Shown here piece by piece: positions 1 to 49,271 of a stretch of 49,271 bases of DNA (the stretch's first letter is position 1; each line of letters starts with the position of its first letter). The position numbers were made by a program, and so were the translations under genes. The stretch lies in the IMG/VR virus record IMGVR_UViG_3300030328_003125, positions 2,021 through 51,291 of that record. One strand, 5' to 3'. The notes beneath the pieces are model-generated. The model was not told the DNA's origin, searched no databases, and was given only the letters and a program-made list of their open reading frames with translations. Origin of the DNA: a virus.

Positions 1-657
1 GGGGTAAATCAGAGAATAGCGTATTGGACAGGCACTTCATCACTTAGTAGTGATAATGGATTAACATATAACAGTACAGATAATAAATTAATCTTTAATG
101 GCGATTATGCTATTAGAGAAGACGGGAGTGGTACGTTTGAATTAAATTGTGATGGCTCAGATATAATTACTAAAATAAATGGCTTTGGGTCAAATGGTTC
201 TATGACCTTTGATGAAAATTCAATTTATACTACAGCAAGTGGATTCTATGTTCCTACAGGATATGGTATATCTGTCGGGACAACTTCTACTACGAGTAAT
301 ACCATTAGATGTACAGGAAATATTATAGCATATTATTCCGATGAAAGATTAAAAAACTTTCAAGGAACTATTCCTAATGCCTTAGATAAAGTATGTCAAC
401 TTAATGGGTATTATTATAAACAAAACAAAAAAGCTAGTGACTTAGGATTTGATAATGAGGAAAGACAAGTAGGAATTAGTGCGCAAGAGGTAGAAAAAGT
501 TTTACCTGAAGTAATAGAAACAGCCCCAATATCACATGATATAGAAGAAGATTATTTAACTGTGGATTATGGTAGACTGGTGCCGTTATTAATTGAATCA
601 ATTAAAGAATTAAAAAACGAAATAGAAATTTTAAAAAATAAAAAATGTGGGAATTAA
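1..657 (+). CDS. Tail fibre/spike C-terminus with S74 intramolecular chaperone (5' partial)
   Basis: The reading frame is open from the first base, so the N-terminus lies outside the window. The first about 110 residues are glycine-, serine- and threonine-rich beta-type sequence as in phage fibres. From about residue 112 a Peptidase_S74 (intramolecular chaperone autoprocessing) domain follows: the hallmark SDERLK (Ser at codon 337-339), then an NGYYYK strand, VGISAQEVEKVLPEV, LTVDYGRLVPLLIESIKEL and a C-terminal coiled coil. In this family the domain trimerises the fibre and then cuts itself off just before the serine. It probably forms part of the receptor-binding tail fibre. The next gene overlaps it by 13 bases, which suggests coupled translation. 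Domain call is firm; the substrate or receptor cannot be told. Confidence 0.88.
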   Translation, partial: GVNQRIAYWTGTSSLSSDNGLTYNSTDNKLIFNGDYAIREDGSGTFELNCDGSDIITKINGFGSNGSMTFDENSIYTTASGFYVPTGYGISVGTTSTTSNTIRCTGNIIAYYSDERLKNFQGTIPNALDKVCQLNGYYYKQNKKASDLGFDNEERQVGISAQEVEKVLPEVIETAPISHDIEEDYLTVDYGRLVPLLIESIKELKNEIEILKNKKCGN

Positions 658-920
658 CTAAACAGTATTGGAAAGATATGTGGAATACTCTATGGAGTAA
701 AACTACTATAGATGAAAAAGCTATAGCAACTTTAGAAGAAATTCAAAAAAGATATAAACTTACAGCTAAAGAATTAGCTGATGTAGGTAACGCTATAAAA
801 CAAGTAGGAAATCAAATTGATGATATTCCAGCTGCGTTAAAAGGAAAAAAAAGAAAAGGCAGAAAAACTAACATGGGTAAGAATGCTCAAAACCCAATCA
901 ATATGAATAGTAAAAAATAA
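645..920 (+). CDS. Small basic protein of unknown function next to tail fibre
   Basis: A 91-residue protein. The N-terminus is tryptophan-rich (WELTKQYWKDMWNTLWSK), followed by an amphipathic helical stretch and a very basic Lys/Arg tail (KGKKRKGRK) ending in Asn/Lys. Its start overlaps the tail-fibre gene by 13 bases and its stop overlaps the next start in a TAATG, so it is translated within the same unit. The position suggests a virion or fibre-assembly accessory, and the basic tail might bind nucleic acid. I do not recognise a family. Confidence 0.6.
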   Translation: MWELTKQYWKDMWNTLWSKTTIDEKAIATLEEIQKRYKLTAKELADVGNAIKQVGNQIDDIPAALKGKKRKGRKTNMGKNAQNPINMNSKK

Positions 921-1393
921 TGGCAATACCATCATCAGGAGCTTTAGATTTTTTAAACATGGCGCGAGAATGTGCATATGGAACATGGGGGTCAGGGTCT
1001 ATTACAGGAGCTATATCAATTAGAGATTTAGTTGCTGGGGGTGACACTTATGGTTCAGGACAATCCTATCCTTCAATTAATACTTCAAGCTCATCTTATC
1101 CTCCTAACACTACACCTGTACAAACTAATTCCTTTTATGGATATGACAAAGATGCGACATCTATTACTGCATTTAATGGAAGTTTTGGTGGAGGTAGTGG
1201 TAAGGCAGTTTGTGGCTCTGCAACTAATGTAACTTATTATCACGATGGTTCAGGTACATATCCTTCTGTTGGTGATAATTGTTATACTAATTCAGCAGGT
1301 ACTTCACCAATGTCTGACAATTATTATAAAATGGCAAATGGGGGATTATTGTATGTTGAAGATGAACAAGCTAGTAGTGTAGCAACTTGTTAG
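920..1393 (+). CDS. Putative structural (tail-associated) protein
   Basis: A 157-residue Gly/Ser/Thr/Tyr-rich protein. The opening MAIPSSGALDFLNMARE resembles the short N-terminal motif (PSSGxhxhxxhxxE) common at the start of phage tail and neck proteins of marine phages. The middle is low-complexity Ser/Pro/Thr, the rest is probably all beta, with four cysteines. The start overlaps the preceding stop (TAATG). It is the last gene before the promoter at 1406, and a short AT-rich gap follows. Structural role is inferred from composition and position only. Confidence 0.6.
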   Translation: MAIPSSGALDFLNMARECAYGTWGSGSITGAISIRDLVAGGDTYGSGQSYPSINTSSSSYPPNTTPVQTNSFYGYDKDATSITAFNGSFGGGSGKAVCGSATNVTYYHDGSGTYPSVGDNCYTNSAGTSPMSDNYYKMANGGLLYVEDEQASSVATC

Positions 1394-1405
1394 ATAATAA
1401 TTTAT

Positions 1406-1413
1406 TATCTTTG
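1406..1413 (+). promoter_or_regulatory. Bacteroidota-type promoter -7 element (TATCTTTG)
   Basis: TATCTTTG matches the TAnnTTTG -7 consensus of Bacteroidota. It lies in a 50-base AT-rich gap, 30 bases before the ATG at 1444. A possible -33 TTG is at 1387-1389, but its spacing is shorter than usual. The following bases TCTAAAT recur after the -7 element of the leftward promoter at 47384. Confidence 0.6.
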
Positions 1414-1443
1414 TCTAAATATTAATAATTAAATTAAATAAAA

Positions 1444-1716
1444 ATGTCAGAAAAAGTACAATTAAAATCAGAAGAACTTGCAAAATTACAAGTTTTAAAC
1501 ACAAACTTTAACAACGTAAAAATAGAAATAGCAGACTGTGAAGTAAGAAAAGTAGCTTTGTTATCACAGCTTCAAAAACACAGAGAAGAGTTTGCTGAAA
1601 TAGAAAAAGAATTAATTAAAACCTATGGAGATAATGCAAAGGTTAATCTTCAAACTGGAGAAGTAACACAGCCAGAAGAAGAAAATGTTGTTGAGTCTCT
1701 TGAAAAAGTAAAGTAA
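1444..1716 (+). CDS. Coiled-coil protein of unknown function
   Basis: A 90-residue protein that is almost wholly helical: a charged heptad-like stretch from about residue 5 to 60 (QLKSEELAKLQVLNTNF ... LLSQLQKHREEFAEIEKELI), then a short acidic tail with NLQTGEV. Proteins of this shape with a YGD/INxQTGEV-like end are frequent in marine phage genomes, without known function. It is the first gene after the promoter at 1406 and lies one base before the next ATG, so the two are probably co-expressed. Confidence 0.65.
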   Translation: MSEKVQLKSEELAKLQVLNTNFNNVKIEIADCEVRKVALLSQLQKHREEFAEIEKELIKTYGDNAKVNLQTGEVTQPEEENVVESLEKVK

Positions 1717-1717
1717 T

Positions 1718-2254
1718 ATGGCAAAAATTAGTAACCTTAATTCATATCCTCAAATATCTACCTTAGATAAAGATGATTATTTATTAATAACGGACAAAGA
1801 AAATGCTTTGCAAACCAAAAATGTTTCTGTAGAACAATTACAAGCTTTTTTCGGTATTAATACTAATGAAGCTAAGGTTACAATATCAGCAGCCTCACTT
1901 TTAACATTAGCAACCACACCTGTAGAATTGGTTGCTGCGCCTGGGGCTTCCAAAGTAATTGATGTGATAAGTATTATGTTTTATTTAGACGCTGGTAACA
2001 CTGTGTATGATTTCGGTACAGGAGCATTACCTATAAAAATAGGAAGTGAACAAGTAGCCAGTATACCAAATAGTGGTAGTGCTATTAACTCAGCTACTGA
2101 TGCCGTATTTAAACCTGAAGTGCCTACGAGTAATGAAATTATAGCTCAGAATACCGCACTTACTTTAGAGGCTGTTGCACCCCCATCACAAGGAAATGGG
2201 GTTTTATATGCTAATGTATTTTATAGAGTTCTCAATGTAGGTTCATCATTCTAA
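1718..2254 (+). CDS. Putative virion surface/structural protein
   Basis: A 178-residue protein. The N-terminal 50 residues (ISNLNSYPQISTLDKDDYLLITD, then a segment with NVSVEQL) resemble the short adaptor found at the start of many tail and head-fibre proteins of Bacteroidota phages. The rest alternates beta-type segments and Gly/Ala/Val loops, which suits a decoration or fibre protein. It follows the coiled-coil gene by one base. I cannot decide between head decoration and tail fibre. Confidence 0.55.
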   Translation: MAKISNLNSYPQISTLDKDDYLLITDKENALQTKNVSVEQLQAFFGINTNEAKVTISAASLLTLATTPVELVAAPGASKVIDVISIMFYLDAGNTVYDFGTGALPIKIGSEQVASIPNSGSAINSATDAVFKPEVPTSNEIIAQNTALTLEAVAPPSQGNGVLYANVFYRVLNVGSSF

Positions 2255-2258
2255 TAAA

Positions 2259-2483
2259 ATGGATATACGTAAATTGTCAATAGGCCCTGATTACAAATCA
2301 GGCGCTATGCATTATTTAATTGGTCAATATGTATTAAACAATAACTATAGAATACATTTGATTAAGTGGGATGCAAAAACTTCAAATTATTTTATATATA
2401 TAATACAATCAAACAATGTGTTTTTGTGGAAATCATTTTCTTCAACAATGCCAGTATCAGTTGAATATAATATAAATTTTTAA
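2259..2483 (+). CDS. Small protein of unknown function
   Basis: A 74-residue aromatic-rich protein (several Tyr/Trp/Ile, for example HLIKWDAKTSNYFIYIIQS), probably a small beta-rich fold. No signal peptide and no clear membrane segment. It starts four bases after the previous stop and its own stop overlaps the next start (TAATG), so it belongs to the same unit. Family not recognised. Confidence 0.55.
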   Translation: MDIRKLSIGPDYKSGAMHYLIGQYVLNNNYRIHLIKWDAKTSNYFIYIIQSNNVFLWKSFSSTMPVSVEYNINF

Positions 2484-3049
2484 TGCAATCTTTAGTTGAC
2501 TTTATTATAACTCCTATTCAAAATCGAAGATATAATAATACTAAAAGTATTGGAAACGTAGAAGTTATAACAAGCACTTCTCAAGAAGATTTTAGATTTT
2601 CTAATAGAGAAGGTATAGTAGTAAATACTCCTAGGGATTATAATGGAGATATAAAAATTGGCGATACGTTATTAGTGCATCATAATGTTTTTAAATATTA
2701 CTATGACATGAAAGGTAGAGAGCGGAGTGGTCGAAGTTTTTTAAAAGACAATTTATTTATGGTAGACCAAGACCAGTTTTTTTTATACAAACAGAATGGT
2801 AAATGGAAGCCTCATAGTAAATATTGTTTTGTAAAACCTATAGATACGGAAGAATCTATTATTTATAAAAACACTAAACACGAGCCTTTAATAGGTATAA
2901 TGAAATATGCAAACAAAGAGCTAACAGATTTAGGAGTGAAAAATGGAGATAGAGTTTGTTTTAAACCTGACACAGAATATGAGTTTATAGTAGATGACGA
3001 AAAATTGTATCGTATAATGTCTCAAAGTATTACAGGAGTGTGGAAATGA
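2483..3049 (+). CDS. Tandem GroES-like (co-chaperonin fold) protein
   Basis: A 188-residue protein that reads as two successive GroES-like barrels. The first (about residues 38-108) has GIVVNTPRDY, then DIKIGDTLLVHHNVF, an insert, then NLFMVDQDQFFLY. This parallels GroES GxVlavG...vKvGDxVlf...ilxxxDIla. The second (about 112-186) has YCFVKPID, IGIMKYANKEL, GVKNGDRVCFKP and EKLYRIMSQSITGV. Phage co-chaperonins such as T4 gp31 help host GroEL fold the capsid protein, and its place just before the terminase and head genes fits. No mobile loop typical of GroES is obvious, so a structural barrel unrelated to GroEL is the alternative. The stop overlaps an ATG (ATGA). Confidence 0.55.
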   Translation: MQSLVDFIITPIQNRRYNNTKSIGNVEVITSTSQEDFRFSNREGIVVNTPRDYNGDIKIGDTLLVHHNVFKYYYDMKGRERSGRSFLKDNLFMVDQDQFFLYKQNGKWKPHSKYCFVKPIDTEESIIYKNTKHEPLIGIMKYANKELTDLGVKNGDRVCFKPDTEYEFIVDDEKLYRIMSQSITGVWK

Positions 3050-3183
3050 AAAGGCCTAAACGAAAAAAATTAAACAATTTTGAAAAAGAGTTCAAACCAA
3101 AAATTAAATACAATCGAAACAAAGATAGACACCAAAAGTATAAAATTAAGAATTATCGCAGCGGGTCAGAAAGCAGTGAATGA
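3046..3183 (+). CDS. Very basic 45-residue frame coupled to the GroES-like gene (possible 5' part of the terminase small subunit)
   Basis: An ATGA overlap with the preceding stop opens a 45-residue frame beginning MKRPKRKKLNNFEKE and rich in Lys, Arg and Asn. Only its first 34 bases lie upstream of the next gene's earliest possible start; the rest overlaps that gene in another frame. The natural coupled start, together with the lack of any ATG for the following gene, suggests that the first about 12 residues may be the true N-terminus of the following protein, joined by a +1 shift or a sequencing indel in the T4/A5 runs at 3078-3087. It could also be a real small gene or chance. Confidence 0.3.
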   Translation: MKRPKRKKLNNFEKEFKPKIKYNRNKDRHQKYKIKNYRSGSESSE

Positions 3184-3406
3184 ATTAATTAAAGTTGCTG
3201 GAGAAAAAATAATCAAACATGACCCTGAAGATGATTTGTCAGCAGACAGGCTTAAAAATGCAGCGGCAACAAAAAAGCTAGCTGTGTTTGATGCGTTTGA
3301 AATATTAAATAGAATACAGCAAGAAAAAGAGGCTATGGATTTAGCTGATAAAGGAATTTTAAGAACTGATACAAAACAAGGATTTGCAGAAAGAAACTCA
3401 AAATAA
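3080..3406 (+). CDS. Putative terminase small subunit
   Basis: A 108-residue, mostly helical protein directly before the large terminase, the usual place of the DNA-recognising small subunit. It has a Lys/Asn-rich start, a helix KLRIIAAGQKAVNELIKVAG, and the segment DDLSADRLKNAAATKKLAV with a helical C-terminus. An in-frame TAA at 3071 means the only starts available are TTG at 3080 or ATT at 3077; neither has a ribosome-binding site. See the overlapping frame at 3046, which may supply the real start. It overlaps the large terminase by 23 bases. Function is inferred mainly from position. Confidence 0.5.
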   Translation: MKKSSNQKLNTIETKIDTKSIKLRIIAAGQKAVNELIKVAGEKIIKHDPEDDLSADRLKNAAATKKLAVFDAFEILNRIQQEKEAMDLADKGILRTDTKQGFAERNSK

Positions 3407-5630
3407 ATTATATCAAGTTGTAACTGGGGTTATACCTAAAAATGTTTTAACTAAAAAGAATAAAGCTAAATCATGGGTGTATGGTTATAATGAAAAATAT
3501 AATGTTATTATTATTTCTAAAACAGGTCAAATAGGGGAGATTATAAGTATTAGCGGATTAGACATAGCCTTGCCATTAGCCCCTGCAATTAGTCGTACAC
3601 GACCAAAAAACCCTAAAGAACAATATTGGAGTAGAACAGAATACCCTAAAGCTTTGCAAAAAATTCCTAGTATTTTTATTTGGAATGACATGCCATCTAC
3701 GTTTAAAAATAATTGGATTGATTATATTGAGCAAGAATTTGAACGAAGAGAAGATGGCCATTGGTTTTGGAATAACGGAGTTCAAACTTATATTACTGGC
3801 TCACATTATATGTATTTACAATGGACAAAAATTGATGTGGGGTTTCCTGATTTTAGAGAAGCAAACAGATTGTTTTATATTTATTGGGAAGCGTGCAAAG
3901 CAGATAATAGGAGTTTTGGAATTTGCTATTTAAAAATAAGACGTTCTGGATTTTCGTTTATGGGTTCCGAAGAATGTGCTAATATAGCTACTATATCGAA
4001 AGACTCTAGAATAGGTATACTATCCAAAACTGGAGCTGATGCTAAGAAAATGTTTACTGACAAAGTTGTTCCAATTACTAATAATTATCCCTTCTTTTTT
4101 AAACCTATTCAAGACGGAATGGATAAGCCTAAAACTGAATTAGCTTTTAGAGTACCAGCATCTAAAATTACCAAAAAAAACATGCATTTAGAAGATGATT
4201 TTGAAATGGATGGATTGGACACAACTATTGACTGGAAAAATACAGATGATAACTCATATGATGGAGAAAAACTTTTATTGTTAGTACATGATGAAAGTGG
4301 TAAATGGATTAAGCCTAATGATATATTAAATAACTGGAGGGTTACTAAAACTTGTTTAAGATTAGGTAGAAAAATTATTGGAAAATGTATGATGGGTTCT
4401 ACATCTAATGCATTAAGTAAAGGGGGTAGTAGTTTTAAAAAACTATATGAAGATTCAGATATTACTAAACGAAACGCAAATGGCCAAACTAAAAGCGGCC
4501 TATATAGTTTGTTCATACCAATGGAATGGAATATGGAAGGTTTTATTGATAAATACGGAATGCCTGTTTTATCTAACATTAAAAAACCCGTGTTAGGAAT
4601 TGATAATGAGCTTATTAAAGTAGGAGCTATTGATTATTGGCAAAACGAAGTTGATTCTTTAAAGCAAGACTCTAACGCTTTAAATGAATTCTACAGACAA
4701 TTTCCGCGTACTGAGTCTCACGCATTTAGGGATGAGTCAAAACAATCCTTATTTAATCTAACTAAAATATACCAGCAAATTGATTACAATGATTCTTTAA
4801 TTATAGGGCAGCATGTTAGTGTAGGAAATTTTAGATGGAAAAATGGAGTTAAAGATACAGAGGTGATTTTTAGTCCAGACGCGCGAGGTAGATTTTATTT
4901 AGGATGGATACCTGAATCGAATTTAAGAAACAGAATAATAAAAAAAAATGGAATTAATTACCCTGGTAATGAACACATTGGGTCATTTGGATGTGATAGT
5001 TATGATATTTCAGGCACGGTAGGAGGTAAGGGTTCTAATGGAGCTTTACACGGAATGACAAAATATAATATGGATAATGCTCCCAGCAACAGCTTTTTTT
5101 TAGAATATGTGGCTAGACCTCAAACCGCAGAAATATTTTTTGAAGATGTATTGATGGCATGTGTATTTTACGGAATGCCTATATTATGTGAGAACAACAA
5201 ACCTAGGCTTTTATATCATTTTAAAAATAGAGGATATAGGGGTTATAGTTTAAATCGACCTGATAAAACATACAACAAATTATCTAAAACAGAAAAAGAG
5301 TTGGGAGGCATCCCAAACTCGAGTGAAGATGTAAAGCAATCTCATGCGGCAGCTATAGAGTCATTTATAGAAAAATATGTAGGGATTGATTTACAAGGAA
5401 ACTACAGAGATAGTGATGAAATGGGAGATATGCTTTTTACTAGAACATTAGAGGATTGGGCTAAATTTGATATTAATAATAGAACAAAATTTGACGCATC
5501 AATTAGTTCAGGACTAGCTATTATGGCTAATCAAAAACACCTTTATACACCAGTTAAAAAACAATCAAAAATAAGCATTAACTTTGCAAGATATGCTAAC
5601 AGTGGAATATATAGTGAATTAGTACAATAA
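3384..5630 (+). CDS. terL: Terminase large subunit (packaging ATPase-nuclease)
   Basis: A 748-residue motor that translocates DNA into the prohead and cuts the concatemer. The segment GHWFWNNGVQTYITGSHYMY comes before the ATPase. The P-loop position reads KIRRSGFSF (RRSGFS 186-191), lacking the usual Lys after Gly. Walker B with the catalytic Glu is LLLLVHDE (D303, E304), and a motif III-like GSTSN follows. The C-terminal RNase H-like nuclease has GCDSYD (D538), a later CENN strand, and SEDVKQSHAAA supplying the last acidic residue. Start is TTG at 3384, overlapping the previous gene by 23 bases; no ATG lies near. The portal gene follows without a gap. Identity is firm. Confidence 0.9.
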   Translation: MQKETQNKLYQVVTGVIPKNVLTKKNKAKSWVYGYNEKYNVIIISKTGQIGEIISISGLDIALPLAPAISRTRPKNPKEQYWSRTEYPKALQKIPSIFIWNDMPSTFKNNWIDYIEQEFERREDGHWFWNNGVQTYITGSHYMYLQWTKIDVGFPDFREANRLFYIYWEACKADNRSFGICYLKIRRSGFSFMGSEECANIATISKDSRIGILSKTGADAKKMFTDKVVPITNNYPFFFKPIQDGMDKPKTELAFRVPASKITKKNMHLEDDFEMDGLDTTIDWKNTDDNSYDGEKLLLLVHDESGKWIKPNDILNNWRVTKTCLRLGRKIIGKCMMGSTSNALSKGGSSFKKLYEDSDITKRNANGQTKSGLYSLFIPMEWNMEGFIDKYGMPVLSNIKKPVLGIDNELIKVGAIDYWQNEVDSLKQDSNALNEFYRQFPRTESHAFRDESKQSLFNLTKIYQQIDYNDSLIIGQHVSVGNFRWKNGVKDTEVIFSPDARGRFYLGWIPESNLRNRIIKKNGINYPGNEHIGSFGCDSYDISGTVGGKGSNGALHGMTKYNMDNAPSNSFFLEYVARPQTAEIFFEDVLMACVFYGMPILCENNKPRLLYHFKNRGYRGYSLNRPDKTYNKLSKTEKELGGIPNSSEDVKQSHAAAIESFIEKYVGIDLQGNYRDSDEMGDMLFTRTLEDWAKFDINNRTKFDASISSGLAIMANQKHLYTPVKKQSKISINFARYANSGIYSELVQ

Positions 5631-8066
5631 ATGAAAGATATTAAAATAGATATATCTAATGTAGGGTTTCCAAGCCAGTATGTTTCAGACGCTGAAAAAG
5701 CAACTGAAGAGTATGGTCTAATGATAGGCCAGGCAATACAATATGAGTGGTTTAGAAAGGATTCTTCTGCGTGTAGATATTATAGTCGTTGGCAAGACTT
5801 TAACAGATTACGGTTGTATGCCCGTGGAGAACAACCTATAGCCAAATATAAAAACGAATTAGCAGTAGACGGAGATTTGTCTTATTTAAATCTTGATTGG
5901 TCAATCGTTCCTATAATACCTAAGTTTGTAGACTTAGTTGTGAATGGAATGAATGACAGATTATTTAAGGTCAATGCTTACGCACAAGACGCTATGTCAC
6001 AATCAAAACGTAGTGCTTTTCAAGATATGATAGAAGCACAAATGGTTTCTAAAGAACTGTTAAGCGTTATTCAAAAAGGCACAGGGGCTGACCCTTTTAC
6101 AATGTCTCCTGATGACCTTCCCAACACCGATGAAGAACTTGCGTTATATATGCAGTTAAATTATAAGCCTGCTATAGAGATAGCAGAAGAAGAAGGGATT
6201 GACACTATATTTGCTGAAAATCATTATGATGACACTAGAAAAAGATTAGATTATGATTTAACTGTTTTAGGAATGGCTTGTGCAAAACATGAGTTTTTAC
6301 CTGGAAGCGGTGTCGAAGTAAAATATGTTGACCCAGCTAATTTAATTCATAGTTATACGGAAGACCCACAATATAAAGATTGTTTTTATTGGGGAGAAAT
6401 TAAAACTGTTGCTATAACAGAATTAATGAAGATAGACCAGTCTTTAACGCTAGACGACTTAAAAGAAATTAGCCAATACAGTCAAATGTGGTATGATTAT
6501 TTTAACATGCGTCAATATTACAATAATGATATTTTTTATAAAGACACTGTTACGTTAATGTATTTTAACTACAAGACTACTAAAAAATATGTTTACAAAA
6601 AGAAAGTAAATGAAAATGGTGCTACTAAAATTATAGAGAAAGATGATTCTTTTAATCCACCAGAAGAAATGATGGAAGAAAACAATTTTAGAAAAATATC
6701 TAAAACTATTGATGTTTGGTATGATGGTATTATGGTAATGGGTACTAACATTATGCTTAAGTGGGAATTAATGGAAAACATGGTAAGACCAAAATCTGCT
6801 ACTCAAGCAGCTTTACCTAATTATGTTGCAACTTCTCCACGAATGTATAAAGGTAGAATCGAATCCTTAACAAAAAGAATGATTCCATTTGCAGATTTAA
6901 TTCAGCTTACTCATTTAAAATTACAGCAAGTAATATCACGAACTGTCCCTGATGGTGTATATATAGATGCAGACGGATTAAATGAAGTAGACTTAGGTAC
7001 TGGTAATGCATACAACCCTGAAGACGCGTTAAGATTATATTTTCAAACTGGTAGTGTTGTAGGTAGAAGTTACACACAAGAAGGGGAATACAATCAAGGT
7101 AAAATACCTATACAACAATTAACTTCTAACTCGGGGGCTAACAAAACACAAATGCTTATTACCAATATGAATAACTACATCAACATGATTAGACAGGTAA
7201 CGGGATTAAGTGAAGCCAAAGACGGTAGTAATCCTGACCCTAATGCATTAGTAGGTATTCAAAAATTAGCTTCTTTAAATTCAAACACAGCTACGCGTCA
7301 TATTTTAGATGGTTCTTTATATATATACAGAACATTAGCAGAAGGGTTATCTTATAGAATGGCGGATATTTTAGAATACGCAGAGTTTAAAGATGAATTT
7401 GCAAATCAAATAGGTAAATACAATGTAACTATTTTGCAAGAAATGAATGAGTTGTATATATATGATTTTGGTATTTTCATTGAAGTAACTCCTGATGCAG
7501 AAGAAAAAGCTCAACTGGAACAAAATATTCAAATGGCTTTACAAAAAGGGGATATAAATTTAGAGGATGCAATCGATATTAGAGAAATTCATAATCTAAA
7601 GCTAGCAAATCAGCTTTTAAAAATGAAGCGTAAAAGCAAAGAAGAAAGAGATAGACAGTTCGAAATGCAGAAGCAACAGCAGCAAGGGCAGATACAAATG
7701 CAGTCTCAACAAATGGCAGCAGAAACAGCTATGCAAAAAATTCAAGCTGAAAGTCAAGCTAAAATGCAATTAGAACAAGCCAAGGTAGCTTTTGAGATTG
7801 AAAGGTTAAATGCGGAAGCTCAATTAAAAGGAACCTTAATGGATAAAGAATTTGGCTATAATCAACAATTAAGAGATATTAGCGAAAGAGGATTGAGAGA
7901 TAGAGAAATGCAAAGAGAAAAAGCTAAATCTGACCGAATTAGTCAGGCTAACAATGAACAGTCTAGATTAATAAATCAAAGAAAAAACAATTTACCACCT
8001 CAACGGTTTGAGTCAAATGAAGACAGTTTAGATGGTTTTGATTTATCAGAGTTTGAGCCTAGATAA
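5631..8066 (+). CDS. Portal protein
   Basis: An 811-residue portal that forms the dodecameric DNA gate of the head and docks the terminase. It has the typical N-terminal region (YYSRWQDFNRLRLYARGEQ, then DWSIVPIIPKFVDLVVNGM), a clip/stem region with HLKLQQVISRTVPDGVYID, and a long Gln/Glu/Lys-rich coiled coil from about residue 670 (QKQQQQGQIQMQSQQM and onward), as in podovirus portals. The NLDWSIVP...PKFVD segment resembles portals of short-tailed Bacteroidota phages including crAss-like phages, from memory. It begins directly after the large terminase stop and is followed by a promoter. Confidence 0.85.
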   Translation: MKDIKIDISNVGFPSQYVSDAEKATEEYGLMIGQAIQYEWFRKDSSACRYYSRWQDFNRLRLYARGEQPIAKYKNELAVDGDLSYLNLDWSIVPIIPKFVDLVVNGMNDRLFKVNAYAQDAMSQSKRSAFQDMIEAQMVSKELLSVIQKGTGADPFTMSPDDLPNTDEELALYMQLNYKPAIEIAEEEGIDTIFAENHYDDTRKRLDYDLTVLGMACAKHEFLPGSGVEVKYVDPANLIHSYTEDPQYKDCFYWGEIKTVAITELMKIDQSLTLDDLKEISQYSQMWYDYFNMRQYYNNDIFYKDTVTLMYFNYKTTKKYVYKKKVNENGATKIIEKDDSFNPPEEMMEENNFRKISKTIDVWYDGIMVMGTNIMLKWELMENMVRPKSATQAALPNYVATSPRMYKGRIESLTKRMIPFADLIQLTHLKLQQVISRTVPDGVYIDADGLNEVDLGTGNAYNPEDALRLYFQTGSVVGRSYTQEGEYNQGKIPIQQLTSNSGANKTQMLITNMNNYINMIRQVTGLSEAKDGSNPDPNALVGIQKLASLNSNTATRHILDGSLYIYRTLAEGLSYRMADILEYAEFKDEFANQIGKYNVTILQEMNELYIYDFGIFIEVTPDAEEKAQLEQNIQMALQKGDINLEDAIDIREIHNLKLANQLLKMKRKSKEERDRQFEMQKQQQQGQIQMQSQQMAAETAMQKIQAESQAKMQLEQAKVAFEIERLNAEAQLKGTLMDKEFGYNQQLRDISERGLRDREMQREKAKSDRISQANNEQSRLINQRKNNLPPQRFESNEDSLDGFDLSEFEPR

Positions 8067-8093
8067 GCTTAAATTTAACATTAAAATAATTAT

Positions 8094-8101
8094 TAACTTT
8101 G
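8094..8101 (+). promoter_or_regulatory. Bacteroidota-type promoter -7 element (TAACTTTG)
   Basis: TAACTTTG fits TAnnTTTG in the 51-base AT-rich gap between the portal and the scaffold-like gene, 17 bases before the ATG. The -33 side is only weakly TTG-like. It would give capsid genes their own transcription. Confidence 0.5.
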
Positions 8102-8117
8102 TAAAAAATTAAATTAA

Positions 8118-9218
8118 ATGGAATTAAAAGTTAGAGAAGTAGGGAAAGTAGAAGAATCTGCTGCCCAAGTAGAAGAAAAACTACTAAAACAAAACGAAGA
8201 AAAACAAACTATTCAAGAAGAAAAAAGTGTTGAAGCAGCTATAGAGCCACAACAAGAAGCAGAAGCTGTGCCAACAGAACAAAAATCTTTAGAAGAAAAA
8301 GATGTTCTTGAATATATAAGAAATAGATACGATAGGCCTATAGAATCATTTGATGATTTAATGGCTAAGCGAGAAGAAAAGGAAGAATTACCTGAAGATG
8401 TCGCAGCGTATTTTAAATATAAAAAGGAAACAGGGCGTGGAATTAATGATTATGTAAAACTTAATCGAGATTTTGACGAAATGAATCCTGATGTTTTGTT
8501 AACTGAATATTTTTTAGACAGTGAAGCAGCAATAGATGAAGAAGATGTAGAAGCCTTAATGGATGATTATACATTTGATGCAGATATTGATGATGAAAAA
8601 ACTATTAAAAAAATAAAGTTAGCAAAGAAAAGAAAAGTTGTTGAAGCTAGAAAATACTTTAATGAGCAAAAAGATAAGTATAAACAACCGCTTGAGTCAA
8701 GCAAGGAAGTTTTATCTAATGATGCTCAACAAGAATTAGACCAGTATAGACAATATGTTGATGATGCGAAAACGCAAGCAGAACAGCAAAAAAGAAAAGC
8801 TGATTGGTTTGCGCAAAAAACAGAAGAGGTGTTTTCGAATGAATTCAAAGGTTTTGAGTTTAAGGTAGGAGAAAATAGCGTAATGTACAATCCAGGAGAA
8901 GCAACGGAATTAAAGAAATCTCAAGGAAATATTATGAACTTTGTTCAAAAATATTTAGGCGAAGATGGATTAATGAAAGATGCACCAGGATATCATAAAG
9001 CGTTATCATTAGCGATGAACCCTGAAAAGTTTGCTCAGTTCTTTTATGAACAAGGTAAAACTGAAGCAATAGAAAGCGATGCGCGTAAAACTAAAAATAT
9101 AAATATGAAGTTACGCTCTGCGCCAGAAGTTGTTAAACAGGGAGGGACGCAAATTAGAACTGTTAATAATGACTCTGGAAACAGATTAAAAATTAAGAGT
9201 TCACGAATTAGAAAATGA
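8118..9218 (+). CDS. Putative capsid scaffolding protein
   Basis: A 366-residue, highly charged, helical protein between portal and major capsid genes, the standard place of the scaffold. The first 70 residues are Glu/Gln/Lys low-complexity; the middle is acidic (EEDVEALMDDYTFDADIDDE) and followed by coiled coils (residues about 155-235); the C-terminus is basic (RLKIKSSRIRK), as expected of a scaffold that docks on the capsid shell. Such proteins guide shell assembly and leave before or during packaging. No protease motif is visible. Function rests on composition and position. Confidence 0.65.
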   Translation: MELKVREVGKVEESAAQVEEKLLKQNEEKQTIQEEKSVEAAIEPQQEAEAVPTEQKSLEEKDVLEYIRNRYDRPIESFDDLMAKREEKEELPEDVAAYFKYKKETGRGINDYVKLNRDFDEMNPDVLLTEYFLDSEAAIDEEDVEALMDDYTFDADIDDEKTIKKIKLAKKRKVVEARKYFNEQKDKYKQPLESSKEVLSNDAQQELDQYRQYVDDAKTQAEQQKRKADWFAQKTEEVFSNEFKGFEFKVGENSVMYNPGEATELKKSQGNIMNFVQKYLGEDGLMKDAPGYHKALSLAMNPEKFAQFFYEQGKTEAIESDARKTKNINMKLRSAPEVVKQGGTQIRTVNNDSGNRLKIKSSRIRK

Positions 9219-9247
9219 TTTATTAAACTTAAAAAAAATTAGAAATT

Positions 9248-10696
9248 ATGCCAGGAAGTATTGAAACAGGTGGCTTGTTAAATTATCAGTTGCAGCCAAG
9301 TGCGCAGCAGATTACAACATCCACTAATTATATCAATAACTTCGATTTCTTAAGTACTTATCTTCCAGATACGTATGAAAAAGAATTCGAACGTTATGGT
9401 AACAGAACAGTATCATCATTCTTAAGAATGGTAGGTGCTGAAATGCCTTCAAACTCAGATAAAGTAATCTGGGCGGAGCAAGGTAGATTACACGTAAAAT
9501 ATACAGGAGTAACATCAGGTGCAGCAGCGGCTCAAGACACTGCTACATGGACAGTTCCAGCAGCTCAAATAATTCCAGCTACACAGCCACAAACTGGTGC
9601 AGCAGGAGGAATTGCTATAAGAGTTGGACACACTGTTATGTTCTCTGACTCTACACCAGGGTCTACATTCACTAACAAAGCAGTTGTAACAGCTGTAGAT
9701 TATCCTAACAGAACGTTTGACGTAGCTTATTATGAAGCTGGAGGTCAAACTATGGCAGCAGCAGTTGATTGTGATGTATTTATTTACGGTTCAGAATTTA
9801 AAAAAGGTCAAGTTGGTATGCCAGAAACTTTAATCTCTGACGATTCTATATTCTCTAATTCACCTATTATCTTAAAAGATACTTACAAGGTGAATGGTTC
9901 GGATATGGCTCAAATCGGATGGATTGAAATTTCAGGTGAAGACGGGGCTAATGGATATCTATGGTATCTAAAGTCTGAGCACGACACAAGATTACGTTTT
10001 GACGATTACCTAGAAACAGCTATGGTGGAAGCAGTTCCAGCAGAAGCAGCTTCAGGAGCTATTGCGAATGCAGCAGGTATAGCAGGTAACAAAGGTTCAG
10101 AAGGTATCTTCCACGTAGTGGGGACAAGAGGAAATGTATGGTCAGGTGGAAACCCAACTGTCTTAGCTGACTTCGATGCAATTATCGAAAGATTAGATAA
10201 GCAAGGTTCTATTGAAGAGAATGTATTATTCTTAAATAGACAATTTGGTTTTGACATTGATGATATGTTAGCTTCACAAAACTCATATGGAAACGGTGGT
10301 TCTTCTTATGGTCTTTTTGACAATGATGAAGAAATGGCGTTAAATTTAGGATTCAGAGGATTCCGTAGAGGATATGACTTCTACAAGTCTGACTGGAAAT
10401 ACCTAAATGACCCTACAATGAGAGGTGGACTAGTTGGAGGAGCTATCAATGGATTGATGGTGCCAGCAGGTTCAACTACAGTATATGACCAAATTTTAGG
10501 TAGAAATGCTAAGAGACCATTTTTACATGTTAGATATAGAGCTTCAGAAACTGAAGATAGAAGATATAAAACATGGATTACTGGTGGAGCAGGAGGAGCA
10601 GCTACGTCTGATGTAGACGTAATGTCTGTAAACTTCTTATCTGAAAGATGTGTATGTACTATGGGTGCAAATAACTTCTTCTTATTTAAAGCTTAA
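9248..10696 (+). CDS. Major capsid protein
   Basis: A 482-residue protein that follows the scaffold gene and is closed by a strong terminator, as expected for the most abundant virion protein. An N-terminal arm (about 60 residues, Gln/Asn/Thr-rich) precedes the sequence KEFERYGNRTVSSFLRMVG. An Ala/Thr-rich beta insert covers about residues 85-170, and Gly-rich loops and a beta-rich C-terminus (HVRYRASETEDRRYKTW) follow, compatible with the HK97 fold. Codon use is noticeably less AT-biased than in neighbouring genes (many GGT, GCA, CCA, AAC), consistent with high expression. No HK97-type maturation cleavage site can be assigned. Confidence 0.85.
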   Translation: MPGSIETGGLLNYQLQPSAQQITTSTNYINNFDFLSTYLPDTYEKEFERYGNRTVSSFLRMVGAEMPSNSDKVIWAEQGRLHVKYTGVTSGAAAAQDTATWTVPAAQIIPATQPQTGAAGGIAIRVGHTVMFSDSTPGSTFTNKAVVTAVDYPNRTFDVAYYEAGGQTMAAAVDCDVFIYGSEFKKGQVGMPETLISDDSIFSNSPIILKDTYKVNGSDMAQIGWIEISGEDGANGYLWYLKSEHDTRLRFDDYLETAMVEAVPAEAASGAIANAAGIAGNKGSEGIFHVVGTRGNVWSGGNPTVLADFDAIIERLDKQGSIEENVLFLNRQFGFDIDDMLASQNSYGNGGSSYGLFDNDEEMALNLGFRGFRRGYDFYKSDWKYLNDPTMRGGLVGGAINGLMVPAGSTTVYDQILGRNAKRPFLHVRYRASETEDRRYKTWITGGAGGAATSDVDVMSVNFLSERCVCTMGANNFFLFKA

Positions 10697-10712
10697 GAAG
10701 ATAATTAATAAG

Positions 10713-10740
10713 GGGAGGGGTTCGCTCCTCCCTTTTTTTT
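10713..10740 (+). terminator. Intrinsic terminator after major capsid gene
   Basis: An 8-bp stem GGGAGGGG/CTCCTCCC (one G-U pair) with a TTCG tetraloop is followed directly by eight T. It lies 17 bases after the capsid stop. Confidence 0.92.
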
Positions 10741-10761
10741 AATCTAATAAAATCTAATAAA

Positions 10762-11496
10762 ATGAAAAAGAAAACATTAAAAACAGAGACATATGTCTTG
10801 CAAAACGGTGAATCACCGTTATCTTACATGCTAGCTTCTCATCATAATAAAAGAAATACATTGTTGTATTGGGATGAGGAAAAACAAATTAATAGAGAAT
10901 TATGTTACGCTAGAAATCAAAAATCAATTTTTGCTGACGAACAAGATGGGAATAAAATACTAGAACCTATTGTATTTGAAGATGGAATGTTAATTGTTCC
11001 TAAAGACAACCCTATGCTTCAACAGTTTTTAGAATTCCATCCTAGTTATAATAAACTTTTCCGTAAAGTAAATACCGAAAAAGATGCTGCTCAAGAAGTT
11101 GAAGTGTTAAACGCACAAGTAGAGGCTTTAGTAGAAGCTCGTGCAATGGAGATTGGACAGCTAGAAACAGTATCTCGTGTTTTATTTAACGTAGATGTTA
11201 GTAAAATTAGTACAGCAGAATTAAAAAGAGACGTATTAGTTTATGCTAAAAATGAACCTGAAAACTTTTTAAACATTATAAACGACCCTATGCTTAAGTT
11301 AATGGCTGAAGTGCAATCATTTTTTGATGATGGAAAGTTAATGATGAAAAAACAAAATGTTCACTTTAACACTAAGACTAATAAAAAACGAATGATGACT
11401 GTACCGTTTGGGGAAGATAGAAATGAAATGATTGCTCATTACTTAAAATCTGACGAAGGTATAGAAACATTAAAGTTTTTACAAAAAATAAAATAA
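10762..11496 (+). CDS. Head-associated protein of unknown function
   Basis: A 244-residue soluble protein. The N-terminus is beta-type with NGESPLSYMLASHHNKRNTL and a repeated 'value' style (YWDEEKQINRELCYA), the middle is a helical segment (about 105-140, AAQEVEVLNAQVEALVEARA), and the basic C-terminus has KTNKKRMMTVPFGEDRNEMI. It sits between two strong terminators, so it forms a one-gene unit. Ten bases repeated in tandem (AATCTAATAA at 10741-10760) lie directly before the ATG. I do not know the family; conservation of place after the capsid gene suggests a virion or head-completion role. Confidence 0.6.
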   Translation: MKKKTLKTETYVLQNGESPLSYMLASHHNKRNTLLYWDEEKQINRELCYARNQKSIFADEQDGNKILEPIVFEDGMLIVPKDNPMLQQFLEFHPSYNKLFRKVNTEKDAAQEVEVLNAQVEALVEARAMEIGQLETVSRVLFNVDVSKISTAELKRDVLVYAKNEPENFLNIINDPMLKLMAEVQSFFDDGKLMMKKQNVHFNTKTNKKRMMTVPFGEDRNEMIAHYLKSDEGIETLKFLQKIK

Positions 11497-11524
11497 TCGG
11501 TGTGTAGGCACATATTTTAGAAAG

Positions 11525-11555
11525 AGAGACTGCTTAAAACAGTCTCTTTTTTTTT
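11525..11555 (+). terminator. Intrinsic terminator
   Basis: Perfect 8-bp stem AGAGACTG/CAGTCTCT with a 7-base loop, followed by a run of T. It ends the 244-residue gene, and a promoter element begins four bases further on. Confidence 0.92.
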
Positions 11556-11558
11556 AGT

Positions 11559-11566
11559 TATCTTTG
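11559..11566 (+). promoter_or_regulatory. Bacteroidota-type promoter -7 element (TATCTTTG)
   Basis: TATCTTTG is placed between a terminator and the ATG at 11597 (30 bases), so it should restart transcription for the three paralogous genes. No convincing -33 TTG is visible because the terminator T-tract occupies that place. Confidence 0.65.
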
Positions 11567-11596
11567 TACTTTATTAACCTAATTATATTATTTATT

Positions 11597-11896
11597 ATGG
11601 AAAAATACATAACAATTAAAACAGCGTTCGGAAATTTTATGATTTCTTGCAACGATATTAAAGGCATAGAGCAATTAAGTACTACTAAAGTAAAAATGAT
11701 TTACGGAAACGGTAAAAACATTGAGCTAGACCACACGGCAGTTGGAGCAGCAGTTGTTACACCAAGAACTCTTGTAAGTGATGCGGTAGAAGCAGCGTTA
11801 GCAACCGACTGGAGAAGTGTAACCCGCGTTGTAGACTGTTCTTTTGTTGCAGCAACAGGCGCACAAGCAGAATGGACGGCTGTAGGACAAAACTAA
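11597..11896 (+). CDS. Tandem paralog 1, small putative virion protein
   Basis: A 99-residue protein starting MEKYITIKTAFGNFMI. I chose the ATG at 11597 because the two following genes begin with the same MEK(Y/F)hxI motif and the 33 bases around this start (11573-11605) recur almost unchanged before the next gene. The body is a short beta sheet (STTKVKMIYGNGKNIEL) and a C-terminal helix (SDAVEAALATDWRSVT). The pair with the next gene is an evident duplication. Possible roles are head decoration or a small tail component; nothing decides between them. Confidence 0.65.
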   Translation: MEKYITIKTAFGNFMISCNDIKGIEQLSTTKVKMIYGNGKNIELDHTAVGAAVVTPRTLVSDAVEAALATDWRSVTRVVDCSFVAATGAQAEWTAVGQN

Positions 11897-11921
11897 TATT
11901 AACCTAATTTTATTATTTATT

Positions 11922-12209
11922 ATGGAAAAATTTTTAAAAATAAATGTCGCAAGTGCTGGAGGCCCAACGCAGCTGGTAGCTTTACACGACTTAAAACTAG
12001 TGGAACAAACTAGTACTACTGTTGTTAAACTTTCTTACAACGGTGGAAGAGTAACTACTATTACTTGGCCTAATGGTGAAGCATTTCCTGCATTACAGAC
12101 TTCGGTACAAAATGCAGTAAAAGCAGCTTTAGCAACAGGTTGGACTGAAGTAGCTTACCCTTATCTCGCGAAGAAAGATGGATATGTTGACACAATAGTA
12201 ACAGCTTAA
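11922..12209 (+). CDS. Tandem paralog 2, small putative virion protein
   Basis: A 95-residue paralog of the preceding protein: MEKFLKINVA, VEQTSTTVVKLSYNGG, and the helix QNAVKAALATGWTEVA align with it block by block. The leader and first codons (11898-11930) match the leader of the first copy in 32 of 33 bases, which points to duplication of leader plus gene. The final residues differ (KKDGYVDTIVTA). It is directly followed by the third copy. Confidence 0.65.
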   Translation: MEKFLKINVASAGGPTQLVALHDLKLVEQTSTTVVKLSYNGGRVTTITWPNGEAFPALQTSVQNAVKAALATGWTEVAYPYLAKKDGYVDTIVTA

Positions 12210-12221
12210 ATGTATATAAAA

Positions 12222-12836
12222 ATGGAAAAATTTTTGGAAATAGATGTAGCAAGAGAAGTCGATAGTGGACAGGCTACATCAGATGGGACTGGTTCAGGAA
12301 ATGGGCCAAATAAATTAAATGACTCAGGTCAAAACTTTGTAGCTACAGTAGCTGTTGGAGACTGGGTATATGTTTACGGAGTAAATGGTACGCCACAAGC
12401 GTCACCGCATTTATATCAAGTGGCTACAGTAGACAGTAATACAGAACTTACTTTAACTCCTAAAGGCGCTACAGCTGGATTAGGAACTGGAGTTGTTAAT
12501 CAAGGAGATTATTATATATATTCTAATACAGTGACTCAGAGTCAAATGGTAGGAGTGTCGGATGTAATTACTGCTAGAGAAAATACTCCTGACGCAGCAA
12601 ATGTTAAATTAAACCTGCTATATAATAGAGATAATCCTCAATTATCAATACAATTTGTATTTGCAAATAATGGTGCTAACGATAACAGTGCAGATATGAT
12701 GAATGGATATAATGCAGCAGTTGAGAATTTATATCATTCTACATGGCCAAATGTTACAGGCAAGTGGGAAGATAAAATAACAAATGCAGGAGTTGTTTCT
12801 AAGGCCTATAAAATATTAAGTGTTAAAAAAGTATAG
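12222..12836 (+). CDS. Tandem paralog 3 with inserted beta-rich domain
   Basis: A 204-residue third member. The N-terminus MEKFLEIDVAR and the C-terminal pattern (DVITARE, VKLNLLYNRD, NAAVENLYHSTWPNVT) match the two smaller paralogs, but about 95 residues are inserted between them: Gly/Thr/Asp-rich, with VAVGDWVYVYGVNG and LYQVATVDSNTELTLTP, looking like a small beta barrel. I start at 12222 rather than 12210 because of the shared MEKF motif. A terminator follows. The insertion could expose an extra domain on the virion surface; this is inference. Confidence 0.62.
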   Translation: MEKFLEIDVAREVDSGQATSDGTGSGNGPNKLNDSGQNFVATVAVGDWVYVYGVNGTPQASPHLYQVATVDSNTELTLTPKGATAGLGTGVVNQGDYYIYSNTVTQSQMVGVSDVITARENTPDAANVKLNLLYNRDNPQLSIQFVFANNGANDNSADMMNGYNAAVENLYHSTWPNVTGKWEDKITNAGVVSKAYKILSVKKV

Positions 12837-12857
12837 ATTAAACTCAATATAATTAAG

Positions 12858-12892
12858 AGAGGTTGCTAAAAAAAAGTAACCTCTTTTTTTTT
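12858..12892 (+). terminator. Intrinsic terminator
   Basis: 9-bp stem AGAGGTTGC/GTAACCTCT (one G-U pair) with an A-rich loop and a following run of eight T. It closes the unit with the three paralogs. Confidence 0.9.
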
Positions 12893-12895
12893 ACT

Positions 12896-12903
12896 TATCT
12901 TTG
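12896..12903 (+). promoter_or_regulatory. Bacteroidota-type promoter -7 element (TATCTTTG)
   Basis: TATCTTTG sits directly after the terminator and 15 bases before the ATG at 12919. It repeats the terminator-promoter arrangement seen at 11525-11566 and would drive the connector and tail genes. Confidence 0.62.
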
Positions 12904-12918
12904 TAGAAAGAATATAAA

Positions 12919-13644
12919 ATGATTAACTCTGTTAGAAATACTGTATTAGCCATATTGAATAAAAACAACTATGGTTACATTTCTCCTAGCGATTTTAATT
13001 TATATGCTAAACAAGCTCAATTAGATTTATTTGAAGACTTGTTTTACGAATATAATTATCAAATTATTAAAGAGAATATGCGTCAATCAGGGACTGGTTA
13101 CGCTAACATTGCTAAAGGAATAGTAGAGGTAATTGATTTGTTTTCCACTACAGCTGTATTAGCTAATCCTGCCCCAGGAACAAATGAATACACAATGCCA
13201 GCTGATTATTATTTAATTAATAAAGTTTTATGTTATGATACAGCGGGAACTTCCCTTACGGGTGAAGCGGAGCGTGTAAGCCATAGTAAAATTACATTGT
13301 TAAATTCATCTAATTTAACTGCGCCTACTACCACGTACCCAGCATATACCACGCAAGCAGCTGTGATGACTGTGTATCCATCAACTATAAACGCAGCAGG
13401 TCAAGTTCAAGCACAATACATAAGGTACCCTGCCGACCCAGTATGGACATATTTACAAATAACTGGAGGAGAGCCTGTGTTTGACGGAAGTAATGTAGCT
13501 TATCAAGATTTTGAATTATCAGCTGATTATGAAACCGATTTAGTGGTAAAGATTTTACAATATGCAGGCGTATCAATAAGAGAAGCAGCTGTAGTTCAAT
13601 ATGCAAATACAGCAGAAATTAACGAAAATACATCAGAACAATAA
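12919..13644 (+). CDS. Head-tail connector (adaptor/ring-like) protein
   Basis: A 241-residue protein. The N-terminal helix bundle contains NNYGYISPSDFNLYAKQAQLDLFEDLFY, spread over residues 15-48, a pattern I associate with neck or ring proteins of Bacteroidota podoviruses. The middle is beta-type with PADYYLINKVLCYD, and the C-terminal half has ELSADYETDLVVKILQYAGVSI. Its length and position (after the capsid block, before the long tail-hub gene) fit an adaptor docking below the portal. The stop overlaps the next start in TAATG, so the two connector genes are coupled. Confidence 0.65.
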   Translation: MINSVRNTVLAILNKNNYGYISPSDFNLYAKQAQLDLFEDLFYEYNYQIIKENMRQSGTGYANIAKGIVEVIDLFSTTAVLANPAPGTNEYTMPADYYLINKVLCYDTAGTSLTGEAERVSHSKITLLNSSNLTAPTTTYPAYTTQAAVMTVYPSTINAAGQVQAQYIRYPADPVWTYLQITGGEPVFDGSNVAYQDFELSADYETDLVVKILQYAGVSIREAAVVQYANTAEINENTSEQ

Positions 13645-14567
13645 TGTCATACTTAAACGGATATCAATATTATACAAATTCAGGAACTGCACCGCAAGAT
13701 GCAAACTGGGGCTCATATCAATATGTTAGTCTTGATGATATAGTAAATAATTTTTTATTAATGTATGACGGAAATCATTCATTGGTTAATAATGAAGAAA
13801 GATATAAAATAAGATTTCACGCAAAAAGAGCAATACAAGAATTAAATTATGATGCATTTAAAGAAGTAAAAGCTTTAGAATTAAATGTAGGAGAAGATTT
13901 ACGATTTATATTACCTATAGATTATGTTAATTGGGTAAGGGTATCTATGTATAAAGATGGTGTATTAAGACCATTGACTGAAAACATACAACTCAACACA
14001 GCGTCTGCATACTTGCAAGACAGTGATAACAATTTATTGTTTGACCAGAATGGTAATATATTGCAGCCAGAATTTGCTACGATAGATGTAGACAGGTTAA
14101 GGGGAACAGAAAAAACTATGTACATAAACAACAACAGCGCTTATGATGGTCTTATGGGTTGGTGCTACAATGGATGCTGGTACTTTGACTTCCCTATTGG
14201 AGGGCATTATGGATTAAACACTGAAACGGCTAATGCTAATCCCACATTTAATATCAATAAAAAAAGCGGAACAATTACTTTTAGTTCAAACATAAAAGAA
14301 CAATTATGTATTCTTGAATATATATCAGACGGAATGGAAGGTGGTGTAGATGCAGATGTTACCGTTAATAAATTATTTGAAGATTATATATACGCTTATA
14401 TGCAATATGTTATTCTTAACTCTAAAATCGGTGTTCAAGAATATATTGTAACTCGTGCTAGAAAAAACAAATCAGCTTTATTAAGAAATGCAAAGATTAG
14501 ATTAAGCAATATTCATCCAGGGAGATTATTGATGAATATGAGAGGAAAAGATAAGTGGATAAAATAA
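13644..14567 (+). CDS. Head-tail connector/tail accessory protein
   Basis: A 307-residue protein following the first connector in a TAATG overlap. It shows ERYKIRFHAKRAIQELNYDA near residue 52, a beta region with FILPIDYVNWVRVSMYKDG (this strand pattern recurs in phage proteins of the P22 gp4/T7 gp11-like gatekeeper group), and a helical C-terminus rich in Arg/Lys (ARKNKSALLRNAKIRLS). It probably joins adaptor and tail hub. The gene order, rather than strong sequence similarity, carries this call. Confidence 0.62.
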   Translation: MSYLNGYQYYTNSGTAPQDANWGSYQYVSLDDIVNNFLLMYDGNHSLVNNEERYKIRFHAKRAIQELNYDAFKEVKALELNVGEDLRFILPIDYVNWVRVSMYKDGVLRPLTENIQLNTASAYLQDSDNNLLFDQNGNILQPEFATIDVDRLRGTEKTMYINNNSAYDGLMGWCYNGCWYFDFPIGGHYGLNTETANANPTFNINKKSGTITFSSNIKEQLCILEYISDGMEGGVDADVTVNKLFEDYIYAYMQYVILNSKIGVQEYIVTRARKNKSALLRNAKIRLSNIHPGRLLMNMRGKDKWIK

Positions 14568-14568
14568 G

Positions 14569-17500
14569 ATGGCTAAAACTACAAGAAATTTTATACAAGG
14601 CAGAATGAATAAAAGCGTTGATGAACGCTTAATTCCACAAGGTGAATATATAGATGCATTAAATGTAAGACTAGGTTCAACTGAAAATTCTGAAATAGGT
14701 TCAGTAGAAAACTCTAAAGGAAATAAACTTTTAGTAACCCCTGAATTTCCAACTGGCACTACACATGCATTTCAATGTCTAGGGGCTTATGCTGATGCCG
14801 CTAATGAAACTATATATTGGTTTATTCACGCAGACACCGTTAGCATTGGTTCAACTACAAAATTAGACATGATAGTGTCTTACAATAAGCTGAGTCAAAT
14901 TACAACTAATCATATTGTTAGTATTGACGATGGCGGTAATGTAAACACTACATTGAACTTTAGTGATACTTATTTAATCAATTCTATAAACAAAGTAGAA
15001 AATTTATTGTTTTTTTCTGACAATAAAAATCCTCCAAGATTTATAGATGTCAATAAAAACTATCCAGACCCGATAGGAAACATTGACCAGTTTTCAGCCG
15101 AAAGTATTTTAGTAATAAAAAAACCTCCTGTTGCTGCTCCTGCGATAAGACAGTTTAATACAAGTCAATCTGAAACTTATATGGATGAAAGATTTGTATG
15201 TTTTGCGTATAGGTATAAGTATGCTAATAATGAATACTCAGCCACTTCTCAGTGGACTTTACCAGCTTTTAGTCCTAAGCCTTTTAATTTAAGTTTAGAA
15301 AGTGCTTTAAATGAAGGAATGATAAATAATTTTAACACGGTAGAGGTAACCTATAATACTGGTAGTTCATTAGTGACTGAGGTAGAGTTGCTTTTTAAAG
15401 AAGCCGCAAGTAATACTATTAATATTATCGAATCATTTAATAAAGTGGAGTTAGGATTAGGCGACAATAATGATGAAACGATGATGTTTGATAATAATAA
15501 AATATTTACAATACTCGCGGATTCTGAAATTTTAAGATTATATGATAATGTTCCATTATTAGCAAAAGCGCAAACTATAATGGGGAACAGGTTAATGTAT
15601 GGAAATTATGTTGAAGGTTATGATTTAGTTGATTCTTTAGATAGCCCAATACAGTTTGATTATATAGCATCACTAAAACAAACAGCAATTAACGAAACAT
15701 TTTTGACACCAGTTTTTTCTGCTGGTAGTTATCAAATAGATTGTATTACTAGTAGTCCAGCTACTACAAGTTCTACAGATGCAGTTATGACTATTTATTT
15801 AACAGAGGATGGAACAGCTGGAGGAACGCCAATACCATTAAAAAGCGGAATGGTGTTAGATTTTGATGTTAACTTTATACATCACCAGTTTACTGGAGAT
15901 ACTTCGGGTTCTTTTACAGCTCCAACTGCAACTACGCCTTTAACTAATCTTCCATTTACATTTGTTTTACCTCAAGATTATTCTTCAGCTTTTGCTTTAG
16001 CAACTAGCCCTGAATTTGTTGCCTTTATGGGGTCTCCTACTAATATTCAAAAAGTAGCAGATTGTGCTAATGGAATATCTGTGTCTGATACTTTTAACTG
16101 TTTACTGCCTTCAGGATTAGCTGGAGCAAGCGGTGGTTCTACAACTACTTTATCAAAATGCTGGAGTGGTACTAAAGATTTATATTGCACAGGTAACACA
16201 ACTTTGTTTGACACAGCTTTTGCTACATTAGGTATTGTAACCAATTCTTCAAACGCATCTTCACTTGGTATTCAATTAATGTCTATGGCTTATGTAGATA
16301 CTTGTCCGCAAAATGGAGCGGCTACAGCAACACAAGTAGTATATGAATATTATAAATTTAGTGGAGCTCAAGTTAATATTAAAAGTATTGACACTTTACC
16401 AAGTTTAAAAAGTAACAGAAACTATGAAGCTGCTATTGTTTATATGGATGATTTTAACAGAAGTAGCACGCCTATTGTTAGTCCTAACAATACAGTTGCA
16501 GTAACTTGTGCTGATGCGGTAAATCGTAATCAAATACAAATAGAAATACCTACAACAATGCATCCGCCAAAATGGGCAACACGATATAAGTTTTGTGTTC
16601 AGCCAGATAGAAGTGGTTATGAAACTGTATATACAAACTTATTTTTTCAAGACCCTAAGAGTGCAAGAATATGGTGTTTGTTAGAAGGAGAGAATGCACA
16701 AAAAATAGAAAAAGGTGATAGATTAATTGTTAAAAGAGATAGCGATGGGCCGACTAGTAGATGTGTATATACTACTGTTTTAGAAAAAGAAGTAAAAATT
16801 GATGATTTTATCACAGTACCTATCCCTGGTACAACTGAAAATGCTGTAGTGCCTGCGGGGGCTTATATGGCTTTAGCGCCAAGAAACTTTTCAGCGGCAT
16901 TAGACCCAGACGCAGTGTTTAATCCAGGGACGAGTGGTATGGTAGCTACTGGGGGTAGCTCCACGTCTAATCCATCAAAAGATAGTGATTACGGCCCTCA
17001 GGTATATTATCTATTAAGCACGGTTTCAAACTCAGGAACAGCAACCACTGCTGACCCTAAATATGCAGATGTACCTGTTCCTCAAGGGAGTATTATTAAT
17101 ATGAATTTTCGTTTTGCTAGAATCGGGCCAGGAGACGGAAATAAAAATTGTGAGAGAGTAATTTATGAACTAGAACTAAACGGACTTGTATCTCAAAATG
17201 ATTATGTAAATATGTATGATTGGTTTGAAGGCGATAACATTGAGTCATTATTAAATGGAGGAGAATGGGAAGTAGGTGATTCTGGTGCAGACGGTACTTT
17301 TGAGTATGATGATTCTTTATACTATGGTAATGCATCTTCAACATCTTTAACAGCTTTTCAAGCTTCAAGTAATTTTGGTCAACATGTAAAAGAGTTTAAC
17401 ATGAGATTTTTTAGAGCTAATGATGTAGCAGGTACTGCAAGTACTAGTAATGCTATAGGTGTAGTAGTTAGGGGTGGTCGAGCTTGCGGTAGTTCAGAAA

Positions 17501-20262
17501 AAAGAAGAAGTTTAATTACAATGTCAATTCAAGTTTTCAAAAGTGATAACACTTTAGTTTTTGAAACAGAGCCTACAGATGCAGCACCAGGAATATTTTT
17601 TGAAAGCTCCGACACATTTGATATAACAAATAATTTTCATTTATCAGGCAGCGCAGATGGCGACCAAAATCAAACTGCGTCTCAGCCCGCGATTATTACT
17701 ATATCTTCAGCTAATTGTTTTGTTTTTGGTAACGGGGTAGAAAGCAACAAGATTAGAGATTCTATTTCAGGTAAAAGTTTTAATTTAGGAAATAGAGTTT
17801 ATGGAGCAAGTGAACAGATATATAAGCGAGCTCATAGATTTGCCGATATTACTTATAGTGGAATATATAACGATGAGTCAAACATAAACAAACTTAACGA
17901 ATTCAATTTAGGTTTGGTTAACTTTAAACCTCTTGAAGATAGATATGGCCCTGTTGAAGTTTTATCGGGTAGAAAAACAGACGTGCTAACATTGCAAGAA
18001 GATAAAATATCTTATGTCTTAGCAGGAAAAAATTTATTATCAGATGCTGCTGGCGGAAGTGCTTTAACGTCTGTACCTCAAGTATTAGGAACTCAAATAG
18101 CTAGAATAGAAAAATACGGCATTAGTAATAATCCTGAAAGCTACACAGAATGGGGTTCAGATAAGTTTTTTACTGATGTTAAAAGAGGAGCTATAATTCA
18201 ACTTAAAGGTGCATCAGCAGACAGTGAACGATTGGGAGTAATATCAGAAGTTGGTATGCGTGGATATTTTAGAGATTTATTTAATGAGTCTTTTACTTAC
18301 CAGAAAATTGGAGGATTTGACCCATATATGAATGAATATGTTTTAAGCATAAACAATAACAGACTTCCTCTTGAAGACATTAGATATGCTTGTGGAGTAA
18401 GCAATACATTTACTGTAGAAGCAGGTTCTCCTGTAATACTCTTATACCGCCTTACAGAAACTTCTGGTAATGCAAGATTAGATTATACATTTGGCGATGG
18501 TAGTGGTAGTACTACAACTATAACGGCTGCATGGGTGGATGAAGCTGGAGTCTCACAAAGTGTTACTAGTGGAGCGGTAAGTGTAGATGGCTTTATAACT
18601 GTAACTCGTAATGTACCAAGTATCGTAGATGTTACCATTACAATAACCCAAACAGCAGGTTCACAAAGCGTAACAATAAATCAAGCTTGTCCGTTAGCTG
18701 CTACTGTAAATATTGTTCAAATTTGTTTAACAAATGATGACGAAAATACTTTATCTTCATACAATCAATATTACTGGAATACGTTTAGTGGTGGCCCGTA
18801 TACTCCTCCTTATTACACTAACCCAACGTATACATCTTCTTTAACATCTACATTTGTAGATTTTGCTCAAGGAAGTACAACACCAGTTATATCAAATTAC
18901 GCTATAACAACTGGATTAACAGGTCAAAATAGTTTTCCACCAACAGGTGCTTATATTACTATGGTATCCAATAAAATAGCGCCAGCCAATTTTACTTTTG
19001 ATTCGACTAATGATAAGTTTTATTATTTAAATAGTAATACTTTATATGGTAACAACGTTACAGATATGAATACTTTATTAGCTGCTGCAACTGAAGCCAC
19101 TCCTATAACCGAAGAAACAGCAGGAGTAACTTATAGCGCGCAGTTTATAAGACCTGGCTCTAACACTACCTACTTATACTTGGTATGGGATTACAGAAGT
19201 ATACAAGCAACAAATTTAAGTTTTAAAGCAGGCACAGGTAATACAGCAGCTGACAGGTTTAGCGCTTGTTGTGTAAACCCTCAAACAGCATATTATTTAG
19301 ACGGAGCAACTTTGTCTAGTGCTAATGTGATATATCAAAACTCATTACTAACTGTTGTAGCTCCAGACGGATATTATAGTGATGGTGCTTATGTAAGACT
19401 ACAAAAACTAGGCGCTTTACAACCTGACACTACAGCATGTGCTTGTGGGGTAAGTTGTTCAGGTTCCGCAATATACTGGAAAACTACACCTCTTGCAGTG
19501 TATAAGTCAACTCATACTTTTACTACTAATGGAGCAATAATAGTCAATTTTATCCCGTGGGAAACCCCTGTAGGTATACAAGTAACTTATGATGGTGTTA
19601 TATATAATAAGTTTTCATCTACTATATTTGGCGATGTGGCTCCAAACAGTTTAAATACACCAGTGTTTTTAGGACAAACAAGTTCAGGTACTCCGCCAAG
19701 TGCTGGAAATTACCCAGTAGCCGAATTAAACTCACAGTCTCAATATCAAGTTATACCTAATACTACTCAGTATGTAAGTGTAGGGGCGGGGCAAATAAAA
19801 ACTTCACTTGGAAACCCAGGTATATGTAGTATAGTTGTGCCTGCTACTAATACAAATATAAAATATCTTGAAATAGAAGTATATAATTTAATAACTGCTC
19901 CTTCAGAATATTTATCTAAATATATACAAGTTAATTGTCCAGCTAATTTAACCTCATTTAGTTCAAGTGGATTTACAAGAGCTAATAATCCAGCCGCTTG
20001 TTTAGACCCTAATGATGCTATTGATTTATTCCGACAGCCAAATAATCCAGCGCAAGCTATTATAAGTGTTAATGACCAGATTTATGCAAATAACAATGGA
20101 GATTTAGCTGTCAATACTGATGCTTCATCACCAGGATATGCTAACAGAGCATTTAGTGCAGGAGGTTGGATAAGAGTAGAGCAACAAGCAAATGGAGTAA
20201 CAGCATTACAGTTAAGTGATGAAAGTATAGTAATTGCAACAAGTTCAACTTGCGCACCATAA
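14569..20262 (+). CDS. Large tail-hub/stabilisation protein (P22 gp10-like N-terminus)
   Basis: A 1897-residue protein. The start (FIQGRMNKSVDERLIPQGEY, then IDALNVR and EIGSVENSKGN) is the typical opening of podovirus tail stabilisation proteins of the P22 gp10/T7 gp12 beta-propeller group, which form the tail hub or nozzle. The length is about four times P22 gp10. Between roughly 1285 and 1370 lies an Ig/PKD-like stretch (LDYTFGDGSGSTTTITAAW). The C-terminal 500 residues are Ser/Thr/Asn/Tyr-rich with clustered cysteines (ACACGVSCSG). The very long beta extension may provide host contact. It follows the connector with one base between. Confidence 0.75.
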   Translation: MAKTTRNFIQGRMNKSVDERLIPQGEYIDALNVRLGSTENSEIGSVENSKGNKLLVTPEFPTGTTHAFQCLGAYADAANETIYWFIHADTVSIGSTTKLDMIVSYNKLSQITTNHIVSIDDGGNVNTTLNFSDTYLINSINKVENLLFFSDNKNPPRFIDVNKNYPDPIGNIDQFSAESILVIKKPPVAAPAIRQFNTSQSETYMDERFVCFAYRYKYANNEYSATSQWTLPAFSPKPFNLSLESALNEGMINNFNTVEVTYNTGSSLVTEVELLFKEAASNTINIIESFNKVELGLGDNNDETMMFDNNKIFTILADSEILRLYDNVPLLAKAQTIMGNRLMYGNYVEGYDLVDSLDSPIQFDYIASLKQTAINETFLTPVFSAGSYQIDCITSSPATTSSTDAVMTIYLTEDGTAGGTPIPLKSGMVLDFDVNFIHHQFTGDTSGSFTAPTATTPLTNLPFTFVLPQDYSSAFALATSPEFVAFMGSPTNIQKVADCANGISVSDTFNCLLPSGLAGASGGSTTTLSKCWSGTKDLYCTGNTTLFDTAFATLGIVTNSSNASSLGIQLMSMAYVDTCPQNGAATATQVVYEYYKFSGAQVNIKSIDTLPSLKSNRNYEAAIVYMDDFNRSSTPIVSPNNTVAVTCADAVNRNQIQIEIPTTMHPPKWATRYKFCVQPDRSGYETVYTNLFFQDPKSARIWCLLEGENAQKIEKGDRLIVKRDSDGPTSRCVYTTVLEKEVKIDDFITVPIPGTTENAVVPAGAYMALAPRNFSAALDPDAVFNPGTSGMVATGGSSTSNPSKDSDYGPQVYYLLSTVSNSGTATTADPKYADVPVPQGSIINMNFRFARIGPGDGNKNCERVIYELELNGLVSQNDYVNMYDWFEGDNIESLLNGGEWEVGDSGADGTFEYDDSLYYGNASSTSLTAFQASSNFGQHVKEFNMRFFRANDVAGTASTSNAIGVVVRGGRACGSSEKRRSLITMSIQVFKSDNTLVFETEPTDAAPGIFFESSDTFDITNNFHLSGSADGDQNQTASQPAIITISSANCFVFGNGVESNKIRDSISGKSFNLGNRVYGASEQIYKRAHRFADITYSGIYNDESNINKLNEFNLGLVNFKPLEDRYGPVEVLSGRKTDVLTLQEDKISYVLAGKNLLSDAAGGSALTSVPQVLGTQIARIEKYGISNNPESYTEWGSDKFFTDVKRGAIIQLKGASADSERLGVISEVGMRGYFRDLFNESFTYQKIGGFDPYMNEYVLSINNNRLPLEDIRYACGVSNTFTVEAGSPVILLYRLTETSGNARLDYTFGDGSGSTTTITAAWVDEAGVSQSVTSGAVSVDGFITVTRNVPSIVDVTITITQTAGSQSVTINQACPLAATVNIVQICLTNDDENTLSSYNQYYWNTFSGGPYTPPYYTNPTYTSSLTSTFVDFAQGSTTPVISNYAITTGLTGQNSFPPTGAYITMVSNKIAPANFTFDSTNDKFYYLNSNTLYGNNVTDMNTLLAAATEATPITEETAGVTYSAQFIRPGSNTTYLYLVWDYRSIQATNLSFKAGTGNTAADRFSACCVNPQTAYYLDGATLSSANVIYQNSLLTVVAPDGYYSDGAYVRLQKLGALQPDTTACACGVSCSGSAIYWKTTPLAVYKSTHTFTTNGAIIVNFIPWETPVGIQVTYDGVIYNKFSSTIFGDVAPNSLNTPVFLGQTSSGTPPSAGNYPVAELNSQSQYQVIPNTTQYVSVGAGQIKTSLGNPGICSIVVPATNTNIKYLEIEVYNLITAPSEYLSKYIQVNCPANLTSFSSSGFTRANNPAACLDPNDAIDLFRQPNNPAQAIISVNDQIYANNNGDLAVNTDASSPGYANRAFSAGGWIRVEQQANGVTALQLSDESIVIATSSTCAP

Positions 20263-20272
20263 AAATTTAAAT

Positions 20273-21082
20273 ATGCCATTTAGTAATCAAACCATAACAT
20301 ATAGTGAATCCGTACAAGGGTTTCCATCTTTCTATTCTTATATACCAGAAAAAATATTAGGAATGAATGGGTTTTTGTATACATTTAAAAACGGTAAGTT
20401 GTATCAGCATAATGATAATACAGCTCAACGAAACGAATATTATGGAGCAACATATCCATCTACAATAACCAGCGTATTTAATGAATCCCCTTTAGAAAAT
20501 AAAATATTTAAATCTATCGGTATTCAATCTGATGATAACTGGGGTGCTACTGTTACCTCAGATATTCAAACAACAGGTTTTATTACAAATAGTTTTTTTG
20601 TAAAAAAAGAAGGAGAGTGGTTTGCATATTTAAGAAATAATGAAGCTGCTCCAATTAGTGGAGAATTTGCTTTGCGTTCTGTTCAAGGAATAGGAATCCA
20701 ATCAGTAAGAACGGGTGTGGGTACAAACAACTGTGTAATTACATTCCCAGCTGGTGTTCCATTGCCGTCAGGTATTATGCCTGGTACAAGCGTTGGGGAT
20801 ATAGTATATTTTACTATAGCTCCATTTAACACTGTTATGACTCCATCCAAGGCGGGGGAAGTTTTAGGGGTTGATAGAACAGCTAATACTATAACATTAG
20901 ACAATACAAGTGTAAATCTTCCAACAACTGGTACAGATGCGTATATTATGTTAATTAAAAACTCAATAGCAGAGTCTCATGGTATACTGGGTCACTATGC
21001 AGAGTTTACTTTAACAAACACAAATACTGCGGCAGTAGAGCTGTTTGCTGTAGATTCAGACATTATGAAAAGTTTCCCTTAA
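20273..21082 (+). CDS. Tail-associated structural protein
   Basis: A 269-residue protein. I start at 20273 (MPFSNQTITYSESVQG) because an earlier in-frame ATG would overlap the hub gene heavily. The opening ITYSESVQGFPSFYSYIPE, the following NGFLYTFKNGKLYQHND and the YPSTITSVFNESP block are typical of a conserved tail protein (or C-terminal piece of the hub) in short-tailed phages; in some relatives, as I recall, this segment is fused to the stabilisation protein. A beta-barrel-like segment (GDIVYFTIAPFNTVMTPSKA) follows. It probably completes the tail hub. Confidence 0.65.
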   Translation: MPFSNQTITYSESVQGFPSFYSYIPEKILGMNGFLYTFKNGKLYQHNDNTAQRNEYYGATYPSTITSVFNESPLENKIFKSIGIQSDDNWGATVTSDIQTTGFITNSFFVKKEGEWFAYLRNNEAAPISGEFALRSVQGIGIQSVRTGVGTNNCVITFPAGVPLPSGIMPGTSVGDIVYFTIAPFNTVMTPSKAGEVLGVDRTANTITLDNTSVNLPTTGTDAYIMLIKNSIAESHGILGHYAEFTLTNTNTAAVELFAVDSDIMKSFP

Positions 21083-21088
21083 AATTAG

Positions 21089-21096
21089 TATCTTTG
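21089..21096 (+). promoter_or_regulatory. Bacteroidota-type promoter -7 element (TATCTTTG)
   Basis: TATCTTTG in the 28-base gap between tail and cupin genes, 15 bases before the ATG at 21111. A -33 element would fall inside the previous gene and is not evident. Confidence 0.55.
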
Positions 21097-21110
21097 TGAT
21101 AATTATTTAG

Positions 21111-21662
21111 ATGAGTAATATAGAAACAATAATTGCTGAGCAAGTTTTAGGAGAAGTAACCTCTAAGCGAGGAATGATGTGGGAAAAAATTGCGGAGTTT
21201 CAGTCTCAATTAGAAGAGATTGAAGGGGTTTTTACTCATAAATCAGGGGAAGAACAAAGTGAGGGATTACAAACTTATTTTCCTTTAGAACACACTTTTG
21301 AAGGTGGGCTCTATACTAGGCAAATTTTTATGCCAAAAGGAGCAGTTGTGGTAAGTATGATACATAAAAAACAACACCCATCTTTTTTATTAAAAGGTGA
21401 GTTATCATATTTAACAGATGAAGGAAAAATTGTTAGAATTAAAGCTCCGTATACAGTCTTTACACAGGCAGGAGCTCAAAGAGTTTTTTATATTCACGAA
21501 GATGTAGTGTGGACGTGTGTGCATAAAACAAACAAAACAAATGTAAGAGAAGCAGAGCTTGAATTATTTTCAAATGATTTTAAAGATTTGCCTAAAAGTA
21601 TAATAGATAAAAGAAAAAAAATATGTCAGCAGCAGCAACAGCAGCCATTATTGCAGGAGTAG
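21111..21662 (+). CDS. Cupin-fold protein
   Basis: A 183-residue protein. After a 60-residue helical start comes a cupin-type double-stranded beta-helix: GGLYTRQIFMPKGAVVVSMI with HKKQHPSFLLKGELSYLTDE, KAPYTVFTQAGAQRVFYIHE and VWTCVHKT. The His pairs at HKKQH and YIHED/VHKT could bind a metal as in metal-dependent cupins. Single-domain cupins of this kind occur in many marine podoviruses, with unknown role. The C-terminal QQQQQQPLLQE arises in the 40-base overlap with the next gene, whose other frame reads an Ala-rich start. Confidence 0.7.
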   Translation: MSNIETIIAEQVLGEVTSKRGMMWEKIAEFQSQLEEIEGVFTHKSGEEQSEGLQTYFPLEHTFEGGLYTRQIFMPKGAVVVSMIHKKQHPSFLLKGELSYLTDEGKIVRIKAPYTVFTQAGAQRVFYIHEDVVWTCVHKTNKTNVREAELELFSNDFKDLPKSIIDKRKKICQQQQQQPLLQE

Positions 21663-22561
21663 GTTTAGTTTTATCAGGTACAGGAATGGGTATAAATTTT
21701 GCCGCTGCGGGTCGAGCAAGAAGAGCCCAAGCAGATGCAGAGTTTGATGCAGAAAATGCAATGAAAAAGGCTAGAAAAAAACTTAATGTAAATTTTTACG
21801 AAAACCTCTCTATCAATAAAGAAGCTTATGAACTAGAAAGAGAAGCTTTATTATCCGCAGGAGCGCAAGCAACCGCAGCAGGAGCGGAAAGCGAAAGAGG
21901 AGCCGCAGCTGTAGCAGGGAGAGTTTTAGCTGCACAAAATCAAGCGCAAGCACAACAAAGAGTAGCAATGAGTAAAGAGCAAAAAGCTTTAGACGCTATG
22001 ATAGCTAAAGAAGATTCAAGATTGCGTGATGTGAAAGTGCAGTTAGATTTAGAAGAAGTAGCAGGTGCGCAAGCAGCAGCGGGTAGAGCAGAGCAACAAG
22101 CTGGTCAATATCAAGCAGCAGGGGTTCAAGGAATTTTAGACACAGCTAGAGCAGGTATGACATTTGGAAATGCGATGGGAGAAGTAAAAGCTGCAAAAGG
22201 TGGAGATATGGCACCAATAGAAGCAAGGTTTGACGGTAAAAAAGGATTCCTTGGATTGGGTCGTAAAGATGTAGAAGGCACAATGCAAACTAATTTAGAA
22301 ACTTTCTTAGAAACCGATGAAGGGAAAGCATTAGGATTAGCTGATACAGACTTTACAAAAACATTTGAAATTCAAAATCGTCCAGCTTTAGATAAGGATG
22401 GGCAGCCACAAATGAGTGGTCAAGCTGCATTTCGTGATGCATTTAGACAACAACTAACACCAGCTGGAATAAAAGCATTTGATAAATATTTAAAGGACTT
22501 AGCTAATCCTCCTGTTGAAGACTTGTCGGCAGCAGGTGGTTATTCTGGAATGTCATTATAA
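21623..22561 (+). CDS. Internal virion protein with N-terminal membrane segment (gp14-like)
   Basis: A 312-residue Ala/Gln/Glu-rich protein. Residues 3-28 form a small-residue hydrophobic segment (AAATAAIIAGVGLVLSGTGM), followed by a long helical region (to about 180) and a soluble C-terminus with GLADTDFTKTFEIQNRPAL. Size, membrane segment and helical Ala-rich body match T7 gp14-like ejection proteins that enter the host envelope with the DNA. It overlaps the cupin gene by 40 bases and comes before the two larger internal proteins, the usual order. Confidence 0.65.
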   Translation: MSAAATAAIIAGVGLVLSGTGMGINFAAAGRARRAQADAEFDAENAMKKARKKLNVNFYENLSINKEAYELEREALLSAGAQATAAGAESERGAAAVAGRVLAAQNQAQAQQRVAMSKEQKALDAMIAKEDSRLRDVKVQLDLEEVAGAQAAAGRAEQQAGQYQAAGVQGILDTARAGMTFGNAMGEVKAAKGGDMAPIEARFDGKKGFLGLGRKDVEGTMQTNLETFLETDEGKALGLADTDFTKTFEIQNRPALDKDGQPQMSGQAAFRDAFRQQLTPAGIKAFDKYLKDLANPPVEDLSAAGGYSGMSL

Positions 22562-22579
22562 ATTATACAATAAATAACT

Positions 22580-24733
22580 ATGGCAAAAACTTATTACGGA
22601 TACGCACAAAGAGAAGCAGCAGAAGGAGTAGACTGGAGCGGGGTTGCTCGTAAGTTTACGAACATGCTTGAAATGGAGCAAGAGGCTAGGGAGCAAGACC
22701 AGGCAGCACTTGACAAAGCAGATACTGATTTAGCTACTACACTACAAACTGCTCCCAACGGAGAAACTCAAGAGCTACACAACTACATGTTAGACTATGC
22801 TAACAACGCTTCTAATTACCAACTTATGTTAAAGCGTTCTGTAGACAATGGGAATATGAGTAAAAAACAATATACTCAAGCTATCAATAACTTAATGGCT
22901 GGAACAAATCAAGCTATATCTTTAGTTACGAAATACAATGACTTTGCTGCAAAACAAGCTGAAAAAATAAAAAACCAAACAATGCCTGGGCAAAAGCTAT
23001 ATGAAAATGAATTGTTAGAAACAATGTTAGATTTTTCTAATACGGCATTATATATAGACCCTGTAACATTTAAAGTTTCACAAGGTAAAACAGTAGAAAA
23101 AACAATAGGTACAGGTGCGGATGCAAAAACTGTTAGAACAATGTCTACAAATACAGGAGACTTTAGACCTGTTGCTATTATGACTAGGTGGATGGGAGAA
23201 GATTATGATAAGTTCGATATGAGTGCTGCTGTTACAGACATAGCAGCAGGTATGGCTACTACTTATGAAACGCTATCTAAAGAGAAAGGTATTAGCGAAC
23301 AAGACGATGTGCGTCTTAACGAAAATTATAACAACCAATTAGATGCCAGAGTTAACTCATTCTTAGAAGACCCAAAAAATGTTACAAGTTTATTATATGA
23401 TTACGCTGGTGTGGCAGAGAATGAATTACCGTTTCAATTTACTACTGATGAATCCAAAAAGAACGAAGCTAATATGATTTATATTCAGCCTAATAAAAGA
23501 GGTGGGTATGATTTAGATTTAGATTCAGCACATGGTAGAAAACTTAAAAAAGCTGCGGCAGAATTATTAAAAGGCGCAGTAGATGTAAAACTACCTAGAA
23601 AAATTACACCTGCTAAAACTGGTGGGGGTACTTTTGATGAAGGTTATGCTAACTGGAAAAAGGATTTAAATAAAGATAGTTTAGCAGCGGTTAACTGGAT
23701 GGAGTTAAAAAACGCAGATGATTTAGAATCTTGGACTTCGGCCAAAAATTACTGGTTAGGTAAACAAATTAAAAGTGGTAATAGTTTTGCAGAAATTGCT
23801 GACATTCGAATTAATGACAATAACGATGGTATTGAGATAGTAATAAACCAAGATGAAGGGGGTCAAAGAACTATACCTGCAAGCTTTGGAGATAATTCAT
23901 CTTGGATGAATCAAGGTGCTGGCGGAGTATTGCAAGATGTAGATGTATTAAGTTTAATAAATAATAAGCAGTTTAACCAAAACTTTATGCAGGGCAATAG
24001 AAAACTTGGAGAAAACAATCTTCCTGTAAACTGGTCTTCACAAGGAGCTACTAATCAAGGATGGAATTATGAAAATTTAGAAGTAGTTACTTCTGGTGGG
24101 GGGACAAAAGACGAAGTACTCGGTAGTCCTTTGGATTTAATTACTCAAACAAAACCTGATTCAGCGGATGATGTTGTTACCGTGCTAACTACAATATTTA
24201 ACACAACCCCTGCTAACAATCGACAAATGTTATCAGACCAAAGCTTAGAACCAGTAACACACAAAGGCACTGAGTATACAGAAGTTTACTACCCTGAGTT
24301 TATGACGGCTCCTATATATATAAATTCAGAAGATAATAACTATAACAAGTTAAATTCTATTGTGAAAAAACTGTACGATGCGTCAGCAAAACAAGAAATG
24401 CTAAGGCCTAATGATTTCAAGTCTGTTTTAGGTGATGATTTTTCAGTACAAGAGTCTATTATGACGAATCGAATTACGAAAAAGGAAATTCCAGATTCAG
24501 GAAGAAATAAAAATATAGTAAGTTGGAATAAGGGTGATGGTAGATTAATAGTAACTAACAGAATTCAAAAAGATAACCCGTTAGTACCAGAAGATATAGA
24601 GATAGCAGGTTATGTTATCGGTGAAAAACCTGACCCTAATAAAATAAAAGCAGCTAATCCAGAGTTAAATTACACTCAAGTAATTGAGTTATATAATCAG
24701 GCAGCAGAACATTATAAATTATACAATAAATAG
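22580..24733 (+). CDS. Putative internal virion/ejection protein
   Basis: A 717-residue protein with a mostly helical first 150 residues (GYAQREAAEGVDWSGVARKF at the start) and a mixed remainder. There is no membrane segment and no catalytic motif that I can recognise; a lytic transglycosylase motif of the T7 gp15/16 kind is absent. It lies between the gp14-like and the giant internal protein, so it is probably the second ejection protein. Function is inferred from place. Confidence 0.55.
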   Translation: MAKTYYGYAQREAAEGVDWSGVARKFTNMLEMEQEAREQDQAALDKADTDLATTLQTAPNGETQELHNYMLDYANNASNYQLMLKRSVDNGNMSKKQYTQAINNLMAGTNQAISLVTKYNDFAAKQAEKIKNQTMPGQKLYENELLETMLDFSNTALYIDPVTFKVSQGKTVEKTIGTGADAKTVRTMSTNTGDFRPVAIMTRWMGEDYDKFDMSAAVTDIAAGMATTYETLSKEKGISEQDDVRLNENYNNQLDARVNSFLEDPKNVTSLLYDYAGVAENELPFQFTTDESKKNEANMIYIQPNKRGGYDLDLDSAHGRKLKKAAAELLKGAVDVKLPRKITPAKTGGGTFDEGYANWKKDLNKDSLAAVNWMELKNADDLESWTSAKNYWLGKQIKSGNSFAEIADIRINDNNDGIEIVINQDEGGQRTIPASFGDNSSWMNQGAGGVLQDVDVLSLINNKQFNQNFMQGNRKLGENNLPVNWSSQGATNQGWNYENLEVVTSGGGTKDEVLGSPLDLITQTKPDSADDVVTVLTTIFNTTPANNRQMLSDQSLEPVTHKGTEYTEVYYPEFMTAPIYINSEDNNYNKLNSIVKKLYDASAKQEMLRPNDFKSVLGDDFSVQESIMTNRITKKEIPDSGRNKNIVSWNKGDGRLIVTNRIQKDNPLVPEDIEIAGYVIGEKPDPNKIKAANPELNYTQVIELYNQAAEHYKLYNK

Positions 24734-24741
24734 TTTAGAGT

Positions 24742-27700
24742 ATGGACGAGTTAAGTTTTTCTGACTTATATCAGGTTTTAGAATCTCCTGATATGTTTAA
24801 TTCTCCCGAGCAATTAACCCAGTTTTTTGGTGGTGACTACTCTGTTGAAGATTTGTATACTGTAGTAGATAAAGAAACTTTTCCCACGCTACAATCTTTT
24901 CAAGAATTTTTTAATTTACCTATGACTAATCCAGCAGGGGAAGAAATGGATTTTTCTGAGCAAGACAGGGGTACAACAGGTGTTAAGGATTGGTTTAAAA
25001 AAGCGTCCGAAAAACTATTAGGCATGAACCCTGATGAAGATGCTAAAGCTAGAGAAAAAACTAGGGATAGTATTATAAGTGCAGAAACGGAGAAATATAA
25101 AAATGATAAAACTATTGATGTAATATCTGTATCAGGTGCTCCTATAAGAGATTACAAGGATGTAGTAAAAGAAGAAACTACAGAAGAATTTCTGCCTAAG
25201 AAAAAAAAAACAAAGAACGAGGTTGCTCAAGAATTAAGAACTTCTTTAGAAATAGAATATGACCCAAAAGATTATATTAAAAACTATCCTGCACCTAACG
25301 ACCAAGGTCTAAACCCTAAAGGTGAGCCTAAATTTGAAACAATGGAAGAATATCAAGCTTTCATTGAAGAAGAAGTAAATGTAGGTCTAAATCAAATAAT
25401 AGGTTTTGCTGGCGATAAGGGTGAGCAGATATTTGCGTTTGATGCTAATAGTAACGAAGGTTTTCAAAACAATGTATCAACTGCTCTAGATAACGTAGGA
25501 TTTACAGACACCGAAAATACCACTGAATTAAAACAATATCAAGACGATTATCAACAACGTCTTAGAAACACTATAGGTAAATATGGTTTTTTAATTGAAA
25601 AGCCTATATCTTTTAATATGGGTATGGGTAGTGTTAGTGAATTTTTTGACTTGACTAATTATACACCAGATGATTTAAAAAAAGAACTGCAAGGTAAAAG
25701 AGAGACAGTGGCTACAAAAAACCCTGACCAATACCTAACTATTACTTCTTTAGATGGAAGCGACCAGTTTAATTTAAATATAGCTAATCCAAGTAAAGAA
25801 GAATTAGCTCTGTTTGAAAAGTTTGTTAATGACAAAGCCCGTTTTCCTGAGGAGCCTAACCCTGAGGAAAGTAATATTGCTAAAGCGCTTGATATTAAAA
25901 ATGCGAGAACAGGCAAACGTTTTAATTTAGATACTGGAGATTATTCTTCCCATAAAATGATAAGTGTTGAAATAGATGGAAAGTATTATGCTATGCCTTC
26001 ACTGTATCCTAAAGACCCTAACGTACAATCTACTTATGAAGATAGGTGGGTAGAGTTCGACCCTGAAACTCAGCTAGACGAAATTATAGAAATGGCTAAT
26101 CAAAGAGGAGAAAAGTATGCGTTTGAAACACAAGAAGAAGCAGAAGCTTTTGCTGAAGGGGCATGGAAAGATTATAATACTGTAGACCTAGAAAAAGAAA
26201 GATTTTTTCAAGCACACGGTTTTGAAGATTATGATGGCATGATGGAAGCTGTTAATGATTATGATGCTATCCGAGACGAAATATTACTCATTAATGAAAT
26301 TCAAGGAATGGCTAGTCAGCAAGATTCGCAGTTTACAAAAAGAATTGGGAGAGCATTGGGTGTAGATGAAGAAACATTACTTGCAGCGGGAGGTGATGCA
26401 ATTCTAGGTGACTACGCTGCCCTAGACCCAAAGAGCAAAGTGGCTGTAGGGTACATTGACCGAGAGAACTTTCAGTTTGTCAAAGGCGAGAGACCTTGGT
26501 TGAGTAATGCTACACAGGTTTATGGCGGTAATGAACTTATTGTGGATAAAGCAACTATTGACAAATACCCTAAGCTTTTTGGTAAGGACGGCAGGATGAG
26601 GCGTGATTGGTCAGAAAGAAAAGTAGAGCTTGAGAAGATGAGAGACAATCTTTACAATATTACACAAGATAAAAAATTTCAAGATGTTAGTTTACAATGG
26701 GACTTAGAAGCAGCCAAAAGAAGAGAAGCATATACTATAGAGGCAATTAACACAAAAAACAATGCTAATATGGGCTTAAAAGCTTTAGACCAATTAAGTA
26801 TAGAGGCATTTGGTGTTAGTTCAAACGAATTAGAAAACTATCGCCTAAATAATTTAGCTAGTCTGGATGAGCAACAGATAGAAATAATGGACTATATAAC
26901 GTTAGCCAAGGGTGAGCTTGAGGCGCAAAAAATTTATGCTGCTGACCAATACATAATAAGTCAAACTTATTTAAATTCAAAATCAATAAAAGAAGCAAGG
27001 GGTGTGGTTTTAGAAGATTTCTGGCCTCAAGTAAAAAACGAATGGATAACTCGTGGAGAAAGAGGAAAAGCCGCAGAGTATTTGTTAGCAATGTCTCTGT
27101 TTAGTGAGAACCCTGTTAAGATGCAAGAGCTTATGGGTATGAGTAGAAAAGAGGTGGCGATAGAAGTTTCTAAACATTTAGAAAACTCTGTAACTAAGAG
27201 TGAAGGAATGAGTAAAGAAATGCTGGAGTGGAATAAAGCCAAAGGTTGGACTGAAGCAGCAAATGTCTTTATGGATAATCCGCTAGATATGGGTGCTTCA
27301 TTAGCAGCAGGTTCTTTTTCAGAAATGTTACCGTACGGTTTAAAAATTATCCCTGGCTTTGGTATTGTTGGTGGAACTACAGGATTCCTTGATGCTAAAT
27401 TGAGACGTAAAAGAGGCTTTAGAACTCGTGGTCAAACTAATTTTGGGCAAAAAGTTATAGGAGCAGGAAAGAAATTAAATCCTAAGGCTTGGGCAAGAGA
27501 AAATGCAGATTTAGTTATAGGAGCACTTGGTGGAACGGTAAAAGGAACAATGCTTGGTGGGTCTGCTACTATATTAGCAATGGAATACACCACCGCTATA
27601 TTTGAAGCAGCTACTGCAAATGGTTATGATATATTTGACGCAGAAGAAATGTTAATGGCAATGAATGACCCTAATGTGTGGAATGAAGGAAGAAGCGTAG

Positions 27701-30700
27701 GATTGGCTAGAGGTATACCTATTGCTGTTGTAGACTATTTAAGTGCACGTACAGCTGGTAAATTATTTATAGGCAAAGGAGGATTATTTCACGCGGGTTC
27801 AAGAGCAGAAGCTTGGAGAAGGGCTGGTTTAGTTATAGCAGAAAGAGCTATTGTTGACCCAGCAGCTGAAGCTTATGGTGAATATTTAGCGCAATCTGCT
27901 AATGCATTATTAAACGGTAAAACATTTAGAGCTGATGAAATAGCTCTAGAAGCTATAGGTGCGTTTGGAAGTAATACTAGTAATGCTGTTATGAATCTAA
28001 CTATGACTGCTTTAAAAAATGAACACATATTAAAAGCCAAACAAATGGGAGATACGCAGTACTATTCTGGCTCTACATTTAACAACGAACAAACCACTAA
28101 CTGGGCGAATAATATGCGTAAGATTGGGTATATTGATGGGAATACAGAAGAAAAGATTCAGAAAAATATTGGGTACAAAAGAGACGCTCAACTGTTGCTG
28201 GGATTAGGAGAGAAGGGTGTGGCTAGTACAGAGTTGTTGCCTGTGCAAACTAAAATGATGGATATTTTTAATGCTAAAAATCAACTCTCACAGAATGAAT
28301 TAACAAAACAATTATTTGGAAAACAAATAAGAGTCTTAAACCAAGAACTATCAAACCTTGCTACACAAAAACAAGTTGTTGCGGGTGAAGAAACTGAAGA
28401 GGCGAATAAAATTGTTAATGAAGTTTTAGGGAGAACAGAAGAAAGTCCAGGTGATTTACAATTAAGCCAAAGCCCCATAGCTGATTTATTTACTAATGAC
28501 CAAACATTTAACACAGAAGAAATAGCTTTTGATAAAGTTTCTTTGGAAGACATAAAAGAAAAGAGAATTCCAGGGGGCACAACCCGTGATGTATATGATA
28601 TAGGAAACAATAAAGTTATTAAAATTGCAAAGAACCCCAGAGGTTTACAACAGAACACATCGTTGAATTACGGGGATTTAAATATACTTGGGCCTTTTGT
28701 CCCTAATATATTTGAAAGAGGAGAAGATTATATAGTTGTAGAAAATGTACCTAGAAATGATAAAGCAGTAAGAGAATTTTTAAAACCTTTGCAGAAGTTT
28801 TCGCAAACAGATTTTGATAACAGAGGCAGTGAAGTTCAAGAAGTAATGGAGGAAATGGGATTGTCAGATTTTTTTAATTACGATGTGTTGTGGAATGATT
28901 TTAAATCTAGAAGAAACTGGGGTCAAAGAGAAAACGGAGAGTTTGTATTAGTAGATGAAGGTGCGTTAAATAAAAATGTAACAGCTAGGTCAGAAGTTCC
29001 TGCTTGGGCTAGAGAAGACTGGGAAAATATTAAAAGAAGAAGAAAAGGAGACGGGGGTGTTCAATTAAGTCAGGCTGTTGCTCCTTTAGAAAACACGCTA
29101 CTTGACTATCAATACGACAAAGAAACTGGTTATTTTCCTTCTACCATTGACAACGTTCAAAAACTTGAAATTATTGTCGAAAGATATGGATATGATTTAA
29201 TATCAACGCAAACAGAAAGAGGTGAACAAGCTGGATACTATTTAGCACCTGTAGGTTCCAGAATAAAACAAGACCCATTCAAAGGTAAAGAATTAACTAG
29301 AGTACAAAGACAAGAGCCTGATGCTAGTCCTGAAACTAGAGAAGAACTTGTAGCCTTGTTACAAAAAGCTTTCCCAGGCACGCAGGTATACGACAACCAA
29401 GAAGAATTTGAAAAAGCTCTTAAAGACCCAGGTGTAGTTAAAAGAACTACTAAAGATGGTTATGTAGCTTATGGAGCTACCCGTGATGGTAAAATATATT
29501 TAAACCCTGATGATAAAACATTAGAACTTCCTCTCCATGAATTTGGCCATATATATGTAGACTATTTAAAATCAAACCAATCGGGTGCAAAAGGAACAGC
29601 ATTATATAAGAGAGGATTACAGCTTATTACATCTACAGAAGATGGAGAGAAAATATACAATCAACAAGTAAAAATATATGGCGAAGGAGACCAGGCTAGG
29701 GAAGAGGCTTTAATTATATATATAGCGCAAGAAGGAGCAAAGAAAACTAAAGAGGCAGAAAGGCAAACCAAAAATAAATTATATAAGTGGTATGAAGCTC
29801 TTATGAACTTTATAAAAAATGCTTATTTAAAAGCTAAAGACTTTTTTAAATCACCAACCTTTGAACAAGACGTAAAAGGAATGTCTTTAACTGACTTTGT
29901 GAATATGGCGTTAGGAGATTTATTGGGAGGTGAAGTAGTTGTAGAAGATGTGATTGTAGATGAAACAGGTCAAACTAAACTAGCACTGTCTCAGCAAAAA
30001 AAAGTGCCACGTGGTAGTAATATGGTGGAAGTGGTAACTGAAGCTAGAGAGTTAGGTATATCAGATGACCAAATTAAAGCTGTGTTAGTTGAAAGAGTTA
30101 ATCGTGGTGAAAACATAGGCGTGCGTGGGGAAGAAAGGTTTACCCGTCAAGATATAAATGATGCCTTCACAGCATTACCAACTGAGATAGTTTCACTACC
30201 CCCAGCATTTAGAAATATTGAGGGAGGCTTCTTTAGAGGTATGGCTTTATTTACTGAAGTACAAAACATTGTTAACAAAGCTATCGGGGTTGGTACCACA
30301 ACCGAAGTAAGAAAAAGACACATAGATTCTGTAAAGAAAAGATTTCCTAAAGCTACTAAGGGTAAATCTACCGCACAAATATTAAGATTATTTCCAATAG
30401 ATGAAACCATATTAGAAGGTTTAAAATCACCAGCAGAAATTCGTAAGATAGGTTTAGACGCATTGAAAGCAAGTCCTCTTTATGCTGCTCAATCACCTAA
30501 AGTTCAAGAACAATTAGTTGTCGATTACGACAAAGAGTTAGGTATAAGAGCAAACAGAAACGTACAACTTGAGGTTAACAAAATAAAAAACACTTTGCGT
30601 GCTAGAAAACAAGGGGCTAAAGATGTTGCAACAGCTAAAAAAGATTTAGCAAAACTTATAAATTTAATATTTCCTAAAACAGACTTAATAAACAGAAGCG

Positions 30701-33700
30701 ATTTAACTTACATGAATAATCGTATAGCTGCTGTTAATGATGCCAACCAACTTGCAGAAATAGAAAACGTATTAAGCCGTATTGCTAAAGTTGAAGATAG
30801 AATTAAAAAAGATTTAATTTCTAAGATAAAAAAACTTATTCAAAATCAATCTAAAACTAATGTAACGGCAACAGGAAAAACCCGTAAAGGTGCGCAAATA
30901 GATGTCACAACAAAAGAGTTTTTTGTAGCAGCTAAAGCTTTACTTGACACCTACGATACACCTCAAGGTTTAGAGATTTTTGCAAAAGAAATGAATGAGT
31001 TAGCTAATTTAGAAAACACAATATCTAAACTAAGAGATAAAGAAAATAAAACAAGAGAAGACAGGGAACTAATAGCCAGGGCCGATGCGTTTAGTGTGCT
31101 GGGAGATTTACATCAAATGAATTTAGCTGAGGTAGAACAGTTGTTTGATGATTTAAAAAATAAAAGACAATTAGGAAGAAGTTTACATCAAGCTGAACAA
31201 GAGGAAAGAAAAGCAGAGCTGGCAAAGTTAGAACAAGAAGCTGATGAGCAAATTAAAAAAACAAATAAAGATTTATTTTTCGAAGATGGTACCCCGAAAA
31301 ATCAAGACACTTTAAATAGTGAAGGAAGAAATGCGTTGGCGGGATACAAGAAGAGTGGCTTTGTAAATTCAATGAAAAAACTACAAAAAAACTTTTTAGA
31401 CTTTGATAATTTTAAAAGAGTGATGCAGGAAATGAAGTTAAACGCATATGATATGATGGCAATGGGGCACGTTTTATATTCTTCATTAGATAACAGAAAT
31501 GGTAAATTTTTATTAAACAATATCTATTATAGACTAACTGATGCAGAAGAAAATTATAACTCTATTTTCTTTGATTTTCGTGACAGATTAACTGAAATAG
31601 CTCATGAAGTTCTGGGTAAAAAGAAGTATAGTAATATCCTGGCAGAAAGGTTTGGTTTAAAATGGAATGATGTAGACGCTTACCAATATATAACTGTTTT
31701 GGCTGATAATGGTAAAACGATATTAATAGAGGGTGTTAACCCCCAAAATAAATTATCAACTCAAAACACGCCTCTAACCACTAGTGAAGCTATGCGTATA
31801 ATTGCTTTATGGAAAAACCCTGAGAGTAAAATTATTTTGCAAAATGATGGGTTTACACAAGAAAAAATTAACAAACTAGAAAAGTTTATCGGTAAAGATT
31901 TAACAACTTTTGTAGATAAAGTAGTTGGCTTTTTAACCGATGAAGTATATCCAATTATAAATGCTAAACATCGAGAGATATATGGAGTGAACTTGCCGTT
32001 CAGAGAATTGTATTTTCCTAGAGCAACACAACCTATTATTGGGCAGCCTAAAAGTTACGGCTTTGATGTTGACGCACAATCTAATTTAAACGCTATTCGC
32101 TCTATGTTGCCTGGAAGCTTGTCAGAAACGGCTAGCCCAAATAACCTGAGAATGATATTAACCGATATGAATTTCTTTAATACTTTAGATAATTACATAG
32201 ATGATGTAGCTAGGTGGACGGGTTATGCAACCGATGTAAAAATTATAGAAGGAATTATCTCTATGCCATCAGTAGAAGCGTTGCTTTCTACTACTGGAAT
32301 GAAAGAAATGATTATATATAATATAAATGTAGCTATAGACCCATCAGGAAAAACACGAACCCCTAATAAAACCAGAGCTATTTCAAATGGTATAAGTATG
32401 GTTACTAGTTATTTCTTATCACTACATCCGATGCAGTACTTAAAGCAAGCGTCTTCAGTTGTTATGGCTTACCCATTATATAATAATCCCAAGTTTAAAG
32501 TATTTAAACAAACAAAAAAAGCAGGGGATACTCTTTTTACAGGTAGCGGTATTAAAAATATCGCCACTAACACCGTAGAATTATTATGGAATACAGCAGC
32601 TTTTGCATTAAACGAACCTGCAAACATATCTGCATTTATGACGCAAATAGTAAAAGAGTTTGCTCCAGGGAACTATGCAAAAAACAAAGAACTCGCTAAA
32701 AAAATATCAGCTACTTTCAGAAAAAGAAATTGGGAGTCTAAATCAGGAAATTTGTACATGTTGTATACAGGTAGAGAAAGAGCTGATTTAATAGACAGCA
32801 CTCCCGAAGGGATTGAAAGAAAAAAGCGTGCTCAAAGTTATGATATTATAAAAAAAGCATTTGGTTTCTTTACTTCAGAAGGAGATTTAGCTGGGGCTAT
32901 GGGGTATATTATTGTATACAAAAATATGATAGCCAATGGGTTTACACATGAAGAAGCGTTAAGAGTATTTAACGATTATAATTTAACTAATCAGTCACGT
33001 AGAGGTATAGATAAGCCAGGGCTACAATCCCAAAAAAGTGGTACTGCACAAGTGTTTTCAGCATTTACAACCACCCCAATACAAATTCTTAACAATACTT
33101 ATTTAAGTTTTATGAATTTCTTTAAAGACGTATTTAGAAATGTAACCCCTTCTGGAAAAGACTTTAACACGTTTGGGTGGGTAGGGTTTATTTCTGTTAT
33201 GCTCTTCCATGCGGTTTCATCTATGTGGTTATTATTGCTAGGAGACAAAGACGATAGAGAAAAGTTTTGGGAACAAGTTTTAAAGTGGCACGGTATACAA
33301 GCAATGATGGATGCTATACCTATGGTGAATGAAACTATTTCGGCATTTATAAATGAAGTTGAAGGAACACCTTATAAAAAAGGAAAAGACTCTACAACGA
33401 TGCCTCCAGTTGAAGTTGCGGAAGAATTAGGTAAGTGGGTTAGAAATGAGGAAGGCAGAAATATATTTGAACAAACCCTTAAAGCACTTTATGAGTTTAC
33501 TCAATTCAGAGTAAGAGCTCAGTTTGATATTTTTGAATATCCATTACAGCAAGCAGTTGAGGGGGAGAACCATTGGGTATATGATTTCCTACGAATGATG
33601 CGTGTACCTAAAAGCAGAATACCTGCGCGCTTCCTTCCAAAACAAGGTGGTGAAGGTCGAAGAAAGACTTATAAGAAAAAGAAAAGAACGAGACAAAAAT

Positions 33701-33702
33701 AA
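24742..33702 (+). CDS. Giant internal virion protein with kinase-like and zincin-like domains
   Basis: A 2986-residue protein, the largest here, at the end of the virion module where T7 gp16-like ejection proteins lie. Seen in order: an N-terminal adaptor; a small domain at about 403-480 (ISVEIDGKYYAMPSLYP ... FETQEEAEAFAEGAW) found in many phage virion proteins; hydrophobic Gly-rich segments at about 870-960; a protein-kinase-like domain (TTRDVYDIGNNKVIKIA with K1294, D1381 in NYDVLWND, N1392, VDEG with D1405); a zincin-like metallopeptidase motif HEFGH at 1599-1603 with a downstream EEALIIYIAQ; long coiled regions (about 1850-2250); a conserved late domain with GVNLPFRELYFPR; and a membrane segment near 2810. 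LSQ tripeptides at 1241, 1442 and 1749 flank the two enzyme-like domains. The C-terminus is very basic. The enzyme activities are inferred from motifs. Confidence 0.75.
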   Translation: MDELSFSDLYQVLESPDMFNSPEQLTQFFGGDYSVEDLYTVVDKETFPTLQSFQEFFNLPMTNPAGEEMDFSEQDRGTTGVKDWFKKASEKLLGMNPDEDAKAREKTRDSIISAETEKYKNDKTIDVISVSGAPIRDYKDVVKEETTEEFLPKKKKTKNEVAQELRTSLEIEYDPKDYIKNYPAPNDQGLNPKGEPKFETMEEYQAFIEEEVNVGLNQIIGFAGDKGEQIFAFDANSNEGFQNNVSTALDNVGFTDTENTTELKQYQDDYQQRLRNTIGKYGFLIEKPISFNMGMGSVSEFFDLTNYTPDDLKKELQGKRETVATKNPDQYLTITSLDGSDQFNLNIANPSKEELALFEKFVNDKARFPEEPNPEESNIAKALDIKNARTGKRFNLDTGDYSSHKMISVEIDGKYYAMPSLYPKDPNVQSTYEDRWVEFDPETQLDEIIEMANQRGEKYAFETQEEAEAFAEGAWKDYNTVDLEKERFFQAHGFEDYDGMMEAVNDYDAIRDEILLINEIQGMASQQDSQFTKRIGRALGVDEETLLAAGGDAILGDYAALDPKSKVAVGYIDRENFQFVKGERPWLSNATQVYGGNELIVDKATIDKYPKLFGKDGRMRRDWSERKVELEKMRDNLYNITQDKKFQDVSLQWDLEAAKRREAYTIEAINTKNNANMGLKALDQLSIEAFGVSSNELENYRLNNLASLDEQQIEIMDYITLAKGELEAQKIYAADQYIISQTYLNSKSIKEARGVVLEDFWPQVKNEWITRGERGKAAEYLLAMSLFSENPVKMQELMGMSRKEVAIEVSKHLENSVTKSEGMSKEMLEWNKAKGWTEAANVFMDNPLDMGASLAAGSFSEMLPYGLKIIPGFGIVGGTTGFLDAKLRRKRGFRTRGQTNFGQKVIGAGKKLNPKAWARENADLVIGALGGTVKGTMLGGSATILAMEYTTAIFEAATANGYDIFDAEEMLMAMNDPNVWNEGRSVGLARGIPIAVVDYLSARTAGKLFIGKGGLFHAGSRAEAWRRAGLVIAERAIVDPAAEAYGEYLAQSANALLNGKTFRADEIALEAIGAFGSNTSNAVMNLTMTALKNEHILKAKQMGDTQYYSGSTFNNEQTTNWANNMRKIGYIDGNTEEKIQKNIGYKRDAQLLLGLGEKGVASTELLPVQTKMMDIFNAKNQLSQNELTKQLFGKQIRVLNQELSNLATQKQVVAGEETEEANKIVNEVLGRTEESPGDLQLSQSPIADLFTNDQTFNTEEIAFDKVSLEDIKEKRIPGGTTRDVYDIGNNKVIKIAKNPRGLQQNTSLNYGDLNILGPFVPNIFERGEDYIVVENVPRNDKAVREFLKPLQKFSQTDFDNRGSEVQEVMEEMGLSDFFNYDVLWNDFKSRRNWGQRENGEFVLVDEGALNKNVTARSEVPAWAREDWENIKRRRKGDGGVQLSQAVAPLENTLLDYQYDKETGYFPSTIDNVQKLEIIVERYGYDLISTQTERGEQAGYYLAPVGSRIKQDPFKGKELTRVQRQEPDASPETREELVALLQKAFPGTQVYDNQEEFEKALKDPGVVKRTTKDGYVAYGATRDGKIYLNPDDKTLELPLHEFGHIYVDYLKSNQSGAKGTALYKRGLQLITSTEDGEKIYNQQVKIYGEGDQAREEALIIYIAQEGAKKTKEAERQTKNKLYKWYEALMNFIKNAYLKAKDFFKSPTFEQDVKGMSLTDFVNMALGDLLGGEVVVEDVIVDETGQTKLALSQQKKVPRGSNMVEVVTEARELGISDDQIKAVLVERVNRGENIGVRGEERFTRQDINDAFTALPTEIVSLPPAFRNIEGGFFRGMALFTEVQNIVNKAIGVGTTTEVRKRHIDSVKKRFPKATKGKSTAQILRLFPIDETILEGLKSPAEIRKIGLDALKASPLYAAQSPKVQEQLVVDYDKELGIRANRNVQLEVNKIKNTLRARKQGAKDVATAKKDLAKLINLIFPKTDLINRSDLTYMNNRIAAVNDANQLAEIENVLSRIAKVEDRIKKDLISKIKKLIQNQSKTNVTATGKTRKGAQIDVTTKEFFVAAKALLDTYDTPQGLEIFAKEMNELANLENTISKLRDKENKTREDRELIARADAFSVLGDLHQMNLAEVEQLFDDLKNKRQLGRSLHQAEQEERKAELAKLEQEADEQIKKTNKDLFFEDGTPKNQDTLNSEGRNALAGYKKSGFVNSMKKLQKNFLDFDNFKRVMQEMKLNAYDMMAMGHVLYSSLDNRNGKFLLNNIYYRLTDAEENYNSIFFDFRDRLTEIAHEVLGKKKYSNILAERFGLKWNDVDAYQYITVLADNGKTILIEGVNPQNKLSTQNTPLTTSEAMRIIALWKNPESKIILQNDGFTQEKINKLEKFIGKDLTTFVDKVVGFLTDEVYPIINAKHREIYGVNLPFRELYFPRATQPIIGQPKSYGFDVDAQSNLNAIRSMLPGSLSETASPNNLRMILTDMNFFNTLDNYIDDVARWTGYATDVKIIEGIISMPSVEALLSTTGMKEMIIYNINVAIDPSGKTRTPNKTRAISNGISMVTSYFLSLHPMQYLKQASSVVMAYPLYNNPKFKVFKQTKKAGDTLFTGSGIKNIATNTVELLWNTAAFALNEPANISAFMTQIVKEFAPGNYAKNKELAKKISATFRKRNWESKSGNLYMLYTGRERADLIDSTPEGIERKKRAQSYDIIKKAFGFFTSEGDLAGAMGYIIVYKNMIANGFTHEEALRVFNDYNLTNQSRRGIDKPGLQSQKSGTAQVFSAFTTTPIQILNNTYLSFMNFFKDVFRNVTPSGKDFNTFGWVGFISVMLFHAVSSMWLLLLGDKDDREKFWEQVLKWHGIQAMMDAIPMVNETISAFINEVEGTPYKKGKDSTTMPPVEVAEELGKWVRNEEGRNIFEQTLKALYEFTQFRVRAQFDIFEYPLQQAVEGENHWVYDFLRMMRVPKSRIPARFLPKQGGEGRRKTYKKKKRTRQK

Positions 33703-33704
33703 CT

Positions 33705-33845
33705 ATGCCATTTACTAAAATAGGAAAAAACAAATATAAAAGCCCAAGTGGAAGAACCTTTACTGAAAAACAAGTGAAGTTATATTATGCTACTGACGGC
33801 TTTAAAAAGAAAAGACCTAAGCGTGGAGACTTTAAGAGGTCTTAA
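33705..33845 (+). CDS. Small basic conserved phage protein
   Basis: A 46-residue protein: MPFTKIGKNKYKSPSGRTFT, then QVKLYYATDGF and a Lys/Arg tail. Short proteins with the pattern PF.K.GK..Y.SPSGR.F...QV.LYYA are widespread next to virion genes of marine phages, with unknown role; the charge suggests nucleic-acid binding. It starts two bases after the giant gene. Its TAA overlaps the TAA of the convergent gene in one TTAA, so no terminator separates the two modules. Confidence 0.65.
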   Translation: MPFTKIGKNKYKSPSGRTFTEKQVKLYYATDGFKKKRPKRGDFKRS

Positions 33846-34930
33846 AAGTAATGCGTTAGTCTTGCAACCTGCCCGCTTTCATTGTGATGGATAAACCCCT
33901 CACAAGCCTTAGGAGCGCCTGTAAAGCCTTTTCTACTGTGCCAGCTATCTGCCGAAGAAGGAGAGCGCATATACTCTACAGTGACCCCTATAAAGTCTTT
34001 TCCATCTAGCCATTTGTGTTTTACTTTGTGGTGAATGTGATGAAGATACCAATATCTATGAGTCGTAGACGACCAATCTTGAGGATTTTCTTGCGCCATT
34101 AACAAAGGCAAAGCATCCATTTTTGCACCGTCTCCATGCTCTAAACCTATAAGGTTTGTGCCATATTTATAATACTTTCTGTGAGAAACCCCTATATCAA
34201 ACTTTACATTATCTGCTTTTCTAAACCAACTCTTCAAAGTGTGAGCAAGATGAAACCCTGATTGATAATCATGGTTACTCATACTATGCAGGACATCAAC
34301 AGGAGCTACCTGTCTTAACATTTCTATACACTTCACGTAAAGCATTAGAGCTATTTCATAATGCTCCCACCATTTACCATCGGTGTCTTGATACGTTCCT
34401 TTAGTAGTGGTGCTATAAACATTATCTATATGTAATATGTCGTTGCCAACACAAAACAAAACTCTGTCTATATCAAAACCAGCTGATTTATCAATTAATC
34501 CTATTACTCCTTCTATTACTCGACTTACAGCCGTTTCGCAATCATATTTTTCGCCTGTTTCTAATTCATTTGCGTATTTACCTATGTGTATATCTGCTGG
34601 ATTAACTATTAGCAAATGGTCTCCTGCTGGAGTTTTAATAGTAGGATAGGTAGGGGAATAGGTTTCGACAAAAGAATTTATTTTGTCCCATATTTGGTTT
34701 TCATCTAACCCTAAGTTTTCTTTAGTAACTACGGAGAATCTATAATCTCCACTTCCGCTTTGCCAATGCTTTACGCTAACTACATCTTTTTTGTTGATGC
34801 CTCTTTCTTTTAAGTGTATATCGAGTGCGGAATTGTTATTTATGTTGTCTACAACGGTTGCTCTTCTCTGTAGAATTAAATCTACTTCTTCTGTTGAAAG
34901 CCTAAGTCGTTTACCGTATTCTTTTCCCAT
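33842..34930 (-). CDS. Calcineurin-like metallophosphoesterase
   Basis: A 362-residue protein with the ordered metal-binding motifs of the calcineurin/Mre11 superfamily: D-x-H in NPADIHIGKYA, the second-metal motif as CVGNDILHIDN, SNHD (in place of GNHD), GLEHGDGAK, and the closing H-x-H region WYLHHIHH. The N-terminal 100 residues begin with a helix-turn-helix-like RLSTEEVDLILQRRA. Relatives include nucleases of the SbcD/Mre11 type and small phosphodiesterases; phages of this kind often carry one. As last gene of the leftward unit with replication genes, a DNA-processing role is likely but not shown. Confidence 0.8.
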   Translation of the reverse strand: MGKEYGKRLRLSTEEVDLILQRRATVVDNINNNSALDIHLKERGINKKDVVSVKHWQSGSGDYRFSVVTKENLGLDENQIWDKINSFVETYSPTYPTIKTPAGDHLLIVNPADIHIGKYANELETGEKYDCETAVSRVIEGVIGLIDKSAGFDIDRVLFCVGNDILHIDNVYSTTTKGTYQDTDGKWWEHYEIALMLYVKCIEMLRQVAPVDVLHSMSNHDYQSGFHLAHTLKSWFRKADNVKFDIGVSHRKYYKYGTNLIGLEHGDGAKMDALPLLMAQENPQDWSSTTHRYWYLHHIHHKVKHKWLDGKDFIGVTVEYMRSPSSADSWHSRKGFTGAPKACEGFIHHNESGQVARLTHYF

Positions 34931-34931
34931 G

Positions 34932-35120
34932 TTATATTTCGTCTTCCACCGATTCCTGTAAGGAGGTAAGAGTCTTTATAATAAGAGCAGAATCTTTTTT
35001 TACTTCGGTGTAATGTCCATCAACAAAGTTTTCGTAAAGATTGTCTAGGGAGTCGTGTATCTCTTTCATCGTAAAATTGATGAACTTCAACTTATCTTTC
35101 TCTACTCCTTGGCTAACCAT
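34932..35120 (-). CDS. Small helical protein of unknown function
   Basis: A 62-residue acidic and helical protein (FINFTMKEIHDSLDNLYENF, then VDGHYTEVKKDSALIIKTL). One base separates its stop from the ATG of the phosphoesterase, so the pair is co-translated. In front lies a dyad (35145-35158) that may regulate the pair. No family recognised. Confidence 0.5.
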   Translation of the reverse strand: MVSQGVEKDKLKFINFTMKEIHDSLDNLYENFVDGHYTEVKKDSALIIKTLTSLQESVEDEI

Positions 35121-35137
35121 TTATCCTATAATCTTTT

Positions 35138-35177
35138 ACATTTTGACTAACTTTAGTCTTGTTTTAGACATTTTGAG
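35138..35177. repeat. Dyad and flanking direct repeat (possible operator)
   Basis: GACTAA-CT-TTAGTC at 35145-35158 is a perfect 6-bp dyad, flanked by ACATTTTGA at 35138-35146 and again at 35168-35176. It lies just upstream (leftward sense) of the 62-residue and phosphoesterase genes and touches the 3' end of the DnaA-like gene. A regulator site or weak attenuator is possible. Confidence 0.4.
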
Positions 35178-35559
35178 ATAAAGATAATAAATTATTTTGT
35201 TTTTTTAGTTTCTTTACTAATAAAATTAATTCAGCTTTTGTTAACTCTAAGTAATCCTCGCCCTGCTCATCTAGTAAATCGAGGCATTGTTCATACTTTT
35301 TTAACAGTTTTTTATCATAAGACAATATCCAGTCTATACTCTTTACGTAGTGTAAAATTGAAGCGTGATTTTTTAAAAGAGACAAACCTATGTGGTAATA
35401 AGTAAAGTTTTGTTCCCGTAGTATTTTAGAGTATACCATTCGAGCATTTACATATTTTCTTTTCCTAGACTTAAGTAATACATCAACACTAAATACGTTG
35501 TTAACGATTTGTTTTACTTTTTTTATTTTACGAGTATCTGATTCTTTTAGATATTTCAT
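35164..35559 (-). CDS. Stand-alone DnaA domain IV-like DNA-binding protein
   Basis: A 131-residue protein without an ATPase domain. Residues 14-78 parallel the DNA-binding domain IV of DnaA: IVNNVFSVDVLLKSRKRKYV corresponds to the helix with DLLSKSRKR, NARMVYSKILREQ to the following helix, and KNHASILHYVKSI to the DnaA signature RDHTTVLHAVRKI. The C-terminus is a Leu/Lys-rich coil. It would bind double-stranded DNA sequence-specifically, possibly phage origin repeats or operators. A second such gene lies at 42400-42702. It overlaps the next upstream gene by 32 bases. Confidence 0.7.
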   Translation of the reverse strand: MKYLKESDTRKIKKVKQIVNNVFSVDVLLKSRKRKYVNARMVYSKILREQNFTYYHIGLSLLKNHASILHYVKSIDWILSYDKKLLKKYEQCLDLLDEQGEDYLELTKAELILLVKKLKKQNNLLSLSQNV

Positions 35560-35875
35560 TTGCTGTTAGTGTTGTTTTGTTTAATATATGGTCAAGATAA
35601 GTGTCTGCGTCAGTTTCTTCTATACTTAAAAACACTGGAACATCGCCTTCTTCGTGGTAATATTCTAATTCAAAGAAAAAATTTGTAGGACTAGTAATAA
35701 CTCCCCCTACCTTTTGTGTCCACCCATTTAGCCTTGGCAATAACTCTGCATTACAATCCATTAATACAGCAACTGGAACGCTGTAACGAATTGGGAAATC
35801 ACGAAGCTGGTCGAGAAAGCCCGCGTCCATATCGTACTCGGGTCTAACCTCGGTATACTTCTGTTTTAAATCCAT
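35528..35875 (-). CDS. Protein of unknown function in the DNA-metabolism operon
   Basis: A 115-residue acidic protein. It has an N-terminal helical part (DAGFLDQLRDFPIRYSVPVA), a Trp/Gly loop and a beta segment (TNFFFELEYYHEEGDVPVFL). It overlaps both neighbours by about 32 bases (VRR-NUC nuclease upstream, DnaA-like downstream), so its translation is tightly coupled. No catalytic motif is obvious and I do not recognise the family. Confidence 0.55.
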   Translation of the reverse strand: MDLKQKYTEVRPEYDMDAGFLDQLRDFPIRYSVPVAVLMDCNAELLPRLNGWTQKVGGVITSPTNFFFELEYYHEEGDVPVFLSIEETDADTYLDHILNKTTLTANEISKRIRYS

Positions 35876-36083
35876 GTTCTTTTAATTCTTTTAATCTGTA
35901 TTCTTGTAAAATCGAAAGCCTTCCCTCAGGTTTTTTTATTTCGCTAAACAATACTTCGCTGCCTGGCGGTAAAGCAATTATATCTGGAATACCGTTCTTG
36001 TTGGTCTTTAGCAGTTTTATTACATAGTAACCTTCTGCCTCAAGCTCTTGAATTCTTTTCTTTTGAATTTGTTGCTCAGTCAT
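35844..36083 (-). CDS. VRR-NUC domain nuclease
   Basis: A 79-residue single-domain protein. It carries the compact PD-(D/E)XK core of VRR-NUC nucleases: a helix with QELEAEGYYVIKLL, KNGIPDIIALPPG (Asp of the PD motif), VLFSEIKKPEGRLS (E-x-K), then QEYRLKELKEHGFKTEVYRG. Phage VRR-NUC proteins of this size usually act on branched DNA and lie beside a SNF2-like helicase, exactly as here: the helicase gene ends one base upstream. Catalytic residues all appear present. Confidence 0.82.
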   Translation of the reverse strand: MTEQQIQKKRIQELEAEGYYVIKLLKTNKNGIPDIIALPPGSEVLFSEIKKPEGRLSILQEYRLKELKEHGFKTEVYRG

Positions 36084-36084
36084 A

Positions 36085-37320
36085 TTACAAATTTAAGAAA
36101 TCTCTTTTGAAGTGATTTAGGGTGTAATCTTTTTTCTTTGTAACGGCTTTATAAATTTGATGCTCAATTCCTTTACGGGCAAATATCCAATAAACTTTAT
36201 TCTTTAATCTATCCTTGGTTGTCATTCTATCTCTTGATTGCCAATAACTTGTAGCACTAAAATCTATATTGTAATAAATTAAAGCACTAGCTTTTTTCAA
36301 TGAGATACCTTCTCTTCCGCTCACAATTTGCAGGGCAATAGATTTGTCTGTAGTGTTGAATTCTTCTAAATTGGTCGTTAACGACTCTCTTCCATAAACT
36401 TCTTTTAATGCATCAAGCTCTGCAATAAACTTATAGAATATAGCTATTTTTTTATTTTCAAATTTACGTTTGATAAATTTTGCCTTAGAGTAATCTAAGA
36501 CGTTTGTAGCGCCAGACTCAAACTTAACAGTCCCTGAATACATTTGGTGAACCTTACTCATTAATTTAACCGCGGTGTCTCCTAACACAACTTCTTCTGT
36601 GCCTCGCAGCACTTTATCTTTTTGTAATTTTTTAATCCACTCGTATGTTTTTTCCTTCATATCTACAGTTAAGATTTTTTCTGTAGTTTTCACTTGAAAG
36701 CCCGCCTCTTTTTGTGTGTAAGATATAGTGTAAGGTTTTATTTTTTCTAAAATTTTCTTAGTTCCTCCGCTATAATCTCTTATATACATTATCCCTATTG
36801 GTCTAACTTGTACGTTTACATAATCATCAGAAAACCTATAAAAGTTTTTATATTGGGCAAAAGGATTAGTAGGTATCCCATAAATTTGATGATAAATCTG
36901 ACTATAACTTTCGGGTGTAGGAGTTCCTGATAACAGAATAACAAAAGGATTATGTTTTTTTAGCAACGCTTTAACCTGCTTAGCTCGTTTGCTGGGTTTG
37001 GGAAAAGCCCCCATCGTATGGGCCTCATCACATATTACCACCGTCCATTTATTTTTAGGAATTTTATGTAAGCTCTCATAATTAATCACGTGTAGGTGAT
37101 AATTAGGATTAAGCAAATCATAATCTGCTTCAATACTTGATATAGCTTTTTTTTTGGTTATAAAAAGCACACTGCCTTTTCCACCAATATCTTGTGCAAT
37201 GCTTAGGGACGTTAAAGTTTTTCCCGTTCGCACCTCCATTGCCAGATATAAAAATTTATATTGGTTTATTATTTGTAACCCGCGTGTTACAATTTCTTTC
37301 TGGTAGGGTCTGAGTTCCAT
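36085..37320 (-). CDS. SNF2/DEAH-type SF2 helicase
   Basis: A 411-residue protein with motif Q-like MELRPYQKEIV at the start, Walker A RTGKT (31-35), DEAH at 98-101, SGTPTPES (motif III), and in the C-terminal RecA-like half IVSGREGISLKKASALIYYN and YWQSRDRM (motifs V and VI). This matches the compact SNF2-related helicases of phages. Together with the neighbouring VRR-NUC nuclease it probably processes replication or recombination intermediates, or DNA during packaging. It overlaps the preceding small acidic gene by 34 bases. Confidence 0.87.
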   Translation of the reverse strand: MELRPYQKEIVTRGLQIINQYKFLYLAMEVRTGKTLTSLSIAQDIGGKGSVLFITKKKAISSIEADYDLLNPNYHLHVINYESLHKIPKNKWTVVICDEAHTMGAFPKPSKRAKQVKALLKKHNPFVILLSGTPTPESYSQIYHQIYGIPTNPFAQYKNFYRFSDDYVNVQVRPIGIMYIRDYSGGTKKILEKIKPYTISYTQKEAGFQVKTTEKILTVDMKEKTYEWIKKLQKDKVLRGTEEVVLGDTAVKLMSKVHQMYSGTVKFESGATNVLDYSKAKFIKRKFENKKIAIFYKFIAELDALKEVYGRESLTTNLEEFNTTDKSIALQIVSGREGISLKKASALIYYNIDFSATSYWQSRDRMTTKDRLKNKVYWIFARKGIEHQIYKAVTKKKDYTLNHFKRDFLNL

Positions 37321-37544
37321 TCTTTTAGTGTTTGTCTGATGTTAATACATTTTTCATATTCTTCTTCCTCTATGAAATAATCTAGCATGTTTAAAATAAA
37401 GTCTTTACTATATGGGGCAAAAGGATTATGAGCAAAGTAATAATCTTCCGACTCTATAATATCTTCTTCAGCAGCATTCTCAAATAAAACGCTGTAAGAA
37501 TTTCGCATAGCAATGTGTAATATTTCTTTGTCGCTTTTAGCCAT
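37287..37544 (-). CDS. Small acidic protein of unknown function
   Basis: An 85-residue acidic protein (EDIIESEDYYF, then FILNMLDYFIEEEEYEKCIN), mostly helical. Its start overlaps the primase-helicase stop (TAATG on the coding strand) and its end overlaps the SF2 helicase start by 34 bases, so it is translated between two replication proteins. It could be a small partner of one of them. Family not recognised. Confidence 0.58.
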   Translation of the reverse strand: MAKSDKEILHIAMRNSYSVLFENAAEEDIIESEDYYFAHNPFAPYSKDFILNMLDYFIEEEEYEKCINIRQTLKEWNSDPTRKKL

Positions 37545-39958
37545 TAAAAAGGGAGATTAGGATTAGATGGAGTAGATTGTGTTTTATATATTATCCATCT
37601 GCCGTGCATATCTCTACCTTCTTCTGGTACTACACCTTCTCTAAAAACTCCATATGCAGTAAGCCACTTATTAAACCTCGTTCTTGAAATAGTCATTTTA
37701 GATTTAGGGGCGTAGTCTGGATTCTCTTCAATAAAATCATAATACAATTCTTGTTTATATATTCGTTTATCTACTTGCAATTTAGTGTTCACTGTTTGTC
37801 CTTGTAACAAACCGCACCACTCTATAAATTCGTGTGATGTTTCTGCTGACAGCTGTCGAACTTCTAAATTTACAAATGAAGATTTTATAAGTCCTTCGTT
37901 TAGATGAAGCTGTAAACAATCCACCATATAATTATCAAAGATACACCATTCTGCATCGTCCCAATCTCCAAACATTAGCTTGTTAAATTCATCTAAAGGA
38001 GAGAAAGATTTATTGTAGTGTTGGTGTAATTCTATTTCCCATTTACGCCTTGCAAAAGAATTACCAGACCCTTTAATAGCATAGTTAGTGGTAATTGCTA
38101 TCTTCGGAGAATTTTCAAATGGAATTTTAATTGCATCTTTATTTTTCTTTTCTAAAGTTAATCCTTCTGTAACAACAGAAAACAATCTTTCAAAATCAAA
38201 ATATTTTTTTACATCATCAAAGCATAATATCTGTGTGTCAGCCGAAACTAATTGATAAGCAAAAGACCTCTCAAAGTTAAAAGATTTTCCATCTATAAAT
38301 ACCAACTTCTTCATATGGCCTAGTGCATTCATAAATAAACCTTTACCAGTTCCACCCTCTGGATTGTCCGATATAACTTCATCGTTTAAAATTACAGCTG
38401 GAGAAAAAGATAAGTTTTTATACCCATGCATTAAATAACCAATAGTACTTTCCATTGTTGATATACGTGATTGTTTCTGCCCGCATATGTTGGCAACGAA
38501 CTGCTTGTAGTCGCAATCCTTTACTTTACAAATTGTAAAAATTCTATTGATGACTTGTTCGCGCCAGACATAACCGCCTAAATCTAAATAGTCTATAGGA
38601 ACAACATCGTTTTTGGTTATTTTAACGGCACAATTTCTGTAGTATAAGTAGGCCTCATCTTTAGTGTCTTCTATAAAATATACTTCAATGGTTGATAGTA
38701 AAGACAAAAACTCTTCTTTAAAAAATCTAGTGTGGTCAGCAAAATAATTATAGATACTCATATCTTCTAACTTCAACAAAGTATCTAATACAAAATCTTT
38801 AATTTCTTTTTCTGATGTATGGTCTATAAGATTGTTTGATACTTTTACAAATACATAGTTGCGACTTCCTTCTGGGCAAAACTTGTAGTACCCGTGGTCT
38901 TCTAAAAATTGTTTAAATAGTATATGTACTATTTTAATAACACCCTTATTAGATTTAGTCCAAAAAATTTGATGCTTGTTCTCCTCATCTGCTTTTTCCA
39001 GCACAGAGTTTATTACCTCGGTATCAAATGAAGCATCTTCTAATTGACACCGAATTTCATTTTTTGGTACGCCTTGTTTGAGTTTGGTTTTTATATCACT
39101 TATCCTATCCTCATCTTCATAATACTTTGTTCCAAAGTTATGGGTATTACTATAAGCAGATTTGATAGTTCTTTTGATTTCTTCTAAATTAAAATCTTTA
39201 TTAGAATACTGCCCTAATACATATGAAGCTAAACTTTCACTAATACCATAATCATTAAAAGCAGCTGCTAAAACATAGGCATGCTGATTTCTTTGTCCTT
39301 CATTCATCGGAAATTTTTTCTCCCACCATTTCACTAATATCTCTACTATTTTATTTTCATCAGTTATAGGTATGGTAACGGGGTCAATATGTTTCTTAAC
39401 TTCTTTATACTCTACCTCTTCAATCTTATCCCACTCAGCACTATCATTATTAATATGAATTAAAGGGTCGTAACTTTCGTAACAGACACGTGAGATATTT
39501 TTAGTTGTCTTGTCAAAATAATCCGAATTAAAATATTTATCTAGTGATTGAAAATATCTTGTATGATTCTCTTTGTCCCGCGGGATTTTTATTAATACTT
39601 TTAATCCATTACCAGAGGGAGAAATAAAAACAGAAAAGACAAACTTATTTTTAGTAAGCATATCTTTATCTTTCAACATATCTTTTACCTTTCCGTAACC
39701 ATCAAAGTCTAAACAAATTAAACCGCTATGTTCAATTAAACTGGTGTCTTGTCTTTTAGTAAACGTACCAGAAAAACAAACAGCTGGTAATAATTTTTTA
39801 ATTTCATTTCTTTTGCTTTTATCTTTTTCTCTCCTAATTCTTTTGACTAAATCTTTGGAGGAGCCATTCTTAATTCTCTCTAAAATAGTGTAGGCATCGC
39901 GATGAAAAGGGGTTGTAGTTTCTTTTATGTTTTGGAATATTGTTATAGTGTGTGTCAT
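37544..39958 (-). CDS. Primase-helicase (BT4734/VirE-N-type primase with SF3-like helicase)
   Basis: An 804-residue replication protein. The N-terminal part matches the BT4734/VirE-N primase-polymerase group: GLICLDFDGYGK with LDFDG at 83-87, SVFISPSGNGLKVLIKIP, and FDKTTKNISRVCYESYDP. The C-terminal half is a SF3-like helicase: Walker A NPEGGTGKG (about 531-539), Walker B-type ILCFDDVKK, AITTNYAIKGSGNSFARRKW (sensor/Arg finger region). Such proteins prime and unwind at phage or plasmid origins. Just two bases before its ATG begin three 11-bp tandem repeats (39961-39993), which may be its operator or an origin. The VirE-N part also supports a Bacteroidota setting. Confidence 0.82.
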   Translation of the reverse strand: MTHTITIFQNIKETTTPFHRDAYTILERIKNGSSKDLVKRIRREKDKSKRNEIKKLLPAVCFSGTFTKRQDTSLIEHSGLICLDFDGYGKVKDMLKDKDMLTKNKFVFSVFISPSGNGLKVLIKIPRDKENHTRYFQSLDKYFNSDYFDKTTKNISRVCYESYDPLIHINNDSAEWDKIEEVEYKEVKKHIDPVTIPITDENKIVEILVKWWEKKFPMNEGQRNQHAYVLAAAFNDYGISESLASYVLGQYSNKDFNLEEIKRTIKSAYSNTHNFGTKYYEDEDRISDIKTKLKQGVPKNEIRCQLEDASFDTEVINSVLEKADEENKHQIFWTKSNKGVIKIVHILFKQFLEDHGYYKFCPEGSRNYVFVKVSNNLIDHTSEKEIKDFVLDTLLKLEDMSIYNYFADHTRFFKEEFLSLLSTIEVYFIEDTKDEAYLYYRNCAVKITKNDVVPIDYLDLGGYVWREQVINRIFTICKVKDCDYKQFVANICGQKQSRISTMESTIGYLMHGYKNLSFSPAVILNDEVISDNPEGGTGKGLFMNALGHMKKLVFIDGKSFNFERSFAYQLVSADTQILCFDDVKKYFDFERLFSVVTEGLTLEKKNKDAIKIPFENSPKIAITTNYAIKGSGNSFARRKWEIELHQHYNKSFSPLDEFNKLMFGDWDDAEWCIFDNYMVDCLQLHLNEGLIKSSFVNLEVRQLSAETSHEFIEWCGLLQGQTVNTKLQVDKRIYKQELYYDFIEENPDYAPKSKMTISRTRFNKWLTAYGVFREGVVPEEGRDMHGRWIIYKTQSTPSNPNLPF

Positions 39959-40188
39959 AGTATGTCGTTTATATGTCGGTTTTATGTCGTTTTTATTTTC
40001 ATAAGTTGTTGATTGTCAGTTGATATGTCGATTATGTCATATATTTACCCGCTTATAAAAAAAAGAAAAATAAATATAATATAAAATTTTATTACTCTTA
40101 TATGTTTTGGTTAAAATTAACATATCGACACACAAAAAAACATAAAAAAAGAGCCATAAGAGACTCTCTTTTTACGTTAGTTACTCAA
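39959..40188. other. Gene-free AT-rich region with tandem repeats (candidate origin/operator)
   Basis: Three tandem 11-bp units with consensus TATGTCGKTTW begin at 39961, 39972 and 39983. Two more TATGTC copies are at 40024 and 40033, and a related inverted TGTCGATATG is within 40119-40130. A very A/T-rich stretch with poly-A (about 40050-40110) follows. The exact helical-turn spacing suggests a protein array. It lies directly before the primase-helicase start and after the SSB-like gene's terminator. Confidence 0.6.
40144..40167 (-). terminator. Intrinsic terminator (leftward)
   Basis: On the minus strand AGAGTC/GGCTCT (one G-U pair) with a 6-base loop is followed by seven T. It lies just after the stop of the SSB-like gene. 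The G-U pair only works in the leftward RNA. Confidence 0.8.
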
Positions 40189-40479
40189 TTAGAATGGTAG
40201 TCCAGAATCTTTAACTGGCGCAGCAGCTACAGGAGATTCTACAGGAGATTCTACAGGAGATTCAACTTTTTTTTCTTGCTTATCACTAAGTGTTAAACCG
40301 AAAAAATGTTCTTCTTTTCCATCTGCATTAGTCCTAGTGTTTACCCAAGCAGCTATTTCTTTTTGGGTGCCATCAGGCAATGCAACAGAGCCTTTATAAT
40401 CTGGTTGTTTACTACCTTCTTCTTTGTACTTATTTTTAAATAAGTTCCCTTTATTTGGGTTGTGTTTGAAATCTGACAT
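40189..40479 (-). CDS. Putative single-stranded DNA-binding protein
   Basis: A 96-residue protein with a basic start (NPNKGNLFKNKYKEEG), a beta core (YKGSVALPDGTQKEIAAWVN ... EEHFFGLTLSD), a linker with three VESP repeats, and a C-terminal tip DSGLPF. The tip resembles the DxxxPF end by which bacterial SSB recruits partners, and the core has the GxhxLPDG/AWVN/FhGLTLS rhythm of small phage ssDNA-binding proteins. The position between the recombination genes and the primase suits this. The linker is encoded by three near-identical 12-base units. The OB fold itself is not certain. Confidence 0.6.
   Translation of the reverse strand: MSDFKHNPNKGNLFKNKYKEEGSKQPDYKGSVALPDGTQKEIAAWVNTRTNADGKEEHFFGLTLSDKQEKKVESPVESPVESPVAAAPVKDSGLPF
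40229..40264. repeat. 12-bp tandem repeat, three copies
   Basis: ACAGGAGATTCT occurs three times head to tail (last copy with one change) and encodes the VESP repeats in the linker of the SSB-like protein. Slippage could vary the linker length. Confidence 0.85.
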
Positions 40480-40582
40480 TGTTATTTATTTTTATAGTTC
40501 GTTCCAAATGATTCATTGTCTCAAAGATTAAATCTTCTTTCTCGACTTTACTATTAACGGACATTGGAACTCTAATCCACAT
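40451..40582 (-). CDS. Small protein of unknown function
   Basis: A 43-residue frame starting MWIRVPMSVNSKVEKEDLI. I start at 40582 because the longer form would overlap the 50-residue gene upstream. Its end overlaps the SSB-like start by 29 bases. It looks like a helix with charged residues. Real gene status is uncertain, but the tight packing of this operon speaks for it. Confidence 0.4.
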   Translation of the reverse strand: MWIRVPMSVNSKVEKEDLIFETMNHLERTIKINNNVRFQTQPK

Positions 40583-40592
40583 AATAGTACCT

Positions 40593-40745
40593 TTAGGCGT
40601 TCTCTTCGGAATCTTGTTCCATAAAGACCGCATAAACTTTAACACCTTTAGTTTCATTGATTAATTTTTTAGTTACCTTTTGTTTTTTTGTTGTATCCTC
40701 TTTTTGATATTTAGGATTAGTTGAATTTAATTTTCTTTTCTTCAT
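40593..40745 (-). CDS. Small lysine-rich protein
   Basis: A 50-residue protein beginning MKKRKLNSTNPKYQKEDTTK, very basic in the first 35 residues, with an acidic end (EQDSEENA). The ATG is directly adjacent to the stop of the exonuclease gene, which supports it as a translated gene. It may bind nucleic acid; no family recognised. Confidence 0.5.
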   Translation of the reverse strand: MKKRKLNSTNPKYQKEDTTKKQKVTKKLINETKGVKVYAVFMEQDSEENA

Positions 40746-41477
40746 TTATAAATCTTCATTTAAATAAAACTGTTCTATATTTTCCATACTTCCTTCAGCA
40801 AAATATTTATTATACATCTTGACTGCTCTTTCTACTTTTTGTTCGCCTCTTTCTAAAAACTCTGGAGTAGGGTTAAACTTCCCTAACACTTTAGATTCTT
40901 TACATATAACATAGAACACTAAAGGTTTTCCGAACAACTCTTGATACAAGTATGCTTGTGAGTCATAATTATATGAACGTGCTGAAAACTTAAATCGAGA
41001 AATGTCAGCAGTACTTTTGATATCAATTACACAATCATCACATACAATGTCTGCCTTTCCTTTCCACATCAAGCCTTTTATTTCTTTTATCGCTGGCTCT
41101 TCAAATTTATTTCCAGTCTTATATATAGGCATAGCAAAGTCAAAGTTTCTTAACATTGTTTCTTTTAATTGGTCGGCTAATTCTTTTTCTTTTTGTAAAA
41201 GCATTACCTCTACTTCTCTCATTTCCACTGTTTCTTTGTATAGCTTTGTATTTCTACTACTCGCATCTACAAATTCCCAGTTAGCTATTTTTTGTGGCTC
41301 CAAAATAAGTTGATGAAAATATCTTCCAAACAAAAAATTCTTGTTATCTGGCCTATCTGTTTTAAAGTTTATCGGATTGTAAAGTAAGTCGCTAATATCT
41401 GAATTAGATAAATATTTACGACCTACTCCCGAGTAATATTCTTTATCGTTTTTTAGTTGTTGTATTACTTTTTCCAT
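40746..41477 (-). CDS. PD-(D/E)XK exonuclease (RecB/RecE/YqaJ-like)
   Basis: A 243-residue nuclease. After LSNSDISDLLYNPINF and FGRYFHQLILEP it shows the catalytic core: MWKGKADIV (D143), VIDIKST (D152, K154), and the motif YDSQAYLYQELFG (Q174, Tyr), the characteristic QxxxY of RecB-family nucleases. Phages pair such an exonuclease with a single-strand annealing protein. Here the annealing-type gene lies immediately upstream and overlaps by 35 bases, giving a RecE/RecT-like or Red-like recombination pair. It would act 5'-3' on double-strand ends. Confidence 0.82.
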   Translation of the reverse strand: MEKVIQQLKNDKEYYSGVGRKYLSNSDISDLLYNPINFKTDRPDNKNFLFGRYFHQLILEPQKIANWEFVDASSRNTKLYKETVEMREVEVMLLQKEKELADQLKETMLRNFDFAMPIYKTGNKFEEPAIKEIKGLMWKGKADIVCDDCVIDIKSTADISRFKFSARSYNYDSQAYLYQELFGKPLVFYVICKESKVLGKFNPTPEFLERGEQKVERAVKMYNKYFAEGSMENIEQFYLNEDL

Positions 41478-42003
41478 TTGTTATTGCGTTTGTTATTGTT
41501 TGTTTTATTTCTTCAGTTATATTGTAGTTGTTGTCTTTTAAGAAAGCAACAATATGTTTCATATTTTTATCTTTCTTTGGTAAAGCCGCCACCCATTTTA
41601 AAAAAGCCTCGACATCTACATCTTGCACGGTAATAGTGGTTTCTACTTTCTTATTATTTAATTTATAGTTAGCAGTTTCTTCGTAGCTTGCTACTCCACT
41701 ATCTATACCAATCCCAAAACACCCTAATGCTCTACCCCATGCGCTTGTTTCTGCATTCTCTACGTAACTTCCTTTATTAATAAAGTTAGATGCTGCCTCT
41801 TCAAAAGCTGTACCCGTAGCCACTGTGAAACCAGATTCTTTTTCTATAATAGCTGCTTGAACTAATATCGTTGTACTTGTTTTTTCTAGTACAGTAGTAA
41901 CCATACCATACTTGTGTTGGTAAGTTTCTCTGAAATGTTTTAATCGGTCGTGAACCATTACATAGTCCTTCCCTTGAATATTTACTGTTTTTAATTTTGA
42001 CAT
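41443..42003 (-). CDS. Single-strand annealing protein (Erf/Rad52-like)
   Basis: A 186-residue protein. The core ATGTAFEEA ... INKGSYVENAETSAWGRALG, then CFGIGIDSGVASYEE (residues 62-110) matches the 'ENAETSAxGRALxxxG' signature of Erf-type single-strand annealing proteins. The N-terminal third is beta-rich (TTVLEKTSTTILVQAAIIEK), as in that fold. The C-terminus is a short helix and a Lys/Thr tail. It overlaps the exonuclease gene by 35 bases, the expected partner. It probably anneals complementary strands during recombination-dependent replication. Confidence 0.75.
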   Translation of the reverse strand: MSKLKTVNIQGKDYVMVHDRLKHFRETYQHKYGMVTTVLEKTSTTILVQAAIIEKESGFTVATGTAFEEAASNFINKGSYVENAETSAWGRALGCFGIGIDSGVASYEETANYKLNNKKVETTITVQDVDVEAFLKWVAALPKKDKNMKHIVAFLKDNNYNITEEIKQTITNAITNGKSNTTTKKR

Positions 42004-42007
42004 AATT

Positions 42008-42415
42008 TTATTTGTTTGATTGATTAAGTTTTTTGTTTATTTTACTATATGAATTCATTATCCTTTCTCGTGCTGCCTTTAGATTCATAATATGTTTAGC
42101 ATTCTTTCGTGTGTTTACTTCTGTTTTTATTTTGTCTTCTATCATTTCGAGTTTTCTACGATAGTTAGACAAACATAAGACAAAAACAGCAGACCGCCAA
42201 CCTTTTTGATAAAAAATTTCATACTCCTCCGTAGTTATTTCTTTATAAAAATCTCCGCCTAGAGTTGTGTTGTGAATTATAGTATCAAAATTAGTTTTGT
42301 TCTGCTCTATTCTGATTCCAGACAAAAGCCGTGCTTCAAATTCTTCCCCGTCTAAGACGGCAGAAAATTCGTCTGCCTTTGCTTGATTAAATATTTCTTT
42401 TAAAGTGTAACACAT
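42008..42415 (-). CDS. Protein of unknown function in recombination operon
   Basis: A 135-residue mostly helical protein, with LKEIFNQAKADEFSAVLDGE at the start, a middle with EITTEEYEIFYQKGW and a long basic helix (IEDKIKTEVNTRKNAKHIM and beyond). It is separated from the annealing gene by only four bases and overlaps the DnaA-like gene upstream by 16 bases. No motif recognised. Confidence 0.55.
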   Translation of the reverse strand: MCYTLKEIFNQAKADEFSAVLDGEEFEARLLSGIRIEQNKTNFDTIIHNTTLGGDFYKEITTEEYEIFYQKGWRSAVFVLCLSNYRRKLEMIEDKIKTEVNTRKNAKHIMNLKAARERIMNSYSKINKKLNQSNK

Positions 42416-42702
42416 TCTTGAATTCTGTCCGTGATGGTAATGTAATCCTCATCTTGTTGTCTTTTCTGTTTGACCACATCTATCCCGTGAAGGATTGAAG
42501 AGTGACTTATTTTGTATCCGTTTTTTGACAAGTAATCTTGAATGTAACTTAATCTTATTTGTCTTGACATACACCCGAAATATAAAATATGTCGCGCATC
42601 TACCACTTTTCTTTCTTTAGTTTTAGTAAAGAGTTTTTCTCTACTAATATCATACAGTGAGCAAACGTTGTCTGCTAGCTGATTAAATATAGGTTCTTTC
42701 AT
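42400..42702 (-). CDS. Second stand-alone DnaA domain IV-like protein
   Basis: A 100-residue protein matching DnaA domain IV along most of its length: VCSLYDISREKLFTKTKERK corresponds to the first helices with the DLxxKxRKR-like turn, VVDARHILYFGCMSRQI to the next helix, and YKISHSSILHGIDVVKQK to the signature region DHTTVLHAxxKI. No AAA+ part is present. Together with the protein at 35164 it suggests that the phage uses DnaA-like binding domains to mark its own DNA, either at an origin or at operators. It overlaps a small upstream gene by 20 bases. Confidence 0.68.
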   Translation of the reverse strand: MKEPIFNQLADNVCSLYDISREKLFTKTKERKVVDARHILYFGCMSRQIRLSYIQDYLSKNGYKISHSSILHGIDVVKQKRQQDEDYITITDRIQECVTL

Positions 42703-42838
42703 TTGAATTTTTTTTAATTATTTCTTCCCACTTCTTTTTTTCTTGGAGAATTTTCTTTAGTTCTTGTGCGTGAAAGTTTAAGTTGAAAATAATATCATCA
42801 ACGGTTCTCACTTTTTTTGGTTTGTTTTTTTGGTTCAT
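42683..42838 (-). CDS. Small helical, basic protein
   Basis: A 51-residue protein beginning MNQKNKPKKVRTVDDIIFNL, followed by an amphipathic helix (AQELKKILQEKKKWEEIIKK). Its ATG directly abuts the TAG of the upstream gene and its end overlaps the DnaA-like start by 20 bases, the dense pattern of this operon. Unknown function. Confidence 0.5.
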   Translation of the reverse strand: MNQKNKPKKVRTVDDIIFNLNFHAQELKKILQEKKKWEEIIKKNSNERTYI

Positions 42839-43027
42839 CTATCTTTGTTTAGGTGTTCTGTTGTAGGTTATGTTAGGGTAATCCCCACTATCTACATTCC
42901 ATTTAGTAATAACTTGACCTTCTAAATCAATTACTGTATATCCTTGTTTTGCTAATAATTTAATAGCGTTGTGTATTTCTTTAACCTCTAGTCGATAGCT
43001 GTCAAATATTTCATTGTGTATTGGCAT
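42839..43027 (-). CDS. Small protein of unknown function
   Basis: A 62-residue protein beginning MPIHNEIFDSYRLEVKEIHN, with AIKLLAKQGYTVIDLEGQVI further on. I start at 43027 instead of 43075 because the longer form would run through the structured element at 43050-43137. The first half is helical, the second beta-type. Family not recognised. Confidence 0.55.
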   Translation of the reverse strand: MPIHNEIFDSYRLEVKEIHNAIKLLAKQGYTVIDLEGQVITKWNVDSGDYPNITYNRTPKQR

Positions 43028-43049
43028 TTTATTAAATTTAATTGTGTTT

Positions 43050-43137
43050 AAAAAACAGAGAGAGAAACCAAACATTTAATATTAAGGTTTCTTAAACCCA
43101 TAAAGTTTTTGGGATTATTCCCGACTCCTCTCTCTGT
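43050..43137 (-). ncRNA. Structured RNA element or long-loop terminator
   Basis: A perfect 10-bp stem ACAGAGAGAG/CTCTCTCTGT (43055-43064 with 43128-43137) encloses 63 bases that can form further hairpins: AAACC/GGTTT (43065-43069 with 43086-43090) and either CCCA/TGGG (97-100 with 110-113) or GGGA/TCCC (111-114 with 119-122), which compete for the same Gs. In the leftward RNA the closing stem is followed by a T run. It may be a terminator with a branched loop, a leader regulating the 62-residue gene, or a small RNA. A tRNA is excluded because no T-loop fits. Confidence 0.5.
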
Positions 43138-43193
43138 CAAAACTACATTATGAATGAGCGGCTAATATAAGAAATGTATAAGGATTGTGCAAA

Positions 43194-43475
43194 TTATTTC
43201 TGACTTTTTAATCTTTCAATTTCAAACTCTAGATGGGCAATAGCTTTAGTTAAGCATTCTATTCCCCCATCTTCGTGCTTGACTCTTGAACGTAAGCAGT
43301 AGGTAACTGCGGTACCCACATTGTAAGAGCAGTTAAAATCTTCAACCACATATCGTGCTTGATACTTTCCTGCTCTTGTTGTATTTCCTACATAGTAGCT
43401 GGGTACTCTGTTATCTTTATCGGTAGTTGATAGGTTTCTATCAGTGTCGTACCAGTATGCGCTTTTACCTTCCAT
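43194..43475 (-). CDS. DUF3310-like protein
   Basis: A 93-residue protein. The C-terminal two thirds fit the DUF3310 pattern common in phages: YQARYVVEDFNCSYNVGTAV, TYCLRSRVKHED and ECLTKAIAHLEFEIERL, where relatives show 'Y..id.ie.f.lsy.lGna.kYl.Ra..K....dL.KA..yl..ei'. The N-terminus contains SAYWYDTDRNLSTTDKD. Function of the family is not known; it is often beside nucleotide or DNA genes. It starts one base after the next upstream gene's stop. Confidence 0.7.
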   Translation of the reverse strand: MEGKSAYWYDTDRNLSTTDKDNRVPSYYVGNTTRAGKYQARYVVEDFNCSYNVGTAVTYCLRSRVKHEDGGIECLTKAIAHLEFEIERLKSQK

Positions 43476-43476
43476 C

Positions 43477-43875
43477 TTAAAAATTTAGAAACATGTCTTT
43501 CGCCATGTCTTCAAAGATGGTTTTTTCTAGCTTTTTTAAATCTAAACTAACCTCTAGTTCTTTCTGGTAGTTTAAAGCATAATGAGATTCGGGCAGCATT
43601 TGAATAATAAATCCGCCCGCATATCTAATAACTTCTTTGGAGTTGGGTAATAGTTTAAATCCTAAATCCACTACGCTCACATCGTGGTCTCTATATAGGT
43701 GTAGATACGTGTTCATAGTCATTATTTGGCCAGTACTTCTAAAAGTAGTTAGGCTGATTCTTCCTTTGTCTATTGATTGTTGTAGCTTTTGTATAACTTT
43801 TTTACGTGGTGTTTTTTGTGATTTTTCTAACAGTATTTCGGCTGTTAGCATTCTTCTGGGTTTCTTGAATTTCAT
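43477..43875 (-). CDS. Protein of unknown function
   Basis: A 132-residue protein with a basic N-terminus (KFKKPRRMLTAEILLEKSQK, then TPRKKVIQKLQQS) that may form a DNA- or RNA-binding helix pair, and a mixed C-terminus (DHDVSVVDLGFKLLPNSKEV, then RYAGGFIIQML). No catalytic motif. One base separates it from the DUF3310-like gene. Family not recognised. Confidence 0.55.
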   Translation of the reverse strand: MKFKKPRRMLTAEILLEKSQKTPRKKVIQKLQQSIDKGRISLTTFRSTGQIMTMNTYLHLYRDHDVSVVDLGFKLLPNSKEVIRYAGGFIIQMLPESHYALNYQKELEVSLDLKKLEKTIFEDMAKDMFLNF

Positions 43876-43913
43876 TTGATTAAGGTTTAATTGTTGTGTA
43901 AATATAGTTTAAT

Positions 43914-44123
43914 TTATTGACAAGCTAAAATTTCTGTTCCTTTAAAATACCAATGTCCATCAATGTTAACTTTGGTGATGGAGGTGATATTAAATTTTTT
44001 TCTTCTCTCTTTTCTTTTTAAACTATCTGCTTTATATTTCTTCAGCTGACGCTCTAAAGATTTGACGCGTTGCTTCAGTATAAGCTTTTCTGTTATTAGT
44101 TCTGCTTTTCTATTTAATTCCAT
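43914..44123 (-). CDS. Small basic coiled-coil protein
   Basis: A 69-residue protein: a Leu/Lys/Arg coiled coil over the first 45 residues (LITEKLILKQRVKSLERQLK), then a short beta end with NIDGHWYFKGTEILA. Its start overlaps the tiny membrane protein gene by 10 bases. Unknown function; binding of nucleic acid or a partner protein is plausible. Confidence 0.52.
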   Translation of the reverse strand: MELNRKAELITEKLILKQRVKSLERQLKKYKADSLKRKERRKKFNITSITKVNIDGHWYFKGTEILACQ

Positions 44124-44209
44124 AGCATAAGTATTATTAGTGTGATGACTACTCCCGCATATGACAAAGCGAGAAACTTCATATTGTTTTCATATTTTTT
44201 ATTATCCAT
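44114..44209 (-). CDS. Tiny single-pass membrane protein
   Basis: A 31-residue frame: a charged start (MDNKKYENNMKF) followed by one hydrophobic segment (LALSYAGVVITLIILMLW). It overlaps the coiled-coil gene by 10 bases and the upstream gene by 8 bases. A small membrane effector of the early region is possible; it could also be a chance frame, though length, overlaps and clear segment speak for a gene. Confidence 0.45.
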   Translation of the reverse strand: MDNKKYENNMKFLALSYAGVVITLIILMLWN

Positions 44210-44423
44210 TTTTTTTGAGTTTATATTTTGACATATCGTTTTTAATCCCGCGTACAAATTTTGCTTTGTACCTCCGCTCCTTTTCCATAAAGTAGGCGAC
44301 CTTGAGGTTTACTTTTTCTTCCTTACCACTATACCTAAAGTAGTTGTCAAATTCTCTTACGTTTCTTTTATACTCTTGTTTCAGCCCTTGTTCGTGCAAG
44401 AGTTCTAGCGCTACGTGATGCAT
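44202..44423 (-). CDS. Small basic protein of unknown function
   Basis: A 73-residue, strongly basic helical protein (LHEQGLKQEYKRNVREFDNY, later YFMEKERRYKAKFVRGIKND). Its ATG overlaps the stop of the previous gene by one base. No family recognised; charge would allow nucleic-acid binding. Confidence 0.5.
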   Translation of the reverse strand: MHHVALELLHEQGLKQEYKRNVREFDNYFRYSGKEEKVNLKVAYFMEKERRYKAKFVRGIKNDMSKYKLKKNG

Positions 44424-44650
44424 TATCCTACGCTTATTGTTGAGCGAGTAACATTACATCTATCTACCATATTCCAATAGTGGTCGTAATATTTATCGAA
44501 CACTTCTTGTGCTTCAGGGGTGTATTCTGTGTGAGTTCCGCAGTCAACGTTTATATCTGAATCGGTTTTTCCCTCTGCGTAAAAGTCTTTGATTGTTCTA
44601 TTGCTTGCAAGTGCGCAGCAAAGTTCTATTTGATTGATTTCTATATACAT
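44423..44650 (-). CDS. Small acidic protein, first gene after a promoter
   Basis: A 75-residue protein with several cysteines (IELCCALAS, NVDCGTHTEY, VDRCNVTRS) and acidic residues. It is the first gene after the promoter at 44679 and so probably early and well expressed. The cysteine arrangement does not make a clear zinc site. Family not recognised. Confidence 0.52.
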   Translation of the reverse strand: MYIEINQIELCCALASNRTIKDFYAEGKTDSDINVDCGTHTEYTPEAQEVFDKYYDHYWNMVDRCNVTRSTISVG

Positions 44651-44678
44651 AAGTTTAGTTTGATTGGTTTATAATAGA

Positions 44679-44710
44679 CAAAGGTACAACAATATTTAGA
44701 CATAGCCAAA
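44679..44710 (-). promoter_or_regulatory. Leftward Bacteroidota promoter (TTTG, 20 bp, TACCTTTG)
   Basis: On the minus strand TTTG (plus 44707-44710) is followed after 20 bases by TACCTTTG (plus 44679-44686), which fits the -33/-7 pattern of Bacteroidota. The stretch around it, with ATGTCTAAAT between the elements and TCTA after, closely matches the promoter at 47384. It lies 28 bases before the 75-residue gene. Confidence 0.75.
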
Positions 44711-44725
44711 TTTCATTGTACCTTT
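44680..44725. repeat. 10-bp inverted repeat spanning the promoter
   Basis: AAAGGTACAA at 44680-44689 and TTGTACCTTT at 44716-44725 are perfect inverted copies. One arm covers the -7 element, the other lies just behind the -33. It looks like an operator. A separate hairpin ATTGGTCGC/GCGACTAAT is at 44731-44750 over the stop of the upstream gene. Confidence 0.6.
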
Positions 44726-44745
44726 TTCAGATTGGTCGCTTGCGA

Positions 44746-44991
44746 CTAATCGTTGTCTGCTCGTGCTTGCTCCAGTGCCTTGCTGTAAAAATAAGATTCG
44801 TGATTGTCGAGAAAGTCCCAGTAAAAATCTGTGATATCTATATTGTTTAGTTCGACACTTTGTATCGATAGGTCTTCTTCGGGTGGTTGGTCGTAGTCGT
44901 GCGACATATCATCGTAGTAGTATTTATATTCTATTACTATACAATAGTTGTCGCCTTCCACAACGCAAGTTCCATATTTAGTTATAGGCAT
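44746..44991 (-). CDS. Small acidic protein of unknown function
   Basis: An 81-residue acidic, Tyr/Asp-rich protein (YCIVIEYKYYYDDMSHDYDQ, later ITDFYWDFLDNHESYFY). Strong negative charge suggests a DNA mimic or inhibitor of a host DNA-binding protein, but this is speculation. It lies between two promoters near the start of the leftward region. A hairpin covers its stop codon. Confidence 0.5.
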   Translation of the reverse strand: MPITKYGTCVVEGDNYCIVIEYKYYYDDMSHDYDQPPEEDLSIQSVELNNIDITDFYWDFLDNHESYFYSKALEQARADND

Positions 44992-45008
44992 AATTTTAAT
45001 TTAATTGA

Positions 45009-45260
45009 TTAATAAAATATCCACATCGCAACATAGAATATAAACCATAACATTAATAAGAATATTACGTGTATTGCTGTTTGCGTGTAGTTGATTTGGT
45101 TGTTGTCTTTAGTTGTTTCTAATTCTTGTAAGTGTCCGACTAGCCTATCTAATCCACTGCAAACGCCTTTGTGTTCGGCAGAGGTATGACTATCGTTTAC
45201 CCACTCCTTATCTTCTTTAATATCTTTTGCGATATTTTTAATTTGTTTTATTGTTATCAT
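45009..45260 (-). CDS. Small protein with C-terminal membrane anchor
   Basis: An 83-residue protein: a charged helical start (IKNIAKDIKEDKEWVNDSHT), a short linker, then a C-terminal hydrophobic segment (AIHVIFLLMLWFIFYVAMWI). It would be tail-anchored in the inner membrane with its head in the cytoplasm. It may act on the host envelope or in superinfection exclusion; neither is shown. Confidence 0.55.
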   Translation of the reverse strand: MITIKQIKNIAKDIKEDKEWVNDSHTSAEHKGVCSGLDRLVGHLQELETTKDNNQINYTQTAIHVIFLLMLWFIFYVAMWIFY

Positions 45261-45262
45261 AG

Positions 45263-45409
45263 TTATTTATTTTTTGTGATTAATTCTTTTGCTTTTTCTA
45301 TTGCCTTAAACATTTGTTTATGGTGGTCGCAAATATTTTCTTTGCCCACAATTTCTTCAATATACCAAGCTGTTTCGTTTAATGTATTTATAATTTCATT
45401 TGCTTTCAT
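45263..45409 (-). CDS. Small helical protein
   Basis: A 48-residue protein (MKANEIINTLNETAWYIEEI, then KENICDHHKQMF) with a helix-rich, mildly acidic sequence. Its stop is two bases before the next ATG and it starts four bases after the gene upstream, so it is part of the operon. Unknown function. Confidence 0.48.
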   Translation of the reverse strand: MKANEIINTLNETAWYIEEIVGKENICDHHKQMFKAIEKAKELITKNK

Positions 45410-45413
45410 AATT

Positions 45414-45584
45414 TTAATATTGTTTTAATGTCGTCCATTCGATATCAAAGTCCGACAGTTTTTCGTATTCTTCTTTGTCTCTCGTTGAGTTGTTGTCTAC
45501 TATCCACTTTTCAGGGTCGTTAGTAATATCAACAATGTATGTTCTACCAGTATTTTCGGTAAATCTTATAATTGCTATTTCCAT
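45414..45584 (-). CDS. Small protein of unknown function
   Basis: A 56-residue protein with a beta-type start (MEIAIIRFTENTGRTYIVDI) and an acidic helix (STRDKEEYEKLSDFDIEW). It starts within the gap after the 174-residue gene with an A-rich leader, and its stop lies four bases before the next small gene. No family recognised. Confidence 0.48.
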   Translation of the reverse strand: MEIAIIRFTENTGRTYIVDITNDPEKWIVDNNSTRDKEEYEKLSDFDIEWTTLKQY

Positions 45585-45612
45585 ATTTATTGTTTTTATT
45601 TATTTGTTATTA

Positions 45613-46137
45613 TTATATTGCGTAATCGTGAATCTCTAAACTGTAAGCATAAGTCTTGGCCTCATTAATCTTCATTGATAAGTCTATAATTTTATTTCTT
45701 TCTGCTCTTATCTCTTTTTTAGATTCTTCAGTGCTTGCACTTTGTTCTTTTGCATTGTAAAAAATCCAAATGTTGTTGTATAATTTACTTCCTCTATATT
45801 TTTGAGAGGCCAATAATCCAGTTTTTCTAATAACTAAATTAACAATGGATTGCTCTTCTCTTGCAGCTTTTAATCTATCTATCTTGATACCATTGATTTC
45901 GTGTTTAAATGAAGCAACATAATCCATAAAATCTGACTCGTTAATCATTTTACCTACGTTCAACATTATCTTTTTATTTTCTCCTTCGCAATAAACATAA
46001 AGACCTTTTCTTCGTAGATTGTAAAACGTTTTTGTTTCTCTAGTATTTAAATCTTTTAGTGTTAAGTTGTCGAATAATCCATTTGCAATTATAACTCTGT
46101 TAAGTAATCTTTTTTGCGCTGGTGTTAAATTTCTCAT
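45613..46137 (-). CDS. Protein of unknown function
   Basis: A 174-residue basic protein. The start (LTPAQKRLLNRVIIANGLFD, then LTLKDLNTRETKTFYNLRRKG) looks like a winged or simple helix-turn-helix unit (marked NLRRKGLYVY wing-like strand), followed by helices (FKHEINGIKIDRLKAAREEQ) and a C-terminal coil (SKKEIRAERNKIIDLSMKIN). It may be a DNA-binding regulator of the early operon. It lies 52 bases after the cyclotransferase gene, with a hairpin between. Confidence 0.5.
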   Translation of the reverse strand: MRNLTPAQKRLLNRVIIANGLFDNLTLKDLNTRETKTFYNLRRKGLYVYCEGENKKIMLNVGKMINESDFMDYVASFKHEINGIKIDRLKAAREEQSIVNLVIRKTGLLASQKYRGSKLYNNIWIFYNAKEQSASTEESKKEIRAERNKIIDLSMKINEAKTYAYSLEIHDYAI

Positions 46138-46184
46138 TTGTTATTGTTTTTTTGTTATTAATATTTAGTCAATGTAAACAAAGC

Positions 46185-46205
46185 AGAGGTTAGCTAGTAA
46201 CCTCT
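46185..46205 (-). terminator. Hairpin at end of cyclotransferase gene (weak terminator or attenuator)
   Basis: Perfect 8-bp stem AGAGGTTA/TAACCTCT with a 5-base loop, overlapping the stop codon of the cyclotransferase gene. The leftward RNA continues GCTTTGTTTAC, a poor T run, so termination would be partial. Confidence 0.5.
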
Positions 46206-46885
46206 TGCTCTGAATACATTTCATTACACACACTGCAATGATATTTTTGATTGCTGATTTCAGTTTCATCATAGTAAACTTCTTCAAAGCAAATGTTACA
46301 ATACTTTGTATTGTCATCTTCTTTGTCTGCTATTGTTGACAATGAAGAGAATAAATCCCTACGCTCGTGGTAACGAGTAGTAGGCTCGTAAGTGTACTGC
46401 TCATAGGTTGGCTTATCAGCGTATGAGTATCGCCTTGTACCAAAGCTAAATTTGGGTGTAATTGGAAAGCTTTTATGATACTTCATATTGGTTGATGAGA
46501 TACTATCGTATCTATTCCAGTTATTGTTTATAAAGTATATCCAAGCATTTACTATCGTTCCATTGTTTAGCTTGATAGGTAGTTGCCTTCTGCGATAAAA
46601 ATTCGGGTGTCCCTCTAGCGAATCAAGAGCAGAAAAGGTGTCATTGTTTACCTTATATACTTCGACTTCTACGTGGTGTCCACTTCCGCGTTTATCTAAC
46701 AAGTAAGGCAGCCCGCTGATTACTAGCGGGTACCTATCTTTTGTCGTTCCTTTGTTTACAAATCGTTGGCCATACAATAATCTGTGATTGCCCCCGCCTT
46801 TCTTTAAAGTACCATACACTGCTACAACATTGTGCTGTAACACATTGGGTTTAGAAAACCAAACTCCATTGTGTTTTATCCACAT
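46190..46885 (-). CDS. Gamma-glutamylcyclotransferase (AIG2/GGCT-like) with C-terminal zinc ribbon
   Basis: A 231-residue frame. VVAVYGTLKKGGGNHRLL (about 20-37) is the GGCT/AIG2 glycine loop, and LDSLEGHPNFYRRR supplies the catalytic Glu (E91). The family releases 5-oxoproline from gamma-glutamyl amines or peptides. The C-terminus is a zinc-ribbon (C196, C199, C217, C220). The first 18 residues (MWIKHNGVWFSKPN) do not belong to this fold but to the end of a glutamine amidotransferase: reading upstream, the frame stays open for 27 codons to a TGA that ends the amidotransferase frame. The start at 46885 is therefore doubtful and the two frames are probably one bifunctional protein. Confidence 0.8.
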   Translation of the reverse strand: MWIKHNGVWFSKPNVLQHNVVAVYGTLKKGGGNHRLLYGQRFVNKGTTKDRYPLVISGLPYLLDKRGSGHHVEVEVYKVNNDTFSALDSLEGHPNFYRRRQLPIKLNNGTIVNAWIYFINNNWNRYDSISSTNMKYHKSFPITPKFSFGTRRYSYADKPTYEQYTYEPTTRYHERRDLFSSLSTIADKEDDNTKYCNICFEEVYYDETEISNQKYHCSVCNEMYSEQEVTS

Positions 46886-46966
46886 TTCTTTGTTGTAGAT
46901 TTCGTATTGTCGGTTGCGTTTGTTGTAAGTAACAAATCTAGAATCGTGCTGACCTAGTACTGCTCT

Positions 46967-47320
46967 TCATTGCTGCCTAGCAATACCGCCTAGTTCAATA
47001 GCAAGTTGCTTGCTATCACACATATCTTGTGTTCCATACCCGCGTATAGTTCCATTGTGCATAAGCAGTTCGTTACTATTATTACCGCATATAAATGGGT
47101 GGGTGTTTGCTTTGTTAATTTTCCCTTTAGTTGCTAATCTGAAATGAGCGATATAGGGTCTGTCTGTGTCTAGTACTTTCCATTCTTTAGACTGGTAGTA
47201 TTCGACTTCATTGGTATCCAGAAAAATTACGCCTAGTCCGTGAGGATTGATGCGTGAAGAATTTTTAAGTATCTCTGGCGATACTTTTTTGTCTTTCGAC
47301 TTTACAATAATTATACACAT
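46967..47320 (-). CDS. Class-II glutamine amidotransferase domain, cut by an in-frame TGA
   Basis: A 117-residue frame with an N-terminal nucleophile Cys2 (MCIIIV), NPHGLGVIFLD, AHFRLATKGKINKANTHPF (R61, the substrate-binding region) and LLMHNGTI (N89, G90), then CDSK: all motifs of the Ntn-type GAT-II fold, which frees ammonia from glutamine or transfers its amide nitrogen. The usual domain is longer. The expected end (SRFVTYNK ... HNGVWFSK) is present in the same frame after the TGA at 46967-46969, and leads into the cyclotransferase. It is the first gene after the promoter at 47384. Readthrough, recent inactivation or a sequencing error are possible. Confidence 0.8.
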   Translation of the reverse strand: MCIIIVKSKDKKVSPEILKNSSRINPHGLGVIFLDTNEVEYYQSKEWKVLDTDRPYIAHFRLATKGKINKANTHPFICGNNSNELLMHNGTIRGYGTQDMCDSKQLAIELGGIARQQ

Positions 47321-47383
47321 AGTTTATTTGTTTGTGAGGTTTGTACTTCTAGTATTGTGTACGCTGACCTCTGATTATTTAGA

Positions 47384-47415
47384 CAAAGATAAGAAAACAT
47401 TTAGACATAACCAAA
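47384..47415 (-). promoter_or_regulatory. Leftward Bacteroidota promoter (TTTG, 20 bp, TATCTTTG)
   Basis: On the minus strand TTTG (plus 47412-47415), 20 bases, TATCTTTG (plus 47384-47391). The inner ATGTCTAAAT and the following TCTAAAT are shared with the promoter at 44679. It lies 64 bases before the amidotransferase ATG. Confidence 0.78.
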
Positions 47416-47480
47416 CAATTTATGCGAAATTTTATTTCGTGTATTCTAGAAGACCGCTTCCAAATGTCTTCTTTGAATTT

Positions 47481-47690
47481 GTGTCTCGTGTTTTTTTTTG
47501 TGTCTCGTGTTTTTTTTTACAGCTCCTCCGCTTCCAGCTTCTTTGCTTCTGTATTTGTAAATCCCCTCTGCTTCTTTGCTTCCGCTCCCCATGCGTCTGC
47601 CATGCGTCTGCCATGCGTCTGCCAATCCCGCGGGATTAGCAAAGGAGGTTCGGCAAAAAAAATTCGGTTCGGTGAAAAAAAATTCGGTTC
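47481..47690. repeat. Cluster of short direct repeats and a palindrome
   Basis: GTGTCTCGTG plus nine T occurs twice in tandem (47481-47499, 47500-47518). GCTTCTTTGCTTC is at 47537 and 47570. CATGCGTCTGC occurs three times in tandem (47590, 47601, 47612). AATCCCGCGGGATT (47624-47637) is a perfect palindrome. AAAAAAAATTCGGTTC is at 47655 and 47675. The cluster looks like an origin or a regulator-binding array; it has no spacer pattern of a CRISPR. Confidence 0.85.
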
Positions 47691-47695
47691 AAGGC

Positions 47696-47722
47696 AAAAA
47701 AAAAGACCGCATAAAGCGGCCT
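47696..47722 (-). terminator. Intrinsic terminator after 231-residue gene (leftward)
   Basis: On the minus strand AGGCCGC/GCGGTCT (one G-U pair) with a TTTAT loop is followed by eight to nine T. It lies 20 bases after the stop of the 231-residue gene. Confidence 0.9.
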
Positions 47723-47742
47723 CTCTTTTTGGTCGTGTACGA

Positions 47743-48438
47743 CTAATTTGTGTGAACGTATCTCTGTTCAGTTGGGATTTTTATTTCCTCAACATTTACA
47801 AAAACTCTCTTGCTACATTGTGTAAGTCTGTATAAATGTTGATTCGAAATTATGCTGCTCCCTCTAGCCCTATTGTAGTCATAAAGCGTTTTACCATTTA
47901 CCCATTTTCCAGAATCAGCATAAAAGGTTAGGGCCATTGCACTTAATCTATAATATTTTATGATATAAATTAAAAAATCTCTATCCCTCTCATCGTATCT
48001 TATTCTAGCGTGCATAAGGCGGTTAGCTTGTCTAATAGCATTGTCAATTAAGGAGTAAACCTTTTCCACAGTATGAATTTTAGGCCAGTTTAATTCTAAA
48101 AATTCTAAACTAGTGTTAATTCCGAATCGCAATTCGTTGTGTTCTGTAGGTGTGAAAAGCATTTCTATTCCTTTAAATTGCGCTTTGTTTAGCCTTAAAC
48201 TTCGGCTCCCCCACGTATCTCTCGCTAAAGGAAACGAAAGTCCTTCTGCGGCCTCTAAACCATTGTTGCTACGCCTTTGACTATCAGATAAAGTTTTAAC
48301 AAATTTACATCTTAACTTTTGTTCGTTGTTTGGTGTAATTTGTTGAAAGTAAAATGAATTCAAAACTTCTTGTAAGTTTCTTCTTTGCGCGCCAGTTAAT
48401 TTAATACTGGTTAACATTTTGTTTGTGTGTGTACTCAT
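47743..48438 (-). CDS. Protein of unknown function between amidoligase and amidotransferase
   Basis: A 231-residue soluble protein. The N-terminal part is helical and basic (LTGAQRRNLQEVLNSFYFQQ), the middle has NELRFGINTSLEFLELNWPK, and the C-terminal half has helices with VYSLIDNAIRQANRLMHARI, RDFLIYIIKYYRLSAMAL and a basic end. I recognise no domain, no P-loop and no cysteine-based site. Because it lies directly downstream of the amidoligase and ends in a terminator, it may be the protein partner or acceptor of that enzyme; this is inference from place. Confidence 0.6.
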   Translation of the reverse strand: MSTHTNKMLTSIKLTGAQRRNLQEVLNSFYFQQITPNNEQKLRCKFVKTLSDSQRRSNNGLEAAEGLSFPLARDTWGSRSLRLNKAQFKGIEMLFTPTEHNELRFGINTSLEFLELNWPKIHTVEKVYSLIDNAIRQANRLMHARIRYDERDRDFLIYIIKYYRLSAMALTFYADSGKWVNGKTLYDYNRARGSSIISNQHLYRLTQCSKRVFVNVEEIKIPTEQRYVHTN

Positions 48439-48513
48439 AATATTTGTTTTTAAATTGTTTAATCTGTTTCATCGTTTTCGAATCATCAGGCACGACATTC
48501 ATCGCACTACAGA

Positions 48514-48540
48514 GGGCAGTTTATACAGCTGCCCAGCTGT
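48514..48540. repeat. Overlapping dyads between amidoligase and 231-residue gene
   Basis: GGGCAG/CTGCCC (48514-48519 with 48529-48534) and ACAGCTG-CC-CAGCTGT (48525-48531 with 48534-48540) overlap, so the two hairpins exclude each other. They lie just after the amidoligase stop, within a 107-base gap. No T run follows in the leftward sense; a weak attenuator or a regulator site is possible. Confidence 0.5.
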
Positions 48541-48545
48541 GTCAA

Positions 48546-49271
48546 TCATCTTTTGCGTGCAAAAGAGATTTCCCCTCGTTTCCACAATCGAAACGCTGTC
48601 GGTGTTGTTATCGATTTCACAACCGCTAACTCATCGCGGTGCATTCTAGCTGGATTTTGGTATCTGTTCCAAATAAAAGGCAATACAACGTGGTTAATTT
48701 TGTTAGTCATTAACATTTTTCTAAAGTGTTTTGATAACTCAATTAACATTTCAACCTTGCCCTCATCGTTGTTATACATCGATAATAAAGTTGGTTTTAA
48801 CTTCTTAATCAATTTTGCATAACTCCCTCTATCATTAACAGCAAAATCAACAATAATTTGCATTAATTTATATCTGTTAATCATTTGTTTTACGCTAGTA
48901 AATCGGCTCCATAATCTAAACTCCAGTAAACCTAATCTTGATTTCTCAAATATTGGCTGGTATTTTGTACCTCTAGCAGCGTTGATATGGTCTGATATAG
49001 ATTCGCTAGTTGTTCTCGCTGTAACGTTATTGCAGCAAAACTGGTTAGCTAATCTCTTGCGGTTAAGAGCGTAAATGATTGCGTAATAAGGCCTCATCAG
49101 TTCATTTAATTCACTACTGGTATGATTTGCGCTAGCAATAGTCATATGGCCGCCACATCTGTAAGACCCATAGTCATTCATTTCATCTGACTGGCTGTAA
49201 TTTTCATCGATTAAATACTTTGCTTTATGCATTAAATCAAATATTTTATTACGCCATTTGCTCATTGGGAT
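48546..49271 (-). CDS. Amidoligase, C-terminal part (5' partial at right edge)
   Basis: The frame is open to the edge (the Met at 49265 is preceded by further sense codons), so the N-terminus with the Glu-rich GxE(hx)E part is outside. The visible 241 residues contain DYGSYRCGGHMTIASAN, corresponding to the 'CGxHhHh' strand of the glutamine-synthetase-like amidoligase family (Amidoligase_2), then KYQPIFEKSRLGLLEFRLWS, corresponding to '...K...hEFRhxxGT', and a helix KQMINRYKLMQIIVDFAV. The family joins an amine to a carboxylate using ATP. With the nearby amidotransferase and cyclotransferase it suggests a gamma-glutamyl or peptide-amide modification pathway. The substrate is unknown. Confidence 0.7.
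   Translation of the reverse strand: MPMSKWRNKIFDLMHKAKYLIDENYSQSDEMNDYGSYRCGGHMTIASANHTSSELNELMRPYYAIIYALNRKRLANQFCCNNVTARTTSESISDHINAARGTKYQPIFEKSRLGLLEFRLWSRFTSVKQMINRYKLMQIIVDFAVNDRGSYAKLIKKLKPTLLSMYNNDEGKVEMLIELSKHFRKMLMTNKINHVVLPFIWNRYQNPARMHRDELAVVKSITTPTAFRLWKRGEISFARKR

Follow-up and report, generated by a model that had tools for sequence, protein, structure and literature searches.

In the window (the whole stretch of viral DNA that was analysed, 49,271 nucleotides), the leftward gene at 46190-47320 very probably encodes one bifunctional enzyme, in which a GAT-II domain is joined to a gamma-glutamylamine-cyclotransferase-like (GGCT) domain and a zinc ribbon, and which carries a single, selected UGA within its GAT-II part. 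The stop stands at the same place in related phages, which suggests that the full enzyme is made only when ribosomes read through it. The comparison with these relatives shows that the frame is continuous, that the TGA is conserved and arose repeatedly, and that the sequence downstream of it is under selection. An earlier note on this DNA had taken GAT-II (46967-47320) and GGCT (46190-46885) for separate genes. This proved wrong: the two form one continuous frame, 377 codons long when the final stop is counted, that contains a single internal TGA, and in phage MW202828 (ctfjg026), GAT-II–GGCT is a single CDS of 405 amino acids. The joined frame and the in-frame TGA had both been overlooked. 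The parts of the gene are as follows.

46190..47320 (-): GAT-II–GGCT–zinc-ribbon gene, 376 codons plus the final TAA, with one internal TGA
46871..47320 (-): GAT-II domain, about codons 1-150; Cys2, R61, N89, G90 and D102 invariant in 59 aligned proteins
46967..46969 (-): in-frame TGA, codon 118, a Trp site in nearly all relatives
46511..46825 (-): GGCT domain, GGACT-like, codons 166-270; Glu236 invariant in the 59 proteins
46226..46300 (-): four-Cys zinc-ribbon-like C-terminal part, codons 341-365, with invariant Cys

The identities that had been given to the GAT-II and GGCT parts are borne out by profile searches, in which the GAT-II core matches Pfam GATase_4 (1e-6) and the GGCT part matches Pfam GGACT (5e-24). 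The zinc ribbon that had been placed with the cyclotransferase is likewise upheld, since Cys 341, 344, 362 and 365 (numbering of the joined protein) are invariant across the 59 aligned proteins. In a structure search with an AF2 model of the joined protein (pLDDT 83.8), the GAT-II part matched the GFAT-1/GlmS fold, and the best solved structures for the GGCT part were mouse and human GGACT.

Codon 118 lies within a predicted helix of the GAT-II domain (residues 115-122 in the AF2 model), and relatives with TGA and with TGG align there without a gap. Over 142 distinct genes, the codon is TGG in 126, TGA in 12, ATC in two, and ATG and TTA in one each; an 81-gene set has TGG there in 62 genes and TGA in the other 19. 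A stop before codon 200 occurs in 14 of the 142 genes, each time as TGA followed by A and never as TAA or TAG. The main TGA clade consists of 20 viral contigs, each with its own IMG id though some clearly belong to the same virus population, and its seven representatives have kept the TGA at protein identities of 57-90% to each other. Lone in-frame TGAs do turn up in other genes, each in a single contig (the amidoligase of 3300020043_000840 and a structural gene in L337), such that some in-frame TGAs here may be ordinary mutations. However, a nonsense mutation, a pseudogene or an assembly error is a very improbable source of a stop that recurs at the same codon in all 20 contigs, is exclusively UGA, arose repeatedly and has purifying selection on either side.

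Among the seven representatives, dN/dS is 0.105 before the TGA as compared to 0.122 from the TGA to the GGCT domain, with synonymous sites before the TGA being strongly diverged (dS 1.31). The protein-coding sequence behind the TGA is under purifying selection. R128, F129, N133 and N143, all of them behind the TGA, are invariant over the 59 proteins, and residues 128-142 are strands of the GAT-II domain in the AF2 model. In the accessible portion of a survey of bacterial genomes (PMC7918605), orthologous in-frame stops with low dN/dS are taken as evidence for readthrough, and many in-frame stops of mobile elements are considered possible pseudogenes; here, in contrast, distant phage clades have the stop at one and the same codon. 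This gene has a conserved in-frame stop flanked on either side by sequence under coding constraint, as is expected of programmed readthrough.

If the TGA were a true stop, GAT-II and GGCT would now be two proteins, the second of which would arise from an internal start or by termination-reinitiation. Mechanical ORF calling does yield two ORFs, the second opening with an ATG in the window, and GTG is present at codon 160 in four of the seven lineages and at codon 168 likewise in four of seven, with ATG or TTG at codon 146 in three of seven. We nonetheless regard two proteins as unlikely. The ATG that opens the GGCT ORF is confined to the window's lineage and missing from the other six representatives, and the seven have no start codon in common anywhere from the TGA to codon 175. 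Furthermore, the stretch after the TGA is constrained and part of the GAT-II fold, and in L208/L209 of a distant clade, where the TGA is at codon 40, the catalytic Cys2 would be missing from the second protein.

That distant clade has its in-frame TGAs separately from the main TGA clade. In its members L201/L202, the TGA occurs at the same Trp codon, 118, whereas in L208/L209 the affected codon, 40, is no Trp site and falls in a variable alignment column. With the TGA at codon 40, Cys2 precedes the TGA and the HFR, NGT and D motifs follow it; since the stop splits these motifs from Cys2, a single chain would be required for an active enzyme. L201 is identical to L202 over the compared stretch and L208 nearly identical to L209, so each pair is counted as one event. 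Site 118 requires at least two changes on the tree, and codon 40 adds one more. The node that joins the two main TGA sub-clades is poorly supported in the whole-protein tree (SH-aLRT 41) but reaches 97 in a tree of the first 175 residues, and if this join is wrong, there would be more origins.

The residue replaced at codon 118 is Trp, and stop-codon-reassigned phages are known, which would fit a situation where UGA is read as Trp everywhere in these phages or their hosts, through an altered code or a suppressor tRNA. This is quite improbable for several reasons. When MW202828 was aligned with the window and L003, and C75C1 with the contig of L201, Trp-to-stop changes were found only at codon 118. 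Alignment edges excepted, no further stop was found inside a sense-strand homologous gene between MW202828 and the window plus L003 (12,666 aligned residues, part of them counted twice because window and L003 overlap) or between window/L003 and the L017 contig (6,980 residues), nor any such stop between C75C1 and the contigs of L201 (5,375 residues) or L208 (2,209). The Trp codons other than 118 stay TGG, with 88 TGG versus 19 TGA in the 19 TGA genes (two of them partial), one TGA per gene. TGA also terminates other genes (four of 47, the GAT-II–GGCT gene counted), a suppressor tRNA was found neither in the window nor in two sets of 21 and 11 other loci, of which some overlap and none is known to be complete, and the codon-40 stop does not replace a Trp. 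Judged by sequence, there is no general reassignment of the code within the stretches compared, and the many in-frame stops plus suppressor tRNA that are the hallmark of stop-codon-reassigned phages were not found within these contigs.

The nucleotide context of the TGA holds one further candidate feature.

46935..46957 (-): candidate stimulatory element of 23 bases, codons 122-129, near-identical within the main TGA clade

Of 151 windows across the gene, the one just behind the TGA has the highest synonymous conservation. A max-window permutation attains this level in 235 of 5000 cases, however, and of four control groups with TGG, one has the same peak. A small hairpin begins 9 bases past the TGA in the consensus of the seven lineages; it displays no covariation, and its single-sequence z-scores range from 0.35 to -1.80 and are near zero in most. 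A hairpin at this place might guide the insertion of selenocysteine at the UGA, but we find this barely credible, because the hairpin is weak, no Rfam match was found around the TGA region, the relatives carry Trp rather than Cys at site 118 (none of the 142 genes has a Cys codon there), and the codon-40 column is variable. With respect to the following base, UGA-A is easily misread by tRNA-Trp in E. coli, as stated in the accessible part of PMC5289835, which cites Engelberg-Kulka 1981. However, an A also follows codon 118 in 105 of the 126 TGG genes, such that the +4 A is mostly inherited and is weak evidence of a selected UGA-A context.

We infer readthrough itself, the inserted residue, the enzyme level and the chemistry as follows. 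Most ribosomes would stop at the UGA and release an incomplete GAT-II fragment of 117 residues, while a minority would insert an amino acid and thus produce the full enzyme. This amino acid would most likely be Trp, inserted via the host's own tRNA-Trp, since the relatives have Trp at the site and UGA-A is known to be misread by this tRNA; in-frame stop-hopping at the UGA may take the place of readthrough. The UGA would then be a translational attenuator that sets the full enzyme at a low, possibly regulated level, and, speculatively, this level may follow the status of release factor 2 or tRNA-Trp during infection. Whether this amounts to recurrent, selected control, with a leaky UGA acquired within the catalytic GAT-II domain by three or more lineages and the enzyme made in only a few percent of initiations or else just when release factor 2 is limiting or tRNA-Trp abundant, we hold to be evenly balanced. 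Going by what is known of the families, the enzyme and a GS-like amidoligase would make and edit gamma-glutamyl or amide links. The amidoligase and a further protein are encoded on the same strand.

47743..48438 (-): 231-residue protein, with homologues in part of the clade only
48546..49271 (-): GS-like amidoligase, C-terminal 241 residues; the N-terminus lies past the contig end (in L003: 9626-10726)

The module of amidoligase, GAT-II and GGCT proposed earlier recurs in relatives: the amidoligase is followed by a same-strand GAT-II gene at most 4.5 kb away in 68 of 73 loci. Counted were those of the 80 best-matching loci, out of 254, that extend 1.5 kb or more downstream; some of them stem from one and the same virus population. 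The gap between the two is 284 bases in L017, 357 in L009/L010 and 451 in L025-L027, and in MW202828 no gene lies between them. For the amidoligase, the earlier assignment stands in its core and its N-terminus, which was obtained from the related contig L003 and contains the GS-like acidic residues. The full-length form shows the motifs GMEVEK, ERDGSC, CGGH and EFR, and E82, E84, E109, D111, E117, E242 and R244 are invariant in 51 relatives. The Pfam match, on the other hand, did not materialize: core and full-length form gave no Pfam amidoligase match, nor did any of the 51 relatives at E up to 1, and the curated cut-off of Amidoligase_2 (PF12224) was not reached, although the positive controls C75C1 (3.5e-30), G001 and G003 matched. 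With the predicted structure, all 50 listed VIA-align rows belong to the GS superfamily by title, with Z of 7.6-8.7; such values come close to the noise level given for a best hit, yet the rows are uniform to rank 50. The 50 Foldseek rows listed are titled as glutamine synthetases or same-fold kin (one mixed-complex chain being unsure), with weak individual scores (best E 0.023). A glutamine-synthetase fold is probable from these models, and because of the acidic motifs and the predicted fold, the assignment survives the missing Pfam match.

The 231-residue ORF looks like a real gene, with about 44% identical homologues in two further sub-lineages, but it is confined to the groups window/L003/L004, L005/L006 and L007/L008 and is missing from other members of the TGA clade and from MW202828. 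This speaks against its proposed role as acceptor or scaffold. A new tagging chemistry built around it, for which the linkage of amidoligase, GAT-II and GGCT could be adduced, is highly doubtful also because the system is not undescribed: such cassettes are presented as peptidoglycan modification genes of phiEco32-, RIO-1- and HP1-like podoviruses in the accessible parts of PMC5498523 and PMC10580990. As in those phages, GGCT, GAT-II and COOH-NH2 ligase/amidoligase genes are grouped, and a GGCT gene, a GAT-II gene and an adjoining GS-like amidoligase are present here. Unlike there, GAT-II–GGCT is fused with a zinc ribbon and carries the in-frame UGA, and one amidoligase is seen, outside the Pfam model. 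RimK and Dala_Dala_lig_C, two ATP-grasp families, had no match in G000, G009 and G005, whose contigs are possibly incomplete. C75C1 and MW202828 share the same fused gene near an amidoligase, but theirs is open, with Trp at site 118 where the window has TGA; moreover, the C75C1 amidoligase is a Pfam Amidoligase_2 enzyme, whereas the window's lacks a Pfam match. By analogy with the prediction for the phiEco32 and RIO-1 cassettes, the target of enzyme and amidoligase is perhaps the host peptidoglycan. The enzyme cassette is of a known kind in phages.

In stop-codon-reassigned crAss-like phages, many codons are recoded, often with suppressor tRNAs; they too have in-frame stops, whereas here there is one codon, and no suppressor tRNA was found in the loci searched. 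In coliphage Q-beta, a single leaky UGA gives rise to a minor extended product with Trp inserted, which resembles what we propose here from sequence. However, Q-beta is an RNA phage whose stop ends a complete protein, while here, in a tailed phage, the stop interrupts an enzyme domain; the Q-beta readthrough concerns the coat gene (PMC8310308, in its accessible part). According to the portion of a recoding review that is accessible (PMC5009743), regulation of release factor 2 by readthrough of an in-frame stop is known from no organism, which would make a regulatory UGA in a DNA phage notable. Literature on readthrough, recoding and in-frame stops held no report of this gene among the matches listed, in a coverage that leaves out most subscription journals. 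Since ORF calling splits such genes in two, control of this kind is easily overlooked in phage genomes. A natural contrast is available, as most relatives have TGG at this codon and a few clades have TGA. If the proposal is true, a tailed DNA phage would set the level of an enzyme with one leaky UGA, and a translational attenuator of a DNA phage would be made from one codon, without a suppressor tRNA or a change of the code.

The window is the right-hand portion of a 51,291-base virus record, and its end falls within a ligase gene. Four open reading frames lie there:

48546-49271, leftward strand: C-terminal part of an amidoligase; no Pfam match over the cut-off
47743-48438, leftward strand: ORF of 231 residues; no Pfam match over the cut-off
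46967-47320, leftward strand: GAT-II (class-II glutamine amidotransferase) ORF of 117 residues; Pfam match at 1e-6
46190-46885, leftward strand: GGCT (gamma-glutamyl cyclotransferase) ORF with zinc ribbon, 231 residues; Pfam match at 5e-24

The profile matches bear out the earlier note in its naming of the last two ORFs as GAT-II and GGCT, but not in its treatment of them as two genes. They form one continuous frame broken by a single TGA at codon 118 (46967-46969), and the corresponding region of MW202828, a phage from Manatee Spring with a circular 60.9-kb genome, is a single 405-residue CDS in which this codon is TGG. Elsewhere in the window, portions of a single 2986-residue ORF (24742-33702) match a 3859-residue ORF of MW202828. 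Between the 231-residue gene and GAT-II (47589-47740), a hairpin resembling a terminator, with a run of T, was seen by eye; a repeated AAAAAAAATTCGGTTC unit also lies there, as does a 14-base unit occurring three times with a spacing of 11. A GGGCAG/CTGCCC inverted repeat, also seen by eye, lies 3′ of the ligase stop (48500-48546) and is a possible attenuator or terminator; a similar translated stretch follows the ligase of the viral locus L005.

The TGA was present in all eight contigs of the initial search. Among 81 genes (the best 80 of 238 relatives from the profile search plus MW202828), 62 have TGG at codon 118 and 19 have TGA; two other searches likewise used the best 80, of 254 and of 223. 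Once two further searches had enlarged the set, a motif search over the collected loci, from which motif-less genes are absent, gave 294 hits and 144 genes distinct by their first 450 bases, two of them too short. In the resulting 142 genes the codon is TGG in 126, TGA in 12, ATC in two, and ATG and TTA in one each, the four exceptions being among the most distant genes and possibly misaligned or outside the family. Fourteen of the 142 have a stop before codon 200, in every case TGA followed by A. An A also follows codon 118 in 105 of the 126 TGG genes, and the +4 A behind the TGA is, to judge from these sequences, mostly inherited.

The main TGA clade comprises 20 contigs, each with its own IMG id and all with a common 23-base stretch behind the TGA (counted by contig name). 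The TGA was read in 19 of them within the 81-gene set; the twentieth, L178, a further TGA lineage whose gene start is missing, was read separately and excluded from the counts. Some of these contigs evidently belong to a single virus population (eight are of the type L021-L028), and protein divergence among seven representatives of the clade reaches 43%. For these seven, a simple pathway method in a purpose-written script gave a dN/dS of 0.105 ahead of the TGA, 0.122 between it and GGCT, 0.177 within GGCT and 0.138 for the tail. In the predicted model, residues 128-142 are strands belonging to the GAT-II domain (pLDDT of the block 95-96), and R128, F129, N133 and N143 are invariant in 59 aligned proteins. 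Between the TGA and codon 175, no ATG, GTG or TTG is common to all seven lineages; GTG occurs in four of the seven at codon 160 and in four at codon 168. The spread of the clade, the low dN/dS, the GAT-II strands and invariant residues past the TGA, and the lack of a universal start make it probable that the protein has been translated across codon 118 for a long time.

Furthermore, L201 and L202, two loci of a distant clade near phage C75C1, carry TGA in place of this Trp codon (CAA TGA AAG), whereas all five stop-free neighbours compared (L199, L204, L197, L211, L218) have Trp there. At least two changes at codon 118 are needed on the second of two trees, which was built from the 138 genes having TGG or TGA there; the first omitted the partial genes of L004 and L061. 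In L208 and L209 this site is Trp, but TGA stands at codon 40, where relatives carry Arg, Lys, Glu, His or Leu, and this is a further event besides the changes at codon 118. Because the catalytic Cys2 precedes this TGA and the remaining catalytic motifs follow it, an active enzyme in L208/L209 needs one continuous chain. A Pfam-type amidoligase lies upstream of the gene, by 742 bases in the L201 contig and 1852 bases in the L208 contig, and these are therefore the same module, though the ligase differs.

Genome-wide reassignment of the stop was weighed by comparing contigs. MW202828 aligned to the window and L003 (a related contig that overlaps the window, so that part of the total is counted twice) over 12,666 residues, with 74 Trp-Trp pairs and two Trp-to-stop pairs, these being codon 118 in each copy; the first-pass alignment had two more stops, both within antisense ORFs. 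The comparison of C75C1 with the L201 contig (5,375 residues) shows an in-frame stop only at codon 118, plus one where the alignment ends, and that with the L208 contig (2,209 residues) a single one, at codon 40. The window and L003 show no in-frame stop over 6,980 residues against the L017 contig, and over 7,830 residues against the L009 contig only two stops, of which one falls where the alignment ends and the other within an antisense ORF. TGA terminates four of 47 genes, the split gene included, and past the other three the reading frame runs on for no more than 7-12 codons. A search of the window and of related, possibly incomplete contigs yielded no suppressor tRNA; the only tRNA seen was a tRNA-Met (L009:6110-6183, CAT, from a TGA-clade lineage), which lies in L009/L010 and other loci of those contigs, with none in the window. 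Since the alignments reveal no general Trp-to-stop exchange, TGA still ends genes and a suppressor tRNA was not found in these contigs, we reject genome-wide reassignment; selenocysteine is rejected because relatives have Trp at the site.

Two observations count against a site-specific reading. In the comparison with the L022 contig (12,144 residues), a structural gene showed an additional in-frame TGA, and the amidoligase gene of contig 3300020043_000840 carries another; each is found in a single contig and not at a Trp site. The former reads CCT TGA TTA (minus strand of L337, at position 5488 of its reverse complement) in a homologue of the gene at window positions 13644-14567. The latter (L136:446-1261; also L055 and L270) reads CTT TGA CGA and lies between the acidic motifs, where most relatives listed have Ser or His.

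As to a possible stimulatory element, the nearly invariant CTAGGTCAGCACGATTCTAGATT begins nine bases behind the TGA, and its window has the highest synonymous-level conservation of 151 windows in the gene (max-window permutation, 235/5000). An equal peak appears in one of four TGG control groups, perhaps from codon bias, which weakens the case for a constraint specific to TGA genes. A small hairpin is present in the consensus of all seven lineages and its seven pairs never vary. Folding energies are ordinary and lend no support to a strong RNA structure downstream of the TGA, and Rfam gave no match near this codon.

The N-terminus of the ligase, which the earlier note had hoped to gain by extending the contig, is carried by L003, a 58.9-kb viral contig 100% identical over the match. 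A circular contig with this N-terminus at its left end is rejected, as no terminal repeat of 8-399 bases was found and a tail-type gene sits there. The full ligase has 366 residues with GMEVEK, ERDGSC, CGGH and EFR; across an alignment of 51 relatives, from which L136, L138 and L168 were excluded for stops in the matched stretch (in the last two near its end), E82, E84, E109, D111, E117, H167, E242 and R244 never vary. In L003, a conserved 222-residue protein of unknown function lies directly upstream of the ligase (8931-9599; also in L006 and L009). A phage-encoded GroEL (PHROG match) and a small neighbour, the counterpart of the MW202828 gene annotated as chaperonin 10 kDa, lie at 5514-7389 on the opposite strand.

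Pfam Amidoligase_2 matched none of the 51 relatives at E up to 1, nor the partial or full-length ligase; the model does detect the ligases of C75C1 (3.5e-30) and of the contigs G001 and G003. With hhalign, the ligase profile gave no significant score against two RIO-1 ligases and that of C75C1, the C75C1 alignment pairing several motifs in order. For the AlphaFold2 model (pLDDT 84.2), the best Foldseek E is a weak 0.023; by title, the 50 matches listed are glutamine synthetases, YbdK and a Salmonella relative, and the depupylase Dop, one (a chain of a Dop-CoaX-Pup complex) being unsure. VIA-align gave Z of 7.6-8.7 in the 50 matches listed, whose titles all place them in the glutamine-synthetase superfamily; the tool cautions that a best Z of 7-8 often arises by chance, whereas Z at rank 50 is usually 4-5. 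Thus, the amidoligase predicted by the earlier note found no backing by profile, but from its motifs and predicted fold we take the protein to be a glutamine synthetase-like amidoligase beyond the Pfam family model.

The top solved relatives are GFAT-1/GlmS for the GAT-II part and, for the GGCT part, mouse and human gamma-glutamylamine cyclotransferase (GGACT; 30-34% identical), the substrate of which is gamma-glutamyl-epsilon-lysine. The ligase is linked to a GAT-II gene in 68 of 73 loci, from the best 80 of 254 ligase loci after omission of seven with less than 1.5 kb downstream. This linkage fits a theme of peptidoglycan modification or superinfection exclusion: a passage in PMC5498523 describes the cassette of RIO1-like podoviruses as peptidoglycan modification, and one in PMC10580990, citing Iyer et al. 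2009, presents the amidoligase and GATase of phiEco32 as possible superinfection exclusion. Cassettes of this type are therefore already on record, contrary to the earlier note's view of the cluster as the best candidate for an undescribed system. The RIO-1 cassette has an additional ATP-grasp enzyme; searches with two ATP-grasp families (RimK and Dala_Dala_lig_C) yielded no match in the possibly incomplete contigs G000, G009 and G005. No family matches the 231-residue protein, which the earlier note cast as acceptor or scaffold, at E below 0.2; its homologues (about 44% identity) occur in only two further sub-lineages among the loci then collected, and the gene is absent between ligase and GAT-II in other loci and in MW202828, which leaves that role without support. 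Two loci came from a scan of genome contigs; both have TGG, and the MAGs containing them are named Cytophagales and Flavobacteriales, which makes a Bacteroidota host likely for the wider group, though this evidence does not extend to the TGA clade.

What is new here is a conserved, repeatedly acquired in-frame UGA in a GAT-II-GGCT gene; the cassette itself was already known. Comparative evidence strongly implies readthrough of this UGA, although in-frame stop-hopping could mimic readthrough, according to a recoding review (PMC5009743). The simplest account would be that the normal tRNA-Trp of the host inserts Trp at a low level, because UGA followed by A is readily misread by tRNA-Trp in E. 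coli (stated in PMC5289835, citing Engelberg-Kulka 1981) and because E. coli and Salmonella insert Trp at UGA (a passage in PMC7918605). The minority product would be the full enzyme, the majority a 117-residue fragment without the last GAT-II strands. If UGA equalled UGG, other Trp codons would drift to TGA, but the 19 TGA genes of the 81-gene set have 88 TGG and 19 TGA, one per gene; this asymmetry argues for reduced or conditional output of the enzyme as the point of the UGA. One may speculate that output is tuned to release factor 2 (regulation of which by in-frame readthrough is, in that review's statement, known in no organism), to tRNA-Trp, to the infection stage or to the toxicity of a free amidotransferase.
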